Shown: positions 1 to 64,000 of the stretch, piece by piece
Layout of the letters: each line of letters opens with the position of its first letter
Numbering within the stretch: the stretch's first letter is position 1
Source of the DNA: Clostridia bacterium
Lineage (GTDB): Bacteria; Bacillota; Clostridia; Oscillospirales; CAG-272
Direction: 5' to 3'
Assembly: GCA_017456145.1 (NCBI GenBank)
Contig: JAFTJZ010000091.1
Span: 1 to 64,000 of the forward strand
Length of the DNA: 64,000 bases
Translations under genes and position numbers: made by a program
The notes under the pieces: model-generated
The model's input: only the letters and a program-made list of their open reading frames with translations
Database searches by the model: none
Told to the model about the DNA's origin: nothing

Positions 1-71
1 GTTACCGGCACCCCTACGTTATTATTATACACCATTCTAACGCTTTTTTCAATACCCCGGCACACATGTTT

Positions 72-103
72 CGCCCCGCAGAAACATTTTTCTCTGCGGG
101 GCG
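72..103. terminator. GC-rich hairpin, probable terminator
   Basis: An 11-bp perfect stem (CGCCCCGCAGA at 72-82 with its complement at 93-103) around a 10-base loop. The T-tract after it is weak, so it may end a gene lying left of the window. I see no gene in 1-298: bases 104-298 hold only short frames without a convincing start or ribosome site. Confidence 0.6.
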
Positions 104-298
104 TCTTGCTTTGTCTTCCCTTATGGATGTAATCATGATCATCGCGTTTGGTCAAAAAAGGCAAGATGATGGGAGAATGCCGCCGCACCAAAATTCATCA
201 AATTACAGCAGCCGTAATACCGTAATTCTCACAAAACCCAAACAGCACAATCCCCGTTGCGTTATTATCTCAACACTTACGCGTCGATTACAATCAAA

Positions 299-763
299 TT
301 ATTTATAATCATCATAAAGGGTAGCCGGAATTATGTCATCCGCGCCTCCCGAGCCGGTAATCGTGTATTCGATTACTGCGCGGTAAGAGCCTGTATCCTC
401 AAGCGCGAGGGTTTTAATACAACTACCATCAACGCCTGACATATAAATTACCCAAGTGTTATCCTCCAAACCATTATCAACATCTGACCACCAGAATAAC
501 ACTTTTTTCTGAATTTTCACTCTCACTGTCGCACTTCTTGTAACACCATCATAACCAACATATGACACACGAACATTTGCTGTTCCATCCGCATCGATTA
601 CAAAGGTTTCGCTTGTTGTTAACGTATTGTTAAGCAACGGCATTACCTCAATATTCCCGTCAACCGTAGCCGCACTTGCGGAGAACGGCGCAGCCATTGT
701 TACAAACAACATAGCTACTAATACGGCAAAGGTAAATCTTTTCAACATTTTACTTTTTTTCAT
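299..763 (-). CDS. Small secreted protein, unknown function
   Basis: A 154-residue protein with a clear Sec signal peptide: basic start (MKKSKMLKRF), a hydrophobic core at about residues 10-25, and a likely cleavage after an Ala-rich ASA motif near residue 31. The mature part is a small beta-rich domain (NVRVSYVGYDGVTRSATV, then WWSDV and a GSYRAVIEY strand), of a type I remember as uncharacterised exported proteins in Clostridia. It has a good ribosome site (AGGAGGG) before the ATG. It is divergent from the ECF sigma gene at 1027, so it could be a target of that factor. No enzymatic motif is visible; function is unknown. Confidence 0.75.
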   Translation of the reverse strand: MKKSKMLKRFTFAVLVAMLFVTMAAPFSASAATVDGNIEVMPLLNNTLTTSETFVIDADGTANVRVSYVGYDGVTRSATVRVKIQKKVLFWWSDVDNGLEDNTWVIYMSGVDGSCIKTLALEDTGSYRAVIEYTITGSGGADDIIPATLYDDYK

Positions 764-804
764 GGAAAATCCCTCCTAAATTCCGGCACCAAAGATGCCT
801 TTAT

Positions 805-838
805 ATAATAGACAAGACCGCGCGTTAAAGTGTGACAA
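805..838 (-). promoter_or_regulatory. Candidate non-SigA promoter of the secreted-protein gene
   Basis: Reading the minus strand, TGTCACACTTTAA is followed about 10 bases later by TTGTCTATTATATAA, upstream of the secreted-protein start at 763. No good TTGACA box at 17 bp is present, so an ECF-type promoter recognised by the sigma factor next door is possible. This is inference from position and from the lack of a SigA match. Confidence 0.35.
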
Positions 839-957
839 ATTTTTACATTGAATATCAAAACATTTCAAAAAGTATGCAGTTTAGCGCTTTTTTTAAGAAA
901 ATATGTAAAATAACTGCGATAACAACCATGTCGAACATAAATAATATGGCTCTCCTA

Positions 958-986
958 TTGACAAACCATAAAAAACATAGTATAAT
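958..986 (+). promoter_or_regulatory. SigA-type promoter of the ECF sigma operon
   Basis: TTGACA at 958-963 and TATAAT at 981-986 with a 17-bp spacer, a perfect match to the vegetative consensus, 41 bases ahead of the sigma gene start at 1027. Confidence 0.85.
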
Positions 987-1026
987 ACTAAATAGTAATA
1001 TTTTTCAAATCATGCAAGGGTGATTT

Positions 1027-1605
1027 ATGCTTTCTCTTTGTTTGTCTGTATTAGATACGCAGGATGAAACATTGTTTTTGGAAATTTATTTAACTTACCG
1101 AGATCCGATGTTTCGATCTGCCTATGACGTACTGCATAATTTTCATGACGCAGAAGATGCACTTCAAGAAACTTTTTTAGCACTCGCAAAAAATTTTTCA
1201 CCGATCAGACGCCTTGATCCATCAAAATATTTTTCATATTTGTGCCGCGCTGCTCGCAATCACGCGCTGAATCATTGTGTCAAACAAAATGCCATGCGCA
1301 AACGCGAAATTTTATATTCTCTTCCAGAGGTTACAGATAAAATGTTATCAAGGTTAGATGCTACACTTAACGAAATTTGCCGAAAAAATGATTTGGAAAC
1401 CGTCCGCCGATGCGTACAAGAATTGCCGATGACGTATCGAGACATTTTATATTTAAGCATTGTTGACAACTTAAAAGCGCCGAAAATAGCTGCCATGCTC
1501 GGTATGAGTCATGCTGCCGTACGCCAACAATTGCACAGAGGAAAAGAAATGTTATTAGAATCATTGAAGAAAGAAGGAATCGTGCCCAATGAAAAAACGA
1601 AATGA
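1027..1605 (+). CDS. ECF-type RNA polymerase sigma factor
   Basis: A 192-residue sigma-70 family protein. Region 2 lies at about residues 15-85 with the core-binding signature HNFHDAEDALQETFLAL; region 4 at about 125-185 carries the helix-turn-helix YRDILYLSIVDNLKAPKIAAMLGMSHAAVRQQLHRG. It should direct RNA polymerase to a small regulon. It overlaps the following DUF4367 gene by 17 bp, the usual arrangement of an ECF factor with its membrane partner, so the pair is probably translated together. The ATG at 1027 follows a weak ribosome site (AAGGGTG) but fits the typical family N-terminus (MLSLCLSVLDT). Confidence 0.9.
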   Translation: MLSLCLSVLDTQDETLFLEIYLTYRDPMFRSAYDVLHNFHDAEDALQETFLALAKNFSPIRRLDPSKYFSYLCRAARNHALNHCVKQNAMRKREILYSLPEVTDKMLSRLDATLNEICRKNDLETVRRCVQELPMTYRDILYLSIVDNLKAPKIAAMLGMSHAAVRQQLHRGKEMLLESLKKEGIVPNEKTK

Positions 1606-2269
1606 TGTACTACGCCAAGCGCTTATCGCCGCGGATGAAGAATATTTCAAAAACATTGAAAAAAACAGCACGGTGGAGTGGACACCCTCGGCACAATTTG
1701 AACAGAATATGCAGGAATTGATTCACGGACTGCGCCATGTTCCCTTTTATCGTCGCCCTGCCTTCAAAAAATTTGCTTGCACTGCTGCAATTGTTTTGGT
1801 TCTTGTAGGCTCTATGCTCAGTGTCACTGCTATTCGTAAGCCGATTGTAAATTTTTTCGTAAGCATATGTGAAAATTTTTCAACACTTTTAGCGTCCGAT
1901 GTAGATAGAAACACGATTCCTCAAACAATCGAGATAATATATTTGCCTACAAGAATCTCTGATGACTATCACTTAATTGAGACTAACACGGACAAATATT
2001 CACACGAGATTATCTATGAAGGTCAACAACAGAGCACCATTAGATTAATACAAAGTACATTATACGGTACACGCCATACGCTTGATACAGATGAATCTGA
2101 GTTGATTCCAATCACCGTCGGCTCCTATGAAGGGAACTATTTTATTTCGGACGACGTCACGTTTATCATCTGGACCACTGAGGACTACGCTTTCCGTCTC
2201 GCGGTTCCCTCCTCCTTCTCGCTCGATGAGGCGGTCGCTATCGCGGAGAGCTTGGAGCCTCAATCTTAA
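1589..2269 (+). CDS. DUF4367-type membrane protein, putative anti-sigma factor
   Basis: A 226-residue protein with a cytoplasmic N-terminal segment (about 1-65), one transmembrane helix (CTAAIVLVLVGSMLSVTAI, about 69-87) and an extracytoplasmic C-terminal DUF4367-like domain (about 110-226). Proteins with this topology, encoded directly after an ECF sigma gene, hold the sigma factor at the membrane until a signal arrives. That function is inferred from topology and gene overlap; no classical zinc-binding anti-sigma motif is seen. Confidence 0.75.
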   Translation: MKKRNDVLRQALIAADEEYFKNIEKNSTVEWTPSAQFEQNMQELIHGLRHVPFYRRPAFKKFACTAAIVLVLVGSMLSVTAIRKPIVNFFVSICENFSTLLASDVDRNTIPQTIEIIYLPTRISDDYHLIETNTDKYSHEIIYEGQQQSTIRLIQSTLYGTRHTLDTDESELIPITVGSYEGNYFISDDVTFIIWTTEDYAFRLAVPSSFSLDEAVAIAESLEPQS

Positions 2270-2282
2270 TCGCAATAGAAAA

Positions 2283-2328
2283 GCACCACCGCTTACGATA
2301 CAAGTCGCTGGCGGTGGTGTCGTTTTTT
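2283..2328 (+). terminator. Rho-independent terminator of the sigma operon
   Basis: A 9-bp stem (CACCACCGC at 2284-2292, GCGGTGGTG at 2311-2319) followed by six T at 2323-2328. Confidence 0.85.
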
Positions 2329-2355
2329 GGGTGCGCTCGTCTGCATCGGCGGGTG

Positions 2356-2763
2356 TCACAGCCCGCCCCGGCAAAGTGTGGCCAAAGCAAACAATGCGGT
2401 GCTGATGGCGACGGGTGGCATGGCTTGCTCGACCGAAAGATTCCCGAGCGCGACAGAAATGCCGAGCGCGAGCAGTGCTGCCGTCGCGGCGATGCGTAAA
2501 AATTCCCGCCGCACAAGGTGTAAAATCCTCGCGCCTCTCCCTCCACTCGACCGTGTAGCATCGATGTGCGACAGGTAGCCTTGCGGCAGGTCGAGCAGTG
2601 CAACCAGCTGAGGCATGATCTTCTCTTCCGGCTTTGACAGGTTGCGCTCCCATTTGGACACGGCTTTGTCCGAAATGCCAAAGTGCGCCGCCAGCTCGGC
2701 TTGCGTCAGATGCCGCTCACGCCGCTTTTCGGCAATCAGTGCCCCCAAAGTAGGTTCTTGCAT
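2356..2763 (-). CDS. XRE-family regulator with C-terminal membrane segment
   Basis: A 135-residue protein. Residues 5-60 form a Cro/CI helix-turn-helix (AEKRRERHLTQAELAAHFG then ISDKAVSKWERNLSKPEE). The C-terminal third carries two hydrophobic stretches (about 92-105 and 112-127), so the regulator is probably membrane-anchored. The ATG at 2763 is chosen over one seven codons upstream because AGGAGGG sits just before it. It converges on the sigma operon terminator and is divergent from the gene at 3059. Target unknown. Confidence 0.75.
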   Translation of the reverse strand: MQEPTLGALIAEKRRERHLTQAELAAHFGISDKAVSKWERNLSKPEEKIMPQLVALLDLPQGYLSHIDATRSSGGRGARILHLVRREFLRIAATAALLALGISVALGNLSVEQAMPPVAISTALFALATLCRGGL

Positions 2764-2936
2764 TCTCTTCCCTCCTTTTCCCATAAACCGATTATGGTCG
2801 AGTCGGTTGAGAAATATTCACAGCGTGAAATTTTCCAAGGCAAATTCATCTCGGCGGTTTGCCCGAGGTGTTCTCCTGCCACGTGTCCATATTGATTTTT
2901 TGATTCTTATACTTTTATTAATTTTCTGAAAATTAC

Positions 2937-2965
2937 TTGACATCATCGTCCTCTGCTAATACAAT
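2937..2965 (+). promoter_or_regulatory. SigA-type promoter of the gene at 3059
   Basis: TTGACA at 2937-2942 and TACAAT at 2960-2965, spacer 17 bp. It leaves a leader of about 85 bases. Confidence 0.75.
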
Positions 2966-3058
2966 ATAAATATACATCGGGCTCGTCGTCGATCGAGCTT
3001 TGACCGCAATGTAAAACGGATGATTCGGCATGAAAAACGGATAAATGCGGAGGTACTT

Positions 3059-3805
3059 ATGAAAAAAACAATTTTTAACAATGTCATCGCACCCTACAGT
3101 CTGCACGACATGAACGTGGTCGCCTTTGAGGTGGACGGCGACAATATCCGAATAAAAACGCAATCGGGCATGATCAGAACCGCGCCGCACTGGGATCAGG
3201 TGGACGCTTATGCAGAGTTTTTCGACGTGTCGTGGAAGTATTGTTTTGCCACCGTAACCGAGGGCTACTACGGAAACGTCGGCACTTTTGAGGGTAAAAC
3301 GATCAAGAAAATGTATCTTAAAGACTTCATCGACGAGTATCAGAACGCAGGATTTTCGATCATGGACGAATACTACGGACAAGACCGCGCGCTCTATACG
3401 GGTTATTATCATAAGGGCGGCACTATGGGTGAGTGCAGCATTGAGATATGCCATCACGGCATCGTGTTCTATGAGCAAAGCGACGACACCCGCGAGATGA
3501 AGGAGGTCATCTTGAGTGCAGACGGCGATCTTTCGCTCTACTGCGTGCCTGCCGACGTCGCCGATAATCTTGCCGAGGTTGCTAATGAATTTGCCTTCCA
3601 TTACGTTTGGCAAGGCGAAAAAAGCGGTAAATTTTTAAGGCTCTTCGGTGAGCAGTACGGCGCCGTTTTCGACGAGGAAGATTTTATCGAATATCTGAAC
3701 ACGGTACTTTATCCCGAAAAGCCATCGACAAAGATCAAAACGCTCGGCAGCTTTGACGATGGTGTCCCCGACGAGTACCGAGACATCCCTTGGTATAATT
3801 TCTGA
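3059..3805 (+). CDS. Hypothetical protein, unknown function
   Basis: A 248-residue soluble protein without signal peptide or membrane segment. The start follows GCGGAGGT at good spacing. The first part (IAPYSLHDMNVVAFEVDGDNIRI) reads like a small beta-sandwich of a kind found in uncharacterised clostridial proteins; the rest is acidic and rich in aromatic residues. I recognise no catalytic motif. It stands alone between its own promoter and a bidirectional terminator, so context gives no function. Confidence 0.65.
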   Translation: MKKTIFNNVIAPYSLHDMNVVAFEVDGDNIRIKTQSGMIRTAPHWDQVDAYAEFFDVSWKYCFATVTEGYYGNVGTFEGKTIKKMYLKDFIDEYQNAGFSIMDEYYGQDRALYTGYYHKGGTMGECSIEICHHGIVFYEQSDDTREMKEVILSADGDLSLYCVPADVADNLAEVANEFAFHYVWQGEKSGKFLRLFGEQYGAVFDEEDFIEYLNTVLYPEKPSTKIKTLGSFDDGVPDEYRDIPWYNF

Positions 3806-3846
3806 TCGTTCGTGACAAAGTTACACTGCCGCACCGAATGATAAAA

Positions 3847-3901
3847 TCCCCGCCTGCGATTCGTTGACCTTATGCGCAACGATCCGTAAGCGGGGTTTTT
3901 T
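3847..3901. terminator. Terminator between convergent genes
   Basis: TCCCCGC at 3847-3853 pairs with GCGGGG at 3890-3895 and is followed by six T on the plus strand; A-rich sequence on the other side lets it also serve the minus-strand gene ending at 3947. Confidence 0.7.
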
Positions 3902-3946
3902 ATTGATGATAAAGCGTAGTTTCCATCGGACGCCCGCAAACAACCG

Positions 3947-5587
3947 TCAATTGTTCATGACCCAAACGGGATTGGAGAAGGCGACCTTCTCCGCCTCGTT
4001 GGTGCGGACGGCAACGCGGTAGAAGTGATCGGGCTTGATCGCGACAGTCTGCGCAACGGCAACGTGGTCGCGAGATTCGCCCTCGCTCTGCGTGTAGAGC
4101 ACCGTCTGCACACCCTCGCGGTAGGCGCGATCGGGGTCGGCGGGGTTGATGGCGTAGTCGTAGAGCACCACCTCACGCAAACAGCCGTTCTTAACGTAAG
4201 CCTCAACCGACAGCTCCGCGGTTTCCTTGTCTGTGGTCAGCGTTTCGCCGAACGTCTTACCTCCCAAGGTGTAGCGCAGCTCCGGCCCCGTTGTGACGAA
4301 CTGACGTCCGTGGCGGTAAGCGTCCTCTAAAGCCTTTTCAGACAGCTCATCCAAAAGGAAACCGTTGTAAACCGTGGACAGTTGAGAGAGCCCGTGCCCG
4401 TCCGAGCCGCCGCTGCCGAAATATTTCTTATAGCCCTTGCAGTTCATGCGGTCCCAATAGGCAATGGTGTAGTCGTTGTTCATCTCGGCGTTAACGTAGC
4501 GGGAGTTGATGATCTCCATGCCGTCCATGTCGGTATAAAGGTCGAGGATATCCTCCTTGAGGGTCACCTCCATGCGTTTCTCCACGTTGTCACAGTCGGT
4601 GGCAAAGCCGGTAAAATTGAACCAGACGTGGAAGGGATGCGCCATGTAGGAGTAGCCGCCCACCTCGCGGATCTCGCGGATGATGCGGTTCCAGTTATCG
4701 ATGGTCTCGGGCTTGCGGTTACGGGGCGGCTCGGTAAAGGTCAGATCATTGCCATAAGAGAGCAGATGCCCGTTGTTGCCGTAAACCGTGATCTTGCAGC
4801 CCTTGATGGCGGCAAAACGATAGCCGCACATCCGAATGCTCTCCAGCGCGCGTTCAAAGCCCGACTTGTCCTTCATCATGGCGTTGTGGTCGGCAGTGTA
4901 GGTCAAGAGCATTCCGTCCTTGATCATCTGGCGGAAATTCTGCGCCAGCGTTCCCTTGCCGTCACTCTCGGTGGAGTGGCTGTGCGTGGTACCATGATAG
5001 CAGCCTGCGCCCGTGATCTGCACATCCAGAGTCCGGGAGGAAACGACGGCATCTGCCGCCTTCAAAGCGACCTCCACGCGCAACAGACCGCCCTCGCGCG
5101 CTTTGAGCGCAAAGGTCAGCGTCGTGCTTTCTCCTGCGCCAAGAGAAATTTCTCCCGTGAAGGGGGCACTTCCCTCAACCGCAGTTGCGTGCAGCTTGGG
5201 GTAAACCATGCGATAGGAATAAACTGCCGCATCTGCCCCTGCGTTGCGAACCATGTAAGTCACGGTCACCGCCTCGCCTGCTGCGATCTCGCTCTTATCT
5301 GCCGTCAACGACACCGCAACGCCGCGCTCCGCCTCGGCGAGGCAGGCATCATAAGCCGTCCTTGCGTCCTCCAGTAAAAACAAATTGCGCACCAACAAAA
5401 AATAATACTTGGCATAATCCTGCGCATCGGCATCCGTCAAATGCATCTTTTCCATCAGCGATGAAAGCGCTGCCTCTGCCCGCGCGATCCGCTCGCCAAC
5501 CTCACCGAGATTGTCATGCCCCACCGCACCGATGGCAGCGATCTGCGCCTCTACACCGTGATATGCGTGCTCAAGATAATAAATCAT
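3947..5587 (-). CDS. CehA/McbA-family PHP metallohydrolase
   Basis: A 546-residue protein. After an alpha-helical N-terminus (1-85) comes a beta-sandwich of CARDB/Ig type (about 85-195), then a PHP-domain core: HGTTHSHSTESDGKG (first metal ligands), TADHNAM, YMAHPFHVWF and GSGGSDGHG. The C-terminal 100 residues form another beta domain. The family uses two or three metals to hydrolyse phosphoesters; the substrate is unknown. No signal peptide is visible, so it should be cytoplasmic. The start at 5587 is preferred over 5593 because GGAGGA then lies seven bases upstream. A shorter relative lies at 62725-63744. Confidence 0.8.
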   Translation of the reverse strand: MIYYLEHAYHGVEAQIAAIGAVGHDNLGEVGERIARAEAALSSLMEKMHLTDADAQDYAKYYFLLVRNLFLLEDARTAYDACLAEAERGVAVSLTADKSEIAAGEAVTVTYMVRNAGADAAVYSYRMVYPKLHATAVEGSAPFTGEISLGAGESTTLTFALKAREGGLLRVEVALKAADAVVSSRTLDVQITGAGCYHGTTHSHSTESDGKGTLAQNFRQMIKDGMLLTYTADHNAMMKDKSGFERALESIRMCGYRFAAIKGCKITVYGNNGHLLSYGNDLTFTEPPRNRKPETIDNWNRIIREIREVGGYSYMAHPFHVWFNFTGFATDCDNVEKRMEVTLKEDILDLYTDMDGMEIINSRYVNAEMNNDYTIAYWDRMNCKGYKKYFGSGGSDGHGLSQLSTVYNGFLLDELSEKALEDAYRHGRQFVTTGPELRYTLGGKTFGETLTTDKETAELSVEAYVKNGCLREVVLYDYAINPADPDRAYREGVQTVLYTQSEGESRDHVAVAQTVAIKPDHFYRVAVRTNEAEKVAFSNPVWVMNN

Positions 5588-5722
5588 GGTCATATCCTCC
5601 AATCTCGCCACCGCTCCCGCCGTGGCTTTTTTATGCCACCATTATACATCAAAACCAGAGAAATGTAAAGAGGTTTTGAAGGAAAATGGTTGGACAATTT
5701 GATGCGATTTACTCTCTTGCTC

Positions 5723-5751
5723 TTGACTCTGCCAATCAAGTATGATATGAT
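5723..5751 (+). promoter_or_regulatory. SigA-type promoter of the XRE-TPR gene
   Basis: TTGACT at 5723-5728 and TATGAT at 5746-5751, spacer 17 bp. The leader of about 115 bases holds a short palindrome, AAAAGCGCTTTT, near 5830-5841. Confidence 0.65.
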
Positions 5752-5873
5752 TTTGTATAGCAGCACTTACCCTACCCTGTACAAATGTTTCCTTCCCTTT
5801 TTCATCCGCGCGGTGTATCATATAATCACAAAAGCGCTTTTGAAATTGAGACAATACCAAGGAGGACATATCC

Positions 5874-6980
5874 ATGTCAATCGGTTCTACCATCAAAGCC
5901 CTTCGTCGGGCAAAAAACATGACGCAGGAGGAGCTTGCCGAATACCTCGGCATCTCCCCCAAGGCAATCTCACAATGGGAATGTGACCGCACCGCGCCGG
6001 ATATCTCACAGCTGGCTCCGCTGGCAAGCATTTTTGAGGTGAGCGCAGATCATCTTTTGGGCATTGACGTCAGCAGCAAAGCCAAGCAGATCGAACAACT
6101 TTATGACGAGGCATACTGTCTTGCCGAAAGCGGTATGCACGGCGATGCAGTCATACTGCTTGAAAAAGGCTTACAACTCCACCCATCTGCCTATTCACTG
6201 ATGGATCTTTATGCGAATGAGATTTTTCTGTATAACGACACCTTGCCAATAGATTCGCGTGGCGACAACCAAAAACGCGCCTTAGCATACCTGGATAAGA
6301 TCCTTAACGAATGCACCGATCAGAGCATTCGGAACAACTGCTTATCCATGGCTTGCCTTTGGTATCCGCACATCGGACGCGCCGAGGAGGCGGAACGCCT
6401 GGCAAAAACACTGGACGGTGCCATGTGGACGTGCGGCGAGCTACTCGGAAAAATTTATACCGGACAGCAGCAGTTTGAAACACTACGCGACGAAATGCTC
6501 CGCCAATTCACAAGCGCCATCGGTGAGCTTTTGCAGGATGTAATGACCTGCTGCGACGATCTCGGCAGCCCCATCTACTCGGAAGATGAGATATTGCAGC
6601 TCCATCAGATGTGCATCAATATGCTGACACTGTATTTTCCCGATGGTGATTATTATCACCATTCCCGGTATGCAGAGACTGCTTATCGCCAAATGGCAGA
6701 CATTTACGCGAAACGCGGCGACGCCCAAAGGACGCTTGAGTGCCTGCACTCCGCCGCAAGTCTTGCCATCCATTTTGATACAACGCCCCCCGATGCTGTC
6801 CATACTTCTCCGACCGTCAAGGGCTTGGTCTGCGGCAATGTCTGGTGGCATGACGGGCACAACAGTTGTTATCATCTGCTTGACGATCTTAAGAATAAGA
6901 GCCATTCGCGCTTTGCCTTCATCTGCAGCACCGACACTTATGCAAGCATCGTAGAGAAACTGCAAGCGGTGGCTAAGTGA
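5874..6980 (+). CDS. XRE-family regulator with TPR-like C-terminal domain
   Basis: A 368-residue protein. Residues 6-62 are a Cro/CI-type helix-turn-helix (MTQEELAEYLGISPKAISQW). The remaining 300 residues are helical, with tetratricopeptide-like stretches (AVILLEKGLQLHPSAYSLMD near 95-120; YRQMADIYAKRGDAQRTLEC near 265-290). This is the layout of clostridial stand-alone regulators that sense a peptide or protein through the TPR part. AAGGAGGA precedes the start. A second member with the same architecture lies at 52341-53333. Confidence 0.8.
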   Translation: MSIGSTIKALRRAKNMTQEELAEYLGISPKAISQWECDRTAPDISQLAPLASIFEVSADHLLGIDVSSKAKQIEQLYDEAYCLAESGMHGDAVILLEKGLQLHPSAYSLMDLYANEIFLYNDTLPIDSRGDNQKRALAYLDKILNECTDQSIRNNCLSMACLWYPHIGRAEEAERLAKTLDGAMWTCGELLGKIYTGQQQFETLRDEMLRQFTSAIGELLQDVMTCCDDLGSPIYSEDEILQLHQMCINMLTLYFPDGDYYHHSRYAETAYRQMADIYAKRGDAQRTLECLHSAASLAIHFDTTPPDAVHTSPTVKGLVCGNVWWHDGHNSCYHLLDDLKNKSHSRFAFICSTDTYASIVEKLQAVAK

Positions 6981-7140
6981 TGTGGAGTGCCCAGAAGATG
7001 AAAAACGGAATCGAAGAAACACCGGCGTGCATGGATTTCCCATCGCAGCACTGGCTGAAAATCCACACGAACAATTGAATCGTGATGACTGTATATAAAC
7101 GTGGTAAAACCACATTCATATCAGAGAGGATTTAAAAAAA

Positions 7141-7689
7141 ATGAAACATATTATACAGAAAATCAATTTGGAGGCTGGTGTTCCAATCTGTATTTGCGGC
7201 GTTCCTTATCTGTATAAGAAAATTCATGATGAATGTAATTATGATAAATATTGTTCCATCCGTTCTCATCTTGATGAGTGTGAAATGAAAGGAATGCAGC
7301 GGAAGGATGCCGGAAATTATCTGAATATGTTGGCAAAAACAGAAAATATTAAATTCTCATATATAGCACAGCAGAGACTTATCGATATTGCATTGAATCC
7401 CAAGGTTGGCGGAATCCATGCTTTCACAACCATTATCGGCCGGTATATTACAGTTGCACGTGTCAAGTATTACACTTCCCCGGGACGTTCCTTTCCTGAT
7501 CACACACAGCGCATCCGTCCAGCCATTCCGGGAGCCAAAATATATCCGAATTCGGAACTTATTTTAACCCCGCCGGCTACTCCCACTCCTATCTTAATTG
7601 ACGAGGGGCTCATTGAAGGCTTGCTGGGAGAATATAAATCCCATTTTCCGAAGATAACAGTTCCAAGGGAAGAATTATACGACATATAG
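7141..7689 (+). pseudogene. Remnant of a transposition AAA+ ATPase (TniB/TnsC-like)
   Basis: A 182-residue frame whose first 110 residues resemble the C-terminal half of a TniB/TnsC-type ATPase: IPICICGVPYLYKKI (strand plus sensor), a short helix region, then IKFSYIAQQRLIDIAL and VGGIHAFTTIIGRYITVAR. The Walker A and B motifs that must precede this in a working ATPase are absent, so the gene is truncated at the 5' side although an acceptable ribosome site (GAGAGGA) still precedes the ATG. It is AT-richer than its neighbours. The C-terminal PPATPTPILIDEGL tail is unfamiliar. A complete small protein of other function is possible. Confidence 0.5.
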
Positions 7690-7734
7690 GCTTAAAGTTG
7701 TTCGCCTAAAACTAAAAATATAGGAATTTTCTTC

Positions 7735-7773
7735 AAGAACCAGTGGTGATTTTTGTCATCGCTGGTTCTTTTG
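7735..7773 (+). terminator. Rho-independent terminator
   Basis: Fifteen bases at 7735-7749 (AAGAACCAGTGGTGA) pair almost fully with 7756-7770, and a short T-run follows. It ends the remnant ATPase transcript. Confidence 0.75.
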
Positions 7774-7778
7774 TTTCC

Positions 7779-7804
7779 CGGGACATGTTATTTTCAACGG
7801 GACA
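7779..7804. repeat. Paired CGGGACA direct repeats, possible transposon end
   Basis: CGGGACA occurs at 7779-7785 and again at 7798-7804, 19 bp apart, just beyond the terminator of the transposition-ATPase remnant. Repeated short sites with this spacing are what a Tn7/Mu-like transposase would bind at an element end. No second end or target duplication is visible in the window, so this is inference. Confidence 0.35.
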
Positions 7805-7955
7805 CTGGATTCTCAGTTTTCGCGGGCGGTGACATAAGTAATAGTAATGATAATTTTAACAGCACCCCCGGAGTTGAACCGGAGAAGAAAATACCGCTTG
7901 TGCTGATGTGGGGAGGACAACTTTTTTAGCTGGTCTTCCCCGTTGTGTTTATCTC

Positions 7956-9149
7956 TTACACCGGTTCTCCAAACGTATCGGGATGACTCGGATCAAAAAT
8001 CTCATTGCATGTCATCACAGTCACCAGATCCTCGGTATCACTCAGATTGATGATGTTATGTGTCCAGCCGGGGATCATGTAGATCGCTTCAATCTTGTCC
8101 CCACTCACCTCAAACTCCACCATTTCACCGGTGGTGATGTTCCGCTCCTGGATCAGACCGTGTCCATGCACCACAATGAACTGCTCCCACTTGCTGTTGT
8201 GCCAGTGCTGACCTTTGGTGATGCCGGGCTTGGAAATGTTGATGCTGACCTGACCGCAGTCCGCAGTGTGCACTAGCTCCGTGAAGCTGCCGCGGTTGTC
8301 GCAGTTCATCTTGAGAGCGTACTTAAAGGACTCTTTCGGCAGATAGGACAGATAGAGGCTGAACAGTTTCTTCGCAAAGGAACCTTCCGGCATCTTCGGC
8401 ATGAGTAAAGATGCTGGTTGAGCCTTGAACTCCTGCAGCAGATCAACGATCTCGCCCAGTGTGACCCTGTGAGTAACAGGTACGATGCAGTAACGGCCAT
8501 CATCCCGAATTACAGGTTCCAAACCATCGTACTCACAGTGGATTTCCCTTCCTTCCAGCAGATCGTACATACCCTCTACCAGATCATCGATGTAGAGCAG
8601 CTCTACCATGGCGTTACGGTCATTAACGGTGAACTCTTCATCGTTAGCAACCGCCCAGCAGAAGGTGGACACAGCAGAGTTGTACTTCGGACGGCTGTGA
8701 CCCATCAGATTTGGGAAGCGATAAACTGCTACCTCCGCACCCGTTTCTTCGCCGTATTGGAATACCAGTTCTTCCCCGTCCTTCTTGCTTCTTCCGTAGT
8801 CGCTGTCATACCGACCGATACATGTTGCCTGAATAGACGATGAGATCATCACAGCAGCCTTGTTGTTATGTTTCTTGAGATTATCGAGAAGCTGCGATGC
8901 GAAACCAAAATTGCCCTTCTGAAAATCAGCGGGATCAGTAGGACGGTTCACACCTGCCAGATTGAATACGAAATCACAGTCCGCGCAGTAAGCATCCAGC
9001 TGTTCAGCAGTGTTCTCGATATCGTATTCATAAATATTATCAATCATGATATTGGGACGGGTGCGATTCTTGCCGTCCCGGATATTTTTCAGATTATGCA
9101 CGAGGGCGGTTCCTACCATGCCCTTGGCACCGGTTACGAGGATATTCAT
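7956..9149 (-). CDS. capF: UDP-L-FucNAc synthesis reductase/epimerase CapF (FnlB)
   Basis: A 397-residue two-domain protein. The N-terminus is a short-chain dehydrogenase fold (MNILVTGAKGMVGTALVHNL; later YGRSKKDGEE with the Tyr/Lys pair); the last 110 residues form a cupin (ITKGQHWHNSKWEQFIVVHG, GWTHNIINLS). This layout is specific to CapF/FnlB, which with CapE and CapG turns UDP-GlcNAc into UDP-N-acetyl-L-fucosamine. ATG at 9149 follows GAGGGG. It is the last gene of the capsule cluster, 16 bases after capG. Cytoplasmic. Confidence 0.9.
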   Translation of the reverse strand: MNILVTGAKGMVGTALVHNLKNIRDGKNRTRPNIMIDNIYEYDIENTAEQLDAYCADCDFVFNLAGVNRPTDPADFQKGNFGFASQLLDNLKKHNNKAAVMISSSIQATCIGRYDSDYGRSKKDGEELVFQYGEETGAEVAVYRFPNLMGHSRPKYNSAVSTFCWAVANDEEFTVNDRNAMVELLYIDDLVEGMYDLLEGREIHCEYDGLEPVIRDDGRYCIVPVTHRVTLGEIVDLLQEFKAQPASLLMPKMPEGSFAKKLFSLYLSYLPKESFKYALKMNCDNRGSFTELVHTADCGQVSINISKPGITKGQHWHNSKWEQFIVVHGHGLIQERNITTGEMVEFEVSGDKIEAIYMIPGWTHNIINLSDTEDLVTVMTCNEIFDPSHPDTFGEPV

Positions 9150-9165
9150 GCGATCTGCTCCCCTC

Positions 9166-10353
9166 TTAATACTTCCGCCAAACAAACTTATTCACGACGT
9201 TCACATATCCCTGAATGATACGGACAACCTTCATCGATACGGTTTCATCCGTATAATCCGGGCAGGGCTTGCCAAGAACGCCTTCGTTCTTCATCTTAAT
9301 CGCCATATCGGTAGCGTTCAGCAGTTCCTTGGTCGTGATACCTGCAAGGATGAAGTCACCGGTTTCCAGTGCCTCGGGACGTTCAGTGCTTGTACGGATG
9401 CACACAGCAGCGATAGGATGACCGATGGACAGATAGAAAGAGCTTTCCTCGGGCAGTGTACCAGAGTCAGATACAATCGCCAGAGCGTTCATCTGCAGGC
9501 AGTTGTAATCGTTGAATCCCAAAGGCTCGTTGACTCTCACACGCGGATCCAGCTTGAACCCGGACTTCTCCAGTCTGTTCTTGCTTCTCGGATGGCAGGA
9601 ATACAGAATGGGCATATCGTACTTTTCAGCCAGCGCATTGATAGCAGTGAACAGAGACAGGAAGTTCTTCTCCGTGTCGATATTCTCCTCACGGTGTGCA
9701 GACAGAAGAATGTACTTATCCTTCTCCAGACCAAGTCTCTCGAGTACGTTGGATGCCTTGATCTTGTCCAGATTCCCGTGCAGCACTTCTGCCATGGGAG
9801 AGCCTGTCATGTAGGTTCGCTCCTTGGGCATGCCGCACTCGTGCAGATACTTGCGGGCGGGTTCGCTGTAGCACAGATTCACATCGGAGATGATATCGAC
9901 GATACGGCGGTTGGTTTCCTCCGGCAGGCACTCATCTTTGCAGCGGTTGCCGGCTTCCATGTGAAACAGCGGAATGTGTAGACGCTTGGCGGAGATGGCG
10001 GACAGACAGCTGTTGGTATCACCCAGCACCAGATATGCATCAGGCTGAAGTTCGGAAAGAAGTTCATAGCTTCTGCCGAGGATATTACCGCAGGTCACGC
10101 CCAGATTCTCGCCAACAACGGGCACGAGAATATCCGGGCCAAATTCGCCTGCATTATTCTTCAGCTCAAAGTCCTCCCAGAACACCGTGGACAGATTCTT
10201 GTCCCAGTTCTGGTTATAGTAGATGATGCAGGTATCAAAGTATTCGCGGCAGCGTCTGATGACTGCGGCCAAACGAATAATCTCCGGGCGAGTACCTAAG
10301 CCTATACAGATCTTCGTCCTGCCGTCGTTTTTCCATGTGAAATTATGTTCCAT
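9166..10353 (-). CDS. capG: UDP-sugar 2-epimerase CapG/FnlC (WecB-like)
   Basis: A 395-residue non-hydrolysing UDP-GlcNAc 2-epimerase family enzyme. Diagnostic pieces are GLGTRPEIIRLAAVI at the N-terminus, LVLGDTNSCLSA, HMEAGNRCKDECLPEETNRR and AIVSDSGTLPEESSF. Beside CapF and CapE it most likely acts on the 2,6-dideoxy intermediate in the last step to UDP-L-FucNAc, as FnlC and CapG do; a plain WecB role (UDP-ManNAc) cannot be excluded from sequence alone. It lies 16 bases upstream of capF. Confidence 0.88.
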   Translation of the reverse strand: MEHNFTWKNDGRTKICIGLGTRPEIIRLAAVIRRCREYFDTCIIYYNQNWDKNLSTVFWEDFELKNNAGEFGPDILVPVVGENLGVTCGNILGRSYELLSELQPDAYLVLGDTNSCLSAISAKRLHIPLFHMEAGNRCKDECLPEETNRRIVDIISDVNLCYSEPARKYLHECGMPKERTYMTGSPMAEVLHGNLDKIKASNVLERLGLEKDKYILLSAHREENIDTEKNFLSLFTAINALAEKYDMPILYSCHPRSKNRLEKSGFKLDPRVRVNEPLGFNDYNCLQMNALAIVSDSGTLPEESSFYLSIGHPIAAVCIRTSTERPEALETGDFILAGITTKELLNATDMAIKMKNEGVLGKPCPDYTDETVSMKVVRIIQGYVNVVNKFVWRKY

Positions 10354-10437
10354 TTTGTTGTTCTCTCCCTTAATTAATCCGACTCTGTTTTCTGCGTTGT
10401 GCGCTGTTCATCTGATCAAAGCTGCATAACTGAAACC

Positions 10438-10953
10438 TTAACACACCGAATAAGTCCTGTTCTCAATAACCACACCGGCTTCTACCTTCATACATCTCTG
10501 TATGCGGTTTTCAGCCTTAGTGATGGCACCGAGACAGATGTGAACACCATCCTCAATCACACAGCCGTGGTCAATGATGGCACCGCAGTTGATGATACAG
10601 CCACGGTTGACAACCACACCAGTGTTGATGATTGCCTTTGGAAGTACCACAGTACCGCCTCCAACCGTAGCCTCCGGGCTGACATAGGCTGTATCGTGGA
10701 TAATCGTTGGGATATTAGCTCCGGCAGCTTCAAGCCGTTCCAGCCACTGAAGTCTACCTTCATTATTACCGAATGCCGGGTACAGCTCGGTGTCTGGAGA
10801 AATACAGTTGATATAGTCAGAGCATTTACCGATAACCAACTCATCTGTTTCGTTATCATCCAGAAAACACACTTCTGTATATCTCCCGCTTTGTCTGGCT
10901 ATATCTGCCACAGTTCGACCGTAGCCGCCTGCACCTAAGATTATTAGTTTCAT
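10438..10953 (-). CDS. NeuD/PglD-type sugar O- or N-acyltransferase
   Basis: A 171-residue protein. Residues 1-60 form a Rossmann-like N-terminal domain (KLIILGAGGYGRTVADIA) and the rest a left-handed beta-helix of hexapeptide repeats (VSPEATVGGGTVVLPKAIIN, VVVNRGCIINCGAIIDHGCV). The family transfers acetyl or other acyl groups from CoA to a nucleotide sugar or glycan. In this cluster it probably decorates a capsule sugar. The ATG at 10953 is chosen over one 11 codons upstream because AAGGAA precedes it. Confidence 0.85.
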   Translation of the reverse strand: MKLIILGAGGYGRTVADIARQSGRYTEVCFLDDNETDELVIGKCSDYINCISPDTELYPAFGNNEGRLQWLERLEAAGANIPTIIHDTAYVSPEATVGGGTVVLPKAIINTGVVVNRGCIINCGAIIDHGCVIEDGVHICLGAITKAENRIQRCMKVEAGVVIENRTYSVC

Positions 10954-11028
10954 TGTTTCGTTCCTTATTTTATTTTGGTTATCCACACAGTTTTTTACAA
11001 ATAATGAACACCCTCAAAGCGAAGCAAT

Positions 11029-12405
11029 TCATGTAGAAAACCTTGCTATACACTCGTCTATTGATGGGTACAATGTATATCGCTTAAGCTGCAAAGACTT
11101 CATAACACGTTCAATTTGCTTCTTATCGTCCGGTGAATAAAAGCTTATATGCCATTGAGCATTCTTGCGTCTCAGATCGTGTCCATGGTCTTTATAATCC
11201 ATATACCCTAGTATTGAGTGGCAACCCTCTGGTATTGGAACATGATACTTCCCTGCTATTTCTTCCATCACTTTACGTGTTCGAGCTGCCTGTTCAAACC
11301 AAAATCGTTGCTTTACAGCTTTTGCCGCATCAACATCTGAGTATTCGCGCATCCCTCCATACCGCTCATCCATCTCTTTCAGTTCTGGAAAGAGGTCCTC
11401 TGCATCCGAAATCAGTCGTTCTCTATGATGCATTGCATATTCGATATTGAGCATTATCATCTCCATAAGGAGGTCTTCGGAAAATTCATTTGATGCACTA
11501 AGTAATGAAAGCAATCCCACATCCAAATGGCCTACTGGAGCTATCCGGTCAAAATCACACCCACATCTCGAAACTCGGTCTATGAATTCAAAGTAATCAT
11601 AGTCCGCTTGTGCAAATGAATGCCCTAACACATAGATATTTTCAATGTCCTCAATGTGTACATTGCGCTCAACAAATATCTTGCATAGCTGATCGATATT
11701 GTCTGCCGTGTGTTTATCGGTCTTATAGAGTGCGTTTTCTACCGCATACAGAGCATCAATCCTTGGCAATCTTTTAGACGGATCGACCGATTTCATGAAA
11801 CGACGTTCCATCAATTCATCAAAAGGCTTTTCCGGATGCGTTGCATGCCCCACAATTATAGATTCAGCATTCTTCGCACTACCATGAATATGATATACAT
11901 TGTCTGGATTCACTTCAAATCGCTTTTCGACTGTATCCGTGTAATTGAAGTTGATCACGAAACAGTCGTCTGAGAATTTATATCCACTGTTCTTGCTAGA
12001 AATATCAAGTGTCCCTACCCAGTCGCAAAACAATCTGCGAATAAGCAGCGTCGCCTCATCTACAGCGGTATTTAGCTTTTCTAATCCCTCTTTCTCCCTG
12101 CCAAAATACAGGCTGATAATCTGGTCATCTATGCGATCCAGTCTCGCCTCAAGGTTCCAGAAGAAATCAGATTCCAGATAATCCGGATCAAATGGATTTC
12201 CGTATATCAATTCGACCGCAGTGATCCTCTTTTCCACTCCGGCCTCATCCATAATTGTGTAGAATGAGCATCCTAACTTCTCTGCCACATCTTCAATATG
12301 CGCAGCATAATACAAACGGAACTTTTCATACGAAGTAGGAATTCCTTGCCAACAATCAAACCCATTACCGATGATAATCAGATTTCTGTATTTTGAACGC
12401 GACAT
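11029..12405 (-). CDS. AbiH-family abortive-infection protein
   Basis: A 458-residue protein that begins with the AbiH signature (YRNLIIIGNGFDCWQGIPTSYEKF): a nucleotide-binding-like strand followed by GNGFD. Further family-like stretches are FVINFNYTDTVEKRF, YHIHGSAKN and ENIYVLGHSFAQADYDYF. AbiH proteins were found as phage-resistance genes; the biochemical activity is not settled. The gene sits inside the capsule cluster but has a terminator just upstream and its own promoter-like sequence, suggesting separate control. AGAGGTGGG precedes the start. Confidence 0.85.
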   Translation of the reverse strand: MSRSKYRNLIIIGNGFDCWQGIPTSYEKFRLYYAAHIEDVAEKLGCSFYTIMDEAGVEKRITAVELIYGNPFDPDYLESDFFWNLEARLDRIDDQIISLYFGREKEGLEKLNTAVDEATLLIRRLFCDWVGTLDISSKNSGYKFSDDCFVINFNYTDTVEKRFEVNPDNVYHIHGSAKNAESIIVGHATHPEKPFDELMERRFMKSVDPSKRLPRIDALYAVENALYKTDKHTADNIDQLCKIFVERNVHIEDIENIYVLGHSFAQADYDYFEFIDRVSRCGCDFDRIAPVGHLDVGLLSLLSASNEFSEDLLMEMIMLNIEYAMHHRERLISDAEDLFPELKEMDERYGGMREYSDVDAAKAVKQRFWFEQAARTRKVMEEIAGKYHVPIPEGCHSILGYMDYKDHGHDLRRKNAQWHISFYSPDDKKQIERVMKSLQLKRYTLYPSIDECIARFST

Positions 12406-12425
12406 TTTCCCACCTCTTTCCCATG

Positions 12426-12455
12426 TGTATACAAGACTATCTCATACTTTCACAA
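12426..12455 (-). promoter_or_regulatory. Candidate promoter of the abiH gene
   Basis: On the minus strand, TTGTGA (12450-12455) and TATACA (12426-12431) are 18 bp apart, 20 bases upstream of the abiH start and just after the capE terminator. Confidence 0.5.
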
Positions 12456-12469
12456 CCCAGATTATCTGA

Positions 12470-12508
12470 AAAGCCCACCACCACAGTTAGTTAATCATGA
12501 TGGTGGGC
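12470..12508 (-). terminator. Terminator between capE and abiH
   Basis: GCCCACCA at 12473-12480 pairs with TGGTGGGC at 12501-12508; on the minus strand the stem is followed by TTTT. It would stop or weaken transcription of the upstream capsule operon before abiH. Confidence 0.7.
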
Positions 12509-12527
12509 ATCAGATATATTCTACTAT

Positions 12528-12561
12528 ATTATGCGGATTTCTGGATTATGCGGATTTCTGG
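12528..12561. repeat. 17-bp tandem duplication
   Basis: The unit ATTATGCGGATTTCTGG occurs twice in a row (12528-12544 and 12545-12561) between capE and its terminator. Confidence 0.9.
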
Positions 12562-12594
12562 CAAGCAAAAGTATTGTCCAGTAGATGGTAGTTA

Positions 12595-13638
12595 TTATTC
12601 GTGATGAATACCAGCCAGTTCTTCCTGAATATACTGAAGACTTGCGATCTTCGCCTTCGTCTCTTCCAGAGTCAGTCTCTTCGTGTTATTACTATTGAAC
12701 TCGGTCAGCGTGTTGCGTTCCTCATCGCCTTCCTTGAAGAACTTGTCGTAGTTCAGACCACGGTTGTCCGCAGGAACGCGGTAGAAGTTGCCCATGTCCA
12801 CAGCCTTGGCGCACTCTTCGTTGGTGAGCAAAGTTTCGTACATCTTCTCGCCGTGACGAATACCGATGGTCTTAATCTGGCTCTTATCGCCGCCAAACAG
12901 TTCACACACGGCTTCAGCCTGAGTCTGGATGGTGCAAGCGGGAGCCTTCTGGATCAGCAGGTCACCATTCTCACCATGCTCGAATGCAAACAGCACCAAA
13001 TCCACAGCCTCTTCAAGGCTCATGATGAAACGGGTCATGTTGCCATCGGTCAGGGTGATGGGCTGATTGTTGCGGATCTGGTTGATCCACAGCGGGATAA
13101 CAGAACCGCGGCTGCACATGACGTTACCATAACGAGTGCAGCAGATCTTGGTCTTACCGCTGTAACGGCTCTTGGCTACAGCGACCTTTTCTTCCACAGC
13201 CTTGGTGATACCCATAGCGTTGATGGGATATGCAGCCTTGTCTGTGGAGAGGCAGATAACACACTCAACTCCGGCTTCGATAGCGGCAGTCAGTACGTTA
13301 TCCGTACCGATGACATTGGTACGTACAGCTTCCATGGGGAAGAACTCACAGGAAGGAACCTGCTTGAGTGCAGCTGCGTGGAATATGTAGTCAACGCCGT
13401 GCATAGCATTCTTACAAGACTGCAGGTCGCGCACATCGCCGATGTAGAACTTGATTTTGTTTGCCACCTCTGGCATAGTCGCCTGGAAATGATGACGCAT
13501 ATCATCCTGCTTCTTCTCGTCACGGGAGAAGATTCGGATTTCTCCGATATCAGTGCGCAGGAAGCGGTTCAGGACGGCGTTACCGAAAGAGCCGGTGCCG
13601 CCGGTGATTAAGAGTGTTTTGTTAGTGAAGAGAGACAT
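12595..13638 (-). CDS. capE: UDP-GlcNAc 4,6-dehydratase/epimerase CapE (FnlA)
   Basis: A 347-residue extended short-chain dehydrogenase of the CapD/CapE/FnlA group: TLLITGGTGSFGNAVLNRF binds the nucleotide, DYIFHAAALKQVPSCEFFP and AMGITKAVEEKVAV surround the active site, and ICCTRYGNVMCSRGSVIPLW is the family block. CapE dehydrates and epimerises UDP-GlcNAc, the first step to UDP-L-FucNAc. Its partners capG and capF are downstream, separated by abiH and an acyltransferase. AAGGAGA precedes the start. No membrane segments, so it is the soluble type. Confidence 0.9.
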   Translation of the reverse strand: MSLFTNKTLLITGGTGSFGNAVLNRFLRTDIGEIRIFSRDEKKQDDMRHHFQATMPEVANKIKFYIGDVRDLQSCKNAMHGVDYIFHAAALKQVPSCEFFPMEAVRTNVIGTDNVLTAAIEAGVECVICLSTDKAAYPINAMGITKAVEEKVAVAKSRYSGKTKICCTRYGNVMCSRGSVIPLWINQIRNNQPITLTDGNMTRFIMSLEEAVDLVLFAFEHGENGDLLIQKAPACTIQTQAEAVCELFGGDKSQIKTIGIRHGEKMYETLLTNEECAKAVDMGNFYRVPADNRGLNYDKFFKEGDEERNTLTEFNSNNTKRLTLEETKAKIASLQYIQEELAGIHHE

Positions 13639-13681
13639 TGCTAGTTATTCTCCTTTTTTCAATATACATTTTTTACCAAAT

Positions 13682-14956
13682 TTAGTGTTCTGTTACTTTT
13701 ATGGATGCCTTCACAATTGCCACGAGATAGATAGCATATATGCTTGCATACCCTAGGGTGAATATTTCCAGAAACTGATGTACGGTCCAATTATAGTGAG
13801 AACAACACATGTAAATCAACACAGCAACTATTAAAAACAGTGATTGCAATACTGCCTCTAGTTGTTGATATCCAGCTACCACCAGTCCAGTTGTCATGGA
13901 TGATGTGACAAATCTAACAGCAAACATGGGGGCTAAAATTCTTATGAAAGCACCTGCATCACTGTATTGGCTTCCGTATACATATGGCACAATTAGCGGA
14001 ATCAACCAATACATCCCGATAAACATAATTATTGACAAAGGGATTAAGATTCCTGCAGTTTTTATTGTACTCCTTCTAAAGCATCCTCTAGTCCTATATT
14101 CCTTCGATGCCTCGGCAAAATACACTTTTGAAATATTGCCGCTAATTACAGATAGCGGTAATCCTAGTACGGACATCGATATCGAGTATACAGCCACCTG
14201 TCCCATTCCGAACAACTCACCAACGAAAACACTTATCAATGAATAAGAAGCCGAGTTCATGATGGCAGCTGGAGTGCTAAAATAAAGTTGTTTACAGTGT
14301 ATCCGATAGACTTCCTTGATTTCATCTTTTTTTACTTTAAAGATTTTCCCAATGTCGTGACGCACATGCTGAATTTGTTGTCGCATGCCAAAAAACTGTC
14401 CGATAACTCTCGAAATCAACAACGTGACATAGTTGCTTTTCAAGAATCCAAACAGAACCATACTTACTTCTTCAGCCAGTTTGCGAATTGCAATAACCCA
14501 TGTCATTGTTTTATAATCAGACAGTCGATTATTGTAGCTCCGAAAGACATTTGTAAATGCCGTAACTATCAGCATCAGAAAAACAAATATGGAAGAAAGA
14601 ACAGGAGAAGGAATTTCATCTTTCGTTGTAAAGTATAACAAAGACCCGAATGCTACCGTTGCAGAAAAAATCAATCCTACAAGCAAAGACAACGAAATCA
14701 ATGGGAATATATTCGTTTCCTTCTTTTCTTTTACAATGGCAAAATCGAATCTACAATTGATACTGCCTGCAAACATATTTGATACAGAAACAATAATAGT
14801 CATGATACCAATTGCTTCCTTTGTGTACAAGCGAGTCATCGCCATTGATCCGATGAATCCAATTATTTGTGCCAAAATTGAACCGGCTGCTAGCAATGAA
14901 GCGCCTTTTACAAATGTCCCCAACACATCGAATCTCTTGAATATGTTCTTGCTCAA
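13682..14956 (-). CDS. Polysaccharide flippase, Wzx-like
   Basis: A 424-residue integral membrane protein with about 12 predicted helices (for example ASLLAAGSILAQIIGFIGSM at the N-terminus and IPLSIIMFIGMYWLIPLIVP later). Length and topology fit the oligosaccharide flippases of the MOP superfamily that move lipid-linked repeat units across the membrane. It is AT-rich and sits next to the putative Wzy polymerase. Confidence 0.85.
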   Translation of the reverse strand: MSKNIFKRFDVLGTFVKGASLLAAGSILAQIIGFIGSMAMTRLYTKEAIGIMTIIVSVSNMFAGSINCRFDFAIVKEKKETNIFPLISLSLLVGLIFSATVAFGSLLYFTTKDEIPSPVLSSIFVFLMLIVTAFTNVFRSYNNRLSDYKTMTWVIAIRKLAEEVSMVLFGFLKSNYVTLLISRVIGQFFGMRQQIQHVRHDIGKIFKVKKDEIKEVYRIHCKQLYFSTPAAIMNSASYSLISVFVGELFGMGQVAVYSISMSVLGLPLSVISGNISKVYFAEASKEYRTRGCFRRSTIKTAGILIPLSIIMFIGMYWLIPLIVPYVYGSQYSDAGAFIRILAPMFAVRFVTSSMTTGLVVAGYQQLEAVLQSLFLIVAVLIYMCCSHYNWTVHQFLEIFTLGYASIYAIYLVAIVKASIKVTEH

Positions 14957-14997
14957 TTTCTTATCCTCATCTCAAGCAATTCTATATACTAATTACC

Positions 14998-16101
14998 CTA
15001 TACTGTTCCCAGTACGCTTTGATTTATCTCTCCATTTCTTTTCGTATTTGAAAAGATAAGTACCCAAACCATCATTACAGACGCTATTTCAGGCCTAATT
15101 ATACTGCTTTCCATAAAGCCTAACAGGAGATGAGCAAATATAAAAGCCGCCTCCGCATAATACTTTTTTTTGATTAATCGTTCCATTGCAAAATGCACCA
15201 TAAGCGCAAATAAACCATAAATAAAAATTCCGTATTTGAACATCAACATATAGAAAAAATTATCACTTCGCAGCGGAGAACCGCCAAACAAGTACCGCAT
15301 CAATCCCGCTTCATTTGTCATGTTGATAAAATGCATTATTCGTCCACTCAACAGACTATTTAGTGGCATCAAGTATTCTGCAAAGAACATACTTAATAAA
15401 TGGATTACAAAAAAAGCATCACTAGCATAGATAAGTACTGAGTTCTTTTTTTGAAATATACTCAATCTCATAATATAAACCAACACCACGAAGCACAGAA
15501 AAGCAAAGAAACTTGCTCTACTGTCAGTAAAATAAAATACTACTAATTCAAGAACAGCAGCCACTACTAAATGTCTATTTTTGATTTTCTCTCTACACAG
15601 AACAAACAGATATAATGCTGATGAGAAAAAGAGTGCCGCAACATTGGGATTATCAAAACCCATTGTTGTCCTTATGCGCCCTGTTGTAGAAATATATGTT
15701 CTGCTTTCCACCATGCCCAAAAATAAGAAGACAAAAAATAGTGAAGTAATCAATACACTAACATAAAATAATGCTTTTTCTTCTGCTTTAACATCATCAC
15801 TTCCACATATTGCAAATAGCAATGCAGCCAATATGTTCAATGTTTCTGCACTGTTATAAAAGCTCTCAAGCACTACTATGAATAGGAATAGGAACACTTT
15901 GCCGTCAATTGTTTTCTTTCTTCTAAATACCCAACCGCATAAAACCAATACCATTGCCACAATACGCAATGGCATTTTAAATAATCCTATCCCTAATGAA
16001 TTATATAGTACATAATTAAGGCATAACAAGAACAAAGGCAGAATTCTGGTAAGTAACGTTATCCATGCGCTTTTGCTCACAATTATTGTCCGTATTTTCA
16101 A
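14998..16101 (-). CDS. Polysaccharide polymerase, Wzy-like
   Basis: A 367-residue membrane protein with about ten hydrophobic helices, strongly AT-rich. A larger extracytoplasmic loop carries RTYISTTGRIRTTMGFDNPN, a pattern common in Wzy/O-antigen-ligase-type proteins; FGGSPLRSDNFFYML is another family-like stretch. It would join repeat units on the outer face. Wzy proteins are poorly conserved, so the call rests largely on topology and on the neighbouring flippase. Confidence 0.75.
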   Translation of the reverse strand: MKIRTIIVSKSAWITLLTRILPLFLLCLNYVLYNSLGIGLFKMPLRIVAMVLVLCGWVFRRKKTIDGKVFLFLFIVVLESFYNSAETLNILAALLFAICGSDDVKAEEKALFYVSVLITSLFFVFLFLGMVESRTYISTTGRIRTTMGFDNPNVAALFFSSALYLFVLCREKIKNRHLVVAAVLELVVFYFTDSRASFFAFLCFVVLVYIMRLSIFQKKNSVLIYASDAFFVIHLLSMFFAEYLMPLNSLLSGRIMHFINMTNEAGLMRYLFGGSPLRSDNFFYMLMFKYGIFIYGLFALMVHFAMERLIKKKYYAEAAFIFAHLLLGFMESSIIRPEIASVMMVWVLIFSNTKRNGEINQSVLGTV

Positions 16102-16250
16102 AGATATATCTCCATTTCTGCATCAAATTCAACATTTAAAATATTATAACCATACGGTTACATAAAATTTCCTCATTATCGGTTAACTTGATACATAAAA
16201 TACAAGTATTAACTATTACGGCAACATCTTCCTTGTAAATACTCATTTTT

Positions 16251-17408
16251 TCATGAAATAACCGACATTACCTGTTTAAGCATATTGAGATGATTCTGTA
16301 CTGCTCCATCCATCTGCATACGTTTATTGAAATACTGCCCTGTGGATGTGATGAGCTGGTTATACTGCACCTGATCCGTGTCCACTAATCTCTGCATACC
16401 ATCAGCCAGCATTTCTACATTATTTAGTTCATGGGTGAATCCAGCAACTACATTCAAGTCATCCCAAGGCGTAGTTCCTTTGGACAAAAGAACAGGACAA
16501 GACACAGACAGTGCTTCAGCAATTGTATGTCCATAATTTTCGCTCAAAGTTGGGAACGCAAAGCAGTGGTATTTACTAAATGTCTCTGCAACTTTTTCAG
16601 CAGGCAGAGCTCCGCAATGTCGAATTGTAACGTTACGGGGGGATTTTCTGATTTCATCCTCGCACTTGGCCCAATATTCCTCTGATTCCATAGGACCGTA
16701 GATATCAAAAACTATATTTCCCTTAAGTTTATTCGCCGCTTGGATAGCAGTCAGGATATTCTTCTTCTCTTGGATTCTTGAAATAAATACCATTTTCAAT
16801 GATCCAGACTCTTTCTCTATCTCACGAGTAACCGCATGAGAGGCCTTTGCAATATTTGATGCAAAGAAAATACGTTCACGCGGAGCTTTGAAATACTTAA
16901 CAAGTCCTTCCGTTTCCTCATCGCTCGTTGAGTGATAGTATGCTCCTTTATATACACCTAACAGATTGGCCAGGGTCACGATTGCCTTTTTCTTTGTGTG
17001 TTTCAAAGAGATGGCATTCTCGCACACTTCTCCGCGTGGAGAAATTAAATACGGTATTCTCTTCTTTCTACAAACCGCTGCGATAGGCCATTTGGTATAC
17101 GGCACCATAATTCCTACAAGCCAAACCATATCTGGCTGAACTTCTTCTATCAAATTTGAGATAGCTTTGGGATTCCAGCGAAGTTGTTTCGTATCAGTAT
17201 ACAAAACTTGTGCCTTTCCAACACTGTTCCACCCTTCATTGATTCCATCAAAGATCTTACTATCATTCAAATCATGATTTGCTGCAACAATATAGAACTG
17301 ATTATCTTCACTACAATGATCGACAATCGTAACCATACTTGTTGTAGGGCCACCGTAATTCTTTGCCGGAACATAGTATCCATTAAAAACCAGTATTTTT
17401 TTCTTCAT
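16251..17408 (-). CDS. Glycosyltransferase, GT4/GT-B type
   Basis: A 385-residue GT-B glycosyltransferase. The N-terminal half contains YYVPAKNYGGPTTSMVTI; the C-terminal half has MVFISRIQEKKNILTAIQAA and the sugar-nucleotide binding block FAFPTLSENYGHTIAEALSV with the E-x7-E pattern. It should add one sugar to the lipid-linked repeat unit on the cytoplasmic face. Donor and linkage cannot be read from sequence. Stop and start are about 50 bases from its neighbour. Confidence 0.88.
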   Translation of the reverse strand: MKKKILVFNGYYVPAKNYGGPTTSMVTIVDHCSEDNQFYIVAANHDLNDSKIFDGINEGWNSVGKAQVLYTDTKQLRWNPKAISNLIEEVQPDMVWLVGIMVPYTKWPIAAVCRKKRIPYLISPRGEVCENAISLKHTKKKAIVTLANLLGVYKGAYYHSTSDEETEGLVKYFKAPRERIFFASNIAKASHAVTREIEKESGSLKMVFISRIQEKKNILTAIQAANKLKGNIVFDIYGPMESEEYWAKCEDEIRKSPRNVTIRHCGALPAEKVAETFSKYHCFAFPTLSENYGHTIAEALSVSCPVLLSKGTTPWDDLNVVAGFTHELNNVEMLADGMQRLVDTDQVQYNQLITSTGQYFNKRMQMDGAVQNHLNMLKQVMSVIS

Positions 17409-17456
17409 AAATATTCCCTTTCTCTTTCATCAAGCGGACAGACATCTTGCTCAGAG

Positions 17457-18707
17457 TTAATGATGAGTCACTAGTGAATATATCACATCAACATATTTTT
17501 GAGTCCCCTTGAGTTTATCGTAGGACGTTTCAACCAAGCTGCGACCTCTCAGTCCCTTATTTCTACATTCATTCGTGTCGCTAAATGCACACAATATAGC
17601 ATTTTTCATCGCTACTGGGTTTTCAGCTTCAGTTACGTAACCGCAATCATGGGCTTGAATCAAATTCCACAGCGCTGTATCCTTATCGAAACTGAGTAAA
17701 ATCGGAGTTGCGGTTGCCATTATGCTAAATGTTTTACTTGGCACTGCACCTCCACCAACATTTTTTTTGCACGCAACTATTGAAAGATCCCCTATGCTGT
17801 AAACCTCCGAAACACGAGATTGCGGCTGCAAAGGAAATATTGCTGTATTAGGCAAACCCTTAATCTGCTCAACAATATCTTTCTTGTTTGCGACATCACC
17901 AAATAATACAACTTGAATCGCAGCATTCTCTGTCATTAATCTAGCGGTCTCTATAATTGTATCTATACCTTGTGCAGTACCAAGATTTCCGGCATATGTC
18001 ACATAGAACTTCTCTCTATCCAGATTTAGTTCATCAAAAAGAACATTATCTTTTCTCTCAATCGGAACAACCTTTTTTGTATCAATCCAATTGGGAATGA
18101 TCTCAATTTTTTCTTCCGGAACTCCTTTATCCATGATATTCTTTTTTATATCTTCAGAGATCACAATTATCTTATCGGCACTACAATATGTAAAATCCTC
18201 TATTTTGCGACCGATCTTCCAGATCAAACTTCCCTTTTTCGTCATCTTGGCGTTGACAAGAGAATCCGGAAAAACATCCTGAAGATTATACACAAATGGT
18301 ACTTCTTTACCGTATCTCTTACTCAGTCTTTTCTTGACCAACCCGCAGAGCAGTCCTTGTGTAGGCGGCGTACTGCCTGAGAGAATCAAATCAATATCCT
18401 TTGCAGACGAGCCCTTGAAGTACTGAATGATGTTCACCAACACATATCGAATTGTTCTCTGAATAGGATTCTTACCCTCTCGGAACATGGAGAAACGATG
18501 AACAATAACCTTCCCGCCATCCAACTCCTCATATTTTTTTGTTTTATATTCCTTACGCACTTCATCGCTGATTCCCCTCGTAGGCGTCGGAACATAATTT
18601 ACAAAGGTGAATCCTGCTTTTAAATACGCTTCGTTCAAATCCTTTGTCAGATGAGAACTAGAAATCTGTTCCGGATAAAAATAGCCCGGCAACTTCAATA
18701 TACGCAT
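17457..18707 (-). CDS. Glycosyltransferase, WbuB-like (possible L-FucNAc transferase)
   Basis: A 416-residue GT-B glycosyltransferase beginning MRILKLPGYFYPEQISSSHL, with YVTYAGNLGTAQGIDTIIE and VPSKTFSIMATATPILLSFD in the donor-binding half. It resembles WbuB, which in E. coli O26-type clusters accompanies fnlABC and transfers L-fucosamine; a FucNAc donor is therefore a reasonable guess here, not a demonstrated fact. The start at 18707 is preferred because GGAGG lies six bases upstream of that ATG but touches the alternative one at 18713. Confidence 0.82.
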   Translation of the reverse strand: MRILKLPGYFYPEQISSSHLTKDLNEAYLKAGFTFVNYVPTPTRGISDEVRKEYKTKKYEELDGGKVIVHRFSMFREGKNPIQRTIRYVLVNIIQYFKGSSAKDIDLILSGSTPPTQGLLCGLVKKRLSKRYGKEVPFVYNLQDVFPDSLVNAKMTKKGSLIWKIGRKIEDFTYCSADKIIVISEDIKKNIMDKGVPEEKIEIIPNWIDTKKVVPIERKDNVLFDELNLDREKFYVTYAGNLGTAQGIDTIIETARLMTENAAIQVVLFGDVANKKDIVEQIKGLPNTAIFPLQPQSRVSEVYSIGDLSIVACKKNVGGGAVPSKTFSIMATATPILLSFDKDTALWNLIQAHDCGYVTEAENPVAMKNAILCAFSDTNECRNKGLRGRSLVETSYDKLKGTQKYVDVIYSLVTHH

Positions 18708-18863
18708 AACCATCCTCCATAATTAAGCAACCTTTTTTTGCCATGCTATTTGTAATGACATATTCTCTTCTAGAATAATTTCAATCAAAGAGACGTGGTC
18801 ACTCATTCCATCACAGTTAGCATTAACTTCGGAAAGTAAAATCCTATTTGAGCATTGCACATA

Positions 18864-19874
18864 TTAAAACTGAAATTTAGTTCCTTTCCTTTGCTCTATG
18901 CACTTATCGTAAATGTATTTTGCAAAGGAAACATCAACAAATGCTAATCCCACTGAACAGAAGTAAATGAACTCTTCATCATTTTCTCGCCCTAGTCTTC
19001 TGCCAGTCACTATCTCATCAAGATCACTATAGATCTCATCGTCTGTCAGCACTCCTTCCTTGTACATACGACTAATCGTTTGCGTTCTATGCTTGATGCA
19101 TTCCCAATCATCACAGACAATTTTTGATGCTAGTTTCGGAACAGCATACTCATCTTCCCATCCAGCAACATGGATGTAAAATGCTCCCTTCTTGATCCAT
19201 TTTGCTTTTAATATGGGTTCCTGTCCGCTTATTGCAGTTACAACGATGTCCGCATCGATTACCGCCTTCTCATAATTGTCCTGACAATCAATAAACTCCA
19301 TATCAGGATGTAGAAGTTTTTCTTCTTCAATAAAGCGTTCAGTAGATCCATCAGCCAACGAAGACACATAACACGTTTTGATCTCAGGTCTGACGATCTT
19401 CACCATATCAAGATGCCGCCTGGCCTGTTGTCCCGCACCGATAAATCCAATTGTCTTGGCATCTTCCCGTGCCAAATACTTTGCAGCAGTTGCACCGATA
19501 GAAGCAGTGCGTATTTCCGTCAGATACCCTGCATCCATCACAGAGAGTGTATGTCCGTGCGTCAGTTCTGACAAAATCATCGTTCCAGTTACATTTCTAT
19601 ATCCTTCCTTAGGGTTTTCCGGAAATACAGCAACCCACTTGACACCATAAACCTTATCTTTAAGCAAGGCACCAGGCATACAATTAATTCGATTCTGTGT
19701 TTCTTCATCAAAGATAACAGATATCTTATCTGGAAGAAGAATCTCACCGGAAATCTTCTTTTCAAATGCAGCTTCAATTATGCCAATTGCTTCAGGTAAA
19801 TTTCTGGATAAAATACTTTTTTGATCATTTGACGATATTAACAGCGTCGTGGGATTGCTTTTCATCTTTATCAT
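18864..19874 (-). CDS. Ornithine cyclodeaminase / mu-crystallin family enzyme
   Basis: A 336-residue NAD(P)-dependent enzyme of the OCD family (ELTHGHTLSVMDAGYLTEIR, then the Rossmann motif IGFIGAGQQARRHLDM). Members include ornithine cyclodeaminase, alanine and lysine-type dehydrogenases, and SbnB. It overlaps the upstream ATP-grasp gene by four bases (ATGA), implying translational coupling and a joint pathway. A plausible role is making or oxidising an amino acid that the two ATP-grasp enzymes attach to the capsule. No SbnA-like partner is present. Confidence 0.82.
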   Translation of the reverse strand: MIKMKSNPTTLLISSNDQKSILSRNLPEAIGIIEAAFEKKISGEILLPDKISVIFDEETQNRINCMPGALLKDKVYGVKWVAVFPENPKEGYRNVTGTMILSELTHGHTLSVMDAGYLTEIRTASIGATAAKYLAREDAKTIGFIGAGQQARRHLDMVKIVRPEIKTCYVSSLADGSTERFIEEEKLLHPDMEFIDCQDNYEKAVIDADIVVTAISGQEPILKAKWIKKGAFYIHVAGWEDEYAVPKLASKIVCDDWECIKHRTQTISRMYKEGVLTDDEIYSDLDEIVTGRRLGRENDEEFIYFCSVGLAFVDVSFAKYIYDKCIEQRKGTKFQF

Positions 19875-21175
19875 CTCTCTCCTAAATTGTTTTTTAGTTT
19901 TAGTTGGCTTGTTTTAAGCATTCTAAGGGTTAAATCGACTCCCGTTCCATTGAAAAATTTTAGTTTTTTATGTAATTCTTCAATGGTATCCTTGAGTTCT
20001 GCTTCTGTTTCAAAAACAAAGTGAGCAAGTGCAACGACCTGTGAAAAAGAGCCAGTATCCTTTATTTGAGACCCCTCACCGTGAATAAGCGGTAGCGTAA
20101 CTATATTTGTCATCTGCCGCGCTTCTTCAATCCCCTGCACCTTTTGAATTGTACCTGCACCACAGTAAAATGGATACACAGCATAAAATCGCTTTTTAGG
20201 AACAGTGTCAGGAATCAGCGAAGTAAAGCCATTTGTTTTACTCGTACCTGTTAGTGCGTAATATATATCTGCCGCTACTTGATTGATGCCATGTTTATAA
20301 TCTACAAAGTAGATTGATGCTGAACCTCCATATCGGAAACCGACTTCATTGAAATAGAAACTATCTCCATGGTGGAAAACTTCAATCCAGAATGAACCTT
20401 CCTTGATTCCGATCGACTGAATCATTCTTTCAATGCGTTCTTCATACTGCGCTCGGAAAGACTCCGATAGGTCGCTTTCGCAAATAAACAAACCGCCAAC
20501 GTAGCTTCCTTGTTTCTCATAACGAACAGGATACTTATCTTCTAGACCAGAGAATAAAAGCTTGCCTTCACTAACAGTATAGAAAACAACCACTCCATCA
20601 TTAGGAACAAACTTTTCAATAATAACACTACCTGTCGGTGACTCTTTAGCTGCTACGGCATAACCTTTCTTCAATTCATCAATGTTATGGCAGACAGAAA
20701 AACCGCTGCTCCCACAACCATCTGTTGGTTTGGTGATGACGGGATATTCATTTTCCGGAACAGCATTTTCGATTCCCTTATCAATCATATAACGAGGAAC
20801 AACTGGCAAATCATGTTGAATACACAACTCTTTAAAATTGCTCTTGTTCTGCAAATATTCCCACTGGTCATGTGTACAATAGCAGGGTAAGCCGAGTTCA
20901 TTAATATACTGGCAGGCTGCAGATATGACTGCCTCGCTCCCCCCCATGTACACACCATCAATTTCGGCATCTTTAATTAACTTCTTCATTGCATCTTGAT
21001 CAGTTGAGTTAACGCTATATTTTTCATCAGCGATCTCAAAAATACCAGCTGTCTGATCATTACCAGTTGCAATCAAAGTAATATCATTCTCGTCAGCAAA
21101 ATCCTTTATTGCATTTTTCCAAAGGCTACCTCCAAGAATTAACAAACGCTTCCCACTTAATTCAGGATATTTCAT
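19871..21175 (-). CDS. ATP-grasp ligase (second of two)
   Basis: A 434-residue ATP-grasp enzyme: Rossmann-like pre-domain (SGKRLLILGGSLWKNAIKDF), ATP-binding core (PVITKPTDGCGSSGFSV, SPTGSVIIEKFVPNDGVVVF) and metal-binding strand (HGDSFYFNEVGFRYGG). Such carboxylate-amine ligases form amide bonds through an acyl phosphate. A GTG at 21187 is possible, but the ATG at 21175 has GTGAGGT well placed upstream. Its stop overlaps the cyclodeaminase start. It is only distantly similar to the ATP-grasp gene upstream and more AT-rich. Confidence 0.82.
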   Translation of the reverse strand: MKYPELSGKRLLILGGSLWKNAIKDFADENDITLIATGNDQTAGIFEIADEKYSVNSTDQDAMKKLIKDAEIDGVYMGGSEAVISAACQYINELGLPCYCTHDQWEYLQNKSNFKELCIQHDLPVVPRYMIDKGIENAVPENEYPVITKPTDGCGSSGFSVCHNIDELKKGYAVAAKESPTGSVIIEKFVPNDGVVVFYTVSEGKLLFSGLEDKYPVRYEKQGSYVGGLFICESDLSESFRAQYEERIERMIQSIGIKEGSFWIEVFHHGDSFYFNEVGFRYGGSASIYFVDYKHGINQVAADIYYALTGTSKTNGFTSLIPDTVPKKRFYAVYPFYCGAGTIQKVQGIEEARQMTNIVTLPLIHGEGSQIKDTGSFSQVVALAHFVFETEAELKDTIEELHKKLKFFNGTGVDLTLRMLKTSQLKLKNNLGER

Positions 21176-21183
21176 CTTATACC

Positions 21184-22359
21184 TCACTCAACTATAATTT
21201 TCACCATCTGCAGCACTCGTTCACAAACTTTCACTGCTTCTTCAGCATTGTCCGCTTGTGCAATGACAAAACCAACTCGGTCTGTACTGCTGCCGATATC
21301 ACCAACAGTATCGCCTACTTGCTTCACAAAGGTGATCTCCTGTACACCATACAACATCTCAGCTTCTTCTACACCACTGATCTCACGGATCACACCATGC
21401 GGTGCATTAAAGTAACGAATCGCAGAACCATTCCACAATTTCTGTTCCAGATCCGGATCTTCCCCGAGTGCAATCTTGATTGTATTACCTACCATATCAA
21501 TACCGGTAGACAGAGGTACGAGATGCGTAGTGATGCAGTCGCCACCCATACGCGCCCCAAGTTCGACCATCTTCGGCCCGTTCTTTGTGAGAATGATCTC
21601 CACATGAGCCGGTCCATTCTGGATTCCCACAGACAGTGCCGCACGGCTTGCCAGATCACGGATTGCATCCTGTGCTTCTTCCGGCAGACGTGAGGGCTGA
21701 GAATGTCCCATTTCCACAAAGTGAGGCGCACCAGTCGTCAGCTTGTCTGTAATCTGAAGGACGTGAGGTGCACCGTGAGAAACCATAACTTCTACGCTGA
21801 CCTCTGGTCCCTGCATATACTCTTCCATGATGACATCACCGCGCCGACCGTTTTCAGAGGAATAGCTTAATGCTTCTGCCAGCTCATCTTCGTTATGCAC
21901 CAGCATAACTCCGCGGCTGCCGGAATTGTCTGTAGGTTTCGTAATCAGCGGAAACGTAAAAGTACCCGGCGTAGGTTTTGTACCGCCAGGGATAATCTGA
22001 TACCATGGATGTTCAACTTTCGCTGTTTCAAAAGTCTTGATCATCTCGCCCTTATCTGTCGCTTTAACAGCAGAGTCGTATGCCAAGCCTACCAGACCCA
22101 GCTTTTCACAAGCATACGCCAGTGAACGCATAGGCATATCAGTAGCAAGAGTCATAATGCCATCAGCCTTGAACTCCTTTGCTGCCCGATATACGCCTTC
22201 TTCATCGATAGTCGAGACATTGTAATACTCGTCAGCCAGTGGAATACCCACAGCATTCGGGTTGTAATCCGCTACCGCTACATACAGCCCCAGTTCCTTC
22301 GCTTTACGGATAGCAGGTACCTGCAATACCGAAGCCCCAATTATAAGTAACCGCTTCAT
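21184..22359 (-). CDS. ATP-grasp ligase (first of two)
   Basis: A 391-residue ATP-grasp protein with the expected order: KRLLIIGASVLQVPAIRKA (pre-ATP-grasp fold), PLITKPTDNSGSRGVMLVHN (ATP loop), GDVIMEEYMQGPEVSVEVM, and KMVELGARMGGDCITTHLV (metal ligands). The family joins a carboxylate to an amine or thiol. Its ATG overlaps the stop of the sugar transferase by four bases, so the two are coupled. With the next two genes it forms an amino-acid-handling module in the cluster. Confidence 0.85.
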   Translation of the reverse strand: MKRLLIIGASVLQVPAIRKAKELGLYVAVADYNPNAVGIPLADEYYNVSTIDEEGVYRAAKEFKADGIMTLATDMPMRSLAYACEKLGLVGLAYDSAVKATDKGEMIKTFETAKVEHPWYQIIPGGTKPTPGTFTFPLITKPTDNSGSRGVMLVHNEDELAEALSYSSENGRRGDVIMEEYMQGPEVSVEVMVSHGAPHVLQITDKLTTGAPHFVEMGHSQPSRLPEEAQDAIRDLASRAALSVGIQNGPAHVEIILTKNGPKMVELGARMGGDCITTHLVPLSTGIDMVGNTIKIALGEDPDLEQKLWNGSAIRYFNAPHGVIREISGVEEAEMLYGVQEITFVKQVGDTVGDIGSSTDRVGFVIAQADNAEEAVKVCERVLQMVKIIVE

Positions 22360-23015
22360 ACCTGTACCTCATCCTTCTTTTCAGCAACAGTTTCGTTTGC
22401 TGTTCCAGCACTCTTATCAATACTTTCCTGATAGTTGATGTTCTTAGAGCCAAGAACACTCAGAACTGTCTGAATCAGAATCTTCACATCGAAAATGAAA
22501 GATACATGATCCACATAGTAGCAGTCGTTTTCAAACTTCTGCTCCTGTGGGATGGAATTGCGGAAATATGCCTGCGAATATCCAGTAATACCCGGACGAA
22601 CTGTGAGACGCTTTTTGCGTTTTTCATCAAACTCTTCATAATTACCAGTCGCCAGATTCGGACGCGGTCCAACAAAACTCATGTCACCGATCAGCACATT
22701 CAGAATCTGCGGCAGCTCGTCAATGGAAAGTTTACGCATGATACGACCGATCTTTGTTACACGGGGGTCATCGTCTCCAGAATATGTAGAACCGTCTGCA
22801 TTCTTCAGCACAGGTGCATTCACCTTCATCGAACGCAGCTTAAACATTTTAAAGACCTTACCATTCATGCCCCTGCGAGTCGCATTGTAAAACACCGGAC
22901 CTCTGTCTGTCAGGTAGATAATTGGAGCGAAGATCAGAATTACAAGACCTACGAAAGGAAGTGCAATCAGGGAAATGATTATATCCAGTAATCGCTTAAC
23001 AAACTTCTTATACAT
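22356..23015 (-). CDS. Priming sugar-phosphate transferase (WcaJ/PglC-type)
   Basis: A 219-residue bacterial sugar transferase. One hydrophobic N-terminal segment (LLDIIISLIALPFVGLVILI) is followed by the catalytic block: GPVFYNATRRGMNGKVFKMF, KLRSMKVNA, RKLSIDELPQILNVLIGDMS and FVGPRP. These enzymes start each repeat unit by moving a sugar-1-phosphate to undecaprenyl phosphate. A charged tail of about 25 residues (ESIDKSAGTANETVAEKKDE) is extra. It lies 11 bases after the aminotransferase stop. Confidence 0.92.
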   Translation of the reverse strand: MYKKFVKRLLDIIISLIALPFVGLVILIFAPIIYLTDRGPVFYNATRRGMNGKVFKMFKLRSMKVNAPVLKNADGSTYSGDDDPRVTKIGRIMRKLSIDELPQILNVLIGDMSFVGPRPNLATGNYEEFDEKRKKRLTVRPGITGYSQAYFRNSIPQEQKFENDCYYVDHVSFIFDVKILIQTVLSVLGSKNINYQESIDKSAGTANETVAEKKDEVQV

Positions 23016-23026
23016 GCTTCAGTACC

Positions 23027-24352
23027 TCAATTGAATTCCTTCATAACTTCCTTCAGCATCTCGCAAACATACTCAATGTCTTCATCAGTCAATTTCGTAT
23101 GCAGCGGCAATGTGATCAGATTCTTGTAGTAATCATAGCTATTTCCATACAGCTCAATCCCACCACTGCTTTCCCTATACGCCGTCATCATCGGCAAGGG
23201 CTTGTAGTGGACGTTCGTAGCCACACCGCGCTCAGCCATCTTCTCGATGATCACGTTACGCTGTTCCTCGTCTATTCCAAGAACACGGATCAGGTAGAGA
23301 TGATTAGAACTATCCATGAAATCAGTGTGGTGAACGAGGTGCTTGATACCCAGCCCATCACAGGTCTCATCATAACGTTTCATCATCTCTACACGGCGAT
23401 CCAGCATCCCCTCATAACGGTCAAGCTGTCTGAGACCAATTGCAGCCATAATATCCGTCATGTTGCACTTATACCAGGGGCCGATGATGTCATACTCCCA
23501 AGCACCGATCTTGGTCTTCGCCAAAGCGTCCTTGTTCTGACCATGCAGAGACAACAGCTGGAAGAACTTATAGATTTCCTTATCTTCCACTCCAGAGATT
23601 TCCAGCCAAGCACTTGCACCGCCTTCGGCGGTTGTAAAGTTCTTCACAGCGTGGAAAGAGAAAGAGGTGAAGTCAGCAATAGCACCGCAATACTTCTTCT
23701 CGCCCTTAAACATACGACTTGCACCAAGACTGTGGGCATCATCAGCAACGACTGCTACACGACCAATAGCCTTCTGGATACGTGCGGACAGATCATTCAG
23801 CGGATTGCCATCAGAGACCATGGGAGTGAAGAGCGCCTTCTTCTTCTCCACGATCTCAAAGATCCTCTCATAATCAGCCACGATACCGCCGAGATCAACG
23901 ACAATAATCGCCTTGGTTTTCTCGGTGATTGTTTTTTCCAGCTTCGCATAGTCCATCTCAGGCATGTGCGTTACTGGATCGCCATCCTTCTGGATATCCA
24001 CGAACTTGACAGTAGCACCACAGTGGATAGCAGCAGAAGCGGAAGCGGTATATGTATAAGCCGGAACGATAACTTCGTCACCGGGGCCAACGCCAAGAAT
24101 GCGAAGGTTCAGCTCCTCAGCTGCTGTTGCGGAGTTGAGGCACACAACCTTCTGGCTGTACTTAGCGATTGCTTCCTTCGTGGTGCAATCCACATCAGTT
24201 CTGCCAGTTTCAATATAAGCCGCCAGACGGCACTCCAGCATTTTCGTTCTCGGACCAGTAGTGATCCAACCAGAACGCAGAGCCTCGTTTACTTCAGCGA
24301 TTTCAAGTTCTGAAATATCCGGCGGGCTAAAACTGATAACTCTCTTCTCCAT
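23027..24352 (-). CDS. DegT/DnrJ/EryC1-family PLP aminotransferase
   Basis: A 441-residue PLP-dependent sugar aminotransferase, somewhat longer than the usual 370-390 because of an insert near residues 150-185. Family motifs are GWITTGPRTKMLE, VCLNSATAAEELNLRILGVG and VIVPAYTYTASASAA; the PLP lysine is in SFSFHAVKNFTTAEGG. It would aminate a keto-sugar nucleotide. No matching 4,6-dehydratase besides CapE is in the window, so the substrate source is unclear. It is the first gene of the capsule operon. Confidence 0.9.
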   Translation of the reverse strand: MEKRVISFSPPDISELEIAEVNEALRSGWITTGPRTKMLECRLAAYIETGRTDVDCTTKEAIAKYSQKVVCLNSATAAEELNLRILGVGPGDEVIVPAYTYTASASAAIHCGATVKFVDIQKDGDPVTHMPEMDYAKLEKTITEKTKAIIVVDLGGIVADYERIFEIVEKKKALFTPMVSDGNPLNDLSARIQKAIGRVAVVADDAHSLGASRMFKGEKKYCGAIADFTSFSFHAVKNFTTAEGGASAWLEISGVEDKEIYKFFQLLSLHGQNKDALAKTKIGAWEYDIIGPWYKCNMTDIMAAIGLRQLDRYEGMLDRRVEMMKRYDETCDGLGIKHLVHHTDFMDSSNHLYLIRVLGIDEEQRNVIIEKMAERGVATNVHYKPLPMMTAYRESSGGIELYGNSYDYYKNLITLPLHTKLTDEDIEYVCEMLKEVMKEFN

Positions 24353-24874
24353 GTTCCTCTACTCCCCAAATTGTGTAAGTAATGTGTGTTTTTTTTGAAT
24401 GGTCTTGTGGTCATCTCAGTTAATTGCGTTATACTGCTGCGTTATACTGCTGCGTTATACTGCTGCGTTATACTGCTGCGTCATACTACTTCATCATCCA
24501 CTGTCCATCAAATGAGACGAATGACGCAGAGGTTATTTTCTTTGTACATAAGTGACTCAAAGGGGTCTGGTTTTTCCTGTGTGAATCTCCCTGCGGTTTG
24601 GCACTTTTTTAGGTGTCATTTTTATTATTACTTGCACAATGTAATGTGCGTTATACACGCGTATTTTTGTGCAGTTTACGACAAAATCCAGACTTTGTCT
24701 GTCGCCGACTCAAAGGGATTAAAAGCGTTTTATTTCGCGGCTCAAAAGGATTTTTAACTTATAGCATTGTACCTCATGAGGATGGTGTTCACTACATCAC
24801 TCAGATATAGATATCCCCGTTTCGAGGATCAGAAGGTTGTTGTTCACATTGTCCACATTGTTTTCATTTCTCAC
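24353..24874. other. Gene-free region upstream of the capsule operon
   Basis: 522 bases between the helicase stop and the aminotransferase start, AT-rich, without a convincing gene. It must hold the capsule promoter. It contains a 13-bp tandem repeat (24426-24490) and three scattered copies of a CTCAAAGG-like word (near 24554, 24710 and 24742), whose role I cannot tell. Confidence 0.6.
24426..24490. repeat. 13-bp tandem repeat, five copies
   Basis: GCGTTATACTGCT is repeated four times exactly (24426-24477) and a fifth time with two changes (24478-24490). It is non-coding and lies 75-140 bases upstream of the first capsule gene, where a change in copy number could alter promoter spacing. Confidence 0.95.
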
Positions 24875-26983
24875 TTACACTCGCGCTGCGGGATTCCGCC
24901 CCTCCCCCACCCCGATCAGTGAGAGCTTTTCTCGTCGAGCCTCGGACATGGTTGGCAGGGCGTCGCGTTGGCGGCGGATCCAGCGGCCGAGGCGGCAGCC
25001 GTCCTCGGTGATATAAGCGACGGGAATATTGAGGTCACCGTGCTTACGCTTATAGGCGCAGGCAGCGGCGTAGGAGCGCTCCCATGTGGTATCGTGCTTG
25101 TTTTTCCACGAAAACCCGAGCTCGGCGAGCAGTGTAAGCTGCACCTCGCTCAAGGGGGCGCGCTTGGAGTTGGCGTTGTTCTTTGCTGTCCGCAGGCTGG
25201 CGAGCCATGCGCCAAGACGGATGCCGTCCTCTGTGACATAGTACAAAGGCACATCCAGATTTCCGTAGGTGCGATGATAGTCGACAGCAGCGTGGTAATT
25301 CTTCTCCCAAAGGTAGTCAGGAACGTCCCACACCATGCCGATTTCGTCCAATTTTCGGATACGCGCCTCGGTCAGATAGGCACTTTGAATTTTATTTTTA
25401 CGGTAAGAGCGCAGCTGCGCGATCCAGCGACCGAGCGCCACGCCGCGGTAATTGTTATGATTGATATTGACCAGCAGGTCGCCGTGCTCGGCGCGATACG
25501 CCACAGCGGCTGCGTAGTTCTTCTCCCAAGCGAGGTCACGAACGCTCTCCCAGCGCATCCCAATGGCGTTCAGCTTTTCAATCTGCGCGTCGGTCAGAAT
25601 GCCGTTGACCTTGCCCTCGTGCACCAACCGCTGTGTATTCAACCACACACCAAGGGTCAACCCATCGGCGGTGACATAACGCTTTGGCACGTCGAGATTG
25701 CCGTTTTCCTCATAAAAATATTTGGCAGCATCATACATCAGCTCCCAGGATGCGGTGAGCGTATCATTGAGCCGATCAAACAGTGCGATACAATCCCGCA
25801 CCTCGTCGATGACCTGAAAATGCTCGGTGACGATCTCGCCCTCCAGCCCCAGCGAACGATAATAAGCCGTCGCGATCTCCATCTCCTCCTCAACCGCACC
25901 AATGCTGTAAAGGTTTTCGATGTTGAGCACAATGTCGAAGATAACGGCGTTGTTCTTTTTGCTCGCGGACAACGCGCGCCCGACCTGCTGCTTATATATA
26001 ATGGGAGAAATGGTCGGACGCAGCAGAATGACGCCGCTGACGTCGTCGACATGGATGCCCTCGTTGAGCATATCGATGCAGAAGAGCAGCTTGAGATGAT
26101 CGCTGTCGTCCTGCTTGAAGGAGACAAAAGCATGGCTGGTCAGCGGGTCGTCGGAGTATGCCATATAGATATGCGGCGCGGGGTCAACCTTGGTAAACCA
26201 CTCTCTCGACTTCTCGACCATCTCGCACAGATGCTCGTAGTTGGCACAGAAAACGATATACTTCCCTGCGCGCTCACTCATGTGCTTGTCGAAAATGACG
26301 TCCAGCCCGTCCGCCTTATCCAGCGCACGGCGCAGCGCCTCAAGAATTTTCTCACCCCCGTCGCGTACAGCTTTACTCTTTGCCGAGCGTACACGGGCTT
26401 GGTATTTTTCCAGATCCTTTTGGTAGGAAAAGACCGAAAGCACGTACTTCGGTGCGGTCAGAATACCGCGGACGATAGCCTCACCCAGTGTCATTTCGGA
26501 GGCGACGTTGCCACAGAACAGCTCGTCGGACATATCCCGTCGGTTGTCCAGATAACGCACCGCCGTCGCGGAAAGCCCCAGCACGGGCGCGTCGGGATAA
26601 GCGGTAAGCAGGGTACTCACACCCTTCCCCCACATCTGCGCACCACAGCGATGGAACTCGTCAAGCACGATGTAATCGGGCTTGATCAGCGCGATCTCGT
26701 CCTCATTCATGTTCATCAGCTTGGCGTAGGTAAAGAATTTTATATTTTCGGGCACGAATCCATCCGACACGGCAGCCAAGTTTTCGAGCTGGGTCTTGAA
26801 AATGTACTCGGACGGCGAGAGCCAGCAGACCGATGCCTCGGGAAAATCCTCGCACAGCTTGAATGCGATGAACGATTTTCCCGTTCCCGTCGGATGCACC
26901 ACCGCCGCGCGCCCCACCTCATGCAGCATCGAAAGAGCCGACGCATACGCGTCTGCATTGTGTTTGTACAACATAATGCCCAT
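24875..26983 (-). CDS. DEAD/DEAH helicase with helicase-associated (HA) repeats
   Basis: A 702-residue superfamily 2 helicase. Walker A is HPTGTGKSFIAF (about 29-40), motif II is LDEFHRCG, motif III GLSATAVRYLD, and the second RecA domain carries GIHVDDVSGVILLRPT and QQVGRALSAS. From about residue 425 come four HA-type repeats of about 70 residues, each with a W-x3-Y-x-A-A-x-Y pattern (LAWEKNYAAAVAY, LWEKNYHAAVDY, TWERSYAAACAY). Such proteins occur on mobile elements and plasmids; the cellular role is unclear. AAGGAG precedes the ATG. It is monocistronic. Confidence 0.88.
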   Translation of the reverse strand: MGIMLYKHNADAYASALSMLHEVGRAAVVHPTGTGKSFIAFKLCEDFPEASVCWLSPSEYIFKTQLENLAAVSDGFVPENIKFFTYAKLMNMNEDEIALIKPDYIVLDEFHRCGAQMWGKGVSTLLTAYPDAPVLGLSATAVRYLDNRRDMSDELFCGNVASEMTLGEAIVRGILTAPKYVLSVFSYQKDLEKYQARVRSAKSKAVRDGGEKILEALRRALDKADGLDVIFDKHMSERAGKYIVFCANYEHLCEMVEKSREWFTKVDPAPHIYMAYSDDPLTSHAFVSFKQDDSDHLKLLFCIDMLNEGIHVDDVSGVILLRPTISPIIYKQQVGRALSASKKNNAVIFDIVLNIENLYSIGAVEEEMEIATAYYRSLGLEGEIVTEHFQVIDEVRDCIALFDRLNDTLTASWELMYDAAKYFYEENGNLDVPKRYVTADGLTLGVWLNTQRLVHEGKVNGILTDAQIEKLNAIGMRWESVRDLAWEKNYAAAVAYRAEHGDLLVNINHNNYRGVALGRWIAQLRSYRKNKIQSAYLTEARIRKLDEIGMVWDVPDYLWEKNYHAAVDYHRTYGNLDVPLYYVTEDGIRLGAWLASLRTAKNNANSKRAPLSEVQLTLLAELGFSWKNKHDTTWERSYAAACAYKRKHGDLNIPVAYITEDGCRLGRWIRRQRDALPTMSEARREKLSLIGVGEGRNPAARV

Positions 26984-27012
26984 TTTCGACTCCTTTCGCG
27001 CATTTTCGGGGG

Positions 27013-27037
27013 TGTAATGAAGTATAACACTTCAAGA
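27013..27037 (-). repeat. 25-bp motif with inner palindrome, copy 1
   Basis: Contains TGAAGTATAACACTTCA (arms TGAAGT/ACTTCA, 5-bp spacer). The whole 25 bp is repeated exactly in inverse orientation at 27402-27426. Read on the minus strand it contains TGTTATACT, an extended -10 box, 30-odd bases from the helicase start. Confidence 0.9.
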
Positions 27038-27401
27038 TTGCATAAAAATGGGTACAGAGTCCCATTCGCATACAATGACACCGTAATTATAACACAAATA
27101 TGCCAATTAGTCAATGCTTTACGGGCAAAAAAGATAAAAAAATAGTAAAATATTTTTGTCACAGCAGGAAACATCTTGCTGAATACGCACGATATACCTC
27201 CAATCATGACAAAAAATGACGCTTTTCGCAGTTGTCGGAGTCTATTCATGGTCTTTCATGGTCAGGCGGGAGAACAAACGCCGTAAGACTATTTACTCGC
27301 TGCGTATAATCGATTCATAGTCAAAATATGGTCAAATATCATAATGTTGCCACCGAAAATTCTTGAAATCCAAGGAAAATTCAGTGGTTTTTGTTTATTC
27401 G

Positions 27402-27426
27402 TCTTGAAGTGTTATACTTCATTACA
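27402..27426 (+). repeat. 25-bp motif with inner palindrome, copy 2
   Basis: Exact inverse copy of 27013-27037. It points toward the sugar-kinase operon just as copy 1 points toward the helicase, so it is either a shared operator/promoter element or the terminal inverted repeats of a 414-bp miniature mobile element. Confidence 0.9.
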
Positions 27427-27493
27427 TTTCCCGATGGTTTTGTCGGGAATTTTTTATTTTGCACGAAAAGTACGATAAATATCAAATTGTATC

Positions 27494-27522
27494 TTGACAT
27501 TTGCGTTGATTTATGTTATAAT
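27494..27522 (+). promoter_or_regulatory. SigA-type promoter of the UDP-uronate operon
   Basis: TTGACA at 27494-27499 and TATAAT at 27517-27522 with a 17-bp spacer, a perfect consensus, 35 bases ahead of the start at 27557. Confidence 0.9.
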
Positions 27523-27556
27523 ACCGTGGAAAACAAAACATAAAGGAGCTTATGTC

Positions 27557-28969
27557 ATGGAATACATGGACGTCAAACGTGCGGCAGAGGTCTGGTTGTT
27601 ATCCGAACGCAGGATCACTGCCTTATGTCGCAACGGTCGGATCGTGGGTGCCAAGAAAAGCGGAAAAACATGGATGATCCCCGATGACACCAAAAAGCCC
27701 TTAGATGGACGGACACGCGAATATGCAAGCGCGAACGAGCAGGACGCATCCGTTGCGCATACAACAACGCGATACACCACCGAGGGCGCGACGGGCAAGG
27801 TAGTCGATGCTTTTGAAAATACATATTTACGCGCCCCCGAGCACGTTGCCTTCACGCCCTACCGCATCTGCCCGATCGGTGCGCATTCCGATCACAACTT
27901 GGGCAAGATCACAGGCTTTGCCATCAATAAGGGCATCCATATCGCCTACGGTCCCAAGCAAAACGGCGTGATTGAGATCGCCTCGTTGCAGTTCCCCAAG
28001 CGGGCACAGTGGCACGTTGCCTCCACGCCCTCGGTCAAGCAGGACGACTGGGCAGACCATCTGCGCGGCGCAACCATCGCGCTCAACAAGCGTTATCCGC
28101 TGCGCACGGGGCTTTGCGCCATCGTGGACGGCGAGCTGCCCATCGGTGGCCTTTCCTCCTCGGCGGCGGTCATCATCACCTTCCTCTCCGCCCTCTCCCA
28201 CATGAACGGCATCAAGTTGACCGAGCGAGAGCTGATCGACATTTCGATGGAGGCAGAAAACCAATACGTCGGCGTTTCCTGCGGCAAGCTGGATCAATCC
28301 TGCGAGGTTTACTGCCGCAAAGGACATCTGCTTTATCTTGACACCAAAGACGACACTTATGAGCTGATCCCCCAGCATCCGAGCATGAAACCCTACAAAA
28401 TTGCCATTTTCTTCTCGGGTATCGAGCGCACGCTGGCGGGTTCCGCCTTCAATATGCGTGTAGATGAGGCGCGCAGCGCGGCCTACGCACTCAAGGCGTT
28501 GGCCGGCCTTCCTTACGGCAAGTTCAATGAGACCAATCTGCGCGACGTTCCCCGTGAGATCTTTGAGCAGTATAAGGACAAGTTGCCAAAAAGTTGGGCA
28601 AAGCGCGCCGAGCACTGGTACACCGAATTTGACCGCGTGCAAAAGGGGGCTGAGGCGTGGCGCAGAGGCGACATTGAGGCCTATGGTAAGCTGTCCTTTG
28701 AAAGCGGCCGTTCCTCGATCTACAACTGGGAGACCGGCTCGCCCGAGCTCAAAAAGCTGTATGATATCATGACCGAGACCGACGGCATCTACGGCGGCCG
28801 TTTCTCTGGCGCGGGCTTTAAGGGCTGCTGCATGGCGTTGATCGATCCCGCCTATGAAGATGCGATCAAGGAGAAGGTCACCCGCGAATACCTCGCCGCC
28901 TTCCCGCATCTTGAGGGCAAATACTCCGTTCACATCTGCGAGAGCGCGGACGGCGTGAAATTGATTTGA
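27557..28969 (+). CDS. HTH-domain/GHMP sugar kinase fusion (galactokinase or galacturonokinase-like)
   Basis: A 470-residue protein. Residues 1-50 are a MerR/excisionase-like DNA-binding domain (YMDVKRAAEVWLLSERRITA, GAKKSGKTWMIPDD). After a linker, residues 95-470 are a GHMP kinase: PYRICPIGAHSDHNLG in place of the galactokinase GEHTDY signature, GGLSSSAAV (phosphate loop) and FSGAGFKGCCMALID. The PYRICPIGAHSDH block is what I remember from plant galacturonokinase, and the following genes handle UDP-uronates, so galacturonate 1-phosphorylation is a good guess; galactose remains possible. The ATG at 27557 has AAAGGAG upstream. A regulator fused to the kinase suggests substrate-responsive self-control. 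Confidence 0.82.
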   Translation: MEYMDVKRAAEVWLLSERRITALCRNGRIVGAKKSGKTWMIPDDTKKPLDGRTREYASANEQDASVAHTTTRYTTEGATGKVVDAFENTYLRAPEHVAFTPYRICPIGAHSDHNLGKITGFAINKGIHIAYGPKQNGVIEIASLQFPKRAQWHVASTPSVKQDDWADHLRGATIALNKRYPLRTGLCAIVDGELPIGGLSSSAAVIITFLSALSHMNGIKLTERELIDISMEAENQYVGVSCGKLDQSCEVYCRKGHLLYLDTKDDTYELIPQHPSMKPYKIAIFFSGIERTLAGSAFNMRVDEARSAAYALKALAGLPYGKFNETNLRDVPREIFEQYKDKLPKSWAKRAEHWYTEFDRVQKGAEAWRRGDIEAYGKLSFESGRSSIYNWETGSPELKKLYDIMTETDGIYGGRFSGAGFKGCCMALIDPAYEDAIKEKVTREYLAAFPHLEGKYSVHICESADGVKLI

Positions 28970-28992
28970 CGCAGGGCTCTGCCCTGCACCCG

Positions 28993-29022
28993 CCAAAGAA
29001 CCTTTTGAAAAAGGTTCTTTGG
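28993..29022. repeat. Dispersed hairpin repeat
   Basis: A 14-bp stem with a two-base loop, CCAAAGAACCTTTT and its complement, just after the kinase gene; member of the window-wide hairpin family. It may act as a terminator or an RNA-stability element within the operon. Confidence 0.8.
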
Positions 29023-29100
29023 AATCTCCAAAACCTTTCAAAAAGGGGTTTTGCGTTCTATGGTTTATTTGATAAAAATTTATAAAAGTTCTTGAAGGGT

Positions 29101-29132
29101 CAAGGGAAACTTCTTTCAAGAAGTTTCCCTTG
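29101..29132. repeat. Dispersed hairpin repeat next to a start codon
   Basis: CAAGGGAAACTTCTT pairs perfectly with 29118-29132 across a TC loop. It ends only 11 bases before the next ATG. Confidence 0.85.
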
Positions 29133-29143
29133 AAAAAATAACT

Positions 29144-29881
29144 ATGAAATGTTTAATTTTAGCAGCGGGATACGCGACGCGTCTTTACCCGCTGACCGAA
29201 AATTTTCCTAAGCCCTTGCTTGAGGTTGGGGGAAAGACCATTCTGGATTGGTTGATCGACGACATTGACACGCTGGGTGCGGTCGACGAGTACGTTGTCA
29301 TTTCCAATCACAAGTTCGCACATCATTTCGACGCGTGGGCTGCTAAAAAGCCCCAGAAGGTCACCGTCGTGGACGACGGCACAAGCAGCAATGAGACTCG
29401 CCTTGGCGCGGTACGCGACATTCAGTTTGCCATCGACCGTCTGGGCTTGGATGAGGAGGTTCTGGTCATTGCGGGGGATAATCTGTTGGATTTCTCCCTG
29501 ACCGAATTTATCCAATATGCCAAGCGAAAGCAGGCATCTGCCATTATGCGATATTATGAGCCGCGCCTGCAAAAGCTGGTCAAGTGCGGTGTGGTCACAG
29601 TAGACCAAGACGATAAGATTCTCGAAATGACCGAAAAATCTCCCACACCTGCGACCAACTGGTGCTGCACGCCCTTTTATTATTTTACCAAGGAGGATGC
29701 GCGTCTGATCAGTAAGGGGATCGAGGCAGGCTGCGGTGTGGACGCCCCCGGCAACTACATTGTCTGGCTCTGTCAGCAGACACCTGTCTACGCCATGCAG
29801 ATCCCCGGGAAGAGATACGATATCGGAGATCTCGAAAGCTATGAAAAGGTACAAAAGGAGTATAGAGGAATCATATGTTGA
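29144..29881 (+). CDS. Sugar-1-phosphate nucleotidyltransferase
   Basis: A 245-residue protein with the nucleotidyltransferase signature MKCLILAAGYATRLYPLTE, the acidic metal site VIAGDNLLDFS and PGKRYDIGDLESYEKV at the C-terminus, as in RmlA/GalU-like enzymes. It would join a sugar-1-phosphate to a nucleotide, probably the product of the kinase upstream with UTP. No Shine-Dalgarno is visible before the ATG; a long hairpin ends 11 bases upstream. It overlaps the next gene by 7 bp, so both should be co-translated. Confidence 0.85.
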   Translation: MKCLILAAGYATRLYPLTENFPKPLLEVGGKTILDWLIDDIDTLGAVDEYVVISNHKFAHHFDAWAAKKPQKVTVVDDGTSSNETRLGAVRDIQFAIDRLGLDEEVLVIAGDNLLDFSLTEFIQYAKRKQASAIMRYYEPRLQKLVKCGVVTVDQDDKILEMTEKSPTPATNWCCTPFYYFTKEDARLISKGIEAGCGVDAPGNYIVWLCQQTPVYAMQIPGKRYDIGDLESYEKVQKEYRGIIC

Positions 29882-30948
29882 CACCCAATATTGATTTGAA
29901 AAACAAAACCGTTCTGGTCACCGGCGCGGCCGGCTTTATCGGCTCAAACTTGGTCATGGAGCTGCTGCGCACCGTGCAGAGTATCAAGATCGTCGGACTT
30001 GACAATATGAACGATTATTACGACGTTTCGATCAAGGACTATCGCCTTGGCGAGATTGATAAGCTGGCTGCCGAGCACCCCGATTGTTCTTGGACGTTCG
30101 TCAAGGGGAACCTTGCCGATCGCGCGCTGATCGACCGTCTGTTTGAGGAATACAGCTTTGCTGTCGTCGTCAATTTAGCAGCACAGGCGGGCGTGCGCTA
30201 TTCCATTACCAATCCCGACGTCTATATTGAGAGTAACATCATCGGCTTTTACAATATCCTTGAGGCTTGCCGTAACCACCCGGTCGAGCATCTGGTTTAC
30301 GCCTCCTCCTCATCGGTTTACGGCACCAACAAGAAGATTCCCTACTCTACCGACGATAAAGTCGACAATCCTGTCAGCCTTTACGCCGCAACCAAAAAGT
30401 CCAATGAGCTGATGGCGCACTCCTACTCCAAGCTCTATAACATTCCCTCCACGGGCTTGCGTTTCTTCACGGTCTACGGTCCCGCAGGCCGCCCCGACAT
30501 GGCCTACTTCGGCTTTACCAACAAGCTGCGCAAGGGTCAGACCATCGAGATCTTCAACTTCGGCAATTGCAAGCGCGATTTCACCTATGTGGATGATATC
30601 GTCACAGGAGTCAAGCACGTCATGCAGAACGCCCCCGAAAAGCAGAACGGCGAGGACGGTCTGCCACTGCCTCCTTATCGCGTCTACAACATCGGCAACA
30701 ACAATCCCGAAAACCTTTTGGATTTCGTAACCATTCTGCAAGAGGAGCTGATCCGCGCCGAGGTGTTGCCTGCCGACTACGACTTTGAGGCGCATAAAAA
30801 GCTGGTTCCCATGCAGCCCGGCGACGTGCCGATCACCTACGCCGACACCTCGGCGCTGGAGCGCGATTTCGGTTTTAAGCCCTCCACCTCGCTGCGCGAC
30901 GGACTTCGCCGCTTTGCCGAGTGGTATAAACAATTTTATCGGGTATAA
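29875..30948 (+). CDS. NAD-dependent UDP-uronate 4-epimerase-like enzyme
   Basis: A 357-residue extended short-chain dehydrogenase: VLVTGAAGFIGSNLVMELL binds NAD, NLAAQAGVRYSITNPDVYI is the block typical of UDP-glucuronate 4-epimerases, SSSSVYGTN gives the catalytic Ser, and LYAATKKSNELMAHSYS the Tyr-x3-Lys pair. It should interconvert UDP-glucuronate and UDP-galacturonate, supplied by the UDP-glucose dehydrogenase downstream. GAGGA precedes its ATG, which lies inside the end of the nucleotidyltransferase gene. Confidence 0.88.
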   Translation: MLTPNIDLKNKTVLVTGAAGFIGSNLVMELLRTVQSIKIVGLDNMNDYYDVSIKDYRLGEIDKLAAEHPDCSWTFVKGNLADRALIDRLFEEYSFAVVVNLAAQAGVRYSITNPDVYIESNIIGFYNILEACRNHPVEHLVYASSSSVYGTNKKIPYSTDDKVDNPVSLYAATKKSNELMAHSYSKLYNIPSTGLRFFTVYGPAGRPDMAYFGFTNKLRKGQTIEIFNFGNCKRDFTYVDDIVTGVKHVMQNAPEKQNGEDGLPLPPYRVYNIGNNNPENLLDFVTILQEELIRAEVLPADYDFEAHKKLVPMQPGDVPITYADTSALERDFGFKPSTSLRDGLRRFAEWYKQFYRV

Positions 30949-31152
30949 CTTACCACCCCTTACACAAAACTAAATATATTGCATTACGCAGTTGCCATAG
31001 GAGACACCATAGGGACTGTCGCTTGCAACCTCATAACGCCGTGCGCGGCATCAAAGACAGATGCCGTCGCTCCGCAAACATATCAAATCATGAAAGGCAC
31101 GGAGAGACGTGTTCCGACGATGCGTCCCACGTCTCCCCATCAGGTATTATGT

Positions 31153-32337
31153 ATGAAGATTGCAGTCGCAGGAACCGGCTATGTCGGTCTTTCTATGGCA
31201 ATTTTGTTATCGCAACACCATAACGTCACCACCGTTGACATCGTCGAAGAAAAGGTAAAGATGATCAACGCAAGAAAATCCCCGATCGCAGACCGCGAAA
31301 TCGAGGAATATCTTTCCACCAAGGAATTGGATCTGAGCGCCACCACCGACGGCACTGCCGCATATCGGGATGCCGAGATGGTCATCATTTCCACCCCGAC
31401 CAACTACGATCCCTCCAAGAATTATTTTGACACCTCCAGTGTAGAGAGCGTCATCGCGCAGGTCATCGAGGTCAATCCCGACGCCGTCATGATCATCAAA
31501 TCCACCGTCCCCGTCGGCTTTACCGAAAAGGCACGGGCTGATTTTTGCTGCGATAACATTCTCTTCAGCCCCGAATTTCTACGCGAGGGACGAGCGCTTT
31601 ATGACAATCTCTACCCCAGCCGTATCATTGTCGGCGTTCCCGTTGGCAACAAACGGCTGGAAAAGGCTGCACAGACCTTTGCCGCACTGCTCAGGGAGGG
31701 AGCCGTCAAGGAGGACATCGAGGTCCGATATATGAACCCGACCGAGGCAGAGGCAGTCAAGCTGTTCGCCAACACCTATTTGGCACTGCGCGTTTCCTTT
31801 TTCAATGAGCTGGACACTTACGCTGCCGTGCGCGGGCTTGACACCAAGTCCATCATAGAGGGCGTCGGGCTGGATCCCCGCATCGGTACGCATTACAACA
31901 ATCCCTCCTTCGGCTACGGCGGTTATTGTCTCCCCAAGGACACCAAGCAGCTGCTCGCCAATTACAACGACGTGCCGCAGAATATCATCTCCGCCATCGT
32001 AGCCGCCAACGGTACTCGCAAGGATTTTATCGCAGATCAGATCATCGCCAAGCACCCTAAAACGGTCGGCATTTATCGTCTGACCATGAAGGCGGGCAGC
32101 GATAACTTCCGCCAGTCCTCTATCCAAGGCGTTATGAAACGCATCAAAGCCAAGGGCATCGAGGTCATCATCTACGAGCCTACCATGCGTGACTCCGCCT
32201 TTTTCAACAGCCGCGTCGTCCGCGATCTTGCCGTCTTCAAGCAGAGCGCCGATGTCATCCTTGCCAACCGTTATCACGACGACCTTGCCGATGTGTTGGA
32301 TAAGGTATATACCAGAGATCTGTATTTCAGAGATTGA
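31153..32337 (+). CDS. ugd: UDP-glucose 6-dehydrogenase
   Basis: A 394-residue enzyme: [20 protein letters not shown] (NAD fold), [32 protein letters not shown], and the catalytic cysteine in [15 protein letters not shown]. It oxidises UDP-glucose twice to UDP-glucuronate. The short form of about 390 residues with these blocks is typical for bacteria. The ATG at 31153 begins exactly at the conserved N-terminus; an upstream frame is open but lacks homology. The 204-base gap to the epimerase holds an 8-bp inverted repeat (GAGACGTG / CACGTCTC) but no clear promoter. Confidence 0.93.
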
Positions 32338-32418
32338 CGCATATGCAAAGCCCACCGATATTTTGATCTGCGAACGGCGCGTGTCACGTTGCGTTGCGCA
32401 AATGTAACACGCTGGTGG

Positions 32419-32447
32419 TTGATTTATTCTGTCTTTTCTGATACAAT
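32419..32447 (+). promoter_or_regulatory. SigA-type promoter of the XRE gene
   Basis: TTGATT at 32419-32424 and TACAAT at 32442-32447, spacer 17 bp. Confidence 0.75.
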
Positions 32448-32480
32448 AGTCTCACATCAGCTCTGAAAGGATGGATGATC

Positions 32481-32948
32481 ATGACCTTCTCCGAAAAAAT
32501 TTTATCCTGTCGCAAAAAAGCAGGCTTATCTCAAGAGGCACTGGCGGAACGACTCGGCGTTTCCCGACAGGCAATCTCCCGCTGGGAAATGGGCAATACG
32601 ATCCCCGATGCGGAAAATCTTTTGCAGCTATCCCAACTGTTTGGCGTTTCGGTGGATTATCTGCTCCACGACGAACAAGGACAGGAGCCGAGCGTACCAA
32701 GTACGCTGAATCCATCGTCGTATGCCATGTCCCCCGCGCCGCCTGCCGCAGGTCGTGGGCTTTTACTCTTTGCTGTCGTAACGGCGATTCTCTTTGCGAT
32801 TCTCTCGCTGATCCTCTCGCTGCGAAACAGACGGATCGCCGCCGCTCTGCACAGAAAATATTCGGCTGCCTACGCCGCGACCCTGATCGGACTCTGGAAA
32901 TATATCACAGGCACGGTCGCCTTGCTGTTCTTTCTGATGCTGATCTGA
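32481..32948 (+). CDS. XRE-family regulator with C-terminal membrane helices
   Basis: A 155-residue protein: a Cro/CI helix-turn-helix at residues 3-62 (RKKAGLSQEALAERLGVSRQ, AISRWEMGNTIPDAE), a Pro-rich linker, and two hydrophobic segments (LLLFAVVTAILFAILSLIL and KYITGTVALLFFLMLI). Of three close ATGs (32471, 32475, 32481) the last has the best distance from AAAGGA. It has its own promoter and terminator and probably regulates itself or a nearby function from the membrane. Confidence 0.8.
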   Translation: MTFSEKILSCRKKAGLSQEALAERLGVSRQAISRWEMGNTIPDAENLLQLSQLFGVSVDYLLHDEQGQEPSVPSTLNPSSYAMSPAPPAAGRGLLLFAVVTAILFAILSLILSLRNRRIAAALHRKYSAAYAATLIGLWKYITGTVALLFFLMLI

Positions 32949-32971
32949 CCATACTTGCCTATCATAAGCAA

Positions 32972-33006
32972 AACACCACCTCCGACACAGGAAAGTGGTG
33001 TTTTTT
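32972..33006 (+). terminator. Rho-independent terminator
   Basis: AACACCAC at 32972-32979 pairs with GTGGTGTT (32995-33002), followed by a T-run. Confidence 0.85.
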
Positions 33007-33007
33007 G

Positions 33008-33309
33008 TATGCCGCTTTATCCGCTTGCGGCAGTGTGTAATCGGCGCAAAGAGCGCCGATGTGGCAGCGATGACGGGCGTGCCGAGCATCCCCTCCACAC
33101 CGCTTTCACCAAAAGCATCTGCCCATGCATCGGATGCCCCGGCACAAGGCTTGAGGCTTATCCCGCTCTCGATGGAGATCCGACAGATCCGTCGCACTGC
33201 AACCGTGCCCCCAAGCATGACCGCGCTCCATTTGGGTGATCATTTTAAGGCAAAACGAAGATTATCCTCCGCAAATGCAAAAAATACGTTAAAGCTCCCA
33301 ATTATTTAA
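33008..33309. other. Unexplained open stretch before the recombinase unit
   Basis: About 300 bases of higher GC that stay open in one plus-strand and one minus-strand frame, without a convincing ribosome site on either. The minus frame from 33218 could give a protein of about 80 residues but runs on through the terminator. It may be a decayed gene or a structured RNA; I assign no function. Confidence 0.3.
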
Positions 33310-33368
33310 CATAATAATAGCAGATCCCAATGATGCTTGGAGCTTGGTTGCATGAAAGGATGGCAAAA

Positions 33369-33527
33369 ATGAACGAAAAAGCAAAAAAACTATCCCCCGT
33401 TCGCGTTTGTGAGGATATTTGGTTATATTATTTCAATCAGTATCTGTTTGGCAAGGGGTTGATCACTGAACAAGAGTATAACCGCATGACCGCCATGATC
33501 GCGTCCGGCAAGAGGCCGAAGTGGTAA
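33369..33527 (+). CDS. Small conserved-looking protein preceding the recombinase
   Basis: A 52-residue, basic protein starting MNEKAKKLSPVRVCEDIW, with an aromatic middle (WLYYFNQYLFGKGLI) and a helix ending RMTAMIASGKRPKW. The start at 33369 has GAAAGGA well placed; two upstream ATGs are less suitable. Proteins of this look often precede large serine recombinases in clostridial elements, so it may be a directionality or accessory factor. That role is inference from position. Confidence 0.6.
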   Translation: MNEKAKKLSPVRVCEDIWLYYFNQYLFGKGLITEQEYNRMTAMIASGKRPKW

Positions 33528-33633
33528 CAGAAGGGCTTTATCGCATTAGCAAAGGCGCGAACGCCTGCCCTTCCTTTTCGATCCATGGGGATGATGTCAA
33601 ATCCTGCTCTATTCTAAAATATCCGTTCCCCTC

Positions 33634-33662
33634 TTGCAATATCGTTTCGTTTGTGATATAAT
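33634..33662 (+). promoter_or_regulatory. Recombinase promoter spanned by an inverted repeat
   Basis: TTGCAA at 33634-33639, TATAAT at 33657-33662 with extended TG, spacer 17 bp. GCAATATC at 33636-33643 has its complement GATATTGC at 33679-33686, so a repressor bridging both could close the promoter. Confidence 0.7.
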
Positions 33663-33714
33663 AGAGGATATTGATCATGATATTGCGAACTTATTGATGA
33701 TCGGAGGTATTCAG

Positions 33715-35388
33715 ATGGATCTTTTAAGCATTCGCGCGCTGCTGCGCACCAAGTCGATCTACGAGACACCGTTGCGGGTGACCTATTACGCGCGGGTATC
33801 GTCCGAGAGCGACGAGCAGCTCAATTCACTGAGCAATCAGGTGGCATACTACAGCAATTTCATCAAGGAAAAGAAGGCATGGGAATACGTGGAGGGCTAC
33901 ATCGACGAGGGCATTTCGGGCATCTCGACCAAAAAGCGCGATGCCTTCAACCGCATGATCGCCGACGCGCAGGAGGACAAATTCGACCTGATCATCACCA
34001 AGGAGATCTCACGCTTTGCCCGCAACACACTGGATTCCATCAAATTCACCCGCGACCTGCTCGCCTGCGACGTCGGGGTGCTGTTTCAGAACGACGGGCT
34101 TTGCACCTTTGACGAGGACAGTGAGCTGCGGTTATCCATCATGTCCTCCATCGCGCAGGACGAGCTGCGCAAGCTCTCCTCGCGCGTCAAATTCGGGCAT
34201 CAGCAGGCGATCAGATCCCACGTGGTGCTGGGCAACAGCCGCATCTTCGGCTATCGCAAGGACAACAAGCATTTGGTGATCGATTCGGAGGAGGCGGTCA
34301 TGGTGCGCGAGCTGTACGAGCTATATGCCACCGATCAGTACAGCATGAAACAGATCGAGACCATCTTCTGGGAGCGCGGCTACCGCAATCACAACGGAAA
34401 AAGGATCGCCCACACAACCATGTCAGGTATGATCTCCAACCCGAAATACAAGGGCTACTATGTCGGTAACAAGGTCAAGGTGGTGGATATGTTCACCAAA
34501 AAGCAAAAGTTTCTGCCACCCGAGGAGTGGGTCATGTTCAAGGATGAGACGGGCGAGCTCGTTCCCGCCATCGTCACAGAGGAGCTGTGGGATGCGGCGA
34601 ACGCCATTTTGCGCCGCAGGAGCGAGGATGTCAAGAACCGACAGGGTGTGTGCAATCACGCCAATCTTTTGACGGGTAAGATGTACTGCGCGGCGTGTGG
34701 TGCGGCCTATTATCGGCGCGAGTCCAGGAGCCGCGTGACAGGCGCGGTCAACTCCAAATGGGTCTGCTCGGGCAAGATCAAGGGCGGCGCCGATTCCTGC
34801 CCCTCCTTTCCCATCTACGAGGACGAGATCAAGCCGATTCTTTATGAGGCATTTCGGGAAACCGAGGCAGACGTTGAGGCGATCATCCGTCAATATACTG
34901 AGATGTTCCGTGAGATCGCAAGCGCGGACGACATCGGAGAACAGATCGCGAGTGCCAAAGCACGATTGGAGATCATTCAGAAAAAGAAGAACAAGCTGCT
35001 GGAGTACAATGTGACAGGGCAGATATCCGACCGCGAATACATGGAGATGAGCCGCGCCTGTGAGCGGGAGAGAGCCGAGCAGGAGGAGACGCTGCATGAG
35101 CTTGAGGAGCAGCTGCTCTCGCAGGACGAGTTCCGCAAACGCATGAACGACATTGAAAATGCCCTCCGCACAGCGCAAGCCGAGGCGACGACGGGATTGA
35201 TCACTCCCGAATTTGTCAACAAGTATATCGACAAGATCGTTGTCACGCCCGTGGACGAGGCTACGGCACAGCTGACCATCCGCATCTTTACGGGAGAGAC
35301 CACCGAAAAGTATCTGCAAAAGCTTGAAAGTCGTGCGGGACACACGTTCAAGAAGATGGTTGAGTCCTACGAGAACTCCATCAAATAA
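33715..35388 (+). CDS. Large serine recombinase (site-specific integrase)
   Basis: A 557-residue recombinase. The resolvase domain spans about 15-165, with the catalytic serine in YYARVSSESDEQLNSLSNQ and later FDLIITKEISRFARNT. The Recombinase domain follows (HKYKGYY-like region at about 240), then a zinc ribbon (MYCAACGAAYYRRES, WVCSGKIKGGADSCPSFP) and a long coiled coil (about 400-490). Such enzymes integrate and excise phages or integrative elements. CGGAGGT supports the start at 33715. No element ends, cargo or att core could be identified nearby, so it may be a solitary remnant. Confidence 0.9.
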   Translation: MDLLSIRALLRTKSIYETPLRVTYYARVSSESDEQLNSLSNQVAYYSNFIKEKKAWEYVEGYIDEGISGISTKKRDAFNRMIADAQEDKFDLIITKEISRFARNTLDSIKFTRDLLACDVGVLFQNDGLCTFDEDSELRLSIMSSIAQDELRKLSSRVKFGHQQAIRSHVVLGNSRIFGYRKDNKHLVIDSEEAVMVRELYELYATDQYSMKQIETIFWERGYRNHNGKRIAHTTMSGMISNPKYKGYYVGNKVKVVDMFTKKQKFLPPEEWVMFKDETGELVPAIVTEELWDAANAILRRRSEDVKNRQGVCNHANLLTGKMYCAACGAAYYRRESRSRVTGAVNSKWVCSGKIKGGADSCPSFPIYEDEIKPILYEAFRETEADVEAIIRQYTEMFREIASADDIGEQIASAKARLEIIQKKKNKLLEYNVTGQISDREYMEMSRACERERAEQEETLHELEEQLLSQDEFRKRMNDIENALRTAQAEATTGLITPEFVNKYIDKIVVTPVDEATAQLTIRIFTGETTEKYLQKLESRAGHTFKKMVESYENSIK

Positions 35389-35479
35389 GTTTCCCCCTCG
35401 TCATTGGCCGATCTACCCTTTGCACTGCGGCGCGTTGACAAAGCCGCGTGTCGGATGGTAATTCTGCCCACCCTCTACG

Positions 35480-35508
35480 GGAGAGAAGGACCTCCCTTCT
35501 CTCCTTTA
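35480..35508 (+). terminator. Hairpin after the recombinase gene
   Basis: GGAGAGAAGG at 35480-35489 pairs with CCTTCTCTCC at 35495-35504, then TTTA. Probable terminator. Confidence 0.65.
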
Positions 35509-35521
35509 TGCAGACGGTGTA

Positions 35522-35575
35522 CATAAAAGCCCGCCGGGAATGCCCAAAAGAGCGTTCCCGACGGACCTTTTTACT
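35522..35575. terminator. Bidirectional terminator between convergent genes
   Basis: CCGCCGGGAA (35531-35540) pairs with TTCCCGACGG (35555-35564) with one mismatch. T-rich flanks on both sides; on the minus strand it directly follows the stop of the sigma-factor gene. Confidence 0.75.
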
Positions 35576-37117
35576 TTACAGGTAAATATACGCGCCTACC
35601 GTTTTGATGGTATTCTCATCATAACGGAGCCAGCCGTTTTCAATTGCCTTTTCCAGAACGTAGCCACGCTCGATGGCAGGCGCCTTATCAAACAAGGCAA
35701 GGATCTCCTGCTTCAACGCGCCAAGGCGTTCGGTCAATGTGGCATTGTAGGGCTTTTCTGCATTGCGGTCAAATACAACGACGTTGGGCGTCAACACGCC
35801 ATCCACCGTTTTCAGGTAGCCGTATTCCAGCAGACGATCGACGTAAGCACGCTCGCACGCCTCGCCCTTGCCTGCGCAAACCAGCCAAAGGTTGTACGCC
35901 TCCGGATAAGAGAGCAGATCCGGTGTCAGATCATAAAGACCTTGATAACAAAACTTGAACTGCCCAAAATCAATATTCTGTTTGATCTCAGACTCATCAT
36001 GCGAAATCCAACCGTGCTGCCCGACAAAGCTCGGCTTTTCCCAGTCGATGGTTTCATATCCGGTCAGCGTCCATGCGCCGTCACCTGGACGGTCGGGATA
36101 CTGACAGTTCTCCGGCTCGCCGCGCTGCTCCGCAGCCGTAAACCGCATCCAGTCGAACAGGCGCATGAGTAGTGTCCACTTGGCGTTGTCATCACCGATG
36201 TAGGTGGCGTTGACCTTGGCACCGTCCTCCGCCAGATAAAGATCCAGCATCTCGCACAGCTTTTTCGTCAGTTCATCCCGCACGGCAAGGTTCGCCTCAT
36301 GAACCTTTCGCTGCTCCTCGCGGCTGACGATGTCAAAATTCGTCTGGTAACGATCTCCCTCCTTGCACAAAAGCTGCTCGCGGACAAGAAATTCCAGCTC
36401 ATCCTCCATGTAAGGCAGCGCGATGCCAAGCTCCAGCGCAAGCTCCTCTGCCGTTTCGGGGTTCTCATACGTTTCCAAAAAGATATTCTTATAAAGCAGG
36501 TGCGTGATGATCGACCACGGCTGTCCGCGCTTACCGCTCTTTCCGTTCATGACGAACGCAATCTGCTCCGGTTTGTAGCTTCTGATTCCAAATTCTCTTG
36601 CCATATCCATTCCCTCTTTCAAAATTTTTCTTGCACGCTGCAAACGCTTTTTGACGGTTTCGACTTGGAGCGAAAGTGAGGCTGCGATGTCGCGCATGCT
36701 GCGGTTTTCGATGTAATAAGCGACGACGATGTTGCGATAGTCACTGCGGATGAACGCCAGCTCCCGCCGCAGGAGTGCCATCTGCTCTCCTTGTATCAGC
36801 TCATCCGTGACACTCGCTTGCTCGTCCTCAATCTCATAATCATCAATATCCGCACTGCATAGCATGGCATTATGCTTATGTTTCGCATCTGCCCACGCCG
36901 CGTAACGATTGCGCGCGATCTGCCAGACCCACGCACCAAAGCTGGTAGGTACCGTACCGCCATGGAGCGCGGTGATGACGTTCAGCGCAATATCCTGCGT
37001 CAGGTCCTCTGCTTCACGCACCTCACCCGTCTTTTTCAGGCAAAAGTAAAACAGCTTTTCCATATAGCTCTCGGCAAATTCGGCGATCAACCGATCCTGC
37101 ATACATTCCTGCGCCAT
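35576..37117 (-). CDS. Sigma-70 family sigma factor with long C-terminal extension
   Basis: A 513-residue protein. Region 2 is at about 10-75 (GEVREAEDLTQDIALNVITA, FGAWVWQIARNRYAAW) and region 4 at about 120-170 (DYRNIVVAYYIENRSMRDIA, LQVETVKKRLQRARKIL). The other 340 residues are not part of a normal ECF factor: a winged-helix-like stretch (AEELALELGIALPYMEDELE, LVREQLLCKEG) and a mixed C-terminal half. The extension may sense a signal directly in place of an anti-sigma factor. GGAGGT precedes the start at 37117. No partner gene is adjacent. Confidence 0.85.
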   Translation of the reverse strand: MAQECMQDRLIAEFAESYMEKLFYFCLKKTGEVREAEDLTQDIALNVITALHGGTVPTSFGAWVWQIARNRYAAWADAKHKHNAMLCSADIDDYEIEDEQASVTDELIQGEQMALLRRELAFIRSDYRNIVVAYYIENRSMRDIAASLSLQVETVKKRLQRARKILKEGMDMAREFGIRSYKPEQIAFVMNGKSGKRGQPWSIITHLLYKNIFLETYENPETAEELALELGIALPYMEDELEFLVREQLLCKEGDRYQTNFDIVSREEQRKVHEANLAVRDELTKKLCEMLDLYLAEDGAKVNATYIGDDNAKWTLLMRLFDWMRFTAAEQRGEPENCQYPDRPGDGAWTLTGYETIDWEKPSFVGQHGWISHDESEIKQNIDFGQFKFCYQGLYDLTPDLLSYPEAYNLWLVCAGKGEACERAYVDRLLEYGYLKTVDGVLTPNVVVFDRNAEKPYNATLTERLGALKQEILALFDKAPAIERGYVLEKAIENGWLRYDENTIKTVGAYIYL

Positions 37118-37264
37118 GCTCTCACCTCCGTCAATGCATCTTTCGCGTACACCTATATAGTGTTCATTTTTGAAATTCGGGGACAACAACTACAATATTT
37201 TAACATATTTTTTCTCCTTTGTAACCATTTTCGGGAAAATTTCAAAAAATTTCACCGCAGGGTG

Positions 37265-37293
37265 TTGACAAAAACGTCAAATTACATTATAAT
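37265..37293 (+). promoter_or_regulatory. Promoter of the T-box/tyrS transcript
   Basis: TTGACA at 37265-37270 and TATAAT at 37288-37293, spacer 17 bp. Confidence 0.9.
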
Positions 37294-37299
37294 ATATAA

Positions 37300-37560
37300 G
37301 TATATCAGCGACGATGGGAAAGAGTAACCGTCATATTCCCCGACAGAAAGCAGCCGGTTGATGAGAGGCGCAGGGTGCGAGGGCGGCGAATACCTCCCGG
37401 AGCTTTGTCCCGAAACGGTTCTCCGCGTGTAGGCGACAACGGCAGCCGCCCGTTACCACGCGGTAGGGTCATGCACCCATAAAGGTCGCAGTCGCGAGGC
37501 TGTGGCGAAAAAAGGTGGTAACACGGGTCTCCCGTCCTTTTCGGACAGGGGATTTTTATT
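37300..37560 (+). promoter_or_regulatory. T-box leader RNA, tyrosine-specific
   Basis: The leader opens with GGGAAAGAGTAACC, typical of T-box stem I. A specifier loop GAATACC presents TAC (Tyr) at 37391-37393. The T-box core AGGTGGTAACACGGG lies at 37513-37527; its TGGT matches an ACCA tRNA end, as expected for tRNA-Tyr with discriminator A. The terminator is CCCGTCC-TTTTC-GGACAGGG with a T-run to 37560. Uncharged tRNA-Tyr would favour the antiterminator and tyrS expression. Confidence 0.93.
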
Positions 37561-37587
37561 TTAATTATTATTTCGGAGGAAAATAGA

Positions 37588-38811
37588 ATGCAAATTTATG
37601 AGGAACTCGTCGCCCGCGGCCTGATCGCGCAGGTGACCAACGAACAAGAGATCAGAACCATGATCAACGAAGGCAAAGCTACCTTTTACATCGGCTTTGA
37701 CTGTACTGCCGACAGCTTGACGGCGGGGCATTTTATGGCGTTGACGCTGATGAAGAGACTGCAAATGGCAGGCAACAAGCCCATCGCGCTGATCGGCGGC
37801 GGCACGACCATGATCGGCGACCCGTCCGGGCGCACCGACATGAGAAAAATGCTGACGCTGGAGGACATTCAGCACAACGCAGATTGTTTCAAGCGGCAGA
37901 TGGAGAAATTTATCGACTTCTCCGAGGGCAAGGCCATGATGATCAACAATGCGGATTGGCTGCTCTCTCTTAACTACGTAGAGCTGCTTCGCGAGGTCGG
38001 CGCGTGTTTTTCGGTCAACAACATGCTGCGCGCCGAGTGCTATAAGCAGCGCATGGAAAAAGGTCTCTCCTTCCTTGAGTTCAACTACATGATCATGCAG
38101 AGCTACGATTTCTATCATCTTTATAAAAATTACGGCTGCAATATGCAGTTTGGCGGCGATGACCAGTGGTCGAACATGCTGGGCGGCACTGAGCTGATCC
38201 GTCGTAAGCTGGGCAAGGATGCGCACGCCATGACCATCACGCTTTTGACCGACTCTCAGGGTAAGAAAATGGGCAAGACCGCGGGCAACGCCGTCTGGCT
38301 GGATCCCAACAAGACCAGTCCCTACGATTTCTATCAGTATTGGAGAAACGTAGGCGACGCCGACGTGCTCAAGTGCATCCGTATGCTGACCTTCCTGCCC
38401 ATTGAGCAGATCAACGAGATGGACAGCTGGGAGGGTGCACAGCTCAACACCGCCAAGGAAATTCTTGCCTTTGAGCTGACCAAAATGGTTCACGGTGAGG
38501 AGGAGGCAAGCAAGGCGCAAAGTGCTGCCAAGGCACTCTTTGGCGCGGGCGCTGTGGATGCCAATATGCCCACGGTTGAGCTTGCCGCCGCTGATTTCGC
38601 AGACGGCAGTGTGGACATTCTGACGCTTTTGGTCAAGGCCGAGCTGGTTCCCTCCAAGTCTGAGGCGCGCCGCGCGGTTGAGCAGGGCGGTGTCACGGTG
38701 TCTGATGAAAAGATCACTGACATCAAAAAAGCATATGCTACCGCCGATTTTGCCAACGGCGTGGTGATCCGCAGAGGAAAGAAGGCATACAAGAAGGTTG
38801 TTATAAAATAA
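37588..38811 (+). CDS. tyrS: Tyrosyl-tRNA synthetase
   Basis: A 407-residue class I aminoacyl-tRNA synthetase. The HIGH region reads [16 protein letters not shown], the specificity block is [20 protein letters not shown] with GGDDQWSNM, and KMSKS appears as [11 protein letters not shown]. The last 65 residues are an S4 RNA-binding domain ([18 protein letters not shown]). It charges tRNA-Tyr with tyrosine. Length fits the KMGKT/KFGKT-type enzymes. GGAGG precedes the ATG and the T-box leader controls it. Confidence 0.97.
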
Positions 38812-38861
38812 GGGCAGTGCCTCCGGCATCGCTCTGCGGGGTGGCGAAGACGCTCCGCGGG

Positions 38862-38895
38862 TTTAAGAACCCTTTTTGAAAAAAGGGTTCTTAAA
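38862..38895. repeat. Dispersed hairpin repeat
   Basis: TTTAAGAACCCTTTT pairs perfectly over 15 bp with 38881-38895 across a 4-base loop, directly downstream of tyrS. Confidence 0.85.
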
Positions 38896-38931
38896 AATCT
38901 CCCAAAAACCTTGAATCATTGCTTAACGTAC

Positions 38932-38970
38932 AAAAGAGTATGCAGTTAACTGCATACTCTTTTCTTCTTT
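38932..38970 (+). terminator. Perfect 32-base palindrome, tyrS terminator
   Basis: Bases 38932-38963 are a perfect palindrome (half-site AAAAGAGTATGCAGTT), followed by CTTCTTTTT. It should fold into a strong hairpin and end the tyrS transcript. Confidence 0.85.
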
Positions 38971-39000
38971 TTCGCCTATTTTATTCTCACCCATAAGGCA

Positions 39001-39133
39001 TACCTCTCATCGACAGCAGAACAGAACCGTTCGTCTCTTAATAAAAACAATTCAAGGTTTTGGAAGGTTCCAAGGAAACTTTTTCCCAAAAAGTTTCCTT
39101 GGTGGGGTTCAAGGGGCAACGCCCCTTGGCTCC
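39001..39133. repeat. Direct repeat of about 133 bp, copy 1
   Basis: Begins TACCTCTCATCGACAGCAG and ends CCTTGGCTCC. It contains a 15-bp hairpin (39070-39102) and a smaller one around GGGGCAACGCCCC. Nearly identical to copy 2; the 46 bases between copies hold a GTGGGGG/CCCCCAC hairpin. Confidence 0.92.
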
Positions 39134-39179
39134 GTAACCATTTCTACACACTTGTGGGGGAGGGGCCCCCACATGGTAT

Positions 39180-39311
39180 ACCTCTCATCGACAGCAGAAC
39201 AGAACCGTTTGTCTCTTAATAAAAACGATTCAAGGTTTTTGAAGGTTCCAAGGAAACTTTTTCCCAAAAAGTTTCCTTGGTAGGGTTCAAGGGGCAACGC
39301 CCCTTGGCTCC
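39180..39311. repeat. Direct repeat of about 132 bp, copy 2
   Basis: Differs from copy 1 at only a few positions; its hairpin lies at 39248-39280. It ends about 20 bases before the stop of the nucleotidase gene on the minus strand, so it can act as that gene's terminator. Confidence 0.92.
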
Positions 39312-39331
39312 CGGTTCAAACCCTATGATGA

Positions 39332-39892
39332 TCATCCTCGCCGCATCGCTTGCACGATTTCCGCCGCCAGCGTTGCGGGGTCATGATCGTAATACACCGC
39401 GGCATTTTTCCACGTTTTCTTGGTATGATTGATGGCGTTGATCAATTTCACCGCACGTGACGGCTGCCAGCGCAGCAGATTCTTCGTATAATCGTCCAGC
39501 AGAACGTCATCCTCGCGAACGTCTCCGATGCAGGCGCGCTTGTCCGAGCCGTTGGGAACAAAAAGTCGATGTGACACATCCAGCTCGGGCAGATAGTTAT
39601 CTACCCACGCGTTCTTTTCCGCAAGCGCATACGGGCTGTCCGTCAGATAAGCAGATAAAATGTGTACCTCAATTTCCGGATGTGCCGATAGCAGACAACG
39701 AATCGCAGCGACCACATTTTCATGCGGCGGCAGGTTGCGGAAATACCCCTTTTCATATAGAGGCGCCATGCTCTCCTGCGGTAAAAATTCCGTCAGCGTA
39801 CCATCCATATCCACGAATAACCGTTGGCGGTGCATTGTTTCTTCCGCACCAACCACAGAATCCCCGAAAAAATCATGACAGCTATGTTTCAT
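39332..39892 (-). CDS. HAD-family 5'(3')-deoxyribonucleotidase-like protein
   Basis: A 186-residue HAD phosphatase. The nucleophile motif is LFVDMDGTLTEF (DxDGT), the second is VHILSAYLTDSPYA, and the acid pair appears in DDVLLDDYTKNLL. This pattern matches the 5'(3')-deoxyribonucleotidase (NT5C) group, which removes phosphate from nucleotides; other small-molecule phosphatase activity is possible. Of several ATGs, 39892 lies eight bases after GGAGGA. Monocistronic. Confidence 0.78.
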   Translation of the reverse strand: MKHSCHDFFGDSVVGAEETMHRQRLFVDMDGTLTEFLPQESMAPLYEKGYFRNLPPHENVVAAIRCLLSAHPEIEVHILSAYLTDSPYALAEKNAWVDNYLPELDVSHRLFVPNGSDKRACIGDVREDDVLLDDYTKNLLRWQPSRAVKLINAINHTKKTWKNAAVYYDHDPATLAAEIVQAMRRG

Positions 39893-39969
39893 TATCATCG
39901 TCCTCCGTGACGCAGCATTGCGACAAGCCCCCAAGCGGTCAGGCCATCTCCGTGCCGCGCGTCACTCGG

Positions 39970-40299
39970 TCAACGAAGGCAGAATATCTCCACAAAGATC
40001 AAAAGCAGTCCGGCCACAACACCAAGTCCCGCCGAGATCAATCCCTGCTCGATCCCCCCGACCAAGCCAAGGAAACAGAAAAAGCACAGTGCGACACCCG
40101 CATAGCGGATCACGCGACGAACAGCAGGCTTTGCGCAAAGCTTTAACAGCATGGAAAGAAACATCCCCAGCACGTTAAACATACGATCGACAAACGCACC
40201 GACGCGATCAACCTCGGGAGTGAAATCCTCCTCGTAATCGGTGATCTCATAAAAATACTCGCGACGTACCTGATTCTTTTTCATATAACAATTATTCAT
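39970..40299 (-). CDS. Small membrane protein, unknown function
   Basis: A 109-residue protein: a charged N-terminal 35 residues, then hydrophobic segments (AGVALCFFCFLGLVGGI and LISAGLGVVAGLLLIFVEIF). No known motif. GGGGAGG precedes the start. It is divergent from the XRE-S24 repressor and shares with it a region containing two copies of a likely repressor site, so it may be controlled by that protein. Confidence 0.65.
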   Translation of the reverse strand: MNNCYMKKNQVRREYFYEITDYEEDFTPEVDRVGAFVDRMFNVLGMFLSMLLKLCAKPAVRRVIRYAGVALCFFCFLGLVGGIEQGLISAGLGVVAGLLLIFVEIFCLR

Positions 40300-40355
40300 G
40301 ACATGGTCCTCCCCGACCGTTCAACCGTTTGTCACCCGCGCTCATTTCGGGCAAC

Positions 40356-40416
40356 TTCCTGTTTCGGAATGATTTCATGTTACTTTTGATTTTCCTCAAT
40401 TTTCCTGTTTCGGAAT
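40356..40416. promoter_or_regulatory. Two copies of a TTCC-N6-GGAA operator candidate
   Basis: TTCCTGTTTCGGAAT occurs at 40356-40370 and exactly again at 40402-40416. Related half sites (TTCCGATTTTT, AATCGGAATTTTT) follow up to the promoter at 40500. Probable binding sites of the divergent XRE-S24 repressor. Confidence 0.6.
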
Positions 40417-40499
40417 CGGTTGTGCCACTATTATACTACCATTTTTGGAATTTGTCAATAGGTTTTTTCCGATTTTTGAAATATTTTTTCAAAATCCTA

Positions 40500-40528
40500 T
40501 TTACAAATCGGAATTTTTGTGGTATACT
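40500..40528 (+). promoter_or_regulatory. Promoter of the XRE-S24 repressor gene
   Basis: TTTACA at 40500-40505 and TATACT at 40523-40528, spacer 17 bp. The spacer contains a CGGAAT half site, consistent with autorepression. Confidence 0.75.
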
Positions 40529-40635
40529 ATAAGCGGAAAAGCAGAAAATTGTTCCGTTTTTGGCAAAGTACGGAGCCGTCAAATCGACATATGCAAGATA
40601 TTATATATAATGTGACAAACGCAAGGAGGACGAAA

Positions 40636-41469
40636 ATGAGTATCGAATCCAACGCAAAGAACACCGAAAACTACATCGACCGCATCAAGCAATTAAAAAA
40701 TGAAAAGAAGATCACCAACGAGCAGCTCTCCGAAATGACAGGGATCCCGTTGAGTACCATGAGCAAGATGCTGGCGGGGATCAGCGAGCAACCCAAGCTG
40801 ATCAACGTCGTCGCTATCGCGCGCGCGCTCGGATGCTCGCTGGACTACCTTGTCAACGGCGACGGTGAATGCGACCATGAGAGCGGCAACCGCTACATCC
40901 TTTCCCCGGACGAGGCCTCCATGGTCGAGGATTTCCGCTCGCTGGACAGCCACGGCAAGGAGCTGACACTGTTGATCATCAGCAAGGAAAAAGAACGTAT
41001 GTTCCCTCATACGGCCATACGCCCCACCCGCACCTCGCGCGTGCTGCCTACACCCGAGATCGATATGTTTGACACGGAAAAGGAAGAGCGCCCCGCCGCA
41101 AAGCGCGCAATTTTGCTTTATGATATGCCCGTCTCGGCAGGCACCGGCATTGACCTGACCGAGGAATATGCAGGTGAGCTGCTCATTCCCAACACCGAGC
41201 AGACCCGCGACGCCGACTTCGCGCTTCGCATCAAGGGCAACAGCATGGAGCCCAAGTTCCGCGACGGTGATATCCTGCTGGTCCACAGCACCGAGCGCGC
41301 CCAGCAGGGTGAGCTTGGCATCTTCGTGCTGGACGGTGCCGGATATTTCAAAAAGCACGGCGGCGACCGTCTGCTCTCGCTCAACCCGTCTTATGCCCCC
41401 ATTATGCTCTCCGATTATACCGATGTCAAGTGCGTCGGTCGCGTAATCGGAAAAATGTACCGCCGTTGA
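40636..41469 (+). CDS. XRE-S24 (LexA/CI-like) self-cleaving repressor
   Basis: A 277-residue protein. Residues 15-75 are a Cro/CI helix-turn-helix (KKITNEQLSEMTGIPLSTMS). The C-terminal half is an S24 peptidase: IKGNSMEPKFRDGDILLVHS holds the catalytic Ser and GYFKKHGGDRLLSLNP the Lys; a candidate Ala-Gly cleavage site lies in MPVSAGTGIDL. Such repressors cleave themselves when RecA is activated, as in phage CI or the SOS regulator, but there is no phage nearby. AAGGAGGA supports the ATG at 40636. Confidence 0.88.
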   Translation: MSIESNAKNTENYIDRIKQLKNEKKITNEQLSEMTGIPLSTMSKMLAGISEQPKLINVVAIARALGCSLDYLVNGDGECDHESGNRYILSPDEASMVEDFRSLDSHGKELTLLIISKEKERMFPHTAIRPTRTSRVLPTPEIDMFDTEKEERPAAKRAILLYDMPVSAGTGIDLTEEYAGELLIPNTEQTRDADFALRIKGNSMEPKFRDGDILLVHSTERAQQGELGIFVLDGAGYFKKHGGDRLLSLNPSYAPIMLSDYTDVKCVGRVIGKMYRR

Positions 41470-41508
41470 TCTACCGTGACGGCAAGTCCCACCGCCGTCA
41501 TCGGTCAA

Positions 41509-41545
41509 GCCCCGTCTCCTTTTGTACAATGAGACGGGGCTTTCT
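41509..41545 (+). terminator. Rho-independent terminator
   Basis: GCCCCGTCTC (41509-41518) pairs with GAGACGGGGC (41531-41540), then TTTCTC. Confidence 0.85.
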
Positions 41546-41724
41546 CTCTGTTTGGCAGCAAAATCGTCTCTTTGATATCATTTGTTACTCTTTTTTGAAC
41601 AGATTTACAAATTATTCACATTTTATTCACACATTCAGTGCACAAGCATGATATACTGTTAATACCAATCGGCAGATATGTGCGTATATAAACTGTCGAA
41701 AATTTATACGAGAGGTATACCATC

Positions 41725-43227
41725 ATGAAAACTTTCACAAAGCTGCTGGCTTTGCTGTTGGCCCTTTTCATGCTCGGCACCTGCCTGATCGCTTGTGCCG
41801 ATGACACGGAAGACGACGGCAAGCAAGATGACCCCACTACTCCCGGCACCGAGAATGAAGAGGGTGACGGAACAGAGCAGGAAGAGCGCATCACGCCCGA
41901 CATCCCCGAGACCTACGATTTCGGCGATGAAGACGTCAGTTTCGTATACTGGTACGTCGATAGCTGGACCAATACCGTCCGTTACTGCCGCGACATTTAT
42001 TCCGAGTCAGTCACCGGCGAGCCCATCCCCGACAAGGTCTATTATCGTAACGCCGACATTGAGGAGGCGTACAATGTCAACATCACGCTGGAGATGCAGC
42101 AGTACAGCGCCATCGGTACCACCATCACCAACCAGAACGCCAGCGGCGACAGCACCTATCTTGTCGCGGTTCCCCGTCTGGCAGAGGCAGGCGGCCTGGT
42201 TGTCAACGGCGCCTTCCACAACCTGTATGAGGTCAACCACATCGATCTGACCAAGCCCTGGTGGGATCAGAACTCGGTCAACCAGCTTTCCTCCAACGAT
42301 ACGCTGTATCTGGTCTCGACCTCTTTGATGGTCAATGACAAGGATGCGACGGCCGCCATCGCCTTCAACAAGCAGGCGGTTCTTGACAACTCGCTGGACG
42401 ATCCCTATCAGTACGTCCGTGACGGCGAGTGGACGTATGACATCGTCGCCGAGATGGCAGAGGCTGCCACCAAGGAGCTGGACGGTGATGACGTTATGGA
42501 TAAGAACGACTTCTGGGGTTTCCTTGGTAAGAACGACGTCTTTACTTCCTTCTTCCACGGCAGCGGCGGTTTGTTTGTTGTCAAGGATGAGGACGGTCTG
42601 TTCACCTTCAACTTCGGCTCCGAGGAGGATCACATCCTTGCAACCGAGGATCTGCTGGACTACATCATGACCGCAGACTTCTTCTTCAATCACCACACCG
42701 CAGGCATCGATGACGACGAGTATACCGAGTTGTTCACCAGCGGCGGCGGTCTGTTCTTCTGGATGCGTTTGGACGAGGTCACCAATATGCGCGGCTCCGA
42801 GACCAACTTCGGTATCCTTCCCATTCCGAAATATCTTGAGATACAGGATAATTATCATTCCACCGTCAGCCAGCACACCACGGGTCTGCTCTCCGTTCCG
42901 CTGAGCACCGCAGGTACGGATCTGGAGATGGTCGGTATGGTTCTGGAGGCGATGAGCGCACATTCTCATTACGATCTGCAGAACGAGTACATAGAGATCT
43001 CCCTGAAGGGTCGTTACGCACGCGACAACGAGTCCGAGGAGATGCTGGACATCATTCTCGGCAACCGCGTCTTTGACCCCGCACTGGTCTTTGGTTTCGG
43101 CGACTTTGCCAACGGTTACCAGAACCTGGCAAGCGGCACCGGCAACATCACCTCCTTCCTCGCAGGTAACGAGGAGTTGACCATCAAGGCAATCGAAGAA
43201 TTTAACGAGAAGATCGCAGAATATTGA
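41725..43227 (+). CDS. Extracellular solute-binding lipoprotein, family 1 type
   Basis: A 500-residue exported lipoprotein: signal peptide LLALLLALFMLGTCLIAC with lipobox LIAC, then an acidic low-complexity linker (about 25-65). The remaining part has the two-lobed fold pattern of family 1 (sugar-type) binding proteins (LVAVPRLAEAGGLVVNGAF, GLFFWMRLDEVTNMRGSETN). It should capture a sugar or oligosaccharide at the cell surface for an ABC importer, but no permease or ATPase gene follows; a terminator comes directly after. GAGAGGT precedes the start. Confidence 0.85.
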   Translation: MKTFTKLLALLLALFMLGTCLIACADDTEDDGKQDDPTTPGTENEEGDGTEQEERITPDIPETYDFGDEDVSFVYWYVDSWTNTVRYCRDIYSESVTGEPIPDKVYYRNADIEEAYNVNITLEMQQYSAIGTTITNQNASGDSTYLVAVPRLAEAGGLVVNGAFHNLYEVNHIDLTKPWWDQNSVNQLSSNDTLYLVSTSLMVNDKDATAAIAFNKQAVLDNSLDDPYQYVRDGEWTYDIVAEMAEAATKELDGDDVMDKNDFWGFLGKNDVFTSFFHGSGGLFVVKDEDGLFTFNFGSEEDHILATEDLLDYIMTADFFFNHHTAGIDDDEYTELFTSGGGLFFWMRLDEVTNMRGSETNFGILPIPKYLEIQDNYHSTVSQHTTGLLSVPLSTAGTDLEMVGMVLEAMSAHSHYDLQNEYIEISLKGRYARDNESEEMLDIILGNRVFDPALVFGFGDFANGYQNLASGTGNITSFLAGNEELTIKAIEEFNEKIAEY

Positions 43228-43236
43228 TTTTACCCC

Positions 43237-43268
43237 GAGGGGCTGTGCCAATGGCGCAGCCCCTCTTA
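43237..43268 (+). terminator. Terminator (GAGGGGCTG hairpin)
   Basis: GAGGGGCTG (43237-43245) pairs with CAGCCCCTC (43257-43265), then TTA. Related hairpins follow at 45996, 46187 and 49672. Confidence 0.75.
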
Positions 43269-43726
43269 AAAACCAATGATATGATTTTACGCGCGGAATT
43301 TGCGGTTTCCCCTGCAAAGCGAGCAAACGTTGCACTCTTCAGCCGCAAAGCTAAAACGATGGAGGCAGAATCCAATACATTTTGGAAGTTGCCTCTCCCT
43401 CTTTTCCGCTTTTTTCAACATTTCAAAAAAATTTACAATTTAGACATTTTTTCGTTGCAAAAAGCACTTGCTTTTTTCGACGTTTTTTTATATGATATAA
43501 GCATGATGAATATCGAATGATGCACGCTCGCCGTTTCATCGTTTTTCGTCCCTTTCGTATGGTCACATTGCACAAATTTTACCACTCTCTTTTGTGCAAC
43601 CAGACGAAAATGAGGTAGGATGAAAAAAATGCATTGAATAAATCAAAGATTTGTGATATAATGTTATAAGTGGCACAGTATGTGTTCTATCCGATATTCA
43701 AAACCGTGAGGAGGACTTACCAAATT
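43268..43726. other. Gene-free region with repeat element and promoter
   Basis: About 460 bases. The segment 43290-43355 resembles 46245-46310 (shared words GAATTTGCG, CCTGCA, AGCCGCAAAGC), then a T-rich stretch without a gene, and a promoter for the next gene at 43634-43662 (TTGAAT, 17 bp, TATAAT with extended TG). Confidence 0.6.
43634..43662 (+). promoter_or_regulatory. Promoter of the peptide-binding lipoprotein gene
   Basis: TTGAAT at 43634-43639, TATAAT at 43657-43662, spacer 17 bp, preceded by TGTGA (extended -10). Confidence 0.85.
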
Positions 43727-45982
43727 ATGATGAAACGTCTCATTGCCCTGCTGCTCTGCCTGATTATGTGCGTGTCGGTATTCGCTGGTTGCGCGACCGA
43801 TGGCACCGAAGAGGATGACGACAAGGGCGCGTACATCACGATGTACCTGACCAACGAAATCTACAACTTCGACCCTGCTTATGCCTTCAATAATGAAGAG
43901 GCCGAGAGCATCGTCAGCCTGCTGTTTACCCGCCTGTTCACCCTGAGTGAAAAAGGAAAGCTGCAGTATGAGCTCGCTCAGAGCTACACCACCGCAGAAA
44001 ATGAGAAGACCAATGAGTACACGCTAACCATTAAGATGCGTGAGACCTGGTGGTCTGACAAAACCAGAGTAACCGCAGATGACGTGGTATACGCATGGAA
44101 GAGACTTCTCGACCCCGAGAACTCCTTCTCCGCTGCAGCACTGCTGTATGACATCAAGAATGCGCGCGCCGTCAAGGAGGGAGACTGCTCCATCGATGAC
44201 CTTGGCGTTTATGCGCTGAACGACACGACGCTGGAGATCGTCTTTGAGCGTCCGATCGACTACGACGCATTCCTTCTGAACCTGACCAGCCTGGCTCTCG
44301 CTCCTCTGCGTGAGGACTACGTCAGCAAGGGCGATGACTGGGCAAAGAAACCCGGTACCATGGTTACCAGCGGCCCCTTCAAAATTGGTAAGTTGTACTT
44401 AAACACCGAGGAAGACGCCAAAGCAAAGGCTCTTTCCGGTTATTTCACAACCTATTACGATGCGCATGCACTCTCCTATGACAATGGCGAATATTATCCC
44501 GCAGAAAACAAAAACTTCTATGAGGGTAAGTATCTGAGCTTTGCTCTGGAGCGCAACGCTTGCTACTATCGCAACCCCGATGAGGCAGACGACATCAAGC
44601 TTGATAAGCAGGTCACTCCTTACCGTATTATCGTTGATTGCTCCTACTCTCCCGAGCAGCTCAAGGCGGCATACCAGAACGGTGAGGTCTTCTACATGGG
44701 TGATATCCCCGTTTCCCTGCGCAGCGACAGCGAATTCATCGCCGACGCCAACATCAAGGACGGTCTGTCCACCGCATCCATTTACCTCAACCAGAACGCG
44801 ATGATCACCAACAAGTCGACCGGTGAGGAGGTTGCTCTCTTCGCAGACGCCAATGTCCGCAAAGCCCTCTCCCTGGCACTGGATCGTGAAACCATCGCCA
44901 AGACGCTCGTCTTTGCCAAGGCTGCTACGGGTATCGTTCCCGTCGGCATTTACGATCAGGGACTGAGCGGCTCCTTCCGCGAAGCAGTCGGCAATCTGAT
45001 CGCCACCACCGCAGATACCTCCGCAGCATCCTCTGCACTCTCGGCAGCAGGTGTCAAGGCATCCGATTACGCCTTTGAGCTGACGGTCAACCCCAACGAC
45101 GATGAGATGGTCGTCATCGCGACCGCTGCCGCTGAGGCTTGGACGGCTCTGGGCTTTGAGGTCACCGTTGTCGAACGCGGCACCATCATCAACAACGACT
45201 GGTACGCGCCCACGGAGACTTATCCTATTGATATCGCCGATGAGTTGTATCACGAAGATGTTCTCAACCGCGATTTTCAGGCAATCGTCCTTGACTTCTG
45301 CGCATACAACCAGGACGCTTACTCTATGCTCGCTCCCTTCGCAACGCTCTTCTCCGGCATCGTCGATGAGGAGATGAACCTGGTTCCCGGCTACACCGGT
45401 TACCAAAGCGAGACCTACGATAAGCTGGTCGAGGCGATCTACTACCTGACCTACTTCGATTCGATCACCTCTGCGAATTACACATCCTTCGCAAGCTACG
45501 AAACCGCCGAGGAGTTCCAAACCATTCTGGACAATTGCAGCGCCGTCTACAGCCAGTACGGTATCAGCACCTCCAACGTTGCCGCAGGTCGCACCGCTCT
45601 GCTGCACGAGGCTGAGAAGATGCTTGTCGACGAGATGGTAATCATCCCTGTGGTCTTCAACCAGACCGCTACGCTGCAGTCCGATCTCCTTTCCAAGATC
45701 ACCGCTGACTACTTTGTAGCATATGATTTCCAGAAGGTCAAGCTGAAGAATTACGAGGATTACATCGAGAATCTTGAGCAGGCATATTCCTTCAAGACCT
45801 TCTACGTCTGCGACAGCTGCGGTCATATGAACGAGGCGAATGCCTTGAGCACGAAGGAGGACGATTATCTCCTCACCGCTTGCAGCAAGTGCAGTGCCGC
45901 TTTGACGATGGATGACATTCTGGGTCAGATCCCGTTCTACTCTCGTATCAAAGAGGCTATGGCAGCAGCAAGTGCTGATTAA
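43727..45982 (+). CDS. Peptide/oligopeptide-binding lipoprotein (OppA/SBP family 5) with Cys-rich tail
   Basis: A 751-residue lipoprotein: signal peptide RLIALLLCLIMCVSVFAGC with lipobox FAGC. The body is a family 5 solute-binding protein (SLLFTRLFTLSEKGKLQYEL, WWSDKTRVTADDVVYAWKRL, FADANVRKALSLALDRETIA). Unusually it is longer than the common 520-600 residues: the last 75 residues add a helix and a ribbon with two Cys pairs (FYVCDSCGHMNEA and LTACSKCSAAL), like a zinc knuckle. No transporter genes are adjacent. The start ATG follows GAGGAGGA by 12 bases. Confidence 0.87.
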   Translation: MMKRLIALLLCLIMCVSVFAGCATDGTEEDDDKGAYITMYLTNEIYNFDPAYAFNNEEAESIVSLLFTRLFTLSEKGKLQYELAQSYTTAENEKTNEYTLTIKMRETWWSDKTRVTADDVVYAWKRLLDPENSFSAAALLYDIKNARAVKEGDCSIDDLGVYALNDTTLEIVFERPIDYDAFLLNLTSLALAPLREDYVSKGDDWAKKPGTMVTSGPFKIGKLYLNTEEDAKAKALSGYFTTYYDAHALSYDNGEYYPAENKNFYEGKYLSFALERNACYYRNPDEADDIKLDKQVTPYRIIVDCSYSPEQLKAAYQNGEVFYMGDIPVSLRSDSEFIADANIKDGLSTASIYLNQNAMITNKSTGEEVALFADANVRKALSLALDRETIAKTLVFAKAATGIVPVGIYDQGLSGSFREAVGNLIATTADTSAASSALSAAGVKASDYAFELTVNPNDDEMVVIATAAAEAWTALGFEVTVVERGTIINNDWYAPTETYPIDIADELYHEDVLNRDFQAIVLDFCAYNQDAYSMLAPFATLFSGIVDEEMNLVPGYTGYQSETYDKLVEAIYYLTYFDSITSANYTSFASYETAEEFQTILDNCSAVYSQYGISTSNVAAGRTALLHEAEKMLVDEMVIIPVVFNQTATLQSDLLSKITADYFVAYDFQKVKLKNYEDYIENLEQAYSFKTFYVCDSCGHMNEANALSTKEDDYLLTACSKCSAALTMDDILGQIPFYSRIKEAMAAASAD

Positions 45983-45995
45983 ACTATTCCAACAA

Positions 45996-46020
45996 GGGGC
46001 TGCGTTAATAACGCAGCCCC
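45996..46020 (+). terminator. Terminator hairpin GGGGCTGCG, copy 1
   Basis: GGGGCTGCGTT pairs with AACGCAGCCCC around AAT. An identical 25-base hairpin is present at 46187-46211. Confidence 0.75.
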
Positions 46021-46108
46021 TGCAGACTGTAAACCAAAGCATTCTCCACTCAACACGGTGGAGCGAAAGCCCATAAAATGATCCTTTTGAAAAAGCTTTT
46101 TAAGGATT

Positions 46109-46142
46109 CTTAAGGTGCTTTTTCTCGAAAAAGCACCTTAAG
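46109..46142. repeat. Dispersed hairpin repeat
   Basis: CTTAAGGTGCTTTTT pairs perfectly over 15 bp with 46128-46142 across CTCG, a tetraloop. Confidence 0.85.
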
Positions 46143-46186
46143 TGGGATTTGGGGCAAAGCCCCAAGTCCTTTCGACGACAAAGAGC

Positions 46187-46211
46187 GGGGCTGCGTTAAT
46201 AACGCAGCCCC
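46187..46211. repeat. Hairpin GGGGCTGCG, copy 2
   Basis: Exact repeat of 45996-46020 in the same convergent intergenic region. Confidence 0.85.
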
Positions 46212-46313
46212 TACGTATATAGCCGACGGTAGGCTTTTTTTACCGCACAGAATTTGCGCTTTTCACCTGCATGGCAGGCCAAAAATGCGGTGTTTAGCCG
46301 CAAAGCAAAAATG

Positions 46314-46360
46314 ACGGGGTGAGTTTCAAATGCTTTTTGCATTTGACTCACCCCGTTTTC
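46314..46360. terminator. Terminator of the hslO operon
   Basis: ACGGGGTGAGT (46314-46324) pairs with ACTCACCCCGT (46346-46356), with the inner part GCAAAAAGC also pairing. On the minus strand a T-run follows. Overlaps the hslO stop codon. Confidence 0.8.
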
Positions 46361-47258
46361 ATGATTCGTCCCGAAACATAGCGCGGATCTCATCGCCCGT
46401 GAAGATCTGCTTTCTGTCGCAGAAACGACAATTGATCTCCAATTCGTCGGGCTTTCCCTCCTGCTTTTGCTCCGCCAAGAGGCCCAGCGCCGCCTTCTCT
46501 CCGATGGCACGCACCGCGCCGAGCATACGCTCCCTTGTGCAGTTGCAGCGGTATTCCACCGTCAGCTCGTCAAAGATATCGTACGGAATATCCCGCAGTG
46601 CGATATCGGCAATTTCCTTGTCGGAAATACCGGAATCAAACAGGCGAGAAATATTGGCAAGCAGCGGAATGTTCTTCTCCAACTGAGAAATAACCGCCTC
46701 ATCGGCGAAGGGCAACAGCTGCACCATGACACCGCCTGCAGCACGACAGCTACCGTCTGTGTCTACCAAGACACCCAAGGCAAGCACGGTGGGGATCTGC
46801 TCACTGGTGGCATAATAAGAGGCAATATCCTCTGCCACCTCTCCGCTGCACAGCGGGATGGAGCCCACATACGGCTCGTCTCCACCCGTGTCGCGCACGA
46901 CATGCAGCAGCCCCTTGCCGACAGCGGCTCCTACGTTCAGCTTACCATCCGAGCGCAGCGGCAGATCGACATCGGGATTTTGAATATATCCGCGCACGTT
47001 GCCGTAATAATCCGCACTGGCGATCACCTTCCCCGCAGGGCCATCCCCGCCGAGCGTGACCGTAATGGCGTTTCCTTCCTCCCCCAACATACTTCCCATA
47101 ACCGATGTTGCCGTTAAAAGGCGACCCAGTGTCGCCGTTGCAGTGGGGGTGGTATGATGATATCCGATCGCCCGATTGACGATCTCCGTAGAACGGATGA
47201 CGTGGATGCGGGCGCTGCCGTCCTGCGTCATTCCGCGTAAAATAGTCGATTCAGACAT
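46359..47258 (-). CDS. hslO: Hsp33 redox-regulated chaperone
   Basis: A 299-residue Hsp33. N-terminal domain: [20 protein letters not shown] and [20 protein letters not shown]. The C-terminal redox switch has [10 protein letters not shown] and [10 protein letters not shown], the CxC and CxxC pairs that bind zinc in the reduced state and form disulfides under oxidative stress, exposing the chaperone surface. The ATG at 47258 starts at the conserved N-terminus; an upstream in-frame ATG lies in the preceding gene region. It is 32 bases after the methyltransferase stop. Confidence 0.93.
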
Positions 47259-47290
47259 ATTGATTTCTTCTTCGTTCCTTTCTGCGATGA

Positions 47291-48103
47291 TTACGCCGTC
47301 GGCTTTTTGGCGCGAGCGGCAATGTACCAGCGCGGCGTATCCTCCGTCGGTGTGCCGAAGTCGTAGTCGCTCCACACCCCGAGCAGCTCAAAGCCACACG
47401 CCTCCAGCAGTGACAGCAGCGTCTGACGGCTGTAGCAGCGTTCCCTTTGATGCTCGTCCGAACGGATATAACTGCCGTCGGGCATCTCCTCAAAGAGCGA
47501 GAGATCAAATTCACAAATGCCGCTCTCCTCGTCGTAGCTGTTCTGCCAACCGCAAAAGACCGCACGGGGCTTATCGTCTTGCCCATCCGGCGCAATCTCA
47601 TCCTCCAGAATGTACGCGCAATCGCCATAGATATGCTTGAATTTATACGGCGTATTCACGTCAAACAAAAACAACCCGTCGGGGTCAAGATAATTATGAA
47701 CGCCGGCAAAGCAGCGTTTCACATCCTCTTCCGTCAAAAGATAATTGACACTGTCAAGGCAGCAGGTCACCGCTCCGACCGTACCATAAAGCTCAAAGGT
47801 GCGCATATCCTGCAAAAGGAACAAAATCCGCGCGGCCTCCGCCTCGTTTCCGGCGCGATCCCGTGCAACCGTGAGCATATCCACACTGCCGTCCACGCCG
47901 ATCATATCATAACCGCGGCGGGCAAGCTCCAGCGTCATGCTGCCCGTTCCGCAAGCGAGATCCAACACCATTTCGGGGCGCGCGACAAGGAAACGCGCAA
48001 AGCAACGCTCCACAAAGTCAGCCCACGCCCCGTAATCGATCTCGGCGTTCAGACGGTCGTAGACGCCCGCGATGGCATCATAACCGTCACATCCCTGCAT
48101 CAT
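47291..48103 (-). CDS. Class I SAM-dependent methyltransferase
   Basis: A 270-residue methyltransferase. Motif I is [20 protein letters not shown] (SAM binding), followed by [19 protein letters not shown] and [13 protein letters not shown]. The remaining part fits the Methyltransferase_25 group; the substrate cannot be read. The start ATG overlaps the yerC stop (ATGATG/TGA), so the two are coupled. Start 48103 or 48100; the former gives the ATGA overlap. Confidence 0.87.
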
Positions 48104-48405
48104 CTTCCGCGTCGCTCCGCCTTTTCCAGACGCTCCAGAACGCTGATGTAGCCCTCGGTTCCATACTTCAGGCACCGATTCACACGGCTGATGGTCGACG
48201 TGCTGAGGCCTGTGCGGGCGGCGATCTCGGTATAGATGAAATCATCCTTGAGCAGCTTTGCTGCCTGCATACGGCGGGACATCTCCTGCAATTCAGATAC
48301 AGTGCAAAGATCCTCAAAGAAGTGGTAACATTCCTCAACACTGCTCAACGTCAGAATTCCCTTGAATAAAAAGTCCAGATTCTCATCACGTGAAATTGAT
48401 TTCAT
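48100..48405 (-). CDS. YerC/YecD-family TrpR-like regulator
   Basis: A 101-residue protein with the YerC/TrpR-related fold: VEECYHFFEDLCTVSELQEM, SRRMQAAKLLKDDFIYTEIA and the recognition helix TGLSTSTISRVNRCL. In Firmicutes this family is widespread and acts as a small DNA-binding regulator; its ligand and targets are uncertain. AAGGAAG precedes the ATG. It is the first gene of an operon with the methyltransferase and hslO, and divergent from the ROK kinase. Confidence 0.9.
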   Translation of the reverse strand: MKSISRDENLDFLFKGILTLSSVEECYHFFEDLCTVSELQEMSRRMQAAKLLKDDFIYTEIAARTGLSTSTISRVNRCLKYGTEGYISVLERLEKAERRGR

Positions 48406-48552
48406 ACGTCATTCTTCCTTTCGATTATAGTGGGCAGTGGTCTCCCGCCTATATTTTACCACTTTTCTTTGTTAAAGTAAATAGATTTTTCGTAAATTTA
48501 TCATCTTTTTTACAAATTTTTTGTCAAAACCGTCTTTCGCATAAAAAATGTG

Positions 48553-48581
48553 TTGACTTTCCACCAAAAATAGGATATAAT
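48553..48581 (+). promoter_or_regulatory. SigA-type promoter of the ROK kinase gene
   Basis: TTGACT at 48553-48558 and TATAAT at 48576-48581, spacer 17 bp. Confidence 0.87.
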
Positions 48582-48641
48582 GGTAGAGACAGATCGGCAT
48601 GTTACGCCGATGATTTCACACGACAAAGGAGTAAACAAATT

Positions 48642-49619
48642 ATGGTTCGTTTGGGTGTAGACCTTGGCGGCACAAATATTGCCGTCGGTATCGTAAATGA
48701 GGAATTCAAAATCATTGATAAAGACAGCGTTCCCACCGGCGCTACCCGCCCTGCAGAGGAGATCGTCGCCGACATTGCCGCGCTGTGCAAAAAGGTGGTA
48801 GCCAATGCGGGCATGAGCCTGTCCGATGTTGCTGCGATCGGCATAGCCGCTCCCGGTTCCGTAGACAGTGCAGCAGGCACCGTTGAATATGCGAACAACC
48901 TTCCCTTCCGTCACTTCCCCATCACCGCACTGCTGCGCGAATATATGGGGCTGGATATTCCCGTCTACGTCGAGAACGACGCCAACGCTGCCGCATGGGG
49001 CGAGGCAATCGCAGGCGCAGCCAAGGGAACGAGTGATTCCGTTATGGTCACGCTTGGTACGGGCGTTGGTGGCGGTGTCATCATCGGCGGCAAGCTGTTC
49101 ACCGGCTCCAACGGCGCAGGTGCAGAGCTGGGGCATATGGTTATCGTCAAGGGCGGTGCTGCTTGCTCCTGCGGACGCCGTGGCTGCTGGGAGGCCTATT
49201 CCTCTGCCACTGCTTTGATCCGCATGACCAATGAAAAGCTTTCCGCCTGCGAGAGAGACAAGCGCGAGACAGAGATGACCGAGCTGGTACGCATCAAGGG
49301 TCGCACCACGGGCCGTACCGCCTTTGACGGAATGCGTGCCAAGGATGCAGCCGCTACCGAGGTCGTCAAGGATTACATCGACCACCTGGCTTGCGGTATC
49401 GTCAACCTGATCAATATCTTCCAGCCTGAAATTCTGTCCATCGGCGGCGGCATTTCGGGCGAGGGGCAGGCGCTGATCGATATGCTGCAGCCCTACGTCG
49501 CGACAGAGAGTTACGGTGCGGAGACCGTTGATCCCGCAAAGACCACCAAGCTCTGCATTGCCAAGCTCGGCAACGACGCAGGCATCATCGGTGCCGCCGT
49601 CCTCGGGCTGGAGATTTAA
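48642..49619 (+). CDS. ROK-family glucokinase
   Basis: A 325-residue ROK kinase: VRLGVDLGGTNIAVGIV (phosphate loop), VENDANAAAWGEA with the catalytic Asp, TLGTGVGGGVIIGGKL, and the zinc-binding block GAACSCGRRGCWEAYSS preceded by ELGHMVI. It phosphorylates glucose (or a related hexose) with ATP. No N-terminal DNA-binding domain, so it is an enzyme and not a NagC-type repressor. AAAGGAG precedes the ATG. Confidence 0.92.
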   Translation: MVRLGVDLGGTNIAVGIVNEEFKIIDKDSVPTGATRPAEEIVADIAALCKKVVANAGMSLSDVAAIGIAAPGSVDSAAGTVEYANNLPFRHFPITALLREYMGLDIPVYVENDANAAAWGEAIAGAAKGTSDSVMVTLGTGVGGGVIIGGKLFTGSNGAGAELGHMVIVKGGAACSCGRRGCWEAYSSATALIRMTNEKLSACERDKRETEMTELVRIKGRTTGRTAFDGMRAKDAAATEVVKDYIDHLACGIVNLINIFQPEILSIGGGISGEGQALIDMLQPYVATESYGAETVDPAKTTKLCIAKLGNDAGIIGAAVLGLEI

Positions 49620-49671
49620 CCGAATTTTAAGCGTTCAAGGACCGTGATCGGCATCATAGCTCCGATTGCGG

Positions 49672-49697
49672 GGGGCTGTCTTTCATCGGACAGCCCC
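49672..49697 (+). terminator. Terminator between the ROK kinase and mutY
   Basis: GGGGCTGTC (49672-49680) pairs with GACAGCCCC (49689-49697). Same design as the hairpins at 43237, 45996 and 46187. Confidence 0.7.
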
Positions 49698-49719
49698 TAC
49701 ATTTATAAAGGAGGCATTC

Positions 49720-50847
49720 ATGTCGGAACCGATCAAGCAAGGTGCGGCGCTGCACTCCATGGTAGAGCCGCTGCTGCAATGGTATGAGGATAACAAGCGC
49801 TCTCTGCCGTGGCGCGACGATCCTACGCCTTATCACGTCTGGTTGTCGGAGATCATGCTACAGCAGACCCGCATTGAGGCAGTACTGCCATATTACGCCC
49901 GTTTTCTCGCCGCCTGTCCCTCCGTTGCAAACCTTGCCACCATTGACGACGAGGCCCTGATGAAACTCTGGCAGGGCTTGGGCTACTACAGCCGCGCTCG
50001 CAACCTCAAGCGGGCAGCACAGCAGATTATGGAAAAATACGACGGCATCTTCCCCGCCGATTACAACGCTCTGCGGGCGCTCCCCGGGGTAGGACCTTAC
50101 ACAGCGGGTGCGATCGCCTCCATCGCCTTCGGACTCCCCGAGCCGGCGGTCGACGGCAACGTGCTGCGGGTGGTCATGCGCCTTTGCGGCGATCCGTCGG
50201 ATATTATGGCAGAGAGCGTCAAGCGACAAATCACCGCCAAGCTGCGCACCATCTACCCAAAAAAGAAGGAACACGCCGCCGCACTGACACAGGCCATCAT
50301 GGAGCTGGGACAGCGCGTCTGCATCCCCAACGGAGAGCCGCACTGTGAGAGCTGCCCGCTGGGGCTGCTTTGCGTCGCACGCGCCAACGGTCTGACCGAC
50401 TCCATTCCTTACCGCGCACCCAAAAAGCCGCGTCGTGTGCAGGCTCGCACCATACTCTTGCCATATTGCGCCGACACGGGAGCAGACGGGCGGCAGACTC
50501 TGCGCTTTGCGCTGCGCAAGCGCCCGCCTAAAGGGCTATTATCGGGGCTTTGGGAGTTTCCCGGGCTTGACGGCACTCTTGACCCTGCGCAGGTCTGTCG
50601 CGCGGCACAAGCGCTCTGTGGCATCTCAGAGGTACACAGCCTCACAACCGCTCCCACAGCTGTGCACATTTTCACGCACATCGAATGGCATATGACTGCA
50701 TATCTTTTGCATTGCACGCCCTCCTCGGACGAGGGCGGACTGACGTGGGCATCTTTATCGCAGCTCCGTGACACTTACGCCGTCCCCAGTGCTTTTCGCG
50801 CTTATCTGCAATATCTGGAGCAGCGCTTTCCGCAAGGCGACGCCTAA
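49720..50847 (+). CDS. mutY: A/G-specific adenine glycosylase
   Basis: A 375-residue glycosylase: WLSEIMLQQTRIEAVLPYY near the N-terminus, the HhH with catalytic Asp in LPGVGPYTAGAIASIAFG and EPAVDGNVLRV, and the iron-sulfur cluster cysteines in CIPNGEPHCESCPLGLLC. The C-terminal 130 residues are the MutT-like domain that recognises 8-oxoG (FALRKRPPKGLLSGLWEFPG). It removes adenine from A:8-oxoG pairs. AAAGGAGG supports the start. Confidence 0.95.
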   Translation: MSEPIKQGAALHSMVEPLLQWYEDNKRSLPWRDDPTPYHVWLSEIMLQQTRIEAVLPYYARFLAACPSVANLATIDDEALMKLWQGLGYYSRARNLKRAAQQIMEKYDGIFPADYNALRALPGVGPYTAGAIASIAFGLPEPAVDGNVLRVVMRLCGDPSDIMAESVKRQITAKLRTIYPKKKEHAAALTQAIMELGQRVCIPNGEPHCESCPLGLLCVARANGLTDSIPYRAPKKPRRVQARTILLPYCADTGADGRQTLRFALRKRPPKGLLSGLWEFPGLDGTLDPAQVCRAAQALCGISEVHSLTTAPTAVHIFTHIEWHMTAYLLHCTPSSDEGGLTWASLSQLRDTYAVPSAFRAYLQYLEQRFPQGDA

Positions 50848-50905
50848 AGCGGACGACAGCAATAAAAAAAGCGGCGGATCAAGCAAAAAAAAATGCGTGT
50901 CCCCC

Positions 50906-50934
50906 TTTACATTGGTAAAAAAATGTGATATACT
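50906..50934 (+). promoter_or_regulatory. Promoter of asnA
   Basis: TTTACA at 50906-50911 and TATACT at 50929-50934 with extended TG, spacer 17 bp. Confidence 0.8.
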
Positions 50935-50974
50935 ATTATGTATAAAATTTCGTTTCATTGAGGTACATCGACTT

Positions 50975-51988
50975 ATGTCTTCCACTTATACTCTCACCAT
51001 TCCCGAGGGCTACCGCTCGGTTCTGACTCCTCGACAGACGCAAATCGCCATAAAAAAGGTCAAAGACTTCTTCCAGCAGAATCTTGCGGTTGAGCTTAAT
51101 CTGACCCGCGTCAGCGCACCCTTGTTTGTTGCATCGGACAGCGGTCTGAATGACAATCTCAATGGCACCGAGCGTCCCGTCAAATTTGATCTGCGCGGCG
51201 GCGAGGAGCTGGAGATCGTGCATTCTCTTGCCAAATGGAAGCGCATGGCGCTGGGCGATTATGACTTTGAGCTGCATGAGGGGCTTTACACCGACATGAA
51301 CGCTATTCGCCGCGACGAGGATGTGGATAATCTCCACTCGATGTTCGTCGATCAATGGGATTGGGAAAAGATCATCACGAAAGAGGAGCGAAACGAACAG
51401 ACCCTCAAGCAAGCGGTTCGCTACATTTATGAGGCGCTCAAGCACACCGAGACCTATATCGCAAACGACTACAATCTCGGCTCGCGTCTTTTACCCGAGG
51501 AGATCACCTTTGTGACGACACAGGAGCTGGAGGATCGTTGGCCCGACGCGACGGCAAAGCAGCGTGAATACAATATCGTCAAGGAGCATGGAGCGGTATT
51601 TCTCATGCAGATCGGCGGGGCGCTGAAAAGCGGCAAGATCCACGATGGCCGCGCACCGGACTACGACGATTGGTCGCTCAACGGTGATATTCTGGTTTAT
51701 TATCCCGTTTTGGACGTAGCACTGGAGCTGTCCTCGATGGGAATCCGTGTGGACGAGACCGCACTGATGCGGCAGCTGGAGATCCGTGGCTGCACCGAGC
51801 GCGTTTCCCTGCCCTTCCACCGTGCCTTGCTCGACGGCGAGCTGCCCTACACCATGGGTGGCGGCATCGGGCAGTCACGTATGTGTATGTTCTTCTTACG
51901 CAAGGCGCACATCGGCGAGGTGCAGTCCTCCTACTGGCCCGAGCAAATGGTCAAGGAGTGCCGCGCGGCGGGCATTGATTTGTTGTAA
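50975..51988 (+). CDS. asnA: Aspartate--ammonia ligase
   Basis: A 337-residue class II synthetase-like asparagine synthetase: LTRVSAPLFVASDSGLNDNL, GTERPVKFDL, IVHSLAKWKRMALGDYDF, YTDMNAIRRDEDVDNLHSMF and VDQWDWEKII are the blocks of AsnA, and MGGGIGQSRMCMFFLRKAHI is motif 3. It makes asparagine from aspartate, ammonia and ATP. The start at 50975 follows TGAGGT and matches the family N-terminus. Confidence 0.96.
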   Translation: MSSTYTLTIPEGYRSVLTPRQTQIAIKKVKDFFQQNLAVELNLTRVSAPLFVASDSGLNDNLNGTERPVKFDLRGGEELEIVHSLAKWKRMALGDYDFELHEGLYTDMNAIRRDEDVDNLHSMFVDQWDWEKIITKEERNEQTLKQAVRYIYEALKHTETYIANDYNLGSRLLPEEITFVTTQELEDRWPDATAKQREYNIVKEHGAVFLMQIGGALKSGKIHDGRAPDYDDWSLNGDILVYYPVLDVALELSSMGIRVDETALMRQLEIRGCTERVSLPFHRALLDGELPYTMGGGIGQSRMCMFFLRKAHIGEVQSSYWPEQMVKECRAAGIDLL

Positions 51989-52000
51989 TGAGTGAGAAAT

Positions 52001-52038
52001 GCGAGGGAGACCTTTTTTGTAAAAAAGGTCTCCCTCGC
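52001..52038 (+). terminator. Long hairpin terminator after asnA
   Basis: GCGAGGGAGACCTTTTTT pairs perfectly over 18 bp with 52021-52038 across GT. The 222 bases that follow up to the next promoter hold no gene. Confidence 0.85.
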
Positions 52039-52259
52039 GCTCCCTCTAAAAAACTTTGGAGCATTGGGATGGATAAAATTTGTAGCGGCTCGATTCTTTT
52101 GAATCATTCTCGCGGGAGGCAAAATGCCTTCTTTATAGAGATACGCTGATCCGGTAGGGGTCGGCGCCTTCGACGACCCGTTAATCTAACCACCTGTTTT
52201 TGTGCCATCTTTTCTCAACCGCCTCAACCAAACGTGGAATTCGTTCTCAAATGCGTTGC

Positions 52260-52288
52260 TTGCCAAGCAGCGCATTTTATGTTATAAT
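52260..52288 (+). promoter_or_regulatory. SigA-type promoter of the XRE-TPR gene
   Basis: TTGCCA at 52260-52265 and TATAAT at 52283-52288, spacer 17 bp. Confidence 0.8.
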
Positions 52289-52340
52289 AAAAGCACACAA
52301 GGCGCCGCTGTGAATACGCACGAAATGAGGAAAATTCAAA

Positions 52341-53333
52341 ATGATCAACCTTGGAAACAAGATCCGCGAGCTGCGGAAGAAAAAGGGCATCACGCAGGAG
52401 CAGCTGGCAAGTGCGCTGAACCTCTCCCCTCAGGCCATCTCCAAATGGGAAATGGGCGCCGGCTACCCCGATGTGGCCACGCTGCCCGTCCTTGCGGGGT
52501 ACTTTGGCGTGAGTCTGGATGCTATGTTTGATTATGATCCTGAAAAAGTAGAAGAAAAAATTCGAAACATTCTTATCAAATCTCGTGTAGAGGCGCGCAA
52601 CTTTGAGGACTCTGTCAGGATCTTACGCGAAGGTATTGCCGCATATCCCGGTGGCTATATTTTGAAAAGAGAGCTGTTAGAGTGTTTTGCGGGTCACCTG
52701 AAAGACACGGGCACGGATTACACGGAAGAAGCACTGGACATTGCCAAGCAACTGATTGTAGAATGTCAAGATACCTTTATCACATTGGGCGCAAAAGGTG
52801 ATATGGCAGGAATCTATATTCAATCCGGTCAATACGATAAAGGCAAAGAAATCATCGAATCCATGTCGTATGTCTATAATATCGACATTCAAGACAGAAT
52901 GCGTTGTGCAGCATCCATGCTGAAAGGCACCGACCGTCTGCCGTATGCGCAGGAATTAAAGATTTGGGAAACGCAGGATCTGTGGATGGCTTGCGATGCG
53001 GAAGGCGACGGATATTGGGAGATCGGCGATTATGAAAACGCACTGCTTTCCTTTCAAGAAGCCGCAGACGTCAACGAACGGTTCTGTCAGCGCAAGCCAC
53101 GGGAAGGACTGTATCCTCTGTGTGGCAGGGTGAGCCAGGGGGTATTCACCGTCAAAATGGCGGCTTGCCTGTACAAATTGGGCAGACTGGAGGAATGCGA
53201 CGCCGCTCTTGACAAAGCACTTCAACTCTTGAAGGATCACGTCCGCAAAGATATTCGCCCCGACTTCTATCTCGACTTTTTCCGCGAGCCATACCACAAA
53301 TACGGACTTGATGAATATAAGCCGTGCCCATAA
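52341..53333 (+). CDS. XRE-family regulator with TPR-like C-terminal domain
   Basis: A 330-residue protein with a Cro/CI helix-turn-helix at residues 5-62 (KKKGITQEQLASALNLSPQA, ISKWEMGAGYPDV) and a helical C-terminal 260 residues with TPR-like repeats (NFEDSVRILREGIAAYPGGY, YENALLSFQEAADVNERF, GRLEECDAALDKALQLL). It is a paralogue in architecture of the protein at 5874. Its promoter is adjacent; no obvious target gene is next to it. Confidence 0.82.
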   Translation: MINLGNKIRELRKKKGITQEQLASALNLSPQAISKWEMGAGYPDVATLPVLAGYFGVSLDAMFDYDPEKVEEKIRNILIKSRVEARNFEDSVRILREGIAAYPGGYILKRELLECFAGHLKDTGTDYTEEALDIAKQLIVECQDTFITLGAKGDMAGIYIQSGQYDKGKEIIESMSYVYNIDIQDRMRCAASMLKGTDRLPYAQELKIWETQDLWMACDAEGDGYWEIGDYENALLSFQEAADVNERFCQRKPREGLYPLCGRVSQGVFTVKMAACLYKLGRLEECDAALDKALQLLKDHVRKDIRPDFYLDFFREPYHKYGLDEYKPCP

Positions 53334-53364
53334 TTCCCTTTTTCAAAGTTTTTTGGAAAGGGGT

Positions 53365-53402
53365 GCGGGGGAAACCTTTTGTCCACAAAAGGTTTCCCCC
53401 GC
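53365..53402. terminator. Hairpin terminator between convergent genes (half element)
   Basis: GCGGGGGAAACCTTTTGT pairs with 53385-53402 across CC, an 18-bp stem. Together with the upstream TTTTTTGGAAAGGGGTGCG it matches the right half of the composite element at 57023-57187. Confidence 0.85.
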
Positions 53403-53423
53403 TTTCTATTTACTTCTTACTTC

Positions 53424-54035
53424 TCACTTCTCAGGATCAAGATACTTCCAGCAGCCGACGATATAGTTGACACCGGACCAGACGGTGAAAATGATGGCGG
53501 CGACCGTGGTGATATAGGTCAACGGATAGACATTCGCCAGCACGAAATCGGGCACGGCACGACCGATCAGATCATACGCCACAGGCTCGACCAGCGCTAA
53601 AATAATGCAGATCATCTGGGTGACCGTTTTGATCTTGCCAAGCATATTGGCAGCCACCACCACGTTTGCCTTGGTCGATGCGATCAAACGGATGGACGCC
53701 ACGGCAAGCTCGCGGAAAATGGTCACGATCAGCATCACCATGTAGATCCAGAACATGACGTCGTTGCCGACACGGTAACGGCAAACGATGCCAAAAATCG
53801 CAGCGATGACCATAAATTTGTCTGCCAAGGGATCCAGGAACTTGCCAAAGTCGGTGATCAGATTGTCACGGCGAGCGATCTTACCGTCAAAATAGTCGGT
53901 GATCGACGCACCCGAGAAGACGATCAGCGCGATAATGTTGTTGAGAACGGAATACGGCAGCAGCATGACCACAAGGATCACAGGCACCAAGATCAGGCGC
54001 AGCACCGTCAGCTTGTTGGGAAGATTCATTTTCAT
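53424..54035 (-). CDS. pgsA: CDP-diacylglycerol--glycerol-3-phosphate 3-phosphatidyltransferase
   Basis: A 203-residue membrane enzyme. LPNKLTVLRLILVPVILVV begins the protein; the CDP-alcohol phosphotransferase signature D-G-x2-A-R-x8-G-x3-D-x3-D is present in SITDYFDGKIARRDNLITDF with GKFLDPLADK after it. It makes phosphatidylglycerophosphate, the committed step to phosphatidylglycerol. It lies 12 bases after rimO on the same strand, a common gene pair in Firmicutes. Confidence 0.95.
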   Translation of the reverse strand: MKMNLPNKLTVLRLILVPVILVVMLLPYSVLNNIIALIVFSGASITDYFDGKIARRDNLITDFGKFLDPLADKFMVIAAIFGIVCRYRVGNDVMFWIYMVMLIVTIFRELAVASIRLIASTKANVVVAANMLGKIKTVTQMICIILALVEPVAYDLIGRAVPDFVLANVYPLTYITTVAAIIFTVWSGVNYIVGCWKYLDPEK

Positions 54036-54047
54036 GGTTCAAATACC

Positions 54048-55409
54048 TCACTTTTCTTTATGTTCCACGCTTGCGGCAACCGCAAAGCCATACAGATCGT
54101 AATCCACCACCTCGCGCACCTTGACGTCAAGGAAGGAGCCGGGCGCGATGCGCGCGTCACTGCGGAAGTAGACCTTGCCGTCGATCTCAGGCGCGTCCGC
54201 TGCGCTGCGACCGAAATGTGCCTCGCTGACGGGATCGTAATCCTCGCACAGAACGCGTACGGTCGAGCCGACCTTTTCTTCGTTCTGCTGCTCGTTGATA
54301 TGCATCTGCATCTTCATCAGGATGTCCATGCGATCCTGCTTGATCTGCTCGTCGATCTGCCCCTCAAACGTCGCAGCGGGCGTTCCCTCCTCGGGTGAGT
54401 AGGTGAATACGCCCATGTGCTCAAAGCGCGTCTCCTTGACAAATTCACAAAGCTCCTCAAAATCCTCCTGCGTCTCGCCGGGGAACCCGACAATGAACGT
54501 CGTGCGGATGACAATGCCCGGGATCTCGCGGCGCAGCTTAGCCACCACCTCCCGTATCATGGCACTGTCGCCGTGGCGGTTCATAGCGCGCAGCATATGG
54601 TCGGAGATGTGCTGCAGCGGCAGGTCGATGTACTTGAGAATACGATCGTTGTCGCGGATCTCGGCGATCAGCTCATCGGTCACCTTGTCGGGATAACAGT
54701 AGAGCAACCGGATCCACGGAATCTGCGTTTCTTCGGTAATCCGATGCAGCAGCTCTGAGAGCGAATATTTTCCGTACAGATCAAGCCCGTAGCGGGTAAT
54801 GTCCTGCGCCACAACGGTCAGCTCCCGTACGCCAAGGCTGTCAAGATTCTTTGCCTCCTTGATGATATCCTCCATCGGACGGCTGCGGAATTTACCGCGG
54901 ATAGACGGAATGGCACAGTAGGCACAGCGGTTATCACACCCCTCGGCGATCTTGATGTAGGCGGCGTATTCGGGCGTGGTCAGCACGCGGTCTCCGCCCA
55001 GACGGACACAATCCTTGTCCTCAAATGAGGTGTATTTTTCGCGCTTTTTGCCCTTGCCGCGCATGACGGTCTCAATGGCCTCCACGATGTTGTGGATCGA
55101 GCCGACGCCAAGCACCGCATCAACCTCGGGCAGCTCACGCAGAACCTCGTCGCGATAACGCTCGGCAAGGCAGCCCGTAACGATAATTGCCTTGAGATGA
55201 CCGTGCTTTTTGAGCCACGCGATATCTAAAATATTGTCAATTGCCTCTTTTTTCGCGCTCTCGATGAAGGCACAGGTGTTAATGATGACCACATCCGCCT
55301 CGGTCTCCTCGGGGGTGATCTCATAGCCCGCCTGCAGCACCTCATGCAGCATGACCTCCGTGTCCAGCTGATTCTTGGAGCAGCCGAGCGAAACAAATCC
55401 AACTTTCAT
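54048..55409 (-). CDS. rimO: Ribosomal protein S12 methylthiotransferase
   Basis: A 453-residue radical-SAM methylthiotransferase: MKVGFVSLGCSKNQLDTEVM (first cluster Cys), VIINTCAFIESAKKEAID, VTGCLAERY, the radical-SAM CxxxCxxC in EGCDNRCAYCAIPSIRGKF, and IVGFPGETQEDFEEL. A TRAM domain ends the protein. It methylthiolates an aspartate of ribosomal protein S12. The start at 55409 follows AGAGGA; an in-frame ATG 24 codons upstream lacks homology. It forms an operon with pgsA. Confidence 0.95.
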   Translation of the reverse strand: MKVGFVSLGCSKNQLDTEVMLHEVLQAGYEITPEETEADVVIINTCAFIESAKKEAIDNILDIAWLKKHGHLKAIIVTGCLAERYRDEVLRELPEVDAVLGVGSIHNIVEAIETVMRGKGKKREKYTSFEDKDCVRLGGDRVLTTPEYAAYIKIAEGCDNRCAYCAIPSIRGKFRSRPMEDIIKEAKNLDSLGVRELTVVAQDITRYGLDLYGKYSLSELLHRITEETQIPWIRLLYCYPDKVTDELIAEIRDNDRILKYIDLPLQHISDHMLRAMNRHGDSAMIREVVAKLRREIPGIVIRTTFIVGFPGETQEDFEELCEFVKETRFEHMGVFTYSPEEGTPAATFEGQIDEQIKQDRMDILMKMQMHINEQQNEEKVGSTVRVLCEDYDPVSEAHFGRSAADAPEIDGKVYFRSDARIAPGSFLDVKVREVVDYDLYGFAVAASVEHKEK

Positions 55410-55460
55410 ACCATAAATCCTCTTTCGGGCGGTTCCCCGCCAAATATGTTTAACTATATA

Positions 55461-55489
55461 ATGATAACACATATTCGCCAAAAAGTCAA
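55461..55489 (-). promoter_or_regulatory. Promoter of rimO-pgsA
   Basis: Minus strand TTGACT (55484-55489) and TATCAT (55461-55466), spacer 17 bp. Confidence 0.75.
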
Positions 55490-55512
55490 GTAGAATATTT
55501 TGTTTTCACCTA

Positions 55513-55542
55513 TTGACAACTCTTATTTGGCTATGATATAAT
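55513..55542 (+). promoter_or_regulatory. Promoter of the secreted-protein gene at 55607
   Basis: TTGACA at 55513-55518 and TATAAT at 55537-55542 with extended TG, spacer 18 bp. Confidence 0.85.
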
Positions 55543-55606
55543 ATATTGAGGAGATCTATCCCGTTAAGGGATCATATAAAGAACAAAACACAAGGAGGAC
55601 AACGAC

Positions 55607-56539
55607 ATGACACGCAAAAGAACCATTCTCCTGTCTGCACTGATCGTCGGCGTACTTGCCATTGCCGTGATCTTTGTGACGATCGCCGATCACACCGCCC
55701 CAGGGACGACGGCTGACTTTTATCACACCTTCTCAACCGATAGCGCTGCTTTGCCCGATGTCATGCCGAGCGCTCCCACCGCATCCAATCCGTATGCCTC
55801 TCTGGGCGTCTCCGACGCTCTGTTTCAGGCTGCCACGGATGCTTGGTCGGTACACACACCACAGCCGATCACCGCAGACGACGGCTCTCAGATCACCTTG
55901 CCGTATCACTGTTACACCTATTCTTACGTCAAGTCCGACTCGCCACGCGTCTATACGCACGTTGTTTTGCTGGGAAGGTTGGCAAGATATCCCAACGAAT
56001 ATACCGAGCCTTTGTACCATCAGCTCAACGGCCGAGACTACAAGACGATCCCTGCAATGTACAAGCTGGAGCTGTACCGCACACCGCAAGTCGTGATCTA
56101 CGATCCGACGGATGGGACGTATACACTCGATGAGAGCGATAAGCCCGCGGCGCACGTCAAGATTTCATCCTTTGAACTGCACAAAGACAGCGAGAGGGTT
56201 GCGCACGTCTTATCTGATTTCAGCGTGACCTACAAGGCCTCTCCCGACGGTCTCTTTGGAAAAGCATCTCTGACGAATATGCAGCTGCAGCCGCTGAACC
56301 CGACCAACTACGCACTGCTTACTCCCGTTGACGCCAATGAATACGGCATAAAAACGACGGATGCTACGGCTCTGTTCGACAAAGAGGTCGGCGGCGTCGG
56401 TGTCAGCCTTGACGGGGTGCTTTGTGAGCAGGGGCAGAATCTTTCCATGCATGTGACTTTTGCTGCGCCCGCCGATTCGCCCAACGAGCAGTTGATTTCG
56501 CTTGCGGGCAGCTACACCGTCACACTGACATTGCCATGA
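55607..56539 (+). CDS. Exported or membrane-anchored protein, unknown function
   Basis: A 310-residue protein with one N-terminal hydrophobic segment (ILLSALIVGVLAIAVIFVTI) that serves as signal peptide or anchor. The extracytoplasmic part has a Tyr-rich first half (YHCYTYSYVKSDSPRVYTHV) and a beta-rich second half. No cysteine pairs, catalytic signature or known repeats are visible. GGAGGA lies nine bases before the ATG. I do not recognise the family. Confidence 0.7.
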   Translation: MTRKRTILLSALIVGVLAIAVIFVTIADHTAPGTTADFYHTFSTDSAALPDVMPSAPTASNPYASLGVSDALFQAATDAWSVHTPQPITADDGSQITLPYHCYTYSYVKSDSPRVYTHVVLLGRLARYPNEYTEPLYHQLNGRDYKTIPAMYKLELYRTPQVVIYDPTDGTYTLDESDKPAAHVKISSFELHKDSERVAHVLSDFSVTYKASPDGLFGKASLTNMQLQPLNPTNYALLTPVDANEYGIKTTDATALFDKEVGGVGVSLDGVLCEQGQNLSMHVTFAAPADSPNEQLISLAGSYTVTLTLP

Positions 56540-56567
56540 GCATCAACCATCGGTTGACAACAAAATC

Positions 56568-56596
56568 TTGACAACGCCGCGATTTTGTGGTACAAT
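56568..56596 (+). promoter_or_regulatory. Promoter of the small XRE gene
   Basis: TTGACA at 56568-56573 and TACAAT at 56591-56596, spacer 17 bp. It gives a leader of about 195 bases. Confidence 0.8.
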
Positions 56597-56670
56597 AAAG
56601 GCGTAAGGCAAGGACGACTGCAGCGCCTGCGTCTTGCAACACAATTTTACGAAAGGAGGCGAGGAATATC

Positions 56671-56715
56671 ATGTGGATTCACACAACCGTATCTCTCGCC
56701 GTCAGCATCCGCTGA
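56671..56715 (+). CDS. Possible 14-residue leader peptide
   Basis: A short frame (MWIHTTVSLAVSIR, stop TGA at 56713-56715) with a strong ribosome site (AAAGGAGGCGAGG) inside the long leader of the XRE gene. A hairpin CTCTCGC/GCGAGAG brackets its end and a GGGGGGC/GCCTCCC hairpin follows. It may regulate the gene at 56798 by attenuation or ribosome stalling. Inference only. Confidence 0.4.
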   Translation: MWIHTTVSLAVSIR

Positions 56716-56797
56716 AATAAGCGAGAGATGTGAGGGGGGCGCGCTCCGGCGAGCCTCCCTTGCTATACCGATCATGCTTATCAACGGAGGAAAACAT

Positions 56798-57013
56798 TTG
56801 AACATACCGCTTGGAGAAAACATTCGCCGTCTTCGCCAAGAGAACGACATGACGCAGCGTGCGCTTGCTCACCATCTTCGTGTCAGCGTACAAGCCGTTT
56901 CCAAATGGGAAACGGGACTCTCTTATCCCGACGTTGCGCTGCTTTTGAATATTGCCGACTTTTTCGCAATTTCATTGGATGCGCTGTTCGGGAGAGAAGA
57001 AAGAAATTTATAA
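56798..57013 (+). CDS. Small XRE-family regulator with TTG start
   Basis: A 71-residue protein consisting of one Cro/CI helix-turn-helix (ENIRRLRQENDMTQRALAHH, LRVSVQAVSKWETGLSYPD). A TTG at 56798 is chosen because CGGAGG lies seven bases upstream and the protein then begins NIPLGENIRRL, as relatives do; an ATG at 56774 lacks a ribosome site. Homologues usually have a C-terminal sensor, which is missing here. Confidence 0.72.
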   Translation: MNIPLGENIRRLRQENDMTQRALAHHLRVSVQAVSKWETGLSYPDVALLLNIADFFAISLDALFGREERNL

Positions 57014-57022
57014 TATTTGCGA

Positions 57023-57187
57023 GGAGGGAAAATTCTTGAAAGAATTTTCCCTCCCCGCGCCCCTCCTTTCAAGAACTTGAACAAAAAAGGATAGGATGTC
57101 ATGGTAACGAATACATCCTATTCCTTTTTCCAAAAGTTTTTTGAAGGGGGTGCGGGGGAAACTTTTGTACACAAAAGTTTCCCCCGC
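57023..57187. repeat. Composite inverted-repeat element, copy A
   Basis: 165 bp between convergent genes. Order: hairpin GGAGGGAAAATTCTT (57023-57054), CTTGAACAAAAAAGGA, an inverted repeat AGGATAGGATGT/ACATCCTAT, AAAGTTTTTTGAAGGGGGTG, and hairpin GCGGGGGAAACTTTTGT (57152-57187). The same order is found inverted at 61669-61932. Confidence 0.88.
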
Positions 57188-57199
57188 ATATTTCATTCA

Positions 57200-59044
57200 T
57201 TACTTATTCCCCTGCAGCGCGCGACGGATGCGCATCATTTCCTTCATGCGCAACTCGGTGTTGAGGATCTTTTTGCGCAGACGGATGCTCTTGGGTGTGA
57301 CCTCGATCAGCTCATCGTCCTTGATAAACTCAATGGCCTCCTCCAAAGAGAAGATAACGGGCGGAGTCAGCAGCAGCTTTTCGTCCGCGCCCGCGGAGCG
57401 GATGGCGGTCAGCTGCTTGGTCTTGCAGGGATTGACGGCAATGTCGTCGTTCTTGGGATTCTCGCCCACGATCATGCCCTCGTAAACGGGCGTCTGGGGA
57501 CCGACGAACATTCTGCCGCGATCCTGCGTGTTGAAAAGCCCGTAGCGCGTTGTCTCGCCCGCCTCGGATGCCACAAGGCAGCCCGTCAGTCTCATGGAGA
57601 CCTCACCGCGGAAGGGCTGATAGCTGTCAAAAATACTGTTGAGCACGCCCTCGCCGTGCGTCACCGTCAAAAATTCGGAACGATATCCAAACAAGCAGCG
57701 CGCAGGGATCAGATATTCGATGCGGGTACGGCTGCCAACGGGCTGCATCTCCAAAAGATCACCCTTGCGCTGGCTCAGCTTTTCCACCACCGCACCGACG
57801 TAATCCATCGGCACGTCAACCGTGACACGCTCCATCGGCTCACACTTGACGCCGTCGATCTCGCGGTAAAGCACACGGGGATTGGAGCAGGTCAGCTCAA
57901 AGCCCTCGCGACGCATATTTTCAATCAGAATGGACAGGTGCATCTCACCGCGACCCGCCACGCGGAACTCGTCGGTCGAGTCTCCGTCGGAAACACGCAA
58001 GGATACGTCCTTGAGCAGCTCGCGGTAGAGTCTGTCGCGCAGCTGGCGGGAGGTCACATACTTGCCCTCCTTGCCCGCAAGCGGGCTGTCGTTGACCGAG
58101 AAGGTCATTTCCATGGTCGGCTCGCTCACCTTGACAAATTCCAATGGCTCGGGCGCGGTCGTGGAAGTGATGGTGTCACCGATGGTAATGCTCTCTGCAC
58201 CCGAAAAACAAATGATATCGCCCATCTGTGCGTTCTCTACAGGGGTGCGTCCCAGACCGTCGATCTGATAAAGCGAGACAATCTTGGTACGCTTGGGAGA
58301 GACATCCTTGTTGTGGTAGTTGCAGATCAGAGCCTCCTGACCAACCTTGATCGAACCGCGCTCAATGCGACCGATCCCGATGCGGCCGACGTAGTCGTTG
58401 TAGTCGATGGAGGAGATCAGCATCTGCAGCTCTCCCTCTCCGTCGCCTTCGGGCGCGGGAATGTAGTCCAGAATGGTATCAAACAACGGCTGCAGATCGA
58501 CGCCGGGCACGTCGGGAGAGGTCGATGCCGTACCCGCGCGCCCCGAGCAGTAAAGCATAGGGCTGTCCAGCTGCTCGTCGCTGGCATTGAGATCGATCAA
58601 TAGCTCCAAGATCTCATCCTCGACCTCGCCAAGGCGAGCGTCGGGCTTGTCAATCTTGTTGATGACGACAATGACGCGATGGTTAAGCTCCAGCGCGCGC
58701 TGAAGCACGAAACGGGTCTGCGGCATGGGACCCTCAGCCGCGTCAACCAGCAAAATGACACCGTTGACCATCTTCAGAATACGCTCCACCTCACCGCCGA
58801 AATCGGCGTGTCCGGGGGTATCGACGATATTGATCTTGATGTCCTTGTAGGTCACCGAGGTATTCTTGGCAAGAATGGTGATACCGCGCTCACGCTCCAG
58901 GGCGTTGGAATCCATGACGCGATCGGTCGTCGCCTGGTTCTCGCGGTAAGCGCCGCCCTGCTTGAGCAATCCGTCCACCAGCGTGGTCTTTCCGTGGTCA
59001 ACGTGGGCAATAATGGCAATGTTTCTCAAATCTTCTCTGATCAC
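57200..59044 (-). CDS. typA: Translational GTPase TypA/BipA
   Basis: A 614-residue GTPase. G1 is [16 protein letters not shown], switch region [21 protein letters not shown]3 [13 protein letters not shown]4 [12 protein letters not shown]. Domains II, III, V and the TypA-specific C-terminus follow ([39 protein letters not shown]). It binds ribosomes and aids assembly and stress or cold adaptation. The start codon is GTG, with AAGGAGA upstream. Confidence 0.96.
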
Positions 59045-59229
59045 AGTTTTTATCTCCTTATTTCATCGTTTTATGGGCACACTTTTTAACACTATATTAT
59101 ATCACAAATTTTGTCAAGAATAAATACGAAAAAAAACGGTTTTTTCCTGCTCTTGGCAAGTTTTTTTGTGTTTTTTGTTGAAAATCGATTGCGTGTGCGC
59201 ACAATCGACGGGATTCCAAAGAAATCGGA

Positions 59230-59258
59230 TTGACAACAAGCGCACTTTGTGGTATACT
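59230..59258 (+). promoter_or_regulatory. Promoter of the HAD gene
   Basis: TTGACA at 59230-59235 and TATACT at 59253-59258, spacer 17 bp. Confidence 0.85.
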
Positions 59259-59322
59259 AAAATGGTACATCACGCTGCGCCGACCGATTTTTGGTGCGCA
59301 GATTTGAAATTAAGGAGCCCCC

Positions 59323-59979
59323 ATGAAGATACAAGCAGCAATATTTGATTTGGACGGTACACTTGCCGACACCATTGACGCCATCCGACAGAGCATCAAC
59401 GACACCATGCGACAATACGGTTATCCCGAGCGCAGCTACGACGAGGTGCGCCGCGCCATCGGCAATGGGGCGAGAAATCTCATTCGCGGTACGCTACCCG
59501 CAGAGCTTGCTCAGGACGAGGCATTGGTCAGCCGTGTCTTTTCCACATATCAGGACAACTACGACCAAAACCACCTTGCGACCGATCGCTGCTACGACGG
59601 GATTCCCCAAGTCATTTCTGATCTTCACGCGGCGGGGGTACGTCTTGCCGTCCTCTCCAACAAGCAGGATCGCCATGTCCGCGGCTTGGTCGCACAGCTG
59701 TTCCCAAACGGTGAATTTGAAATCGCCATGGGACAGACCGAGCTGCCCCGCAAGCCCGACCCGACCGTCCCGCGGATGCTCGCCGCGCGCATGGGCGTCG
59801 CGCCCGAGTGCTGCGCTTTCATCGGCGACAGTGAGGTGGACATCCGTACCGCCAAAAACGCGGGAATGCCGTCTTTCGGCTGTACGTGGGGCTACCGCGA
59901 TGCGCAGCTCCTTGCGGACGAGGGCGCGGATCACATCGCCGACACCCCCGAAGCATTGTGCATGATGCTTTTCAAATAA
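59323..59979 (+). CDS. HAD hydrolase, phosphoglycolate phosphatase-like
   Basis: A 218-residue HAD phosphatase of the Gph type: AAIFDLDGTLADTIDAI (nucleophile), VLSNKQDRH (motif II), the Lys in LPRKPDPTVPRML and CCAFIGDSEVDIRTAKNAGM (metal-binding Asp). The helical cap sits between residues 15 and 85. Likely acts on phosphoglycolate or another small phosphate ester. AAGGAGC precedes the start; the DUF4091 gene follows 25 bases downstream in the same direction, so they probably form an operon. Confidence 0.88.
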   Translation: MKIQAAIFDLDGTLADTIDAIRQSINDTMRQYGYPERSYDEVRRAIGNGARNLIRGTLPAELAQDEALVSRVFSTYQDNYDQNHLATDRCYDGIPQVISDLHAAGVRLAVLSNKQDRHVRGLVAQLFPNGEFEIAMGQTELPRKPDPTVPRMLAARMGVAPECCAFIGDSEVDIRTAKNAGMPSFGCTWGYRDAQLLADEGADHIADTPEALCMMLFK

Positions 59980-60004
59980 ACGTCAAAGAAACGAGGTAAT
60001 CACC

Positions 60005-61663
60005 ATGTTCAACCTTCACACCCGTCTGACCTCCTCTCTGGAGAAGGGTTTCCTTGAGCAGTGGCCCGAGCAATTCCCCGCTCTGCACCGTGCGACCATA
60101 CTGCGCAATCAGCATCTCGCCTTTCAATTGTTGTATCGTCTGGATGCGGACAATCACGCGCGCCGCTTTTCACTGAAGATCGAGGGCGAGCTCGCCCCCT
60201 ACGTCACGCTGTACACCGTCGAGCAGGTACCCGTTCTGATGCCCTGCTTTCTTGGCAAGGTAGACGATAACTACCTGCGCACCACACCGGGGCTTTATCC
60301 CGATCTGCTGCAGCCGATCCACTATAGCAATGCCCTGTTTTTTGTCAAGGAACAGCTGCGCAGCCTTTGGATCAACGTAGACACCAAGGGACAGGTGGAG
60401 GCGGGAATATATCCCCTTTCGCTGGTCATCCACAGTCCTGAGGGAGAGGAGCTCCGCCGCGAGACGCTGGAGATTGAAATTCTTGCGGCCGACCTCCCCG
60501 ACCACGGCTTGATTTTGACGCAATGGTTCCACTGCGATTGTCTTGCGAACTACTACGGCTACGAGGTATTCTCCGAGCGTCACTGGGAGATCATGGAGAA
60601 TTTCATGCGCACGGCGGTTGAATACGGGCAGAATATGATCCTCACCCCCCTGTTCACCCCGCCGCTTGACACCGCCGTCGGCGGAGAACGCTTGACGACG
60701 CAGCTGGTTGCCGTCACCAAAAACGGCGACGAATATACCTTCGACTTTACGCTGCTTGACCGCTACATGGACACCGCCTTACGGGCGGGAATGAAGTATT
60801 TTGAAATGTCGCACCTGTTCACCCAGTGGGGTGCTGCACACGCTCCCAAGATCATGGCAACGGTGGACGGAGAATACCGCCGCATCTTCGGTTGGGAGAG
60901 TGATGCCACGGGCGAGGAATACACCACCTTCCTGCAGGATTTCCTCCCCGCGCTGATCACTCACCTGAAGGAACGCGGCTTGGACAAAGCGTGTAAATAC
61001 CATATCTCCGACGAGCCCAACGACGACTGTCTGGAGCAATACCGTCGCGCGCAGGCGGTGGTTGCCGAGGCTCTTGAGGGCTACGACATCATGGACGCGC
61101 TTTCCTCCTTTGAATTCTACAAGCAGGACGTGACCAAGATGCCCATTCCTGCCAGCAACCACATCGAACCCTTCCTCACAGAAAATATCTCCGGCCTTTG
61201 GACCTATTACTGCTGCGCTCAGCACACCAACGTCAGCAATCGTTTCATTGCCCAGCCCTCCTGGCGTAACCGCGCGTTGGGAATGCAGTGCTTTAAGTAC
61301 GATATTGCGGGATTTTTGCAATGGGGCTACAATTTCTACAACAATATGTACTCGGTGAACAGCATCAATCCCTACCTCTGCAACGACGGTGAGATGCAGG
61401 TTCCCGCGGGAGATGCCTTTGTCGTCTATCCCGGGCAGGACGGTCACCCGATGGTGTCGCTGCGCCTGGTCGTCTTCCGCGAGAGCTTGGAGGATATCGC
61501 CGCCATGAAACTCGCTGCCTCGCTGTGCGGCAAGGATGCCGTCGTCGCCGCCATCGAGAACGCTTACGGCAAGCCCGTTCGCTTTGATGACTGCCCCCAC
61601 ACCGCCGACGAAATGCTCCGCGTCAGAGCCGCAGTCGATGCTTTGATTAAAGAAAATGTATGA
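60005..61663 (+). CDS. DUF4091-domain protein, glycoside-hydrolase-like
   Basis: A 552-residue cytoplasmic protein. The N-terminal 160 residues are beta-rich (about 130-155: PLSLVIHSPEGEELRRETLE); the central part looks like a TIM-barrel glycoside hydrolase (THLKERGLDKACKYHISDEP with a possible catalytic Asp-Glu; WTYYCCAQHTNVSNRFIAQP), and the C-terminal part (GFLQWGYNFYNNMY, VVYPGQDGHPMVSLRL) is the DUF4091 signature. The substrate is unknown. GAGG precedes the ATG. It lacks a signal peptide, so it would act on imported sugars. Confidence 0.82.
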   Translation: MFNLHTRLTSSLEKGFLEQWPEQFPALHRATILRNQHLAFQLLYRLDADNHARRFSLKIEGELAPYVTLYTVEQVPVLMPCFLGKVDDNYLRTTPGLYPDLLQPIHYSNALFFVKEQLRSLWINVDTKGQVEAGIYPLSLVIHSPEGEELRRETLEIEILAADLPDHGLILTQWFHCDCLANYYGYEVFSERHWEIMENFMRTAVEYGQNMILTPLFTPPLDTAVGGERLTTQLVAVTKNGDEYTFDFTLLDRYMDTALRAGMKYFEMSHLFTQWGAAHAPKIMATVDGEYRRIFGWESDATGEEYTTFLQDFLPALITHLKERGLDKACKYHISDEPNDDCLEQYRRAQAVVAEALEGYDIMDALSSFEFYKQDVTKMPIPASNHIEPFLTENISGLWTYYCCAQHTNVSNRFIAQPSWRNRALGMQCFKYDIAGFLQWGYNFYNNMYSVNSINPYLCNDGEMQVPAGDAFVVYPGQDGHPMVSLRLVVFRESLEDIAAMKLAASLCGKDAVVAAIENAYGKPVRFDDCPHTADEMLRVRAAVDALIKENV

Positions 61664-61668
61664 GTAAT

Positions 61669-61932
61669 GCGGGGGGAACTTTTTTGGAAAAAAGTTCCCC
61701 CCGCACCCCCTTCAAAAAACTTGTAAAATAAATGGATAGGATGCTTTCGTTACAATGACATCCTATCCATTTTTTGTTCAAGTTCTTGAAGGGAGGGGTA
61801 CGGGGAGGGGAACGATGTTTGTCGGTCGTGATGTTTTGCATAGCAAAACGGCACGATGACGGCGTTCAGCCGTCAAGGCAAACTCGAAGATCGCTTGCGA
61901 TCATCTTCTTATCAAGAATTTTCCCTCCCCGC
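61669..61932. repeat. Composite inverted-repeat element, copy B (inverted, with insert)
   Basis: Same modules as copy A in opposite orientation: hairpin GCGGGGGGAACTTTTTT (61669-61704), CCCCCTTCAAAAAACTT, inverted repeat TGGATAGGATG/CATCCTATCCA, TTGTTCAAGTTCTTGAAGGG and a final AAGAATTTTCCCTCC. About 90 extra bases (roughly 61815-61910) split its right arm. Lies between convergent genes. Confidence 0.88.
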
Positions 61933-61944
61933 AAAAAACATCTC

Positions 61945-62715
61945 TCAAATCGCCTCGATAAACGCCAATCCACGCAGCACGTCTGCTTCGGGGCGCTTTT
62001 GCTCCAATGTTTTTATGACATCCAGACGCTTGATCGCGCGATGAAAGTCTAACGGCAGGTCTCCCTCACCGGGAATAAGATGCATATCGCACATAAACGC
62101 CTCTCGATTGGTCAACTTAGCATCCGACCAGTGCACCCGTCCAATCCATTCGGGATGCTTGAGATATTCGTACAAATAGGCAAACCGCTCCTGAGCACTC
62201 TCCTTGGTTGCCGCACCTGTAGCCGCGTGACTAGTATCCAGCGTCAGCATGACGTTATCTCGGCAAACATCCGTATAGATTTGAAACCATTCTTCCGCCA
62301 TAGAACCATACGCCTTGCGATGCGCCATGTGCAGCGCTTGATTTTCAAGACAAAGTATGATTTTTTTCGTTGCCGCATAATCGGCAACGGCACGAATCCC
62401 CTCAATCATGCGCTCGTAATTGCCCACTACCTCGCCGTGCAGTGCCTCAATGCCCATCAGATGCATGACCATACGATCTACGGGATAGCAGCATCCGGTA
62501 TCAATGGCGGTCTTGAGCGTTTCAATTGAGCGTTGCCGCCATGCATCGTCTAATGCGGCAAGATTCAGATTGGCATACGGCAGATGAACACCGTAGACAA
62601 AAGGAACGTACTGCTCCCAATTCGGCAAAACGTCATAACGACCAATGTGCGCCTCTACGCCAAGATGCTGCTCGGTCAGAAATTTCGGGGTATGTACGGG
62701 ACAGATCAATAACAT
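61945..62715 (-). CDS. Sugar phosphate isomerase/epimerase (TIM-barrel, AP endonuclease 2-like)
   Basis: A 256-residue TIM-barrel protein. Metal ligands appear in IILCLENQAL (Glu), MLTLDTSHAATG (Asp, His) and a closing DLPLDFHRAI region; the strand FVYGVHLPYANLNL carries a His. The family includes xylose-isomerase-like sugar epimerases and related lyases; the exact substrate is unknown. It starts 9 bases after the stop of the PHP gene, with GAGGTGATC as ribosome site, so the two form an operon. Confidence 0.83.
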   Translation of the reverse strand: MLLICPVHTPKFLTEQHLGVEAHIGRYDVLPNWEQYVPFVYGVHLPYANLNLAALDDAWRQRSIETLKTAIDTGCCYPVDRMVMHLMGIEALHGEVVGNYERMIEGIRAVADYAATKKIILCLENQALHMAHRKAYGSMAEEWFQIYTDVCRDNVMLTLDTSHAATGAATKESAQERFAYLYEYLKHPEWIGRVHWSDAKLTNREAFMCDMHLIPGEGDLPLDFHRAIKRLDVIKTLEQKRPEADVLRGLAFIEAI

Positions 62716-62724
62716 ACGATCACC

Positions 62725-63744
62725 TCACAAGAATACGGGATTCAATACAAACTGCGGAATATATTCCCCCTCGGAATATTTGCGCGGCATCGGCTTTCCC
62801 TTCCCTCGTACACGGAAATAGCCCTTGCCGGGAAGTGTAGCACGGTATGAAAAATTCTTTGAAACGTCGGTAAGAGAAGTCACCAACTCTCCGTTTGAAA
62901 TAATGTCTACCTGTTCCATCTCCACGTTTGCCTCAAAGGATAGCGTCACGTCATAATAGCCCTCCCGGTCGGTCGGCTCGGCGGTAAAGACAGGATTCTG
63001 AATACAATTGCCCACGGTGCAGAAGAATCTGCCCTCACGGTAGGCGCGGATGATCTCATCGTACGTGTTTTCTTCGACCCAAAGTACATCCTGCACAAAT
63101 TCGCCGGGATAATAATCGTCGCCTCCGTCATCAAAATGCTTATGGAAATCGGAGCCGTTACGGGCATACAGACGGTAGCCGGCACAAAGCAGACGATCCC
63201 ATTCTTCCCCGATCCGCCAGGTCTGCTTGGCACGTCGTTCCCTGCGGTCAACGCAAGCGATGACCTTGAATACATCATTCTCTGCAGCCAACGCCTCTAA
63301 ATCCTCATAAGAAACGTCGGGAGAGTTCGGATGATTGAAGATCATAAACGTTTGATCCTCTCCCCACCCGTCTTTGACATAGCGCATCTCCTGCAATGCT
63401 TCTTCAATTCCCTCGTGACCGCTTTGACGGTGGAAATGGCGCACCAGCTCCCGCTGCAGCGCAAACTCACGATTATCCGGCACGGTCACAAACATGGTGT
63501 GACGCTGGATGGGGAAATTCTGCTCGGCTGTGTGAAAAATCGGCAGCTCCGGATAACGTTCTCTTGCCTCCAGCACCTCGCGATACTGCGCCTCAAAGCA
63601 ATCGGGCGTATCATAGGAATGTCCGGAAATTCCGATAAAATCAATATAAGGGCGGCTACGCTTGATAATCTCCAAAACAGACAACGTACCGTCGTTACAA
63701 TTTTGCGTGTGAACGTGAAGATCGCCTTTGATCCATTTTCCCAT
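62725..63744 (-). CDS. PHP-domain metallohydrolase (CehA/McbA-like)
   Basis: A 339-residue PHP protein. The metal-binding motifs are KGDLHVHTQNCNDG at the N-terminus, GISGHSYD, TFMIFNHPNSPD, and YARNGSDFHKHF. A beta-rich C-terminal 90 residues follows. It is shorter than the related enzyme at 3947-5587 because it lacks the N-terminal helical and Ig-like parts. It probably hydrolyses a phosphoester and is coupled with the isomerase downstream. AGGTGAGG precedes the ATG. Confidence 0.82.
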   Translation of the reverse strand: MGKWIKGDLHVHTQNCNDGTLSVLEIIKRSRPYIDFIGISGHSYDTPDCFEAQYREVLEARERYPELPIFHTAEQNFPIQRHTMFVTVPDNREFALQRELVRHFHRQSGHEGIEEALQEMRYVKDGWGEDQTFMIFNHPNSPDVSYEDLEALAAENDVFKVIACVDRRERRAKQTWRIGEEWDRLLCAGYRLYARNGSDFHKHFDDGGDDYYPGEFVQDVLWVEENTYDEIIRAYREGRFFCTVGNCIQNPVFTAEPTDREGYYDVTLSFEANVEMEQVDIISNGELVTSLTDVSKNFSYRATLPGKGYFRVRGKGKPMPRKYSEGEYIPQFVLNPVFL

Positions 63745-63814
63745 TTTTTGACCTCACCTTTTCCATTTTGATCTGAAAAACACGCGTTTTTCAGACTTTC
63801 TTCCCTGCTAAAAA

Positions 63815-63846
63815 GCGAAAAAAGTCCACTTGGGACTTTTTTCGCG
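63815..63846. terminator. Terminator of serA
   Basis: GCGAAAAAAGTCC (63815-63827) pairs with GGACTTTTTTCGC (63833-63845). On the minus strand it lies just after the serA stop. Confidence 0.75.
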
Positions 63847-63855
63847 TATCAATCA

Positions 63856-64000
63856 TTAAATGAAACGAACGCGGATCATACCGTCGATGGTACGGATCAG
63901 CTCTTCCGTCTCGGCGCTGACCGAGCCGGTGATATCCACGATGGTGTAAGCGACCTCACCGCGCGACTTGTTGGTCATATTCTCGATATTGGCGCCGTCG
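63856..64000 (-). CDS. serA: D-3-phosphoglycerate dehydrogenase, C-terminal end (partial)
   Basis: The last 48 codons of a gene running off the window edge. The peptide (NIENMTNKSRGEVAYTIVDI, then TEELIRTIDGMIRVRFI) is an ACT-domain end as found in the short clostridial SerA enzymes; the N-S-R-G-E-x-A-Y-T block is characteristic. SerA starts serine synthesis from 3-phosphoglycerate. The call rests on the ACT end only; another ACT-domain enzyme is possible. Confidence 0.7.
   Translation of the reverse strand, partial: DGANIENMTNKSRGEVAYTIVDITGSVSAETEELIRTIDGMIRVRFI

Follow-up and report, generated by a model that had tools for sequence, protein, structure and literature searches.

The DNA considered here, a window of 64,000 nucleotides from a Clostridia bacterium, raises the question of why a sugar kinase that heads a set of UDP-uronate genes should carry a DNA-binding domain in the same chain. 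We know of no GHMP sugar kinase with its own DNA-binding repressor domain, and among the papers listed from the open-access literature there was neither one on a bacterial galacturonokinase nor one joining a GHMP kinase with a helix-turn-helix (HTH) DNA-binding domain. In the answer proposed here, a single protein would activate galacturonic acid, one of the sugars from which plant pectin is built, and would also control its own gene: The fusion is probably a bifunctional enzyme-regulator, namely a 1-kinase for galacturonate, perhaps also for glucuronate, which serves the salvage of UDP-galacturonate and represses the operon it heads. A reading of the sequence alone had described an N-terminal MerR/excisionase-like domain fused to a GHMP kinase and followed by genes for a nucleotidyltransferase, an epimerase and UDP-glucose dehydrogenase. 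Coordinates and Pfam domains agree with this fusion, the gene order is borne out at 27557-32337, and the kinase motif PYRICPIGAHSDH occupies residues 101-113 as read. The features are as follows:

27557..28969, + strand: HTH-galacturonokinase fusion gene (putative) leading the unit, 470 aa, ATG at 27557, stop at 28967-28969.
27557..27715, + strand: excisionase/MerR-like winged-helix domain (predicted), residues 1-53 of the kinase fusion.
27797..28966, + strand: GHMP sugar-1-kinase domain, galacturonokinase type, with the motifs GAHSDH, GLSSSAA, CGKLDQS and FSGAGFKGCC.
29144..29881, + strand: short nucleotidyltransferase (family computed), proposed by inference as uronate-1-phosphate uridylyltransferase.
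29875..30948, + strand: SDR-family UDP-sugar epimerase (family computed), proposed, from recall and inference, as UDP-glucuronate 4-epimerase.
31153..32337, + strand: UDP-glucose 6-dehydrogenase by profile matches, ATG at 31153, stop ending at 32337.
27478..27501, strand unassigned: proposed operator AATATCAAATTGTATCTTGACATT, an inverted repeat matching 15 of 16 consensus arm positions.
27494..27522, + strand: sigma-70 promoter TTGACA-17-TATAAT, 12/12 consensus, its -35 box inside the right operator arm.

Pfam recognizes GalKase_gal_bdg (residues 85-133), GHMP_N (171-252) and GHMP_C (367-445) in the kinase, with PF10509, PF00288 and PF08544 each above gathering score. Its kinship is with galacturonokinase: blastp against a sequence of Arabidopsis galacturonokinase (GalAK) not taken from a database record yielded 226 bits at 38% identity over 399 aa, compared with 62-147 bits for galactokinase-like proteins in related genomes, whose 24 ‘galK-like’ comparison rows include L091, a fragment of the kinase's own family. 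A quick tree, with a single plant row (the GalAK sequence used for blastp, on a long branch) and with the fragments L088 and L091 and, for reasons of size, 12 galactokinases left out, placed the kinase and plant GalAK apart from 11 galactokinases (SH-aLRT 99). At the position of the glutamate in GEHTDY, presumably the contact to the sugar O6, all 85 relatives with a residue there have the alanine corresponding to Ala109, where galactokinases have asparagine or glutamate. Tyr250 of Arabidopsis GalAK, which we take to be a specificity residue, corresponds to Phe298 in the window protein; of 86 relatives, 79 likewise have Phe there, six have Tyr and one has Leu. It is because of this Phe that we file the kinase as ‘galacturonokinase type’ and not as GalAK.

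The neighboring genes would provide the remaining steps of the proposed pathway. A nucleotidyltransferase follows the kinase within 150 bp in 64 of 80 relatives and within 5 kb in 71 of 80, the gap in the window being 174 bp; at eight loci with room for it, seven of them fused, no nucleotidyltransferase was found. The epimerase has its best PDB match in 5u4q (374 bits; titled dTDP-glucose 4,6-dehydratase), followed by WbgU (139 bits) and 6zl6 (138.5 bits), and none of the 25 NCBIfam models listed for it reached cut-off; its substrate is proposed from the neighboring genes and from 5u4q and 6zl6, which we take to be UDP-glucuronate 4-epimerase-type structures. The dehydrogenase scores 338 bits against TIGR03026 (cut-off 190) and 618 bits against PRK15057 (cut-off 757). 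In the proposed scheme, the C-terminal kinase domain would phosphorylate free D-galacturonate, and probably also D-glucuronate, at C1, and the adjoining nucleotidyltransferase would turn the sugar-1-phosphate into UDP-galacturonate; the dehydrogenase would convert UDP-glucose to UDP-glucuronate, which the epimerase would connect with UDP-galacturonate.

The same Phe makes acceptance of glucuronate possible, and the kinase might prefer this sugar or take both uronates, with the epimerase supplying UDP-galacturonate and the regulation unchanged. This alternative, which we consider unlikely, though less so than the other alternatives, draws on the prevalence of Phe among the relatives, since the Y250F mutant of plant GalAK is said to have been found by Yang et al. 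in 2009 to phosphorylate glucuronate as well. It is countered by the kinase's kinship with galacturonokinase and by the finding that in one relative a copy of the operator repeat stands before an alpha-galacturonidase gene. One source (PMC3938481) bears on both sides: Nucleotidyltransferases of Ruminococcus and other Firmicutes, which may belong to the same family as the one found here, are reported to be related to the domain that zebrafish glucuronokinase carries as a fusion partner, but the galacturonokinase sequence is described there as very diverse from that of glucuronokinase.

The DNA-binding head matches HTH_17 at residues 3-42 weakly (17.7 bits against a gathering score of 27), is joined to the kinase through a low-confidence linker (residues 61-75), and is predicted by the structure model to fold like the DNA-binding domains of lambda Xis, BldC and MerR. 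Fused relatives are many and come mostly from Clostridia MAGs. The fusion is beyond chance: The HTH modelled alone reaches a pLDDT of 86, and the same fusion occurs in 34 of the 80 relatives fetched out of 298 counted, a share biased upwards because one of the six search peptides came from the HTH; the domain is absent from the other 46. In one fused relative, L038, the HTH appears degenerate by eye. When 35 HTH queries were run by tblastn against 51 regions upstream of unfused kinases, 50 regions were without a match, among them L064, which is uninformative with its almost complete lack of upstream DNA; the sole match (L073) is chance-like and on the other strand, and a stand-alone or decayed HTH near unfused kinases was rejected as a candidate.

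Beyond what the sequence-only reading had noted, the present analysis found a 24-bp inverted repeat, AATRTCA(A)-N8-TTGACATT, whose right arm holds the -35 box; the copy at 27478..27501 is the only exact AATRTCA-N9-TTGAYATT in the 2.92-Mb genome. Scored against a consensus picked out by eye from the same fused sequences, a repeat of at least 12/16 lies within 250 bp in 28 of 35 fused genes versus none of 45 unfused ones (46 less L064), and in shuffled sequences this score is reached in 3.6% (fused) and 2.1% (unfused). The seven fused genes below 12 within this distance are L004, L012, L019, L026, L030, L038 and L049; by eye, L004 has a perfect copy farther upstream, and the repeat is one base wider in L019 and L026 and two bases wider in L049. 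L023 has a scoring repeat that is off-position. In a spacing scan, from which L024 and five promoters with scores below the limit were dropped, spacing 8 was the only one to give a peak for the left arm, with a mean of 5.76/8 versus 1.97-4.00 at the other 30 spacings. The count at spacing 8 is lowered by L006, L016, L028 and L040, in which the promoter picked differs from the TTGACA of the repeat. Left arms matching at least 6/8 accompany 19 of 25 kinase promoters, L024 and L032 being excluded as judged near-duplicates, versus 8 of 68 other TTGACA promoters at the same loci, and six of these eight are themselves copies of the repeat.

The upstream gaps were also compared: A same-strand gene lies upstream within 70 bp, a limit chosen after the gaps were seen, in 0 of 29 fused versus 22 of 43 unfused kinases, and within 150 bp in 10 of 29 versus 27 of 43 (p 0.03), counts that come from a rough gene caller with six fused and three unfused loci (<900 bp upstream) dropped. 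Because of kinship, only three of the independent fused/unfused pairs are well supported, which is not enough for an independent-contrast test. MerR-family operators sit within an overlong promoter spacer of 19 bp; unlike these, the repeat overlaps the -35 box of a promoter whose spacer is 17 bp. We regard it as a conserved candidate operator at the gene's own promoter, precise enough for immediate testing. A pair of the N-terminal winged helices would bind it and block transcription, thus repressing rather than activating, and a uronate, or the phosphate formed from it, would loosen the grip on DNA when it occupies the kinase site. The earlier suggestion of self-repression thereby gains support, short of proof, from the Xis/BldC/MerR-like predicted fold together with a repeat over the -35 box in most fused and in 0/45 unfused genes.

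Absence of the domain from 46 of 80 relatives, and its presence in L023 without a well-placed repeat, would suit a different explanation, in which the domain is only carried along and another regulator acts at the conserved repeat. We find this improbable: Among the kinases compared the repeat accompanies fused and not unfused ones, L038 with its degenerate HTH is also without a repeat, and where the same HTH domain is fused to other proteins, their genes often have repeats ahead of their own starts, clearly so in 7 of 12 cases. That the protein is a plain galactokinase whose motif happens to be unusual is less probable still. The nearest solved structures are indeed galactokinases (Foldseek TM about 0.73 by query length), but structure cannot decide the type because no chain among the PDB matches listed is named galacturonokinase. 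All five NCBIfam galactokinase models stayed under cut-off (203/443, 201/385, 191/227, 185/499 and 113/509 bits), that of TIGR00131 being missed by just 36 bits; the tree groups the kinase with GalAK, and the same genome has a separate galactokinase-like gene (L003, motif GNHTDH). The phylogeny against galactokinases and plant galacturonokinase thus did not put the protein firmly inside the galactokinases, and the earlier suggestion of a bacterial galacturonokinase is supported, if not proven, by the scores below the galactokinase cut-offs, the grouping with GalAK and the likely salvage partner next door. Many ROK repressors and yeast Gal3 keep a kinase-like domain as a sugar sensor, and fused regulators often end up as sensors; that the kinase domain here is catalytically dead and only senses sugar is nevertheless the least credible alternative, as Arg103, Gly198-Ala203, Asp246 and Gln247, which we take to be active-site motif positions, are invariant across 35 fused proteins and the nucleotidyltransferase that would need the kinase product is retained in most.

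Under the preferred reading as enzyme and repressor, the head may have further targets. The exact half-site AATGTCAAGATAYA occurs at two places in the 2.92-Mb genome, the kinase promoter and, on contig C66 near 52348-52385, the promoter of uronate isomerase (uxaC), where the gap that holds it also precedes a divergent gene. At two mismatches or fewer, half-site rows in the genome number 57 and those of the reversed pattern 17, which makes the weaker half-sites partly background. In L011, one of the relatives, a copy of the repeat stands ahead of a gene for which the LplD alpha-galacturonidase 3fef (468 bits) is the top PDB match. Both genes are possible additional targets, uxaC in the genome itself and the alpha-galacturonidase gene in one relative. 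Conserved regulation of uxaC was rejected, as the site is missing ahead of the uxaC genes found in other fused genomes: The top repeat score was 11/16 both in 28 fused-genome rows and in 30 unfused-genome rows. The 28 rows stand for about 24 genes, since fragments of one gene were counted twice, and do not include another row that could not be used. A half-site of 12/14 is found at uxaC in the fused genome of L023 (locus L201). A regulon by whole-genome count at one mismatch was likewise rejected, with 23 of 32 fused and 22 of 32 unfused genomes showing no difference. Exact matches were listed for 6 of 32 fused versus 0 of 32 unfused genomes, five being kinase-promoter sequences and one lying inside a reading frame (G059). 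More tentatively, and with doubt slightly outweighing belief, we suggest that one chain serves as galacturonate sensor, kinase and repressor, that substrate or product opens the UDP-galacturonate operon and in some genomes also lplD/uxaC, and that many unrelated proteins of Clostridia carry such a head as a portable self-operator module. If true, galacturonate release (lplD) and burning (uxaC) would in some genomes stand under the kinase's own head, and a single chain would choose between building with the pectin sugar and burning it.

Among known systems, plant GalAK (Arabidopsis At3g10700) shares the GHMP fold and, in the sequence used here, the motifs PYRICPxGAHxDH and FSGAGF[KR]GCC; unlike the fused bacterial kinase, that sequence has no DNA-binding domain, and it has Tyr at the position that is Phe in most of the bacterial clade. 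According to PMC8636097, the plant enzyme is paired with a UDP-sugar pyrophosphorylase, a pairing like the one proposed for the kinase and the nucleotidyltransferase here. The plant partner is a broad ‘SLOPPY’ pyrophosphorylase, the bacterial one a short nucleotidyltransferase. The zebrafish glucuronokinase/putative pyrophosphorylase similarly links a uronate 1-kinase with a short nucleotidyltransferase that has relatives in bacteria, but is a fusion of two enzymes, specific for glucuronate, with no regulator reported in the sections of PMC3938481 consulted.

Our protein has the build of an enzyme-repressor, in that its HTH shares the chain with an enzyme whose active-site motifs are intact. 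Its kinase fold is GHMP by Pfam and Foldseek and not the actin-like sugar-kinase fold of ROK regulators. Yeast Gal1/Gal3 also employ a GHMP galactokinase fold in gene regulation, but they act via protein contact with Gal80 and have no DNA-binding domain of their own. NadR, BirA and the archaeal RbkR are bifunctional enzyme-repressors that, like the proposed one, carry an HTH on the same chain as a metabolic enzyme and have an operator at a promoter of their own pathway; what sets the present fusion apart from them is the GHMP sugar kinase, the uronate pathway and the excisionase/MerR-like HTH_17 head.

The kinase encoded at 27557–28969 had been read as a galacturonokinase with a fused regulator, and comparison with its relatives argues for the galacturonokinase type: All five NCBIfam galactokinase models stay below their cut-offs, TIGR00131 by 36 bits and the other four by far, and a quick-method tree of 98 kinase domains, its plant row (a provisional sequence) on a long branch, joins the plant protein with 86 bacterial rows, one of them the window's, against 11 galactokinases (SH-aLRT 99). 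In blastp, the kinase matches Arabidopsis galacturonokinase (provisional sequence) with 226 bits (38% over 399 aa) versus 62–147 bits for galactokinase-like proteins of related genomes; two further matches there are L091, a fragment of its own family (237 bits), and L002, which matches via its HTH. Residues were counted in 86 relatives, namely the 80 compared loci (L004–L083) plus six from the search of related genomes, window excluded. Ala replaces the sugar-contacting Glu in all 85 relatives with a residue at that position, and the position of plant Tyr250 holds Phe in 79, Tyr in 6, and Leu in 1. Work on the plant enzyme by Yang et al. in 2009 reportedly found that A41E abolishes activity and that Y250F lets glucuronate in. 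Because of this Phe and the reported plant results, the bacterial clade may accept both uronates as substrates. The residue after GAGF is Lys in 85 of the 86 relatives, Arg in the plant row, and Ala or Gly in 23 of 24 galK-like rows; the Lys is a candidate for holding the carboxylate. The distribution of the kinase is patchy among the genomes searched as relatives, with a clear member (E under 1e-70) in 7 of 58 other genomes and in none of the five congeners searched.

The gene neighbourhood fits uronate salvage, for which plants use a kinase and a pyrophosphorylase, according to PMC8636097; PMC3938481 describes nucleotidyltransferases of Ruminococcus and other Firmicutes as relatives of the domain fused to zebrafish glucuronokinase. 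The nucleotidyltransferase gene starts at most 150 bp from the kinase end in 64 of the 80 loci (24/34 with the HTH head, hereafter fused, and 40/46 unfused), lies within 5 kb in 71, and is absent from eight loci with room for it, seven of them fused. In the DNA available, with many contigs short, the epimerase is present for 48/80 loci and the dehydrogenase for 26/80. The window's own genome holds two uronate isomerase genes and one galactokinase-like gene (L003). Most relatives have kinase and nucleotidyltransferase genes adjacent; the window's gap between them (28970–29143) carries two hairpin-like inverted repeats, seen by eye, and may be an inserted repeat element. The operon is surrounded by the following features:

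7956–24352, minus strand: mostly a surface polysaccharide cluster
18864–22359, minus strand, within this cluster: ornithine-cyclodeaminase-like gene and two ATP-grasp ligases
24875–26983, minus strand: divergently oriented to the kinase, a ResIII-type helicase carrying four helicase-associated (HA) repeats
33634–35388: large serine recombinase a short way downstream of the operon

The polysaccharide cluster, a plausible consumer of the operon's product, comprises three genes (Polysacc_synt_2; Epimerase + Polysacc_synt_C; Epimerase_2) resembling those for synthesis of a sugar we take to be UDP-FucNAc, together with a flippase-like gene, glycosyltransferase-like genes, a sugar transferase, and a DegT aminotransferase; the genes at 18864–22359 suggest an amino-acid decoration. 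The recombinase possibly marks the end of a mobile element. The helicase gene and the kinase promoter are separated by a gap, most of which is flanked by an exact 24-bp inverted repeat, GTAATGAAGTATAACACTTCAAGA, with nearly palindromic arms (27014–27037 and 27402–27425).

On the evidence of the relatives, the HTH-kinase fusion is a real, heritable architecture. It occurs in 34 of the 80, a share biased upwards since one of six search peptides was taken from the HTH, mostly in Clostridia MAGs, many of animal-gut origin, and active-site motif positions are invariant across the 35 fused proteins. Every fused row falls inside one well-supported set of 69 rows, 34 of them unfused, and the best tree requires 8–11 fused/unfused changes. 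A search for an HTH remnant or separate HTH gene before unfused kinases found none in 50 of 51 regions, the single match being chance-like. Moreover, fused kinase genes look like heads of transcription units: A same-strand gene lies at most 70 bp upstream, a limit chosen after the gaps were seen, in 0/29 fused versus 22/43 unfused cases (Fisher 7e-7), and at most 150 bp upstream in 10/29 versus 27/43 (p 0.03). Kinship is the weak point, as both tests ignore it and only three fused/unfused pairs are independent and well supported.

Reading 160 bp upstream of the fused genes revealed a common inverted repeat, AATRTCA(A)-N8-TTGACATT, with the −35 hexamer inside its right arm:

27478–27501: proposed operator (inverted repeat) upstream of the window kinase

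TATAAT follows the −35 hexamer at 17 bp, giving a 12/12 promoter, the best of the region scanned; a terminator-like hairpin with a T run (27428–27449, plus strand) lies 28 bp upstream of the operator, although its left-hand neighbour (24875–26983) is a minus-strand gene. Because the motif was derived from the fused sequences that it scores, controls were needed: unfused genes, a spacing scan, and other TTGACA promoters. A score of at least 12/16 within 250 bp is reached by 28/35 fused genes (L023 with an off-position match), 0/45 unfused genes, and 3.6% and 2.1% of dinucleotide shuffles. Below 12, L012 and L030 score 11 of 16, a perfect 24-bp copy begins 357 bp upstream of L004, and by eye the repeat is one base wider in L019 and L026 and two bases wider in L049 (TTTGTCAA-N10-TTGACAAA); no repeat was seen upstream of L038, whose HTH looks degenerate. 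Across 29 promoters the left arm matches 5.76/8 at spacing 8 versus 1.97–4.00 at 30 other spacings. It reaches at least 6 in 19/25 kinase promoters versus 8/68 other TTGACA promoters of the same loci, six of these eight being the repeat itself (five re-seen kinase sites, one lplD site). In L013 and L040, Ala replaces Cys24 beside the recognition helix and the right arm reads TTGACTTT in place of TTGACATT; this paired change may be a single event because both are close in the tree.

Both further candidate targets are galacturonate genes. Within 2.92 Mb, the half-site AATGTCAAGATAYA, written to fit the window's own copy, is found as an exact match at two places (about 0.04 expected at even base composition): the kinase operator and upstream of one uxaC gene, in a region shared with a divergent gene. 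Two tandem copies are found there, the nearer of which, by eye, forms an operator-type repeat with a −35-like box (AATGTCAAGATAGGGCTTGCAATT, TACAAT 17 bp on). In the L011 genome, a repeat copy lies before the kinase's immediate upstream neighbour. The product of this neighbour matches LplD alpha-galacturonidase (3fef, 468 bits); its top NCBIfam model, an alpha-galactosidase subfamily, stays below cut-off (230 of 486). Against such a wider role, none of the other fused genomes examined showed the uxaC site, and fused and unfused genomes could not be told apart by whole-genome repeat counts when one mismatch was allowed.

The HTH (HTH_17) is also joined to a LuxR-type protein in the window's own genome (L130, 1492–2730); relatives carry it joined to Fic, AAA/PD-(D/E)XK, and DNA-methylase domains. 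Among 12 such genes, seven exceed nearly all shuffles in the number of repeats over the 200 bp upstream (at most 7/300 reach them) and five show no clear excess, three of these having no repeats; the counts may include terminator hairpins. Two Fic genes (L139, L140) show, plainly to the eye, TTGCCGATA repeats within and ahead of their likely promoters. Upstream regions of L139, L140, L142, L145, L146, L133, and L135 were singled out; several of these hold distinct repeats of their own close to the start. Fused as it is to varied proteins, often with repeats before the start, the domain resembles a portable self-operator module, and Clostridia may use it generally for self-regulation.

These sequence comparisons make it probable, with good support, that the protein is a galacturonate-type sugar kinase fused to a regulator, and its HTH head likely binds the inverted repeat. 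The sequence-only reading had further proposed that the kinase may sense its sugar and repress its own operon. Both inferences of that reading gain support; we infer repression, and its relief by the uronate or its phosphate, as fairly probable. Enzymes doubling as repressors are a known kind, and to our knowledge none has been described on the GHMP fold of this kinase.
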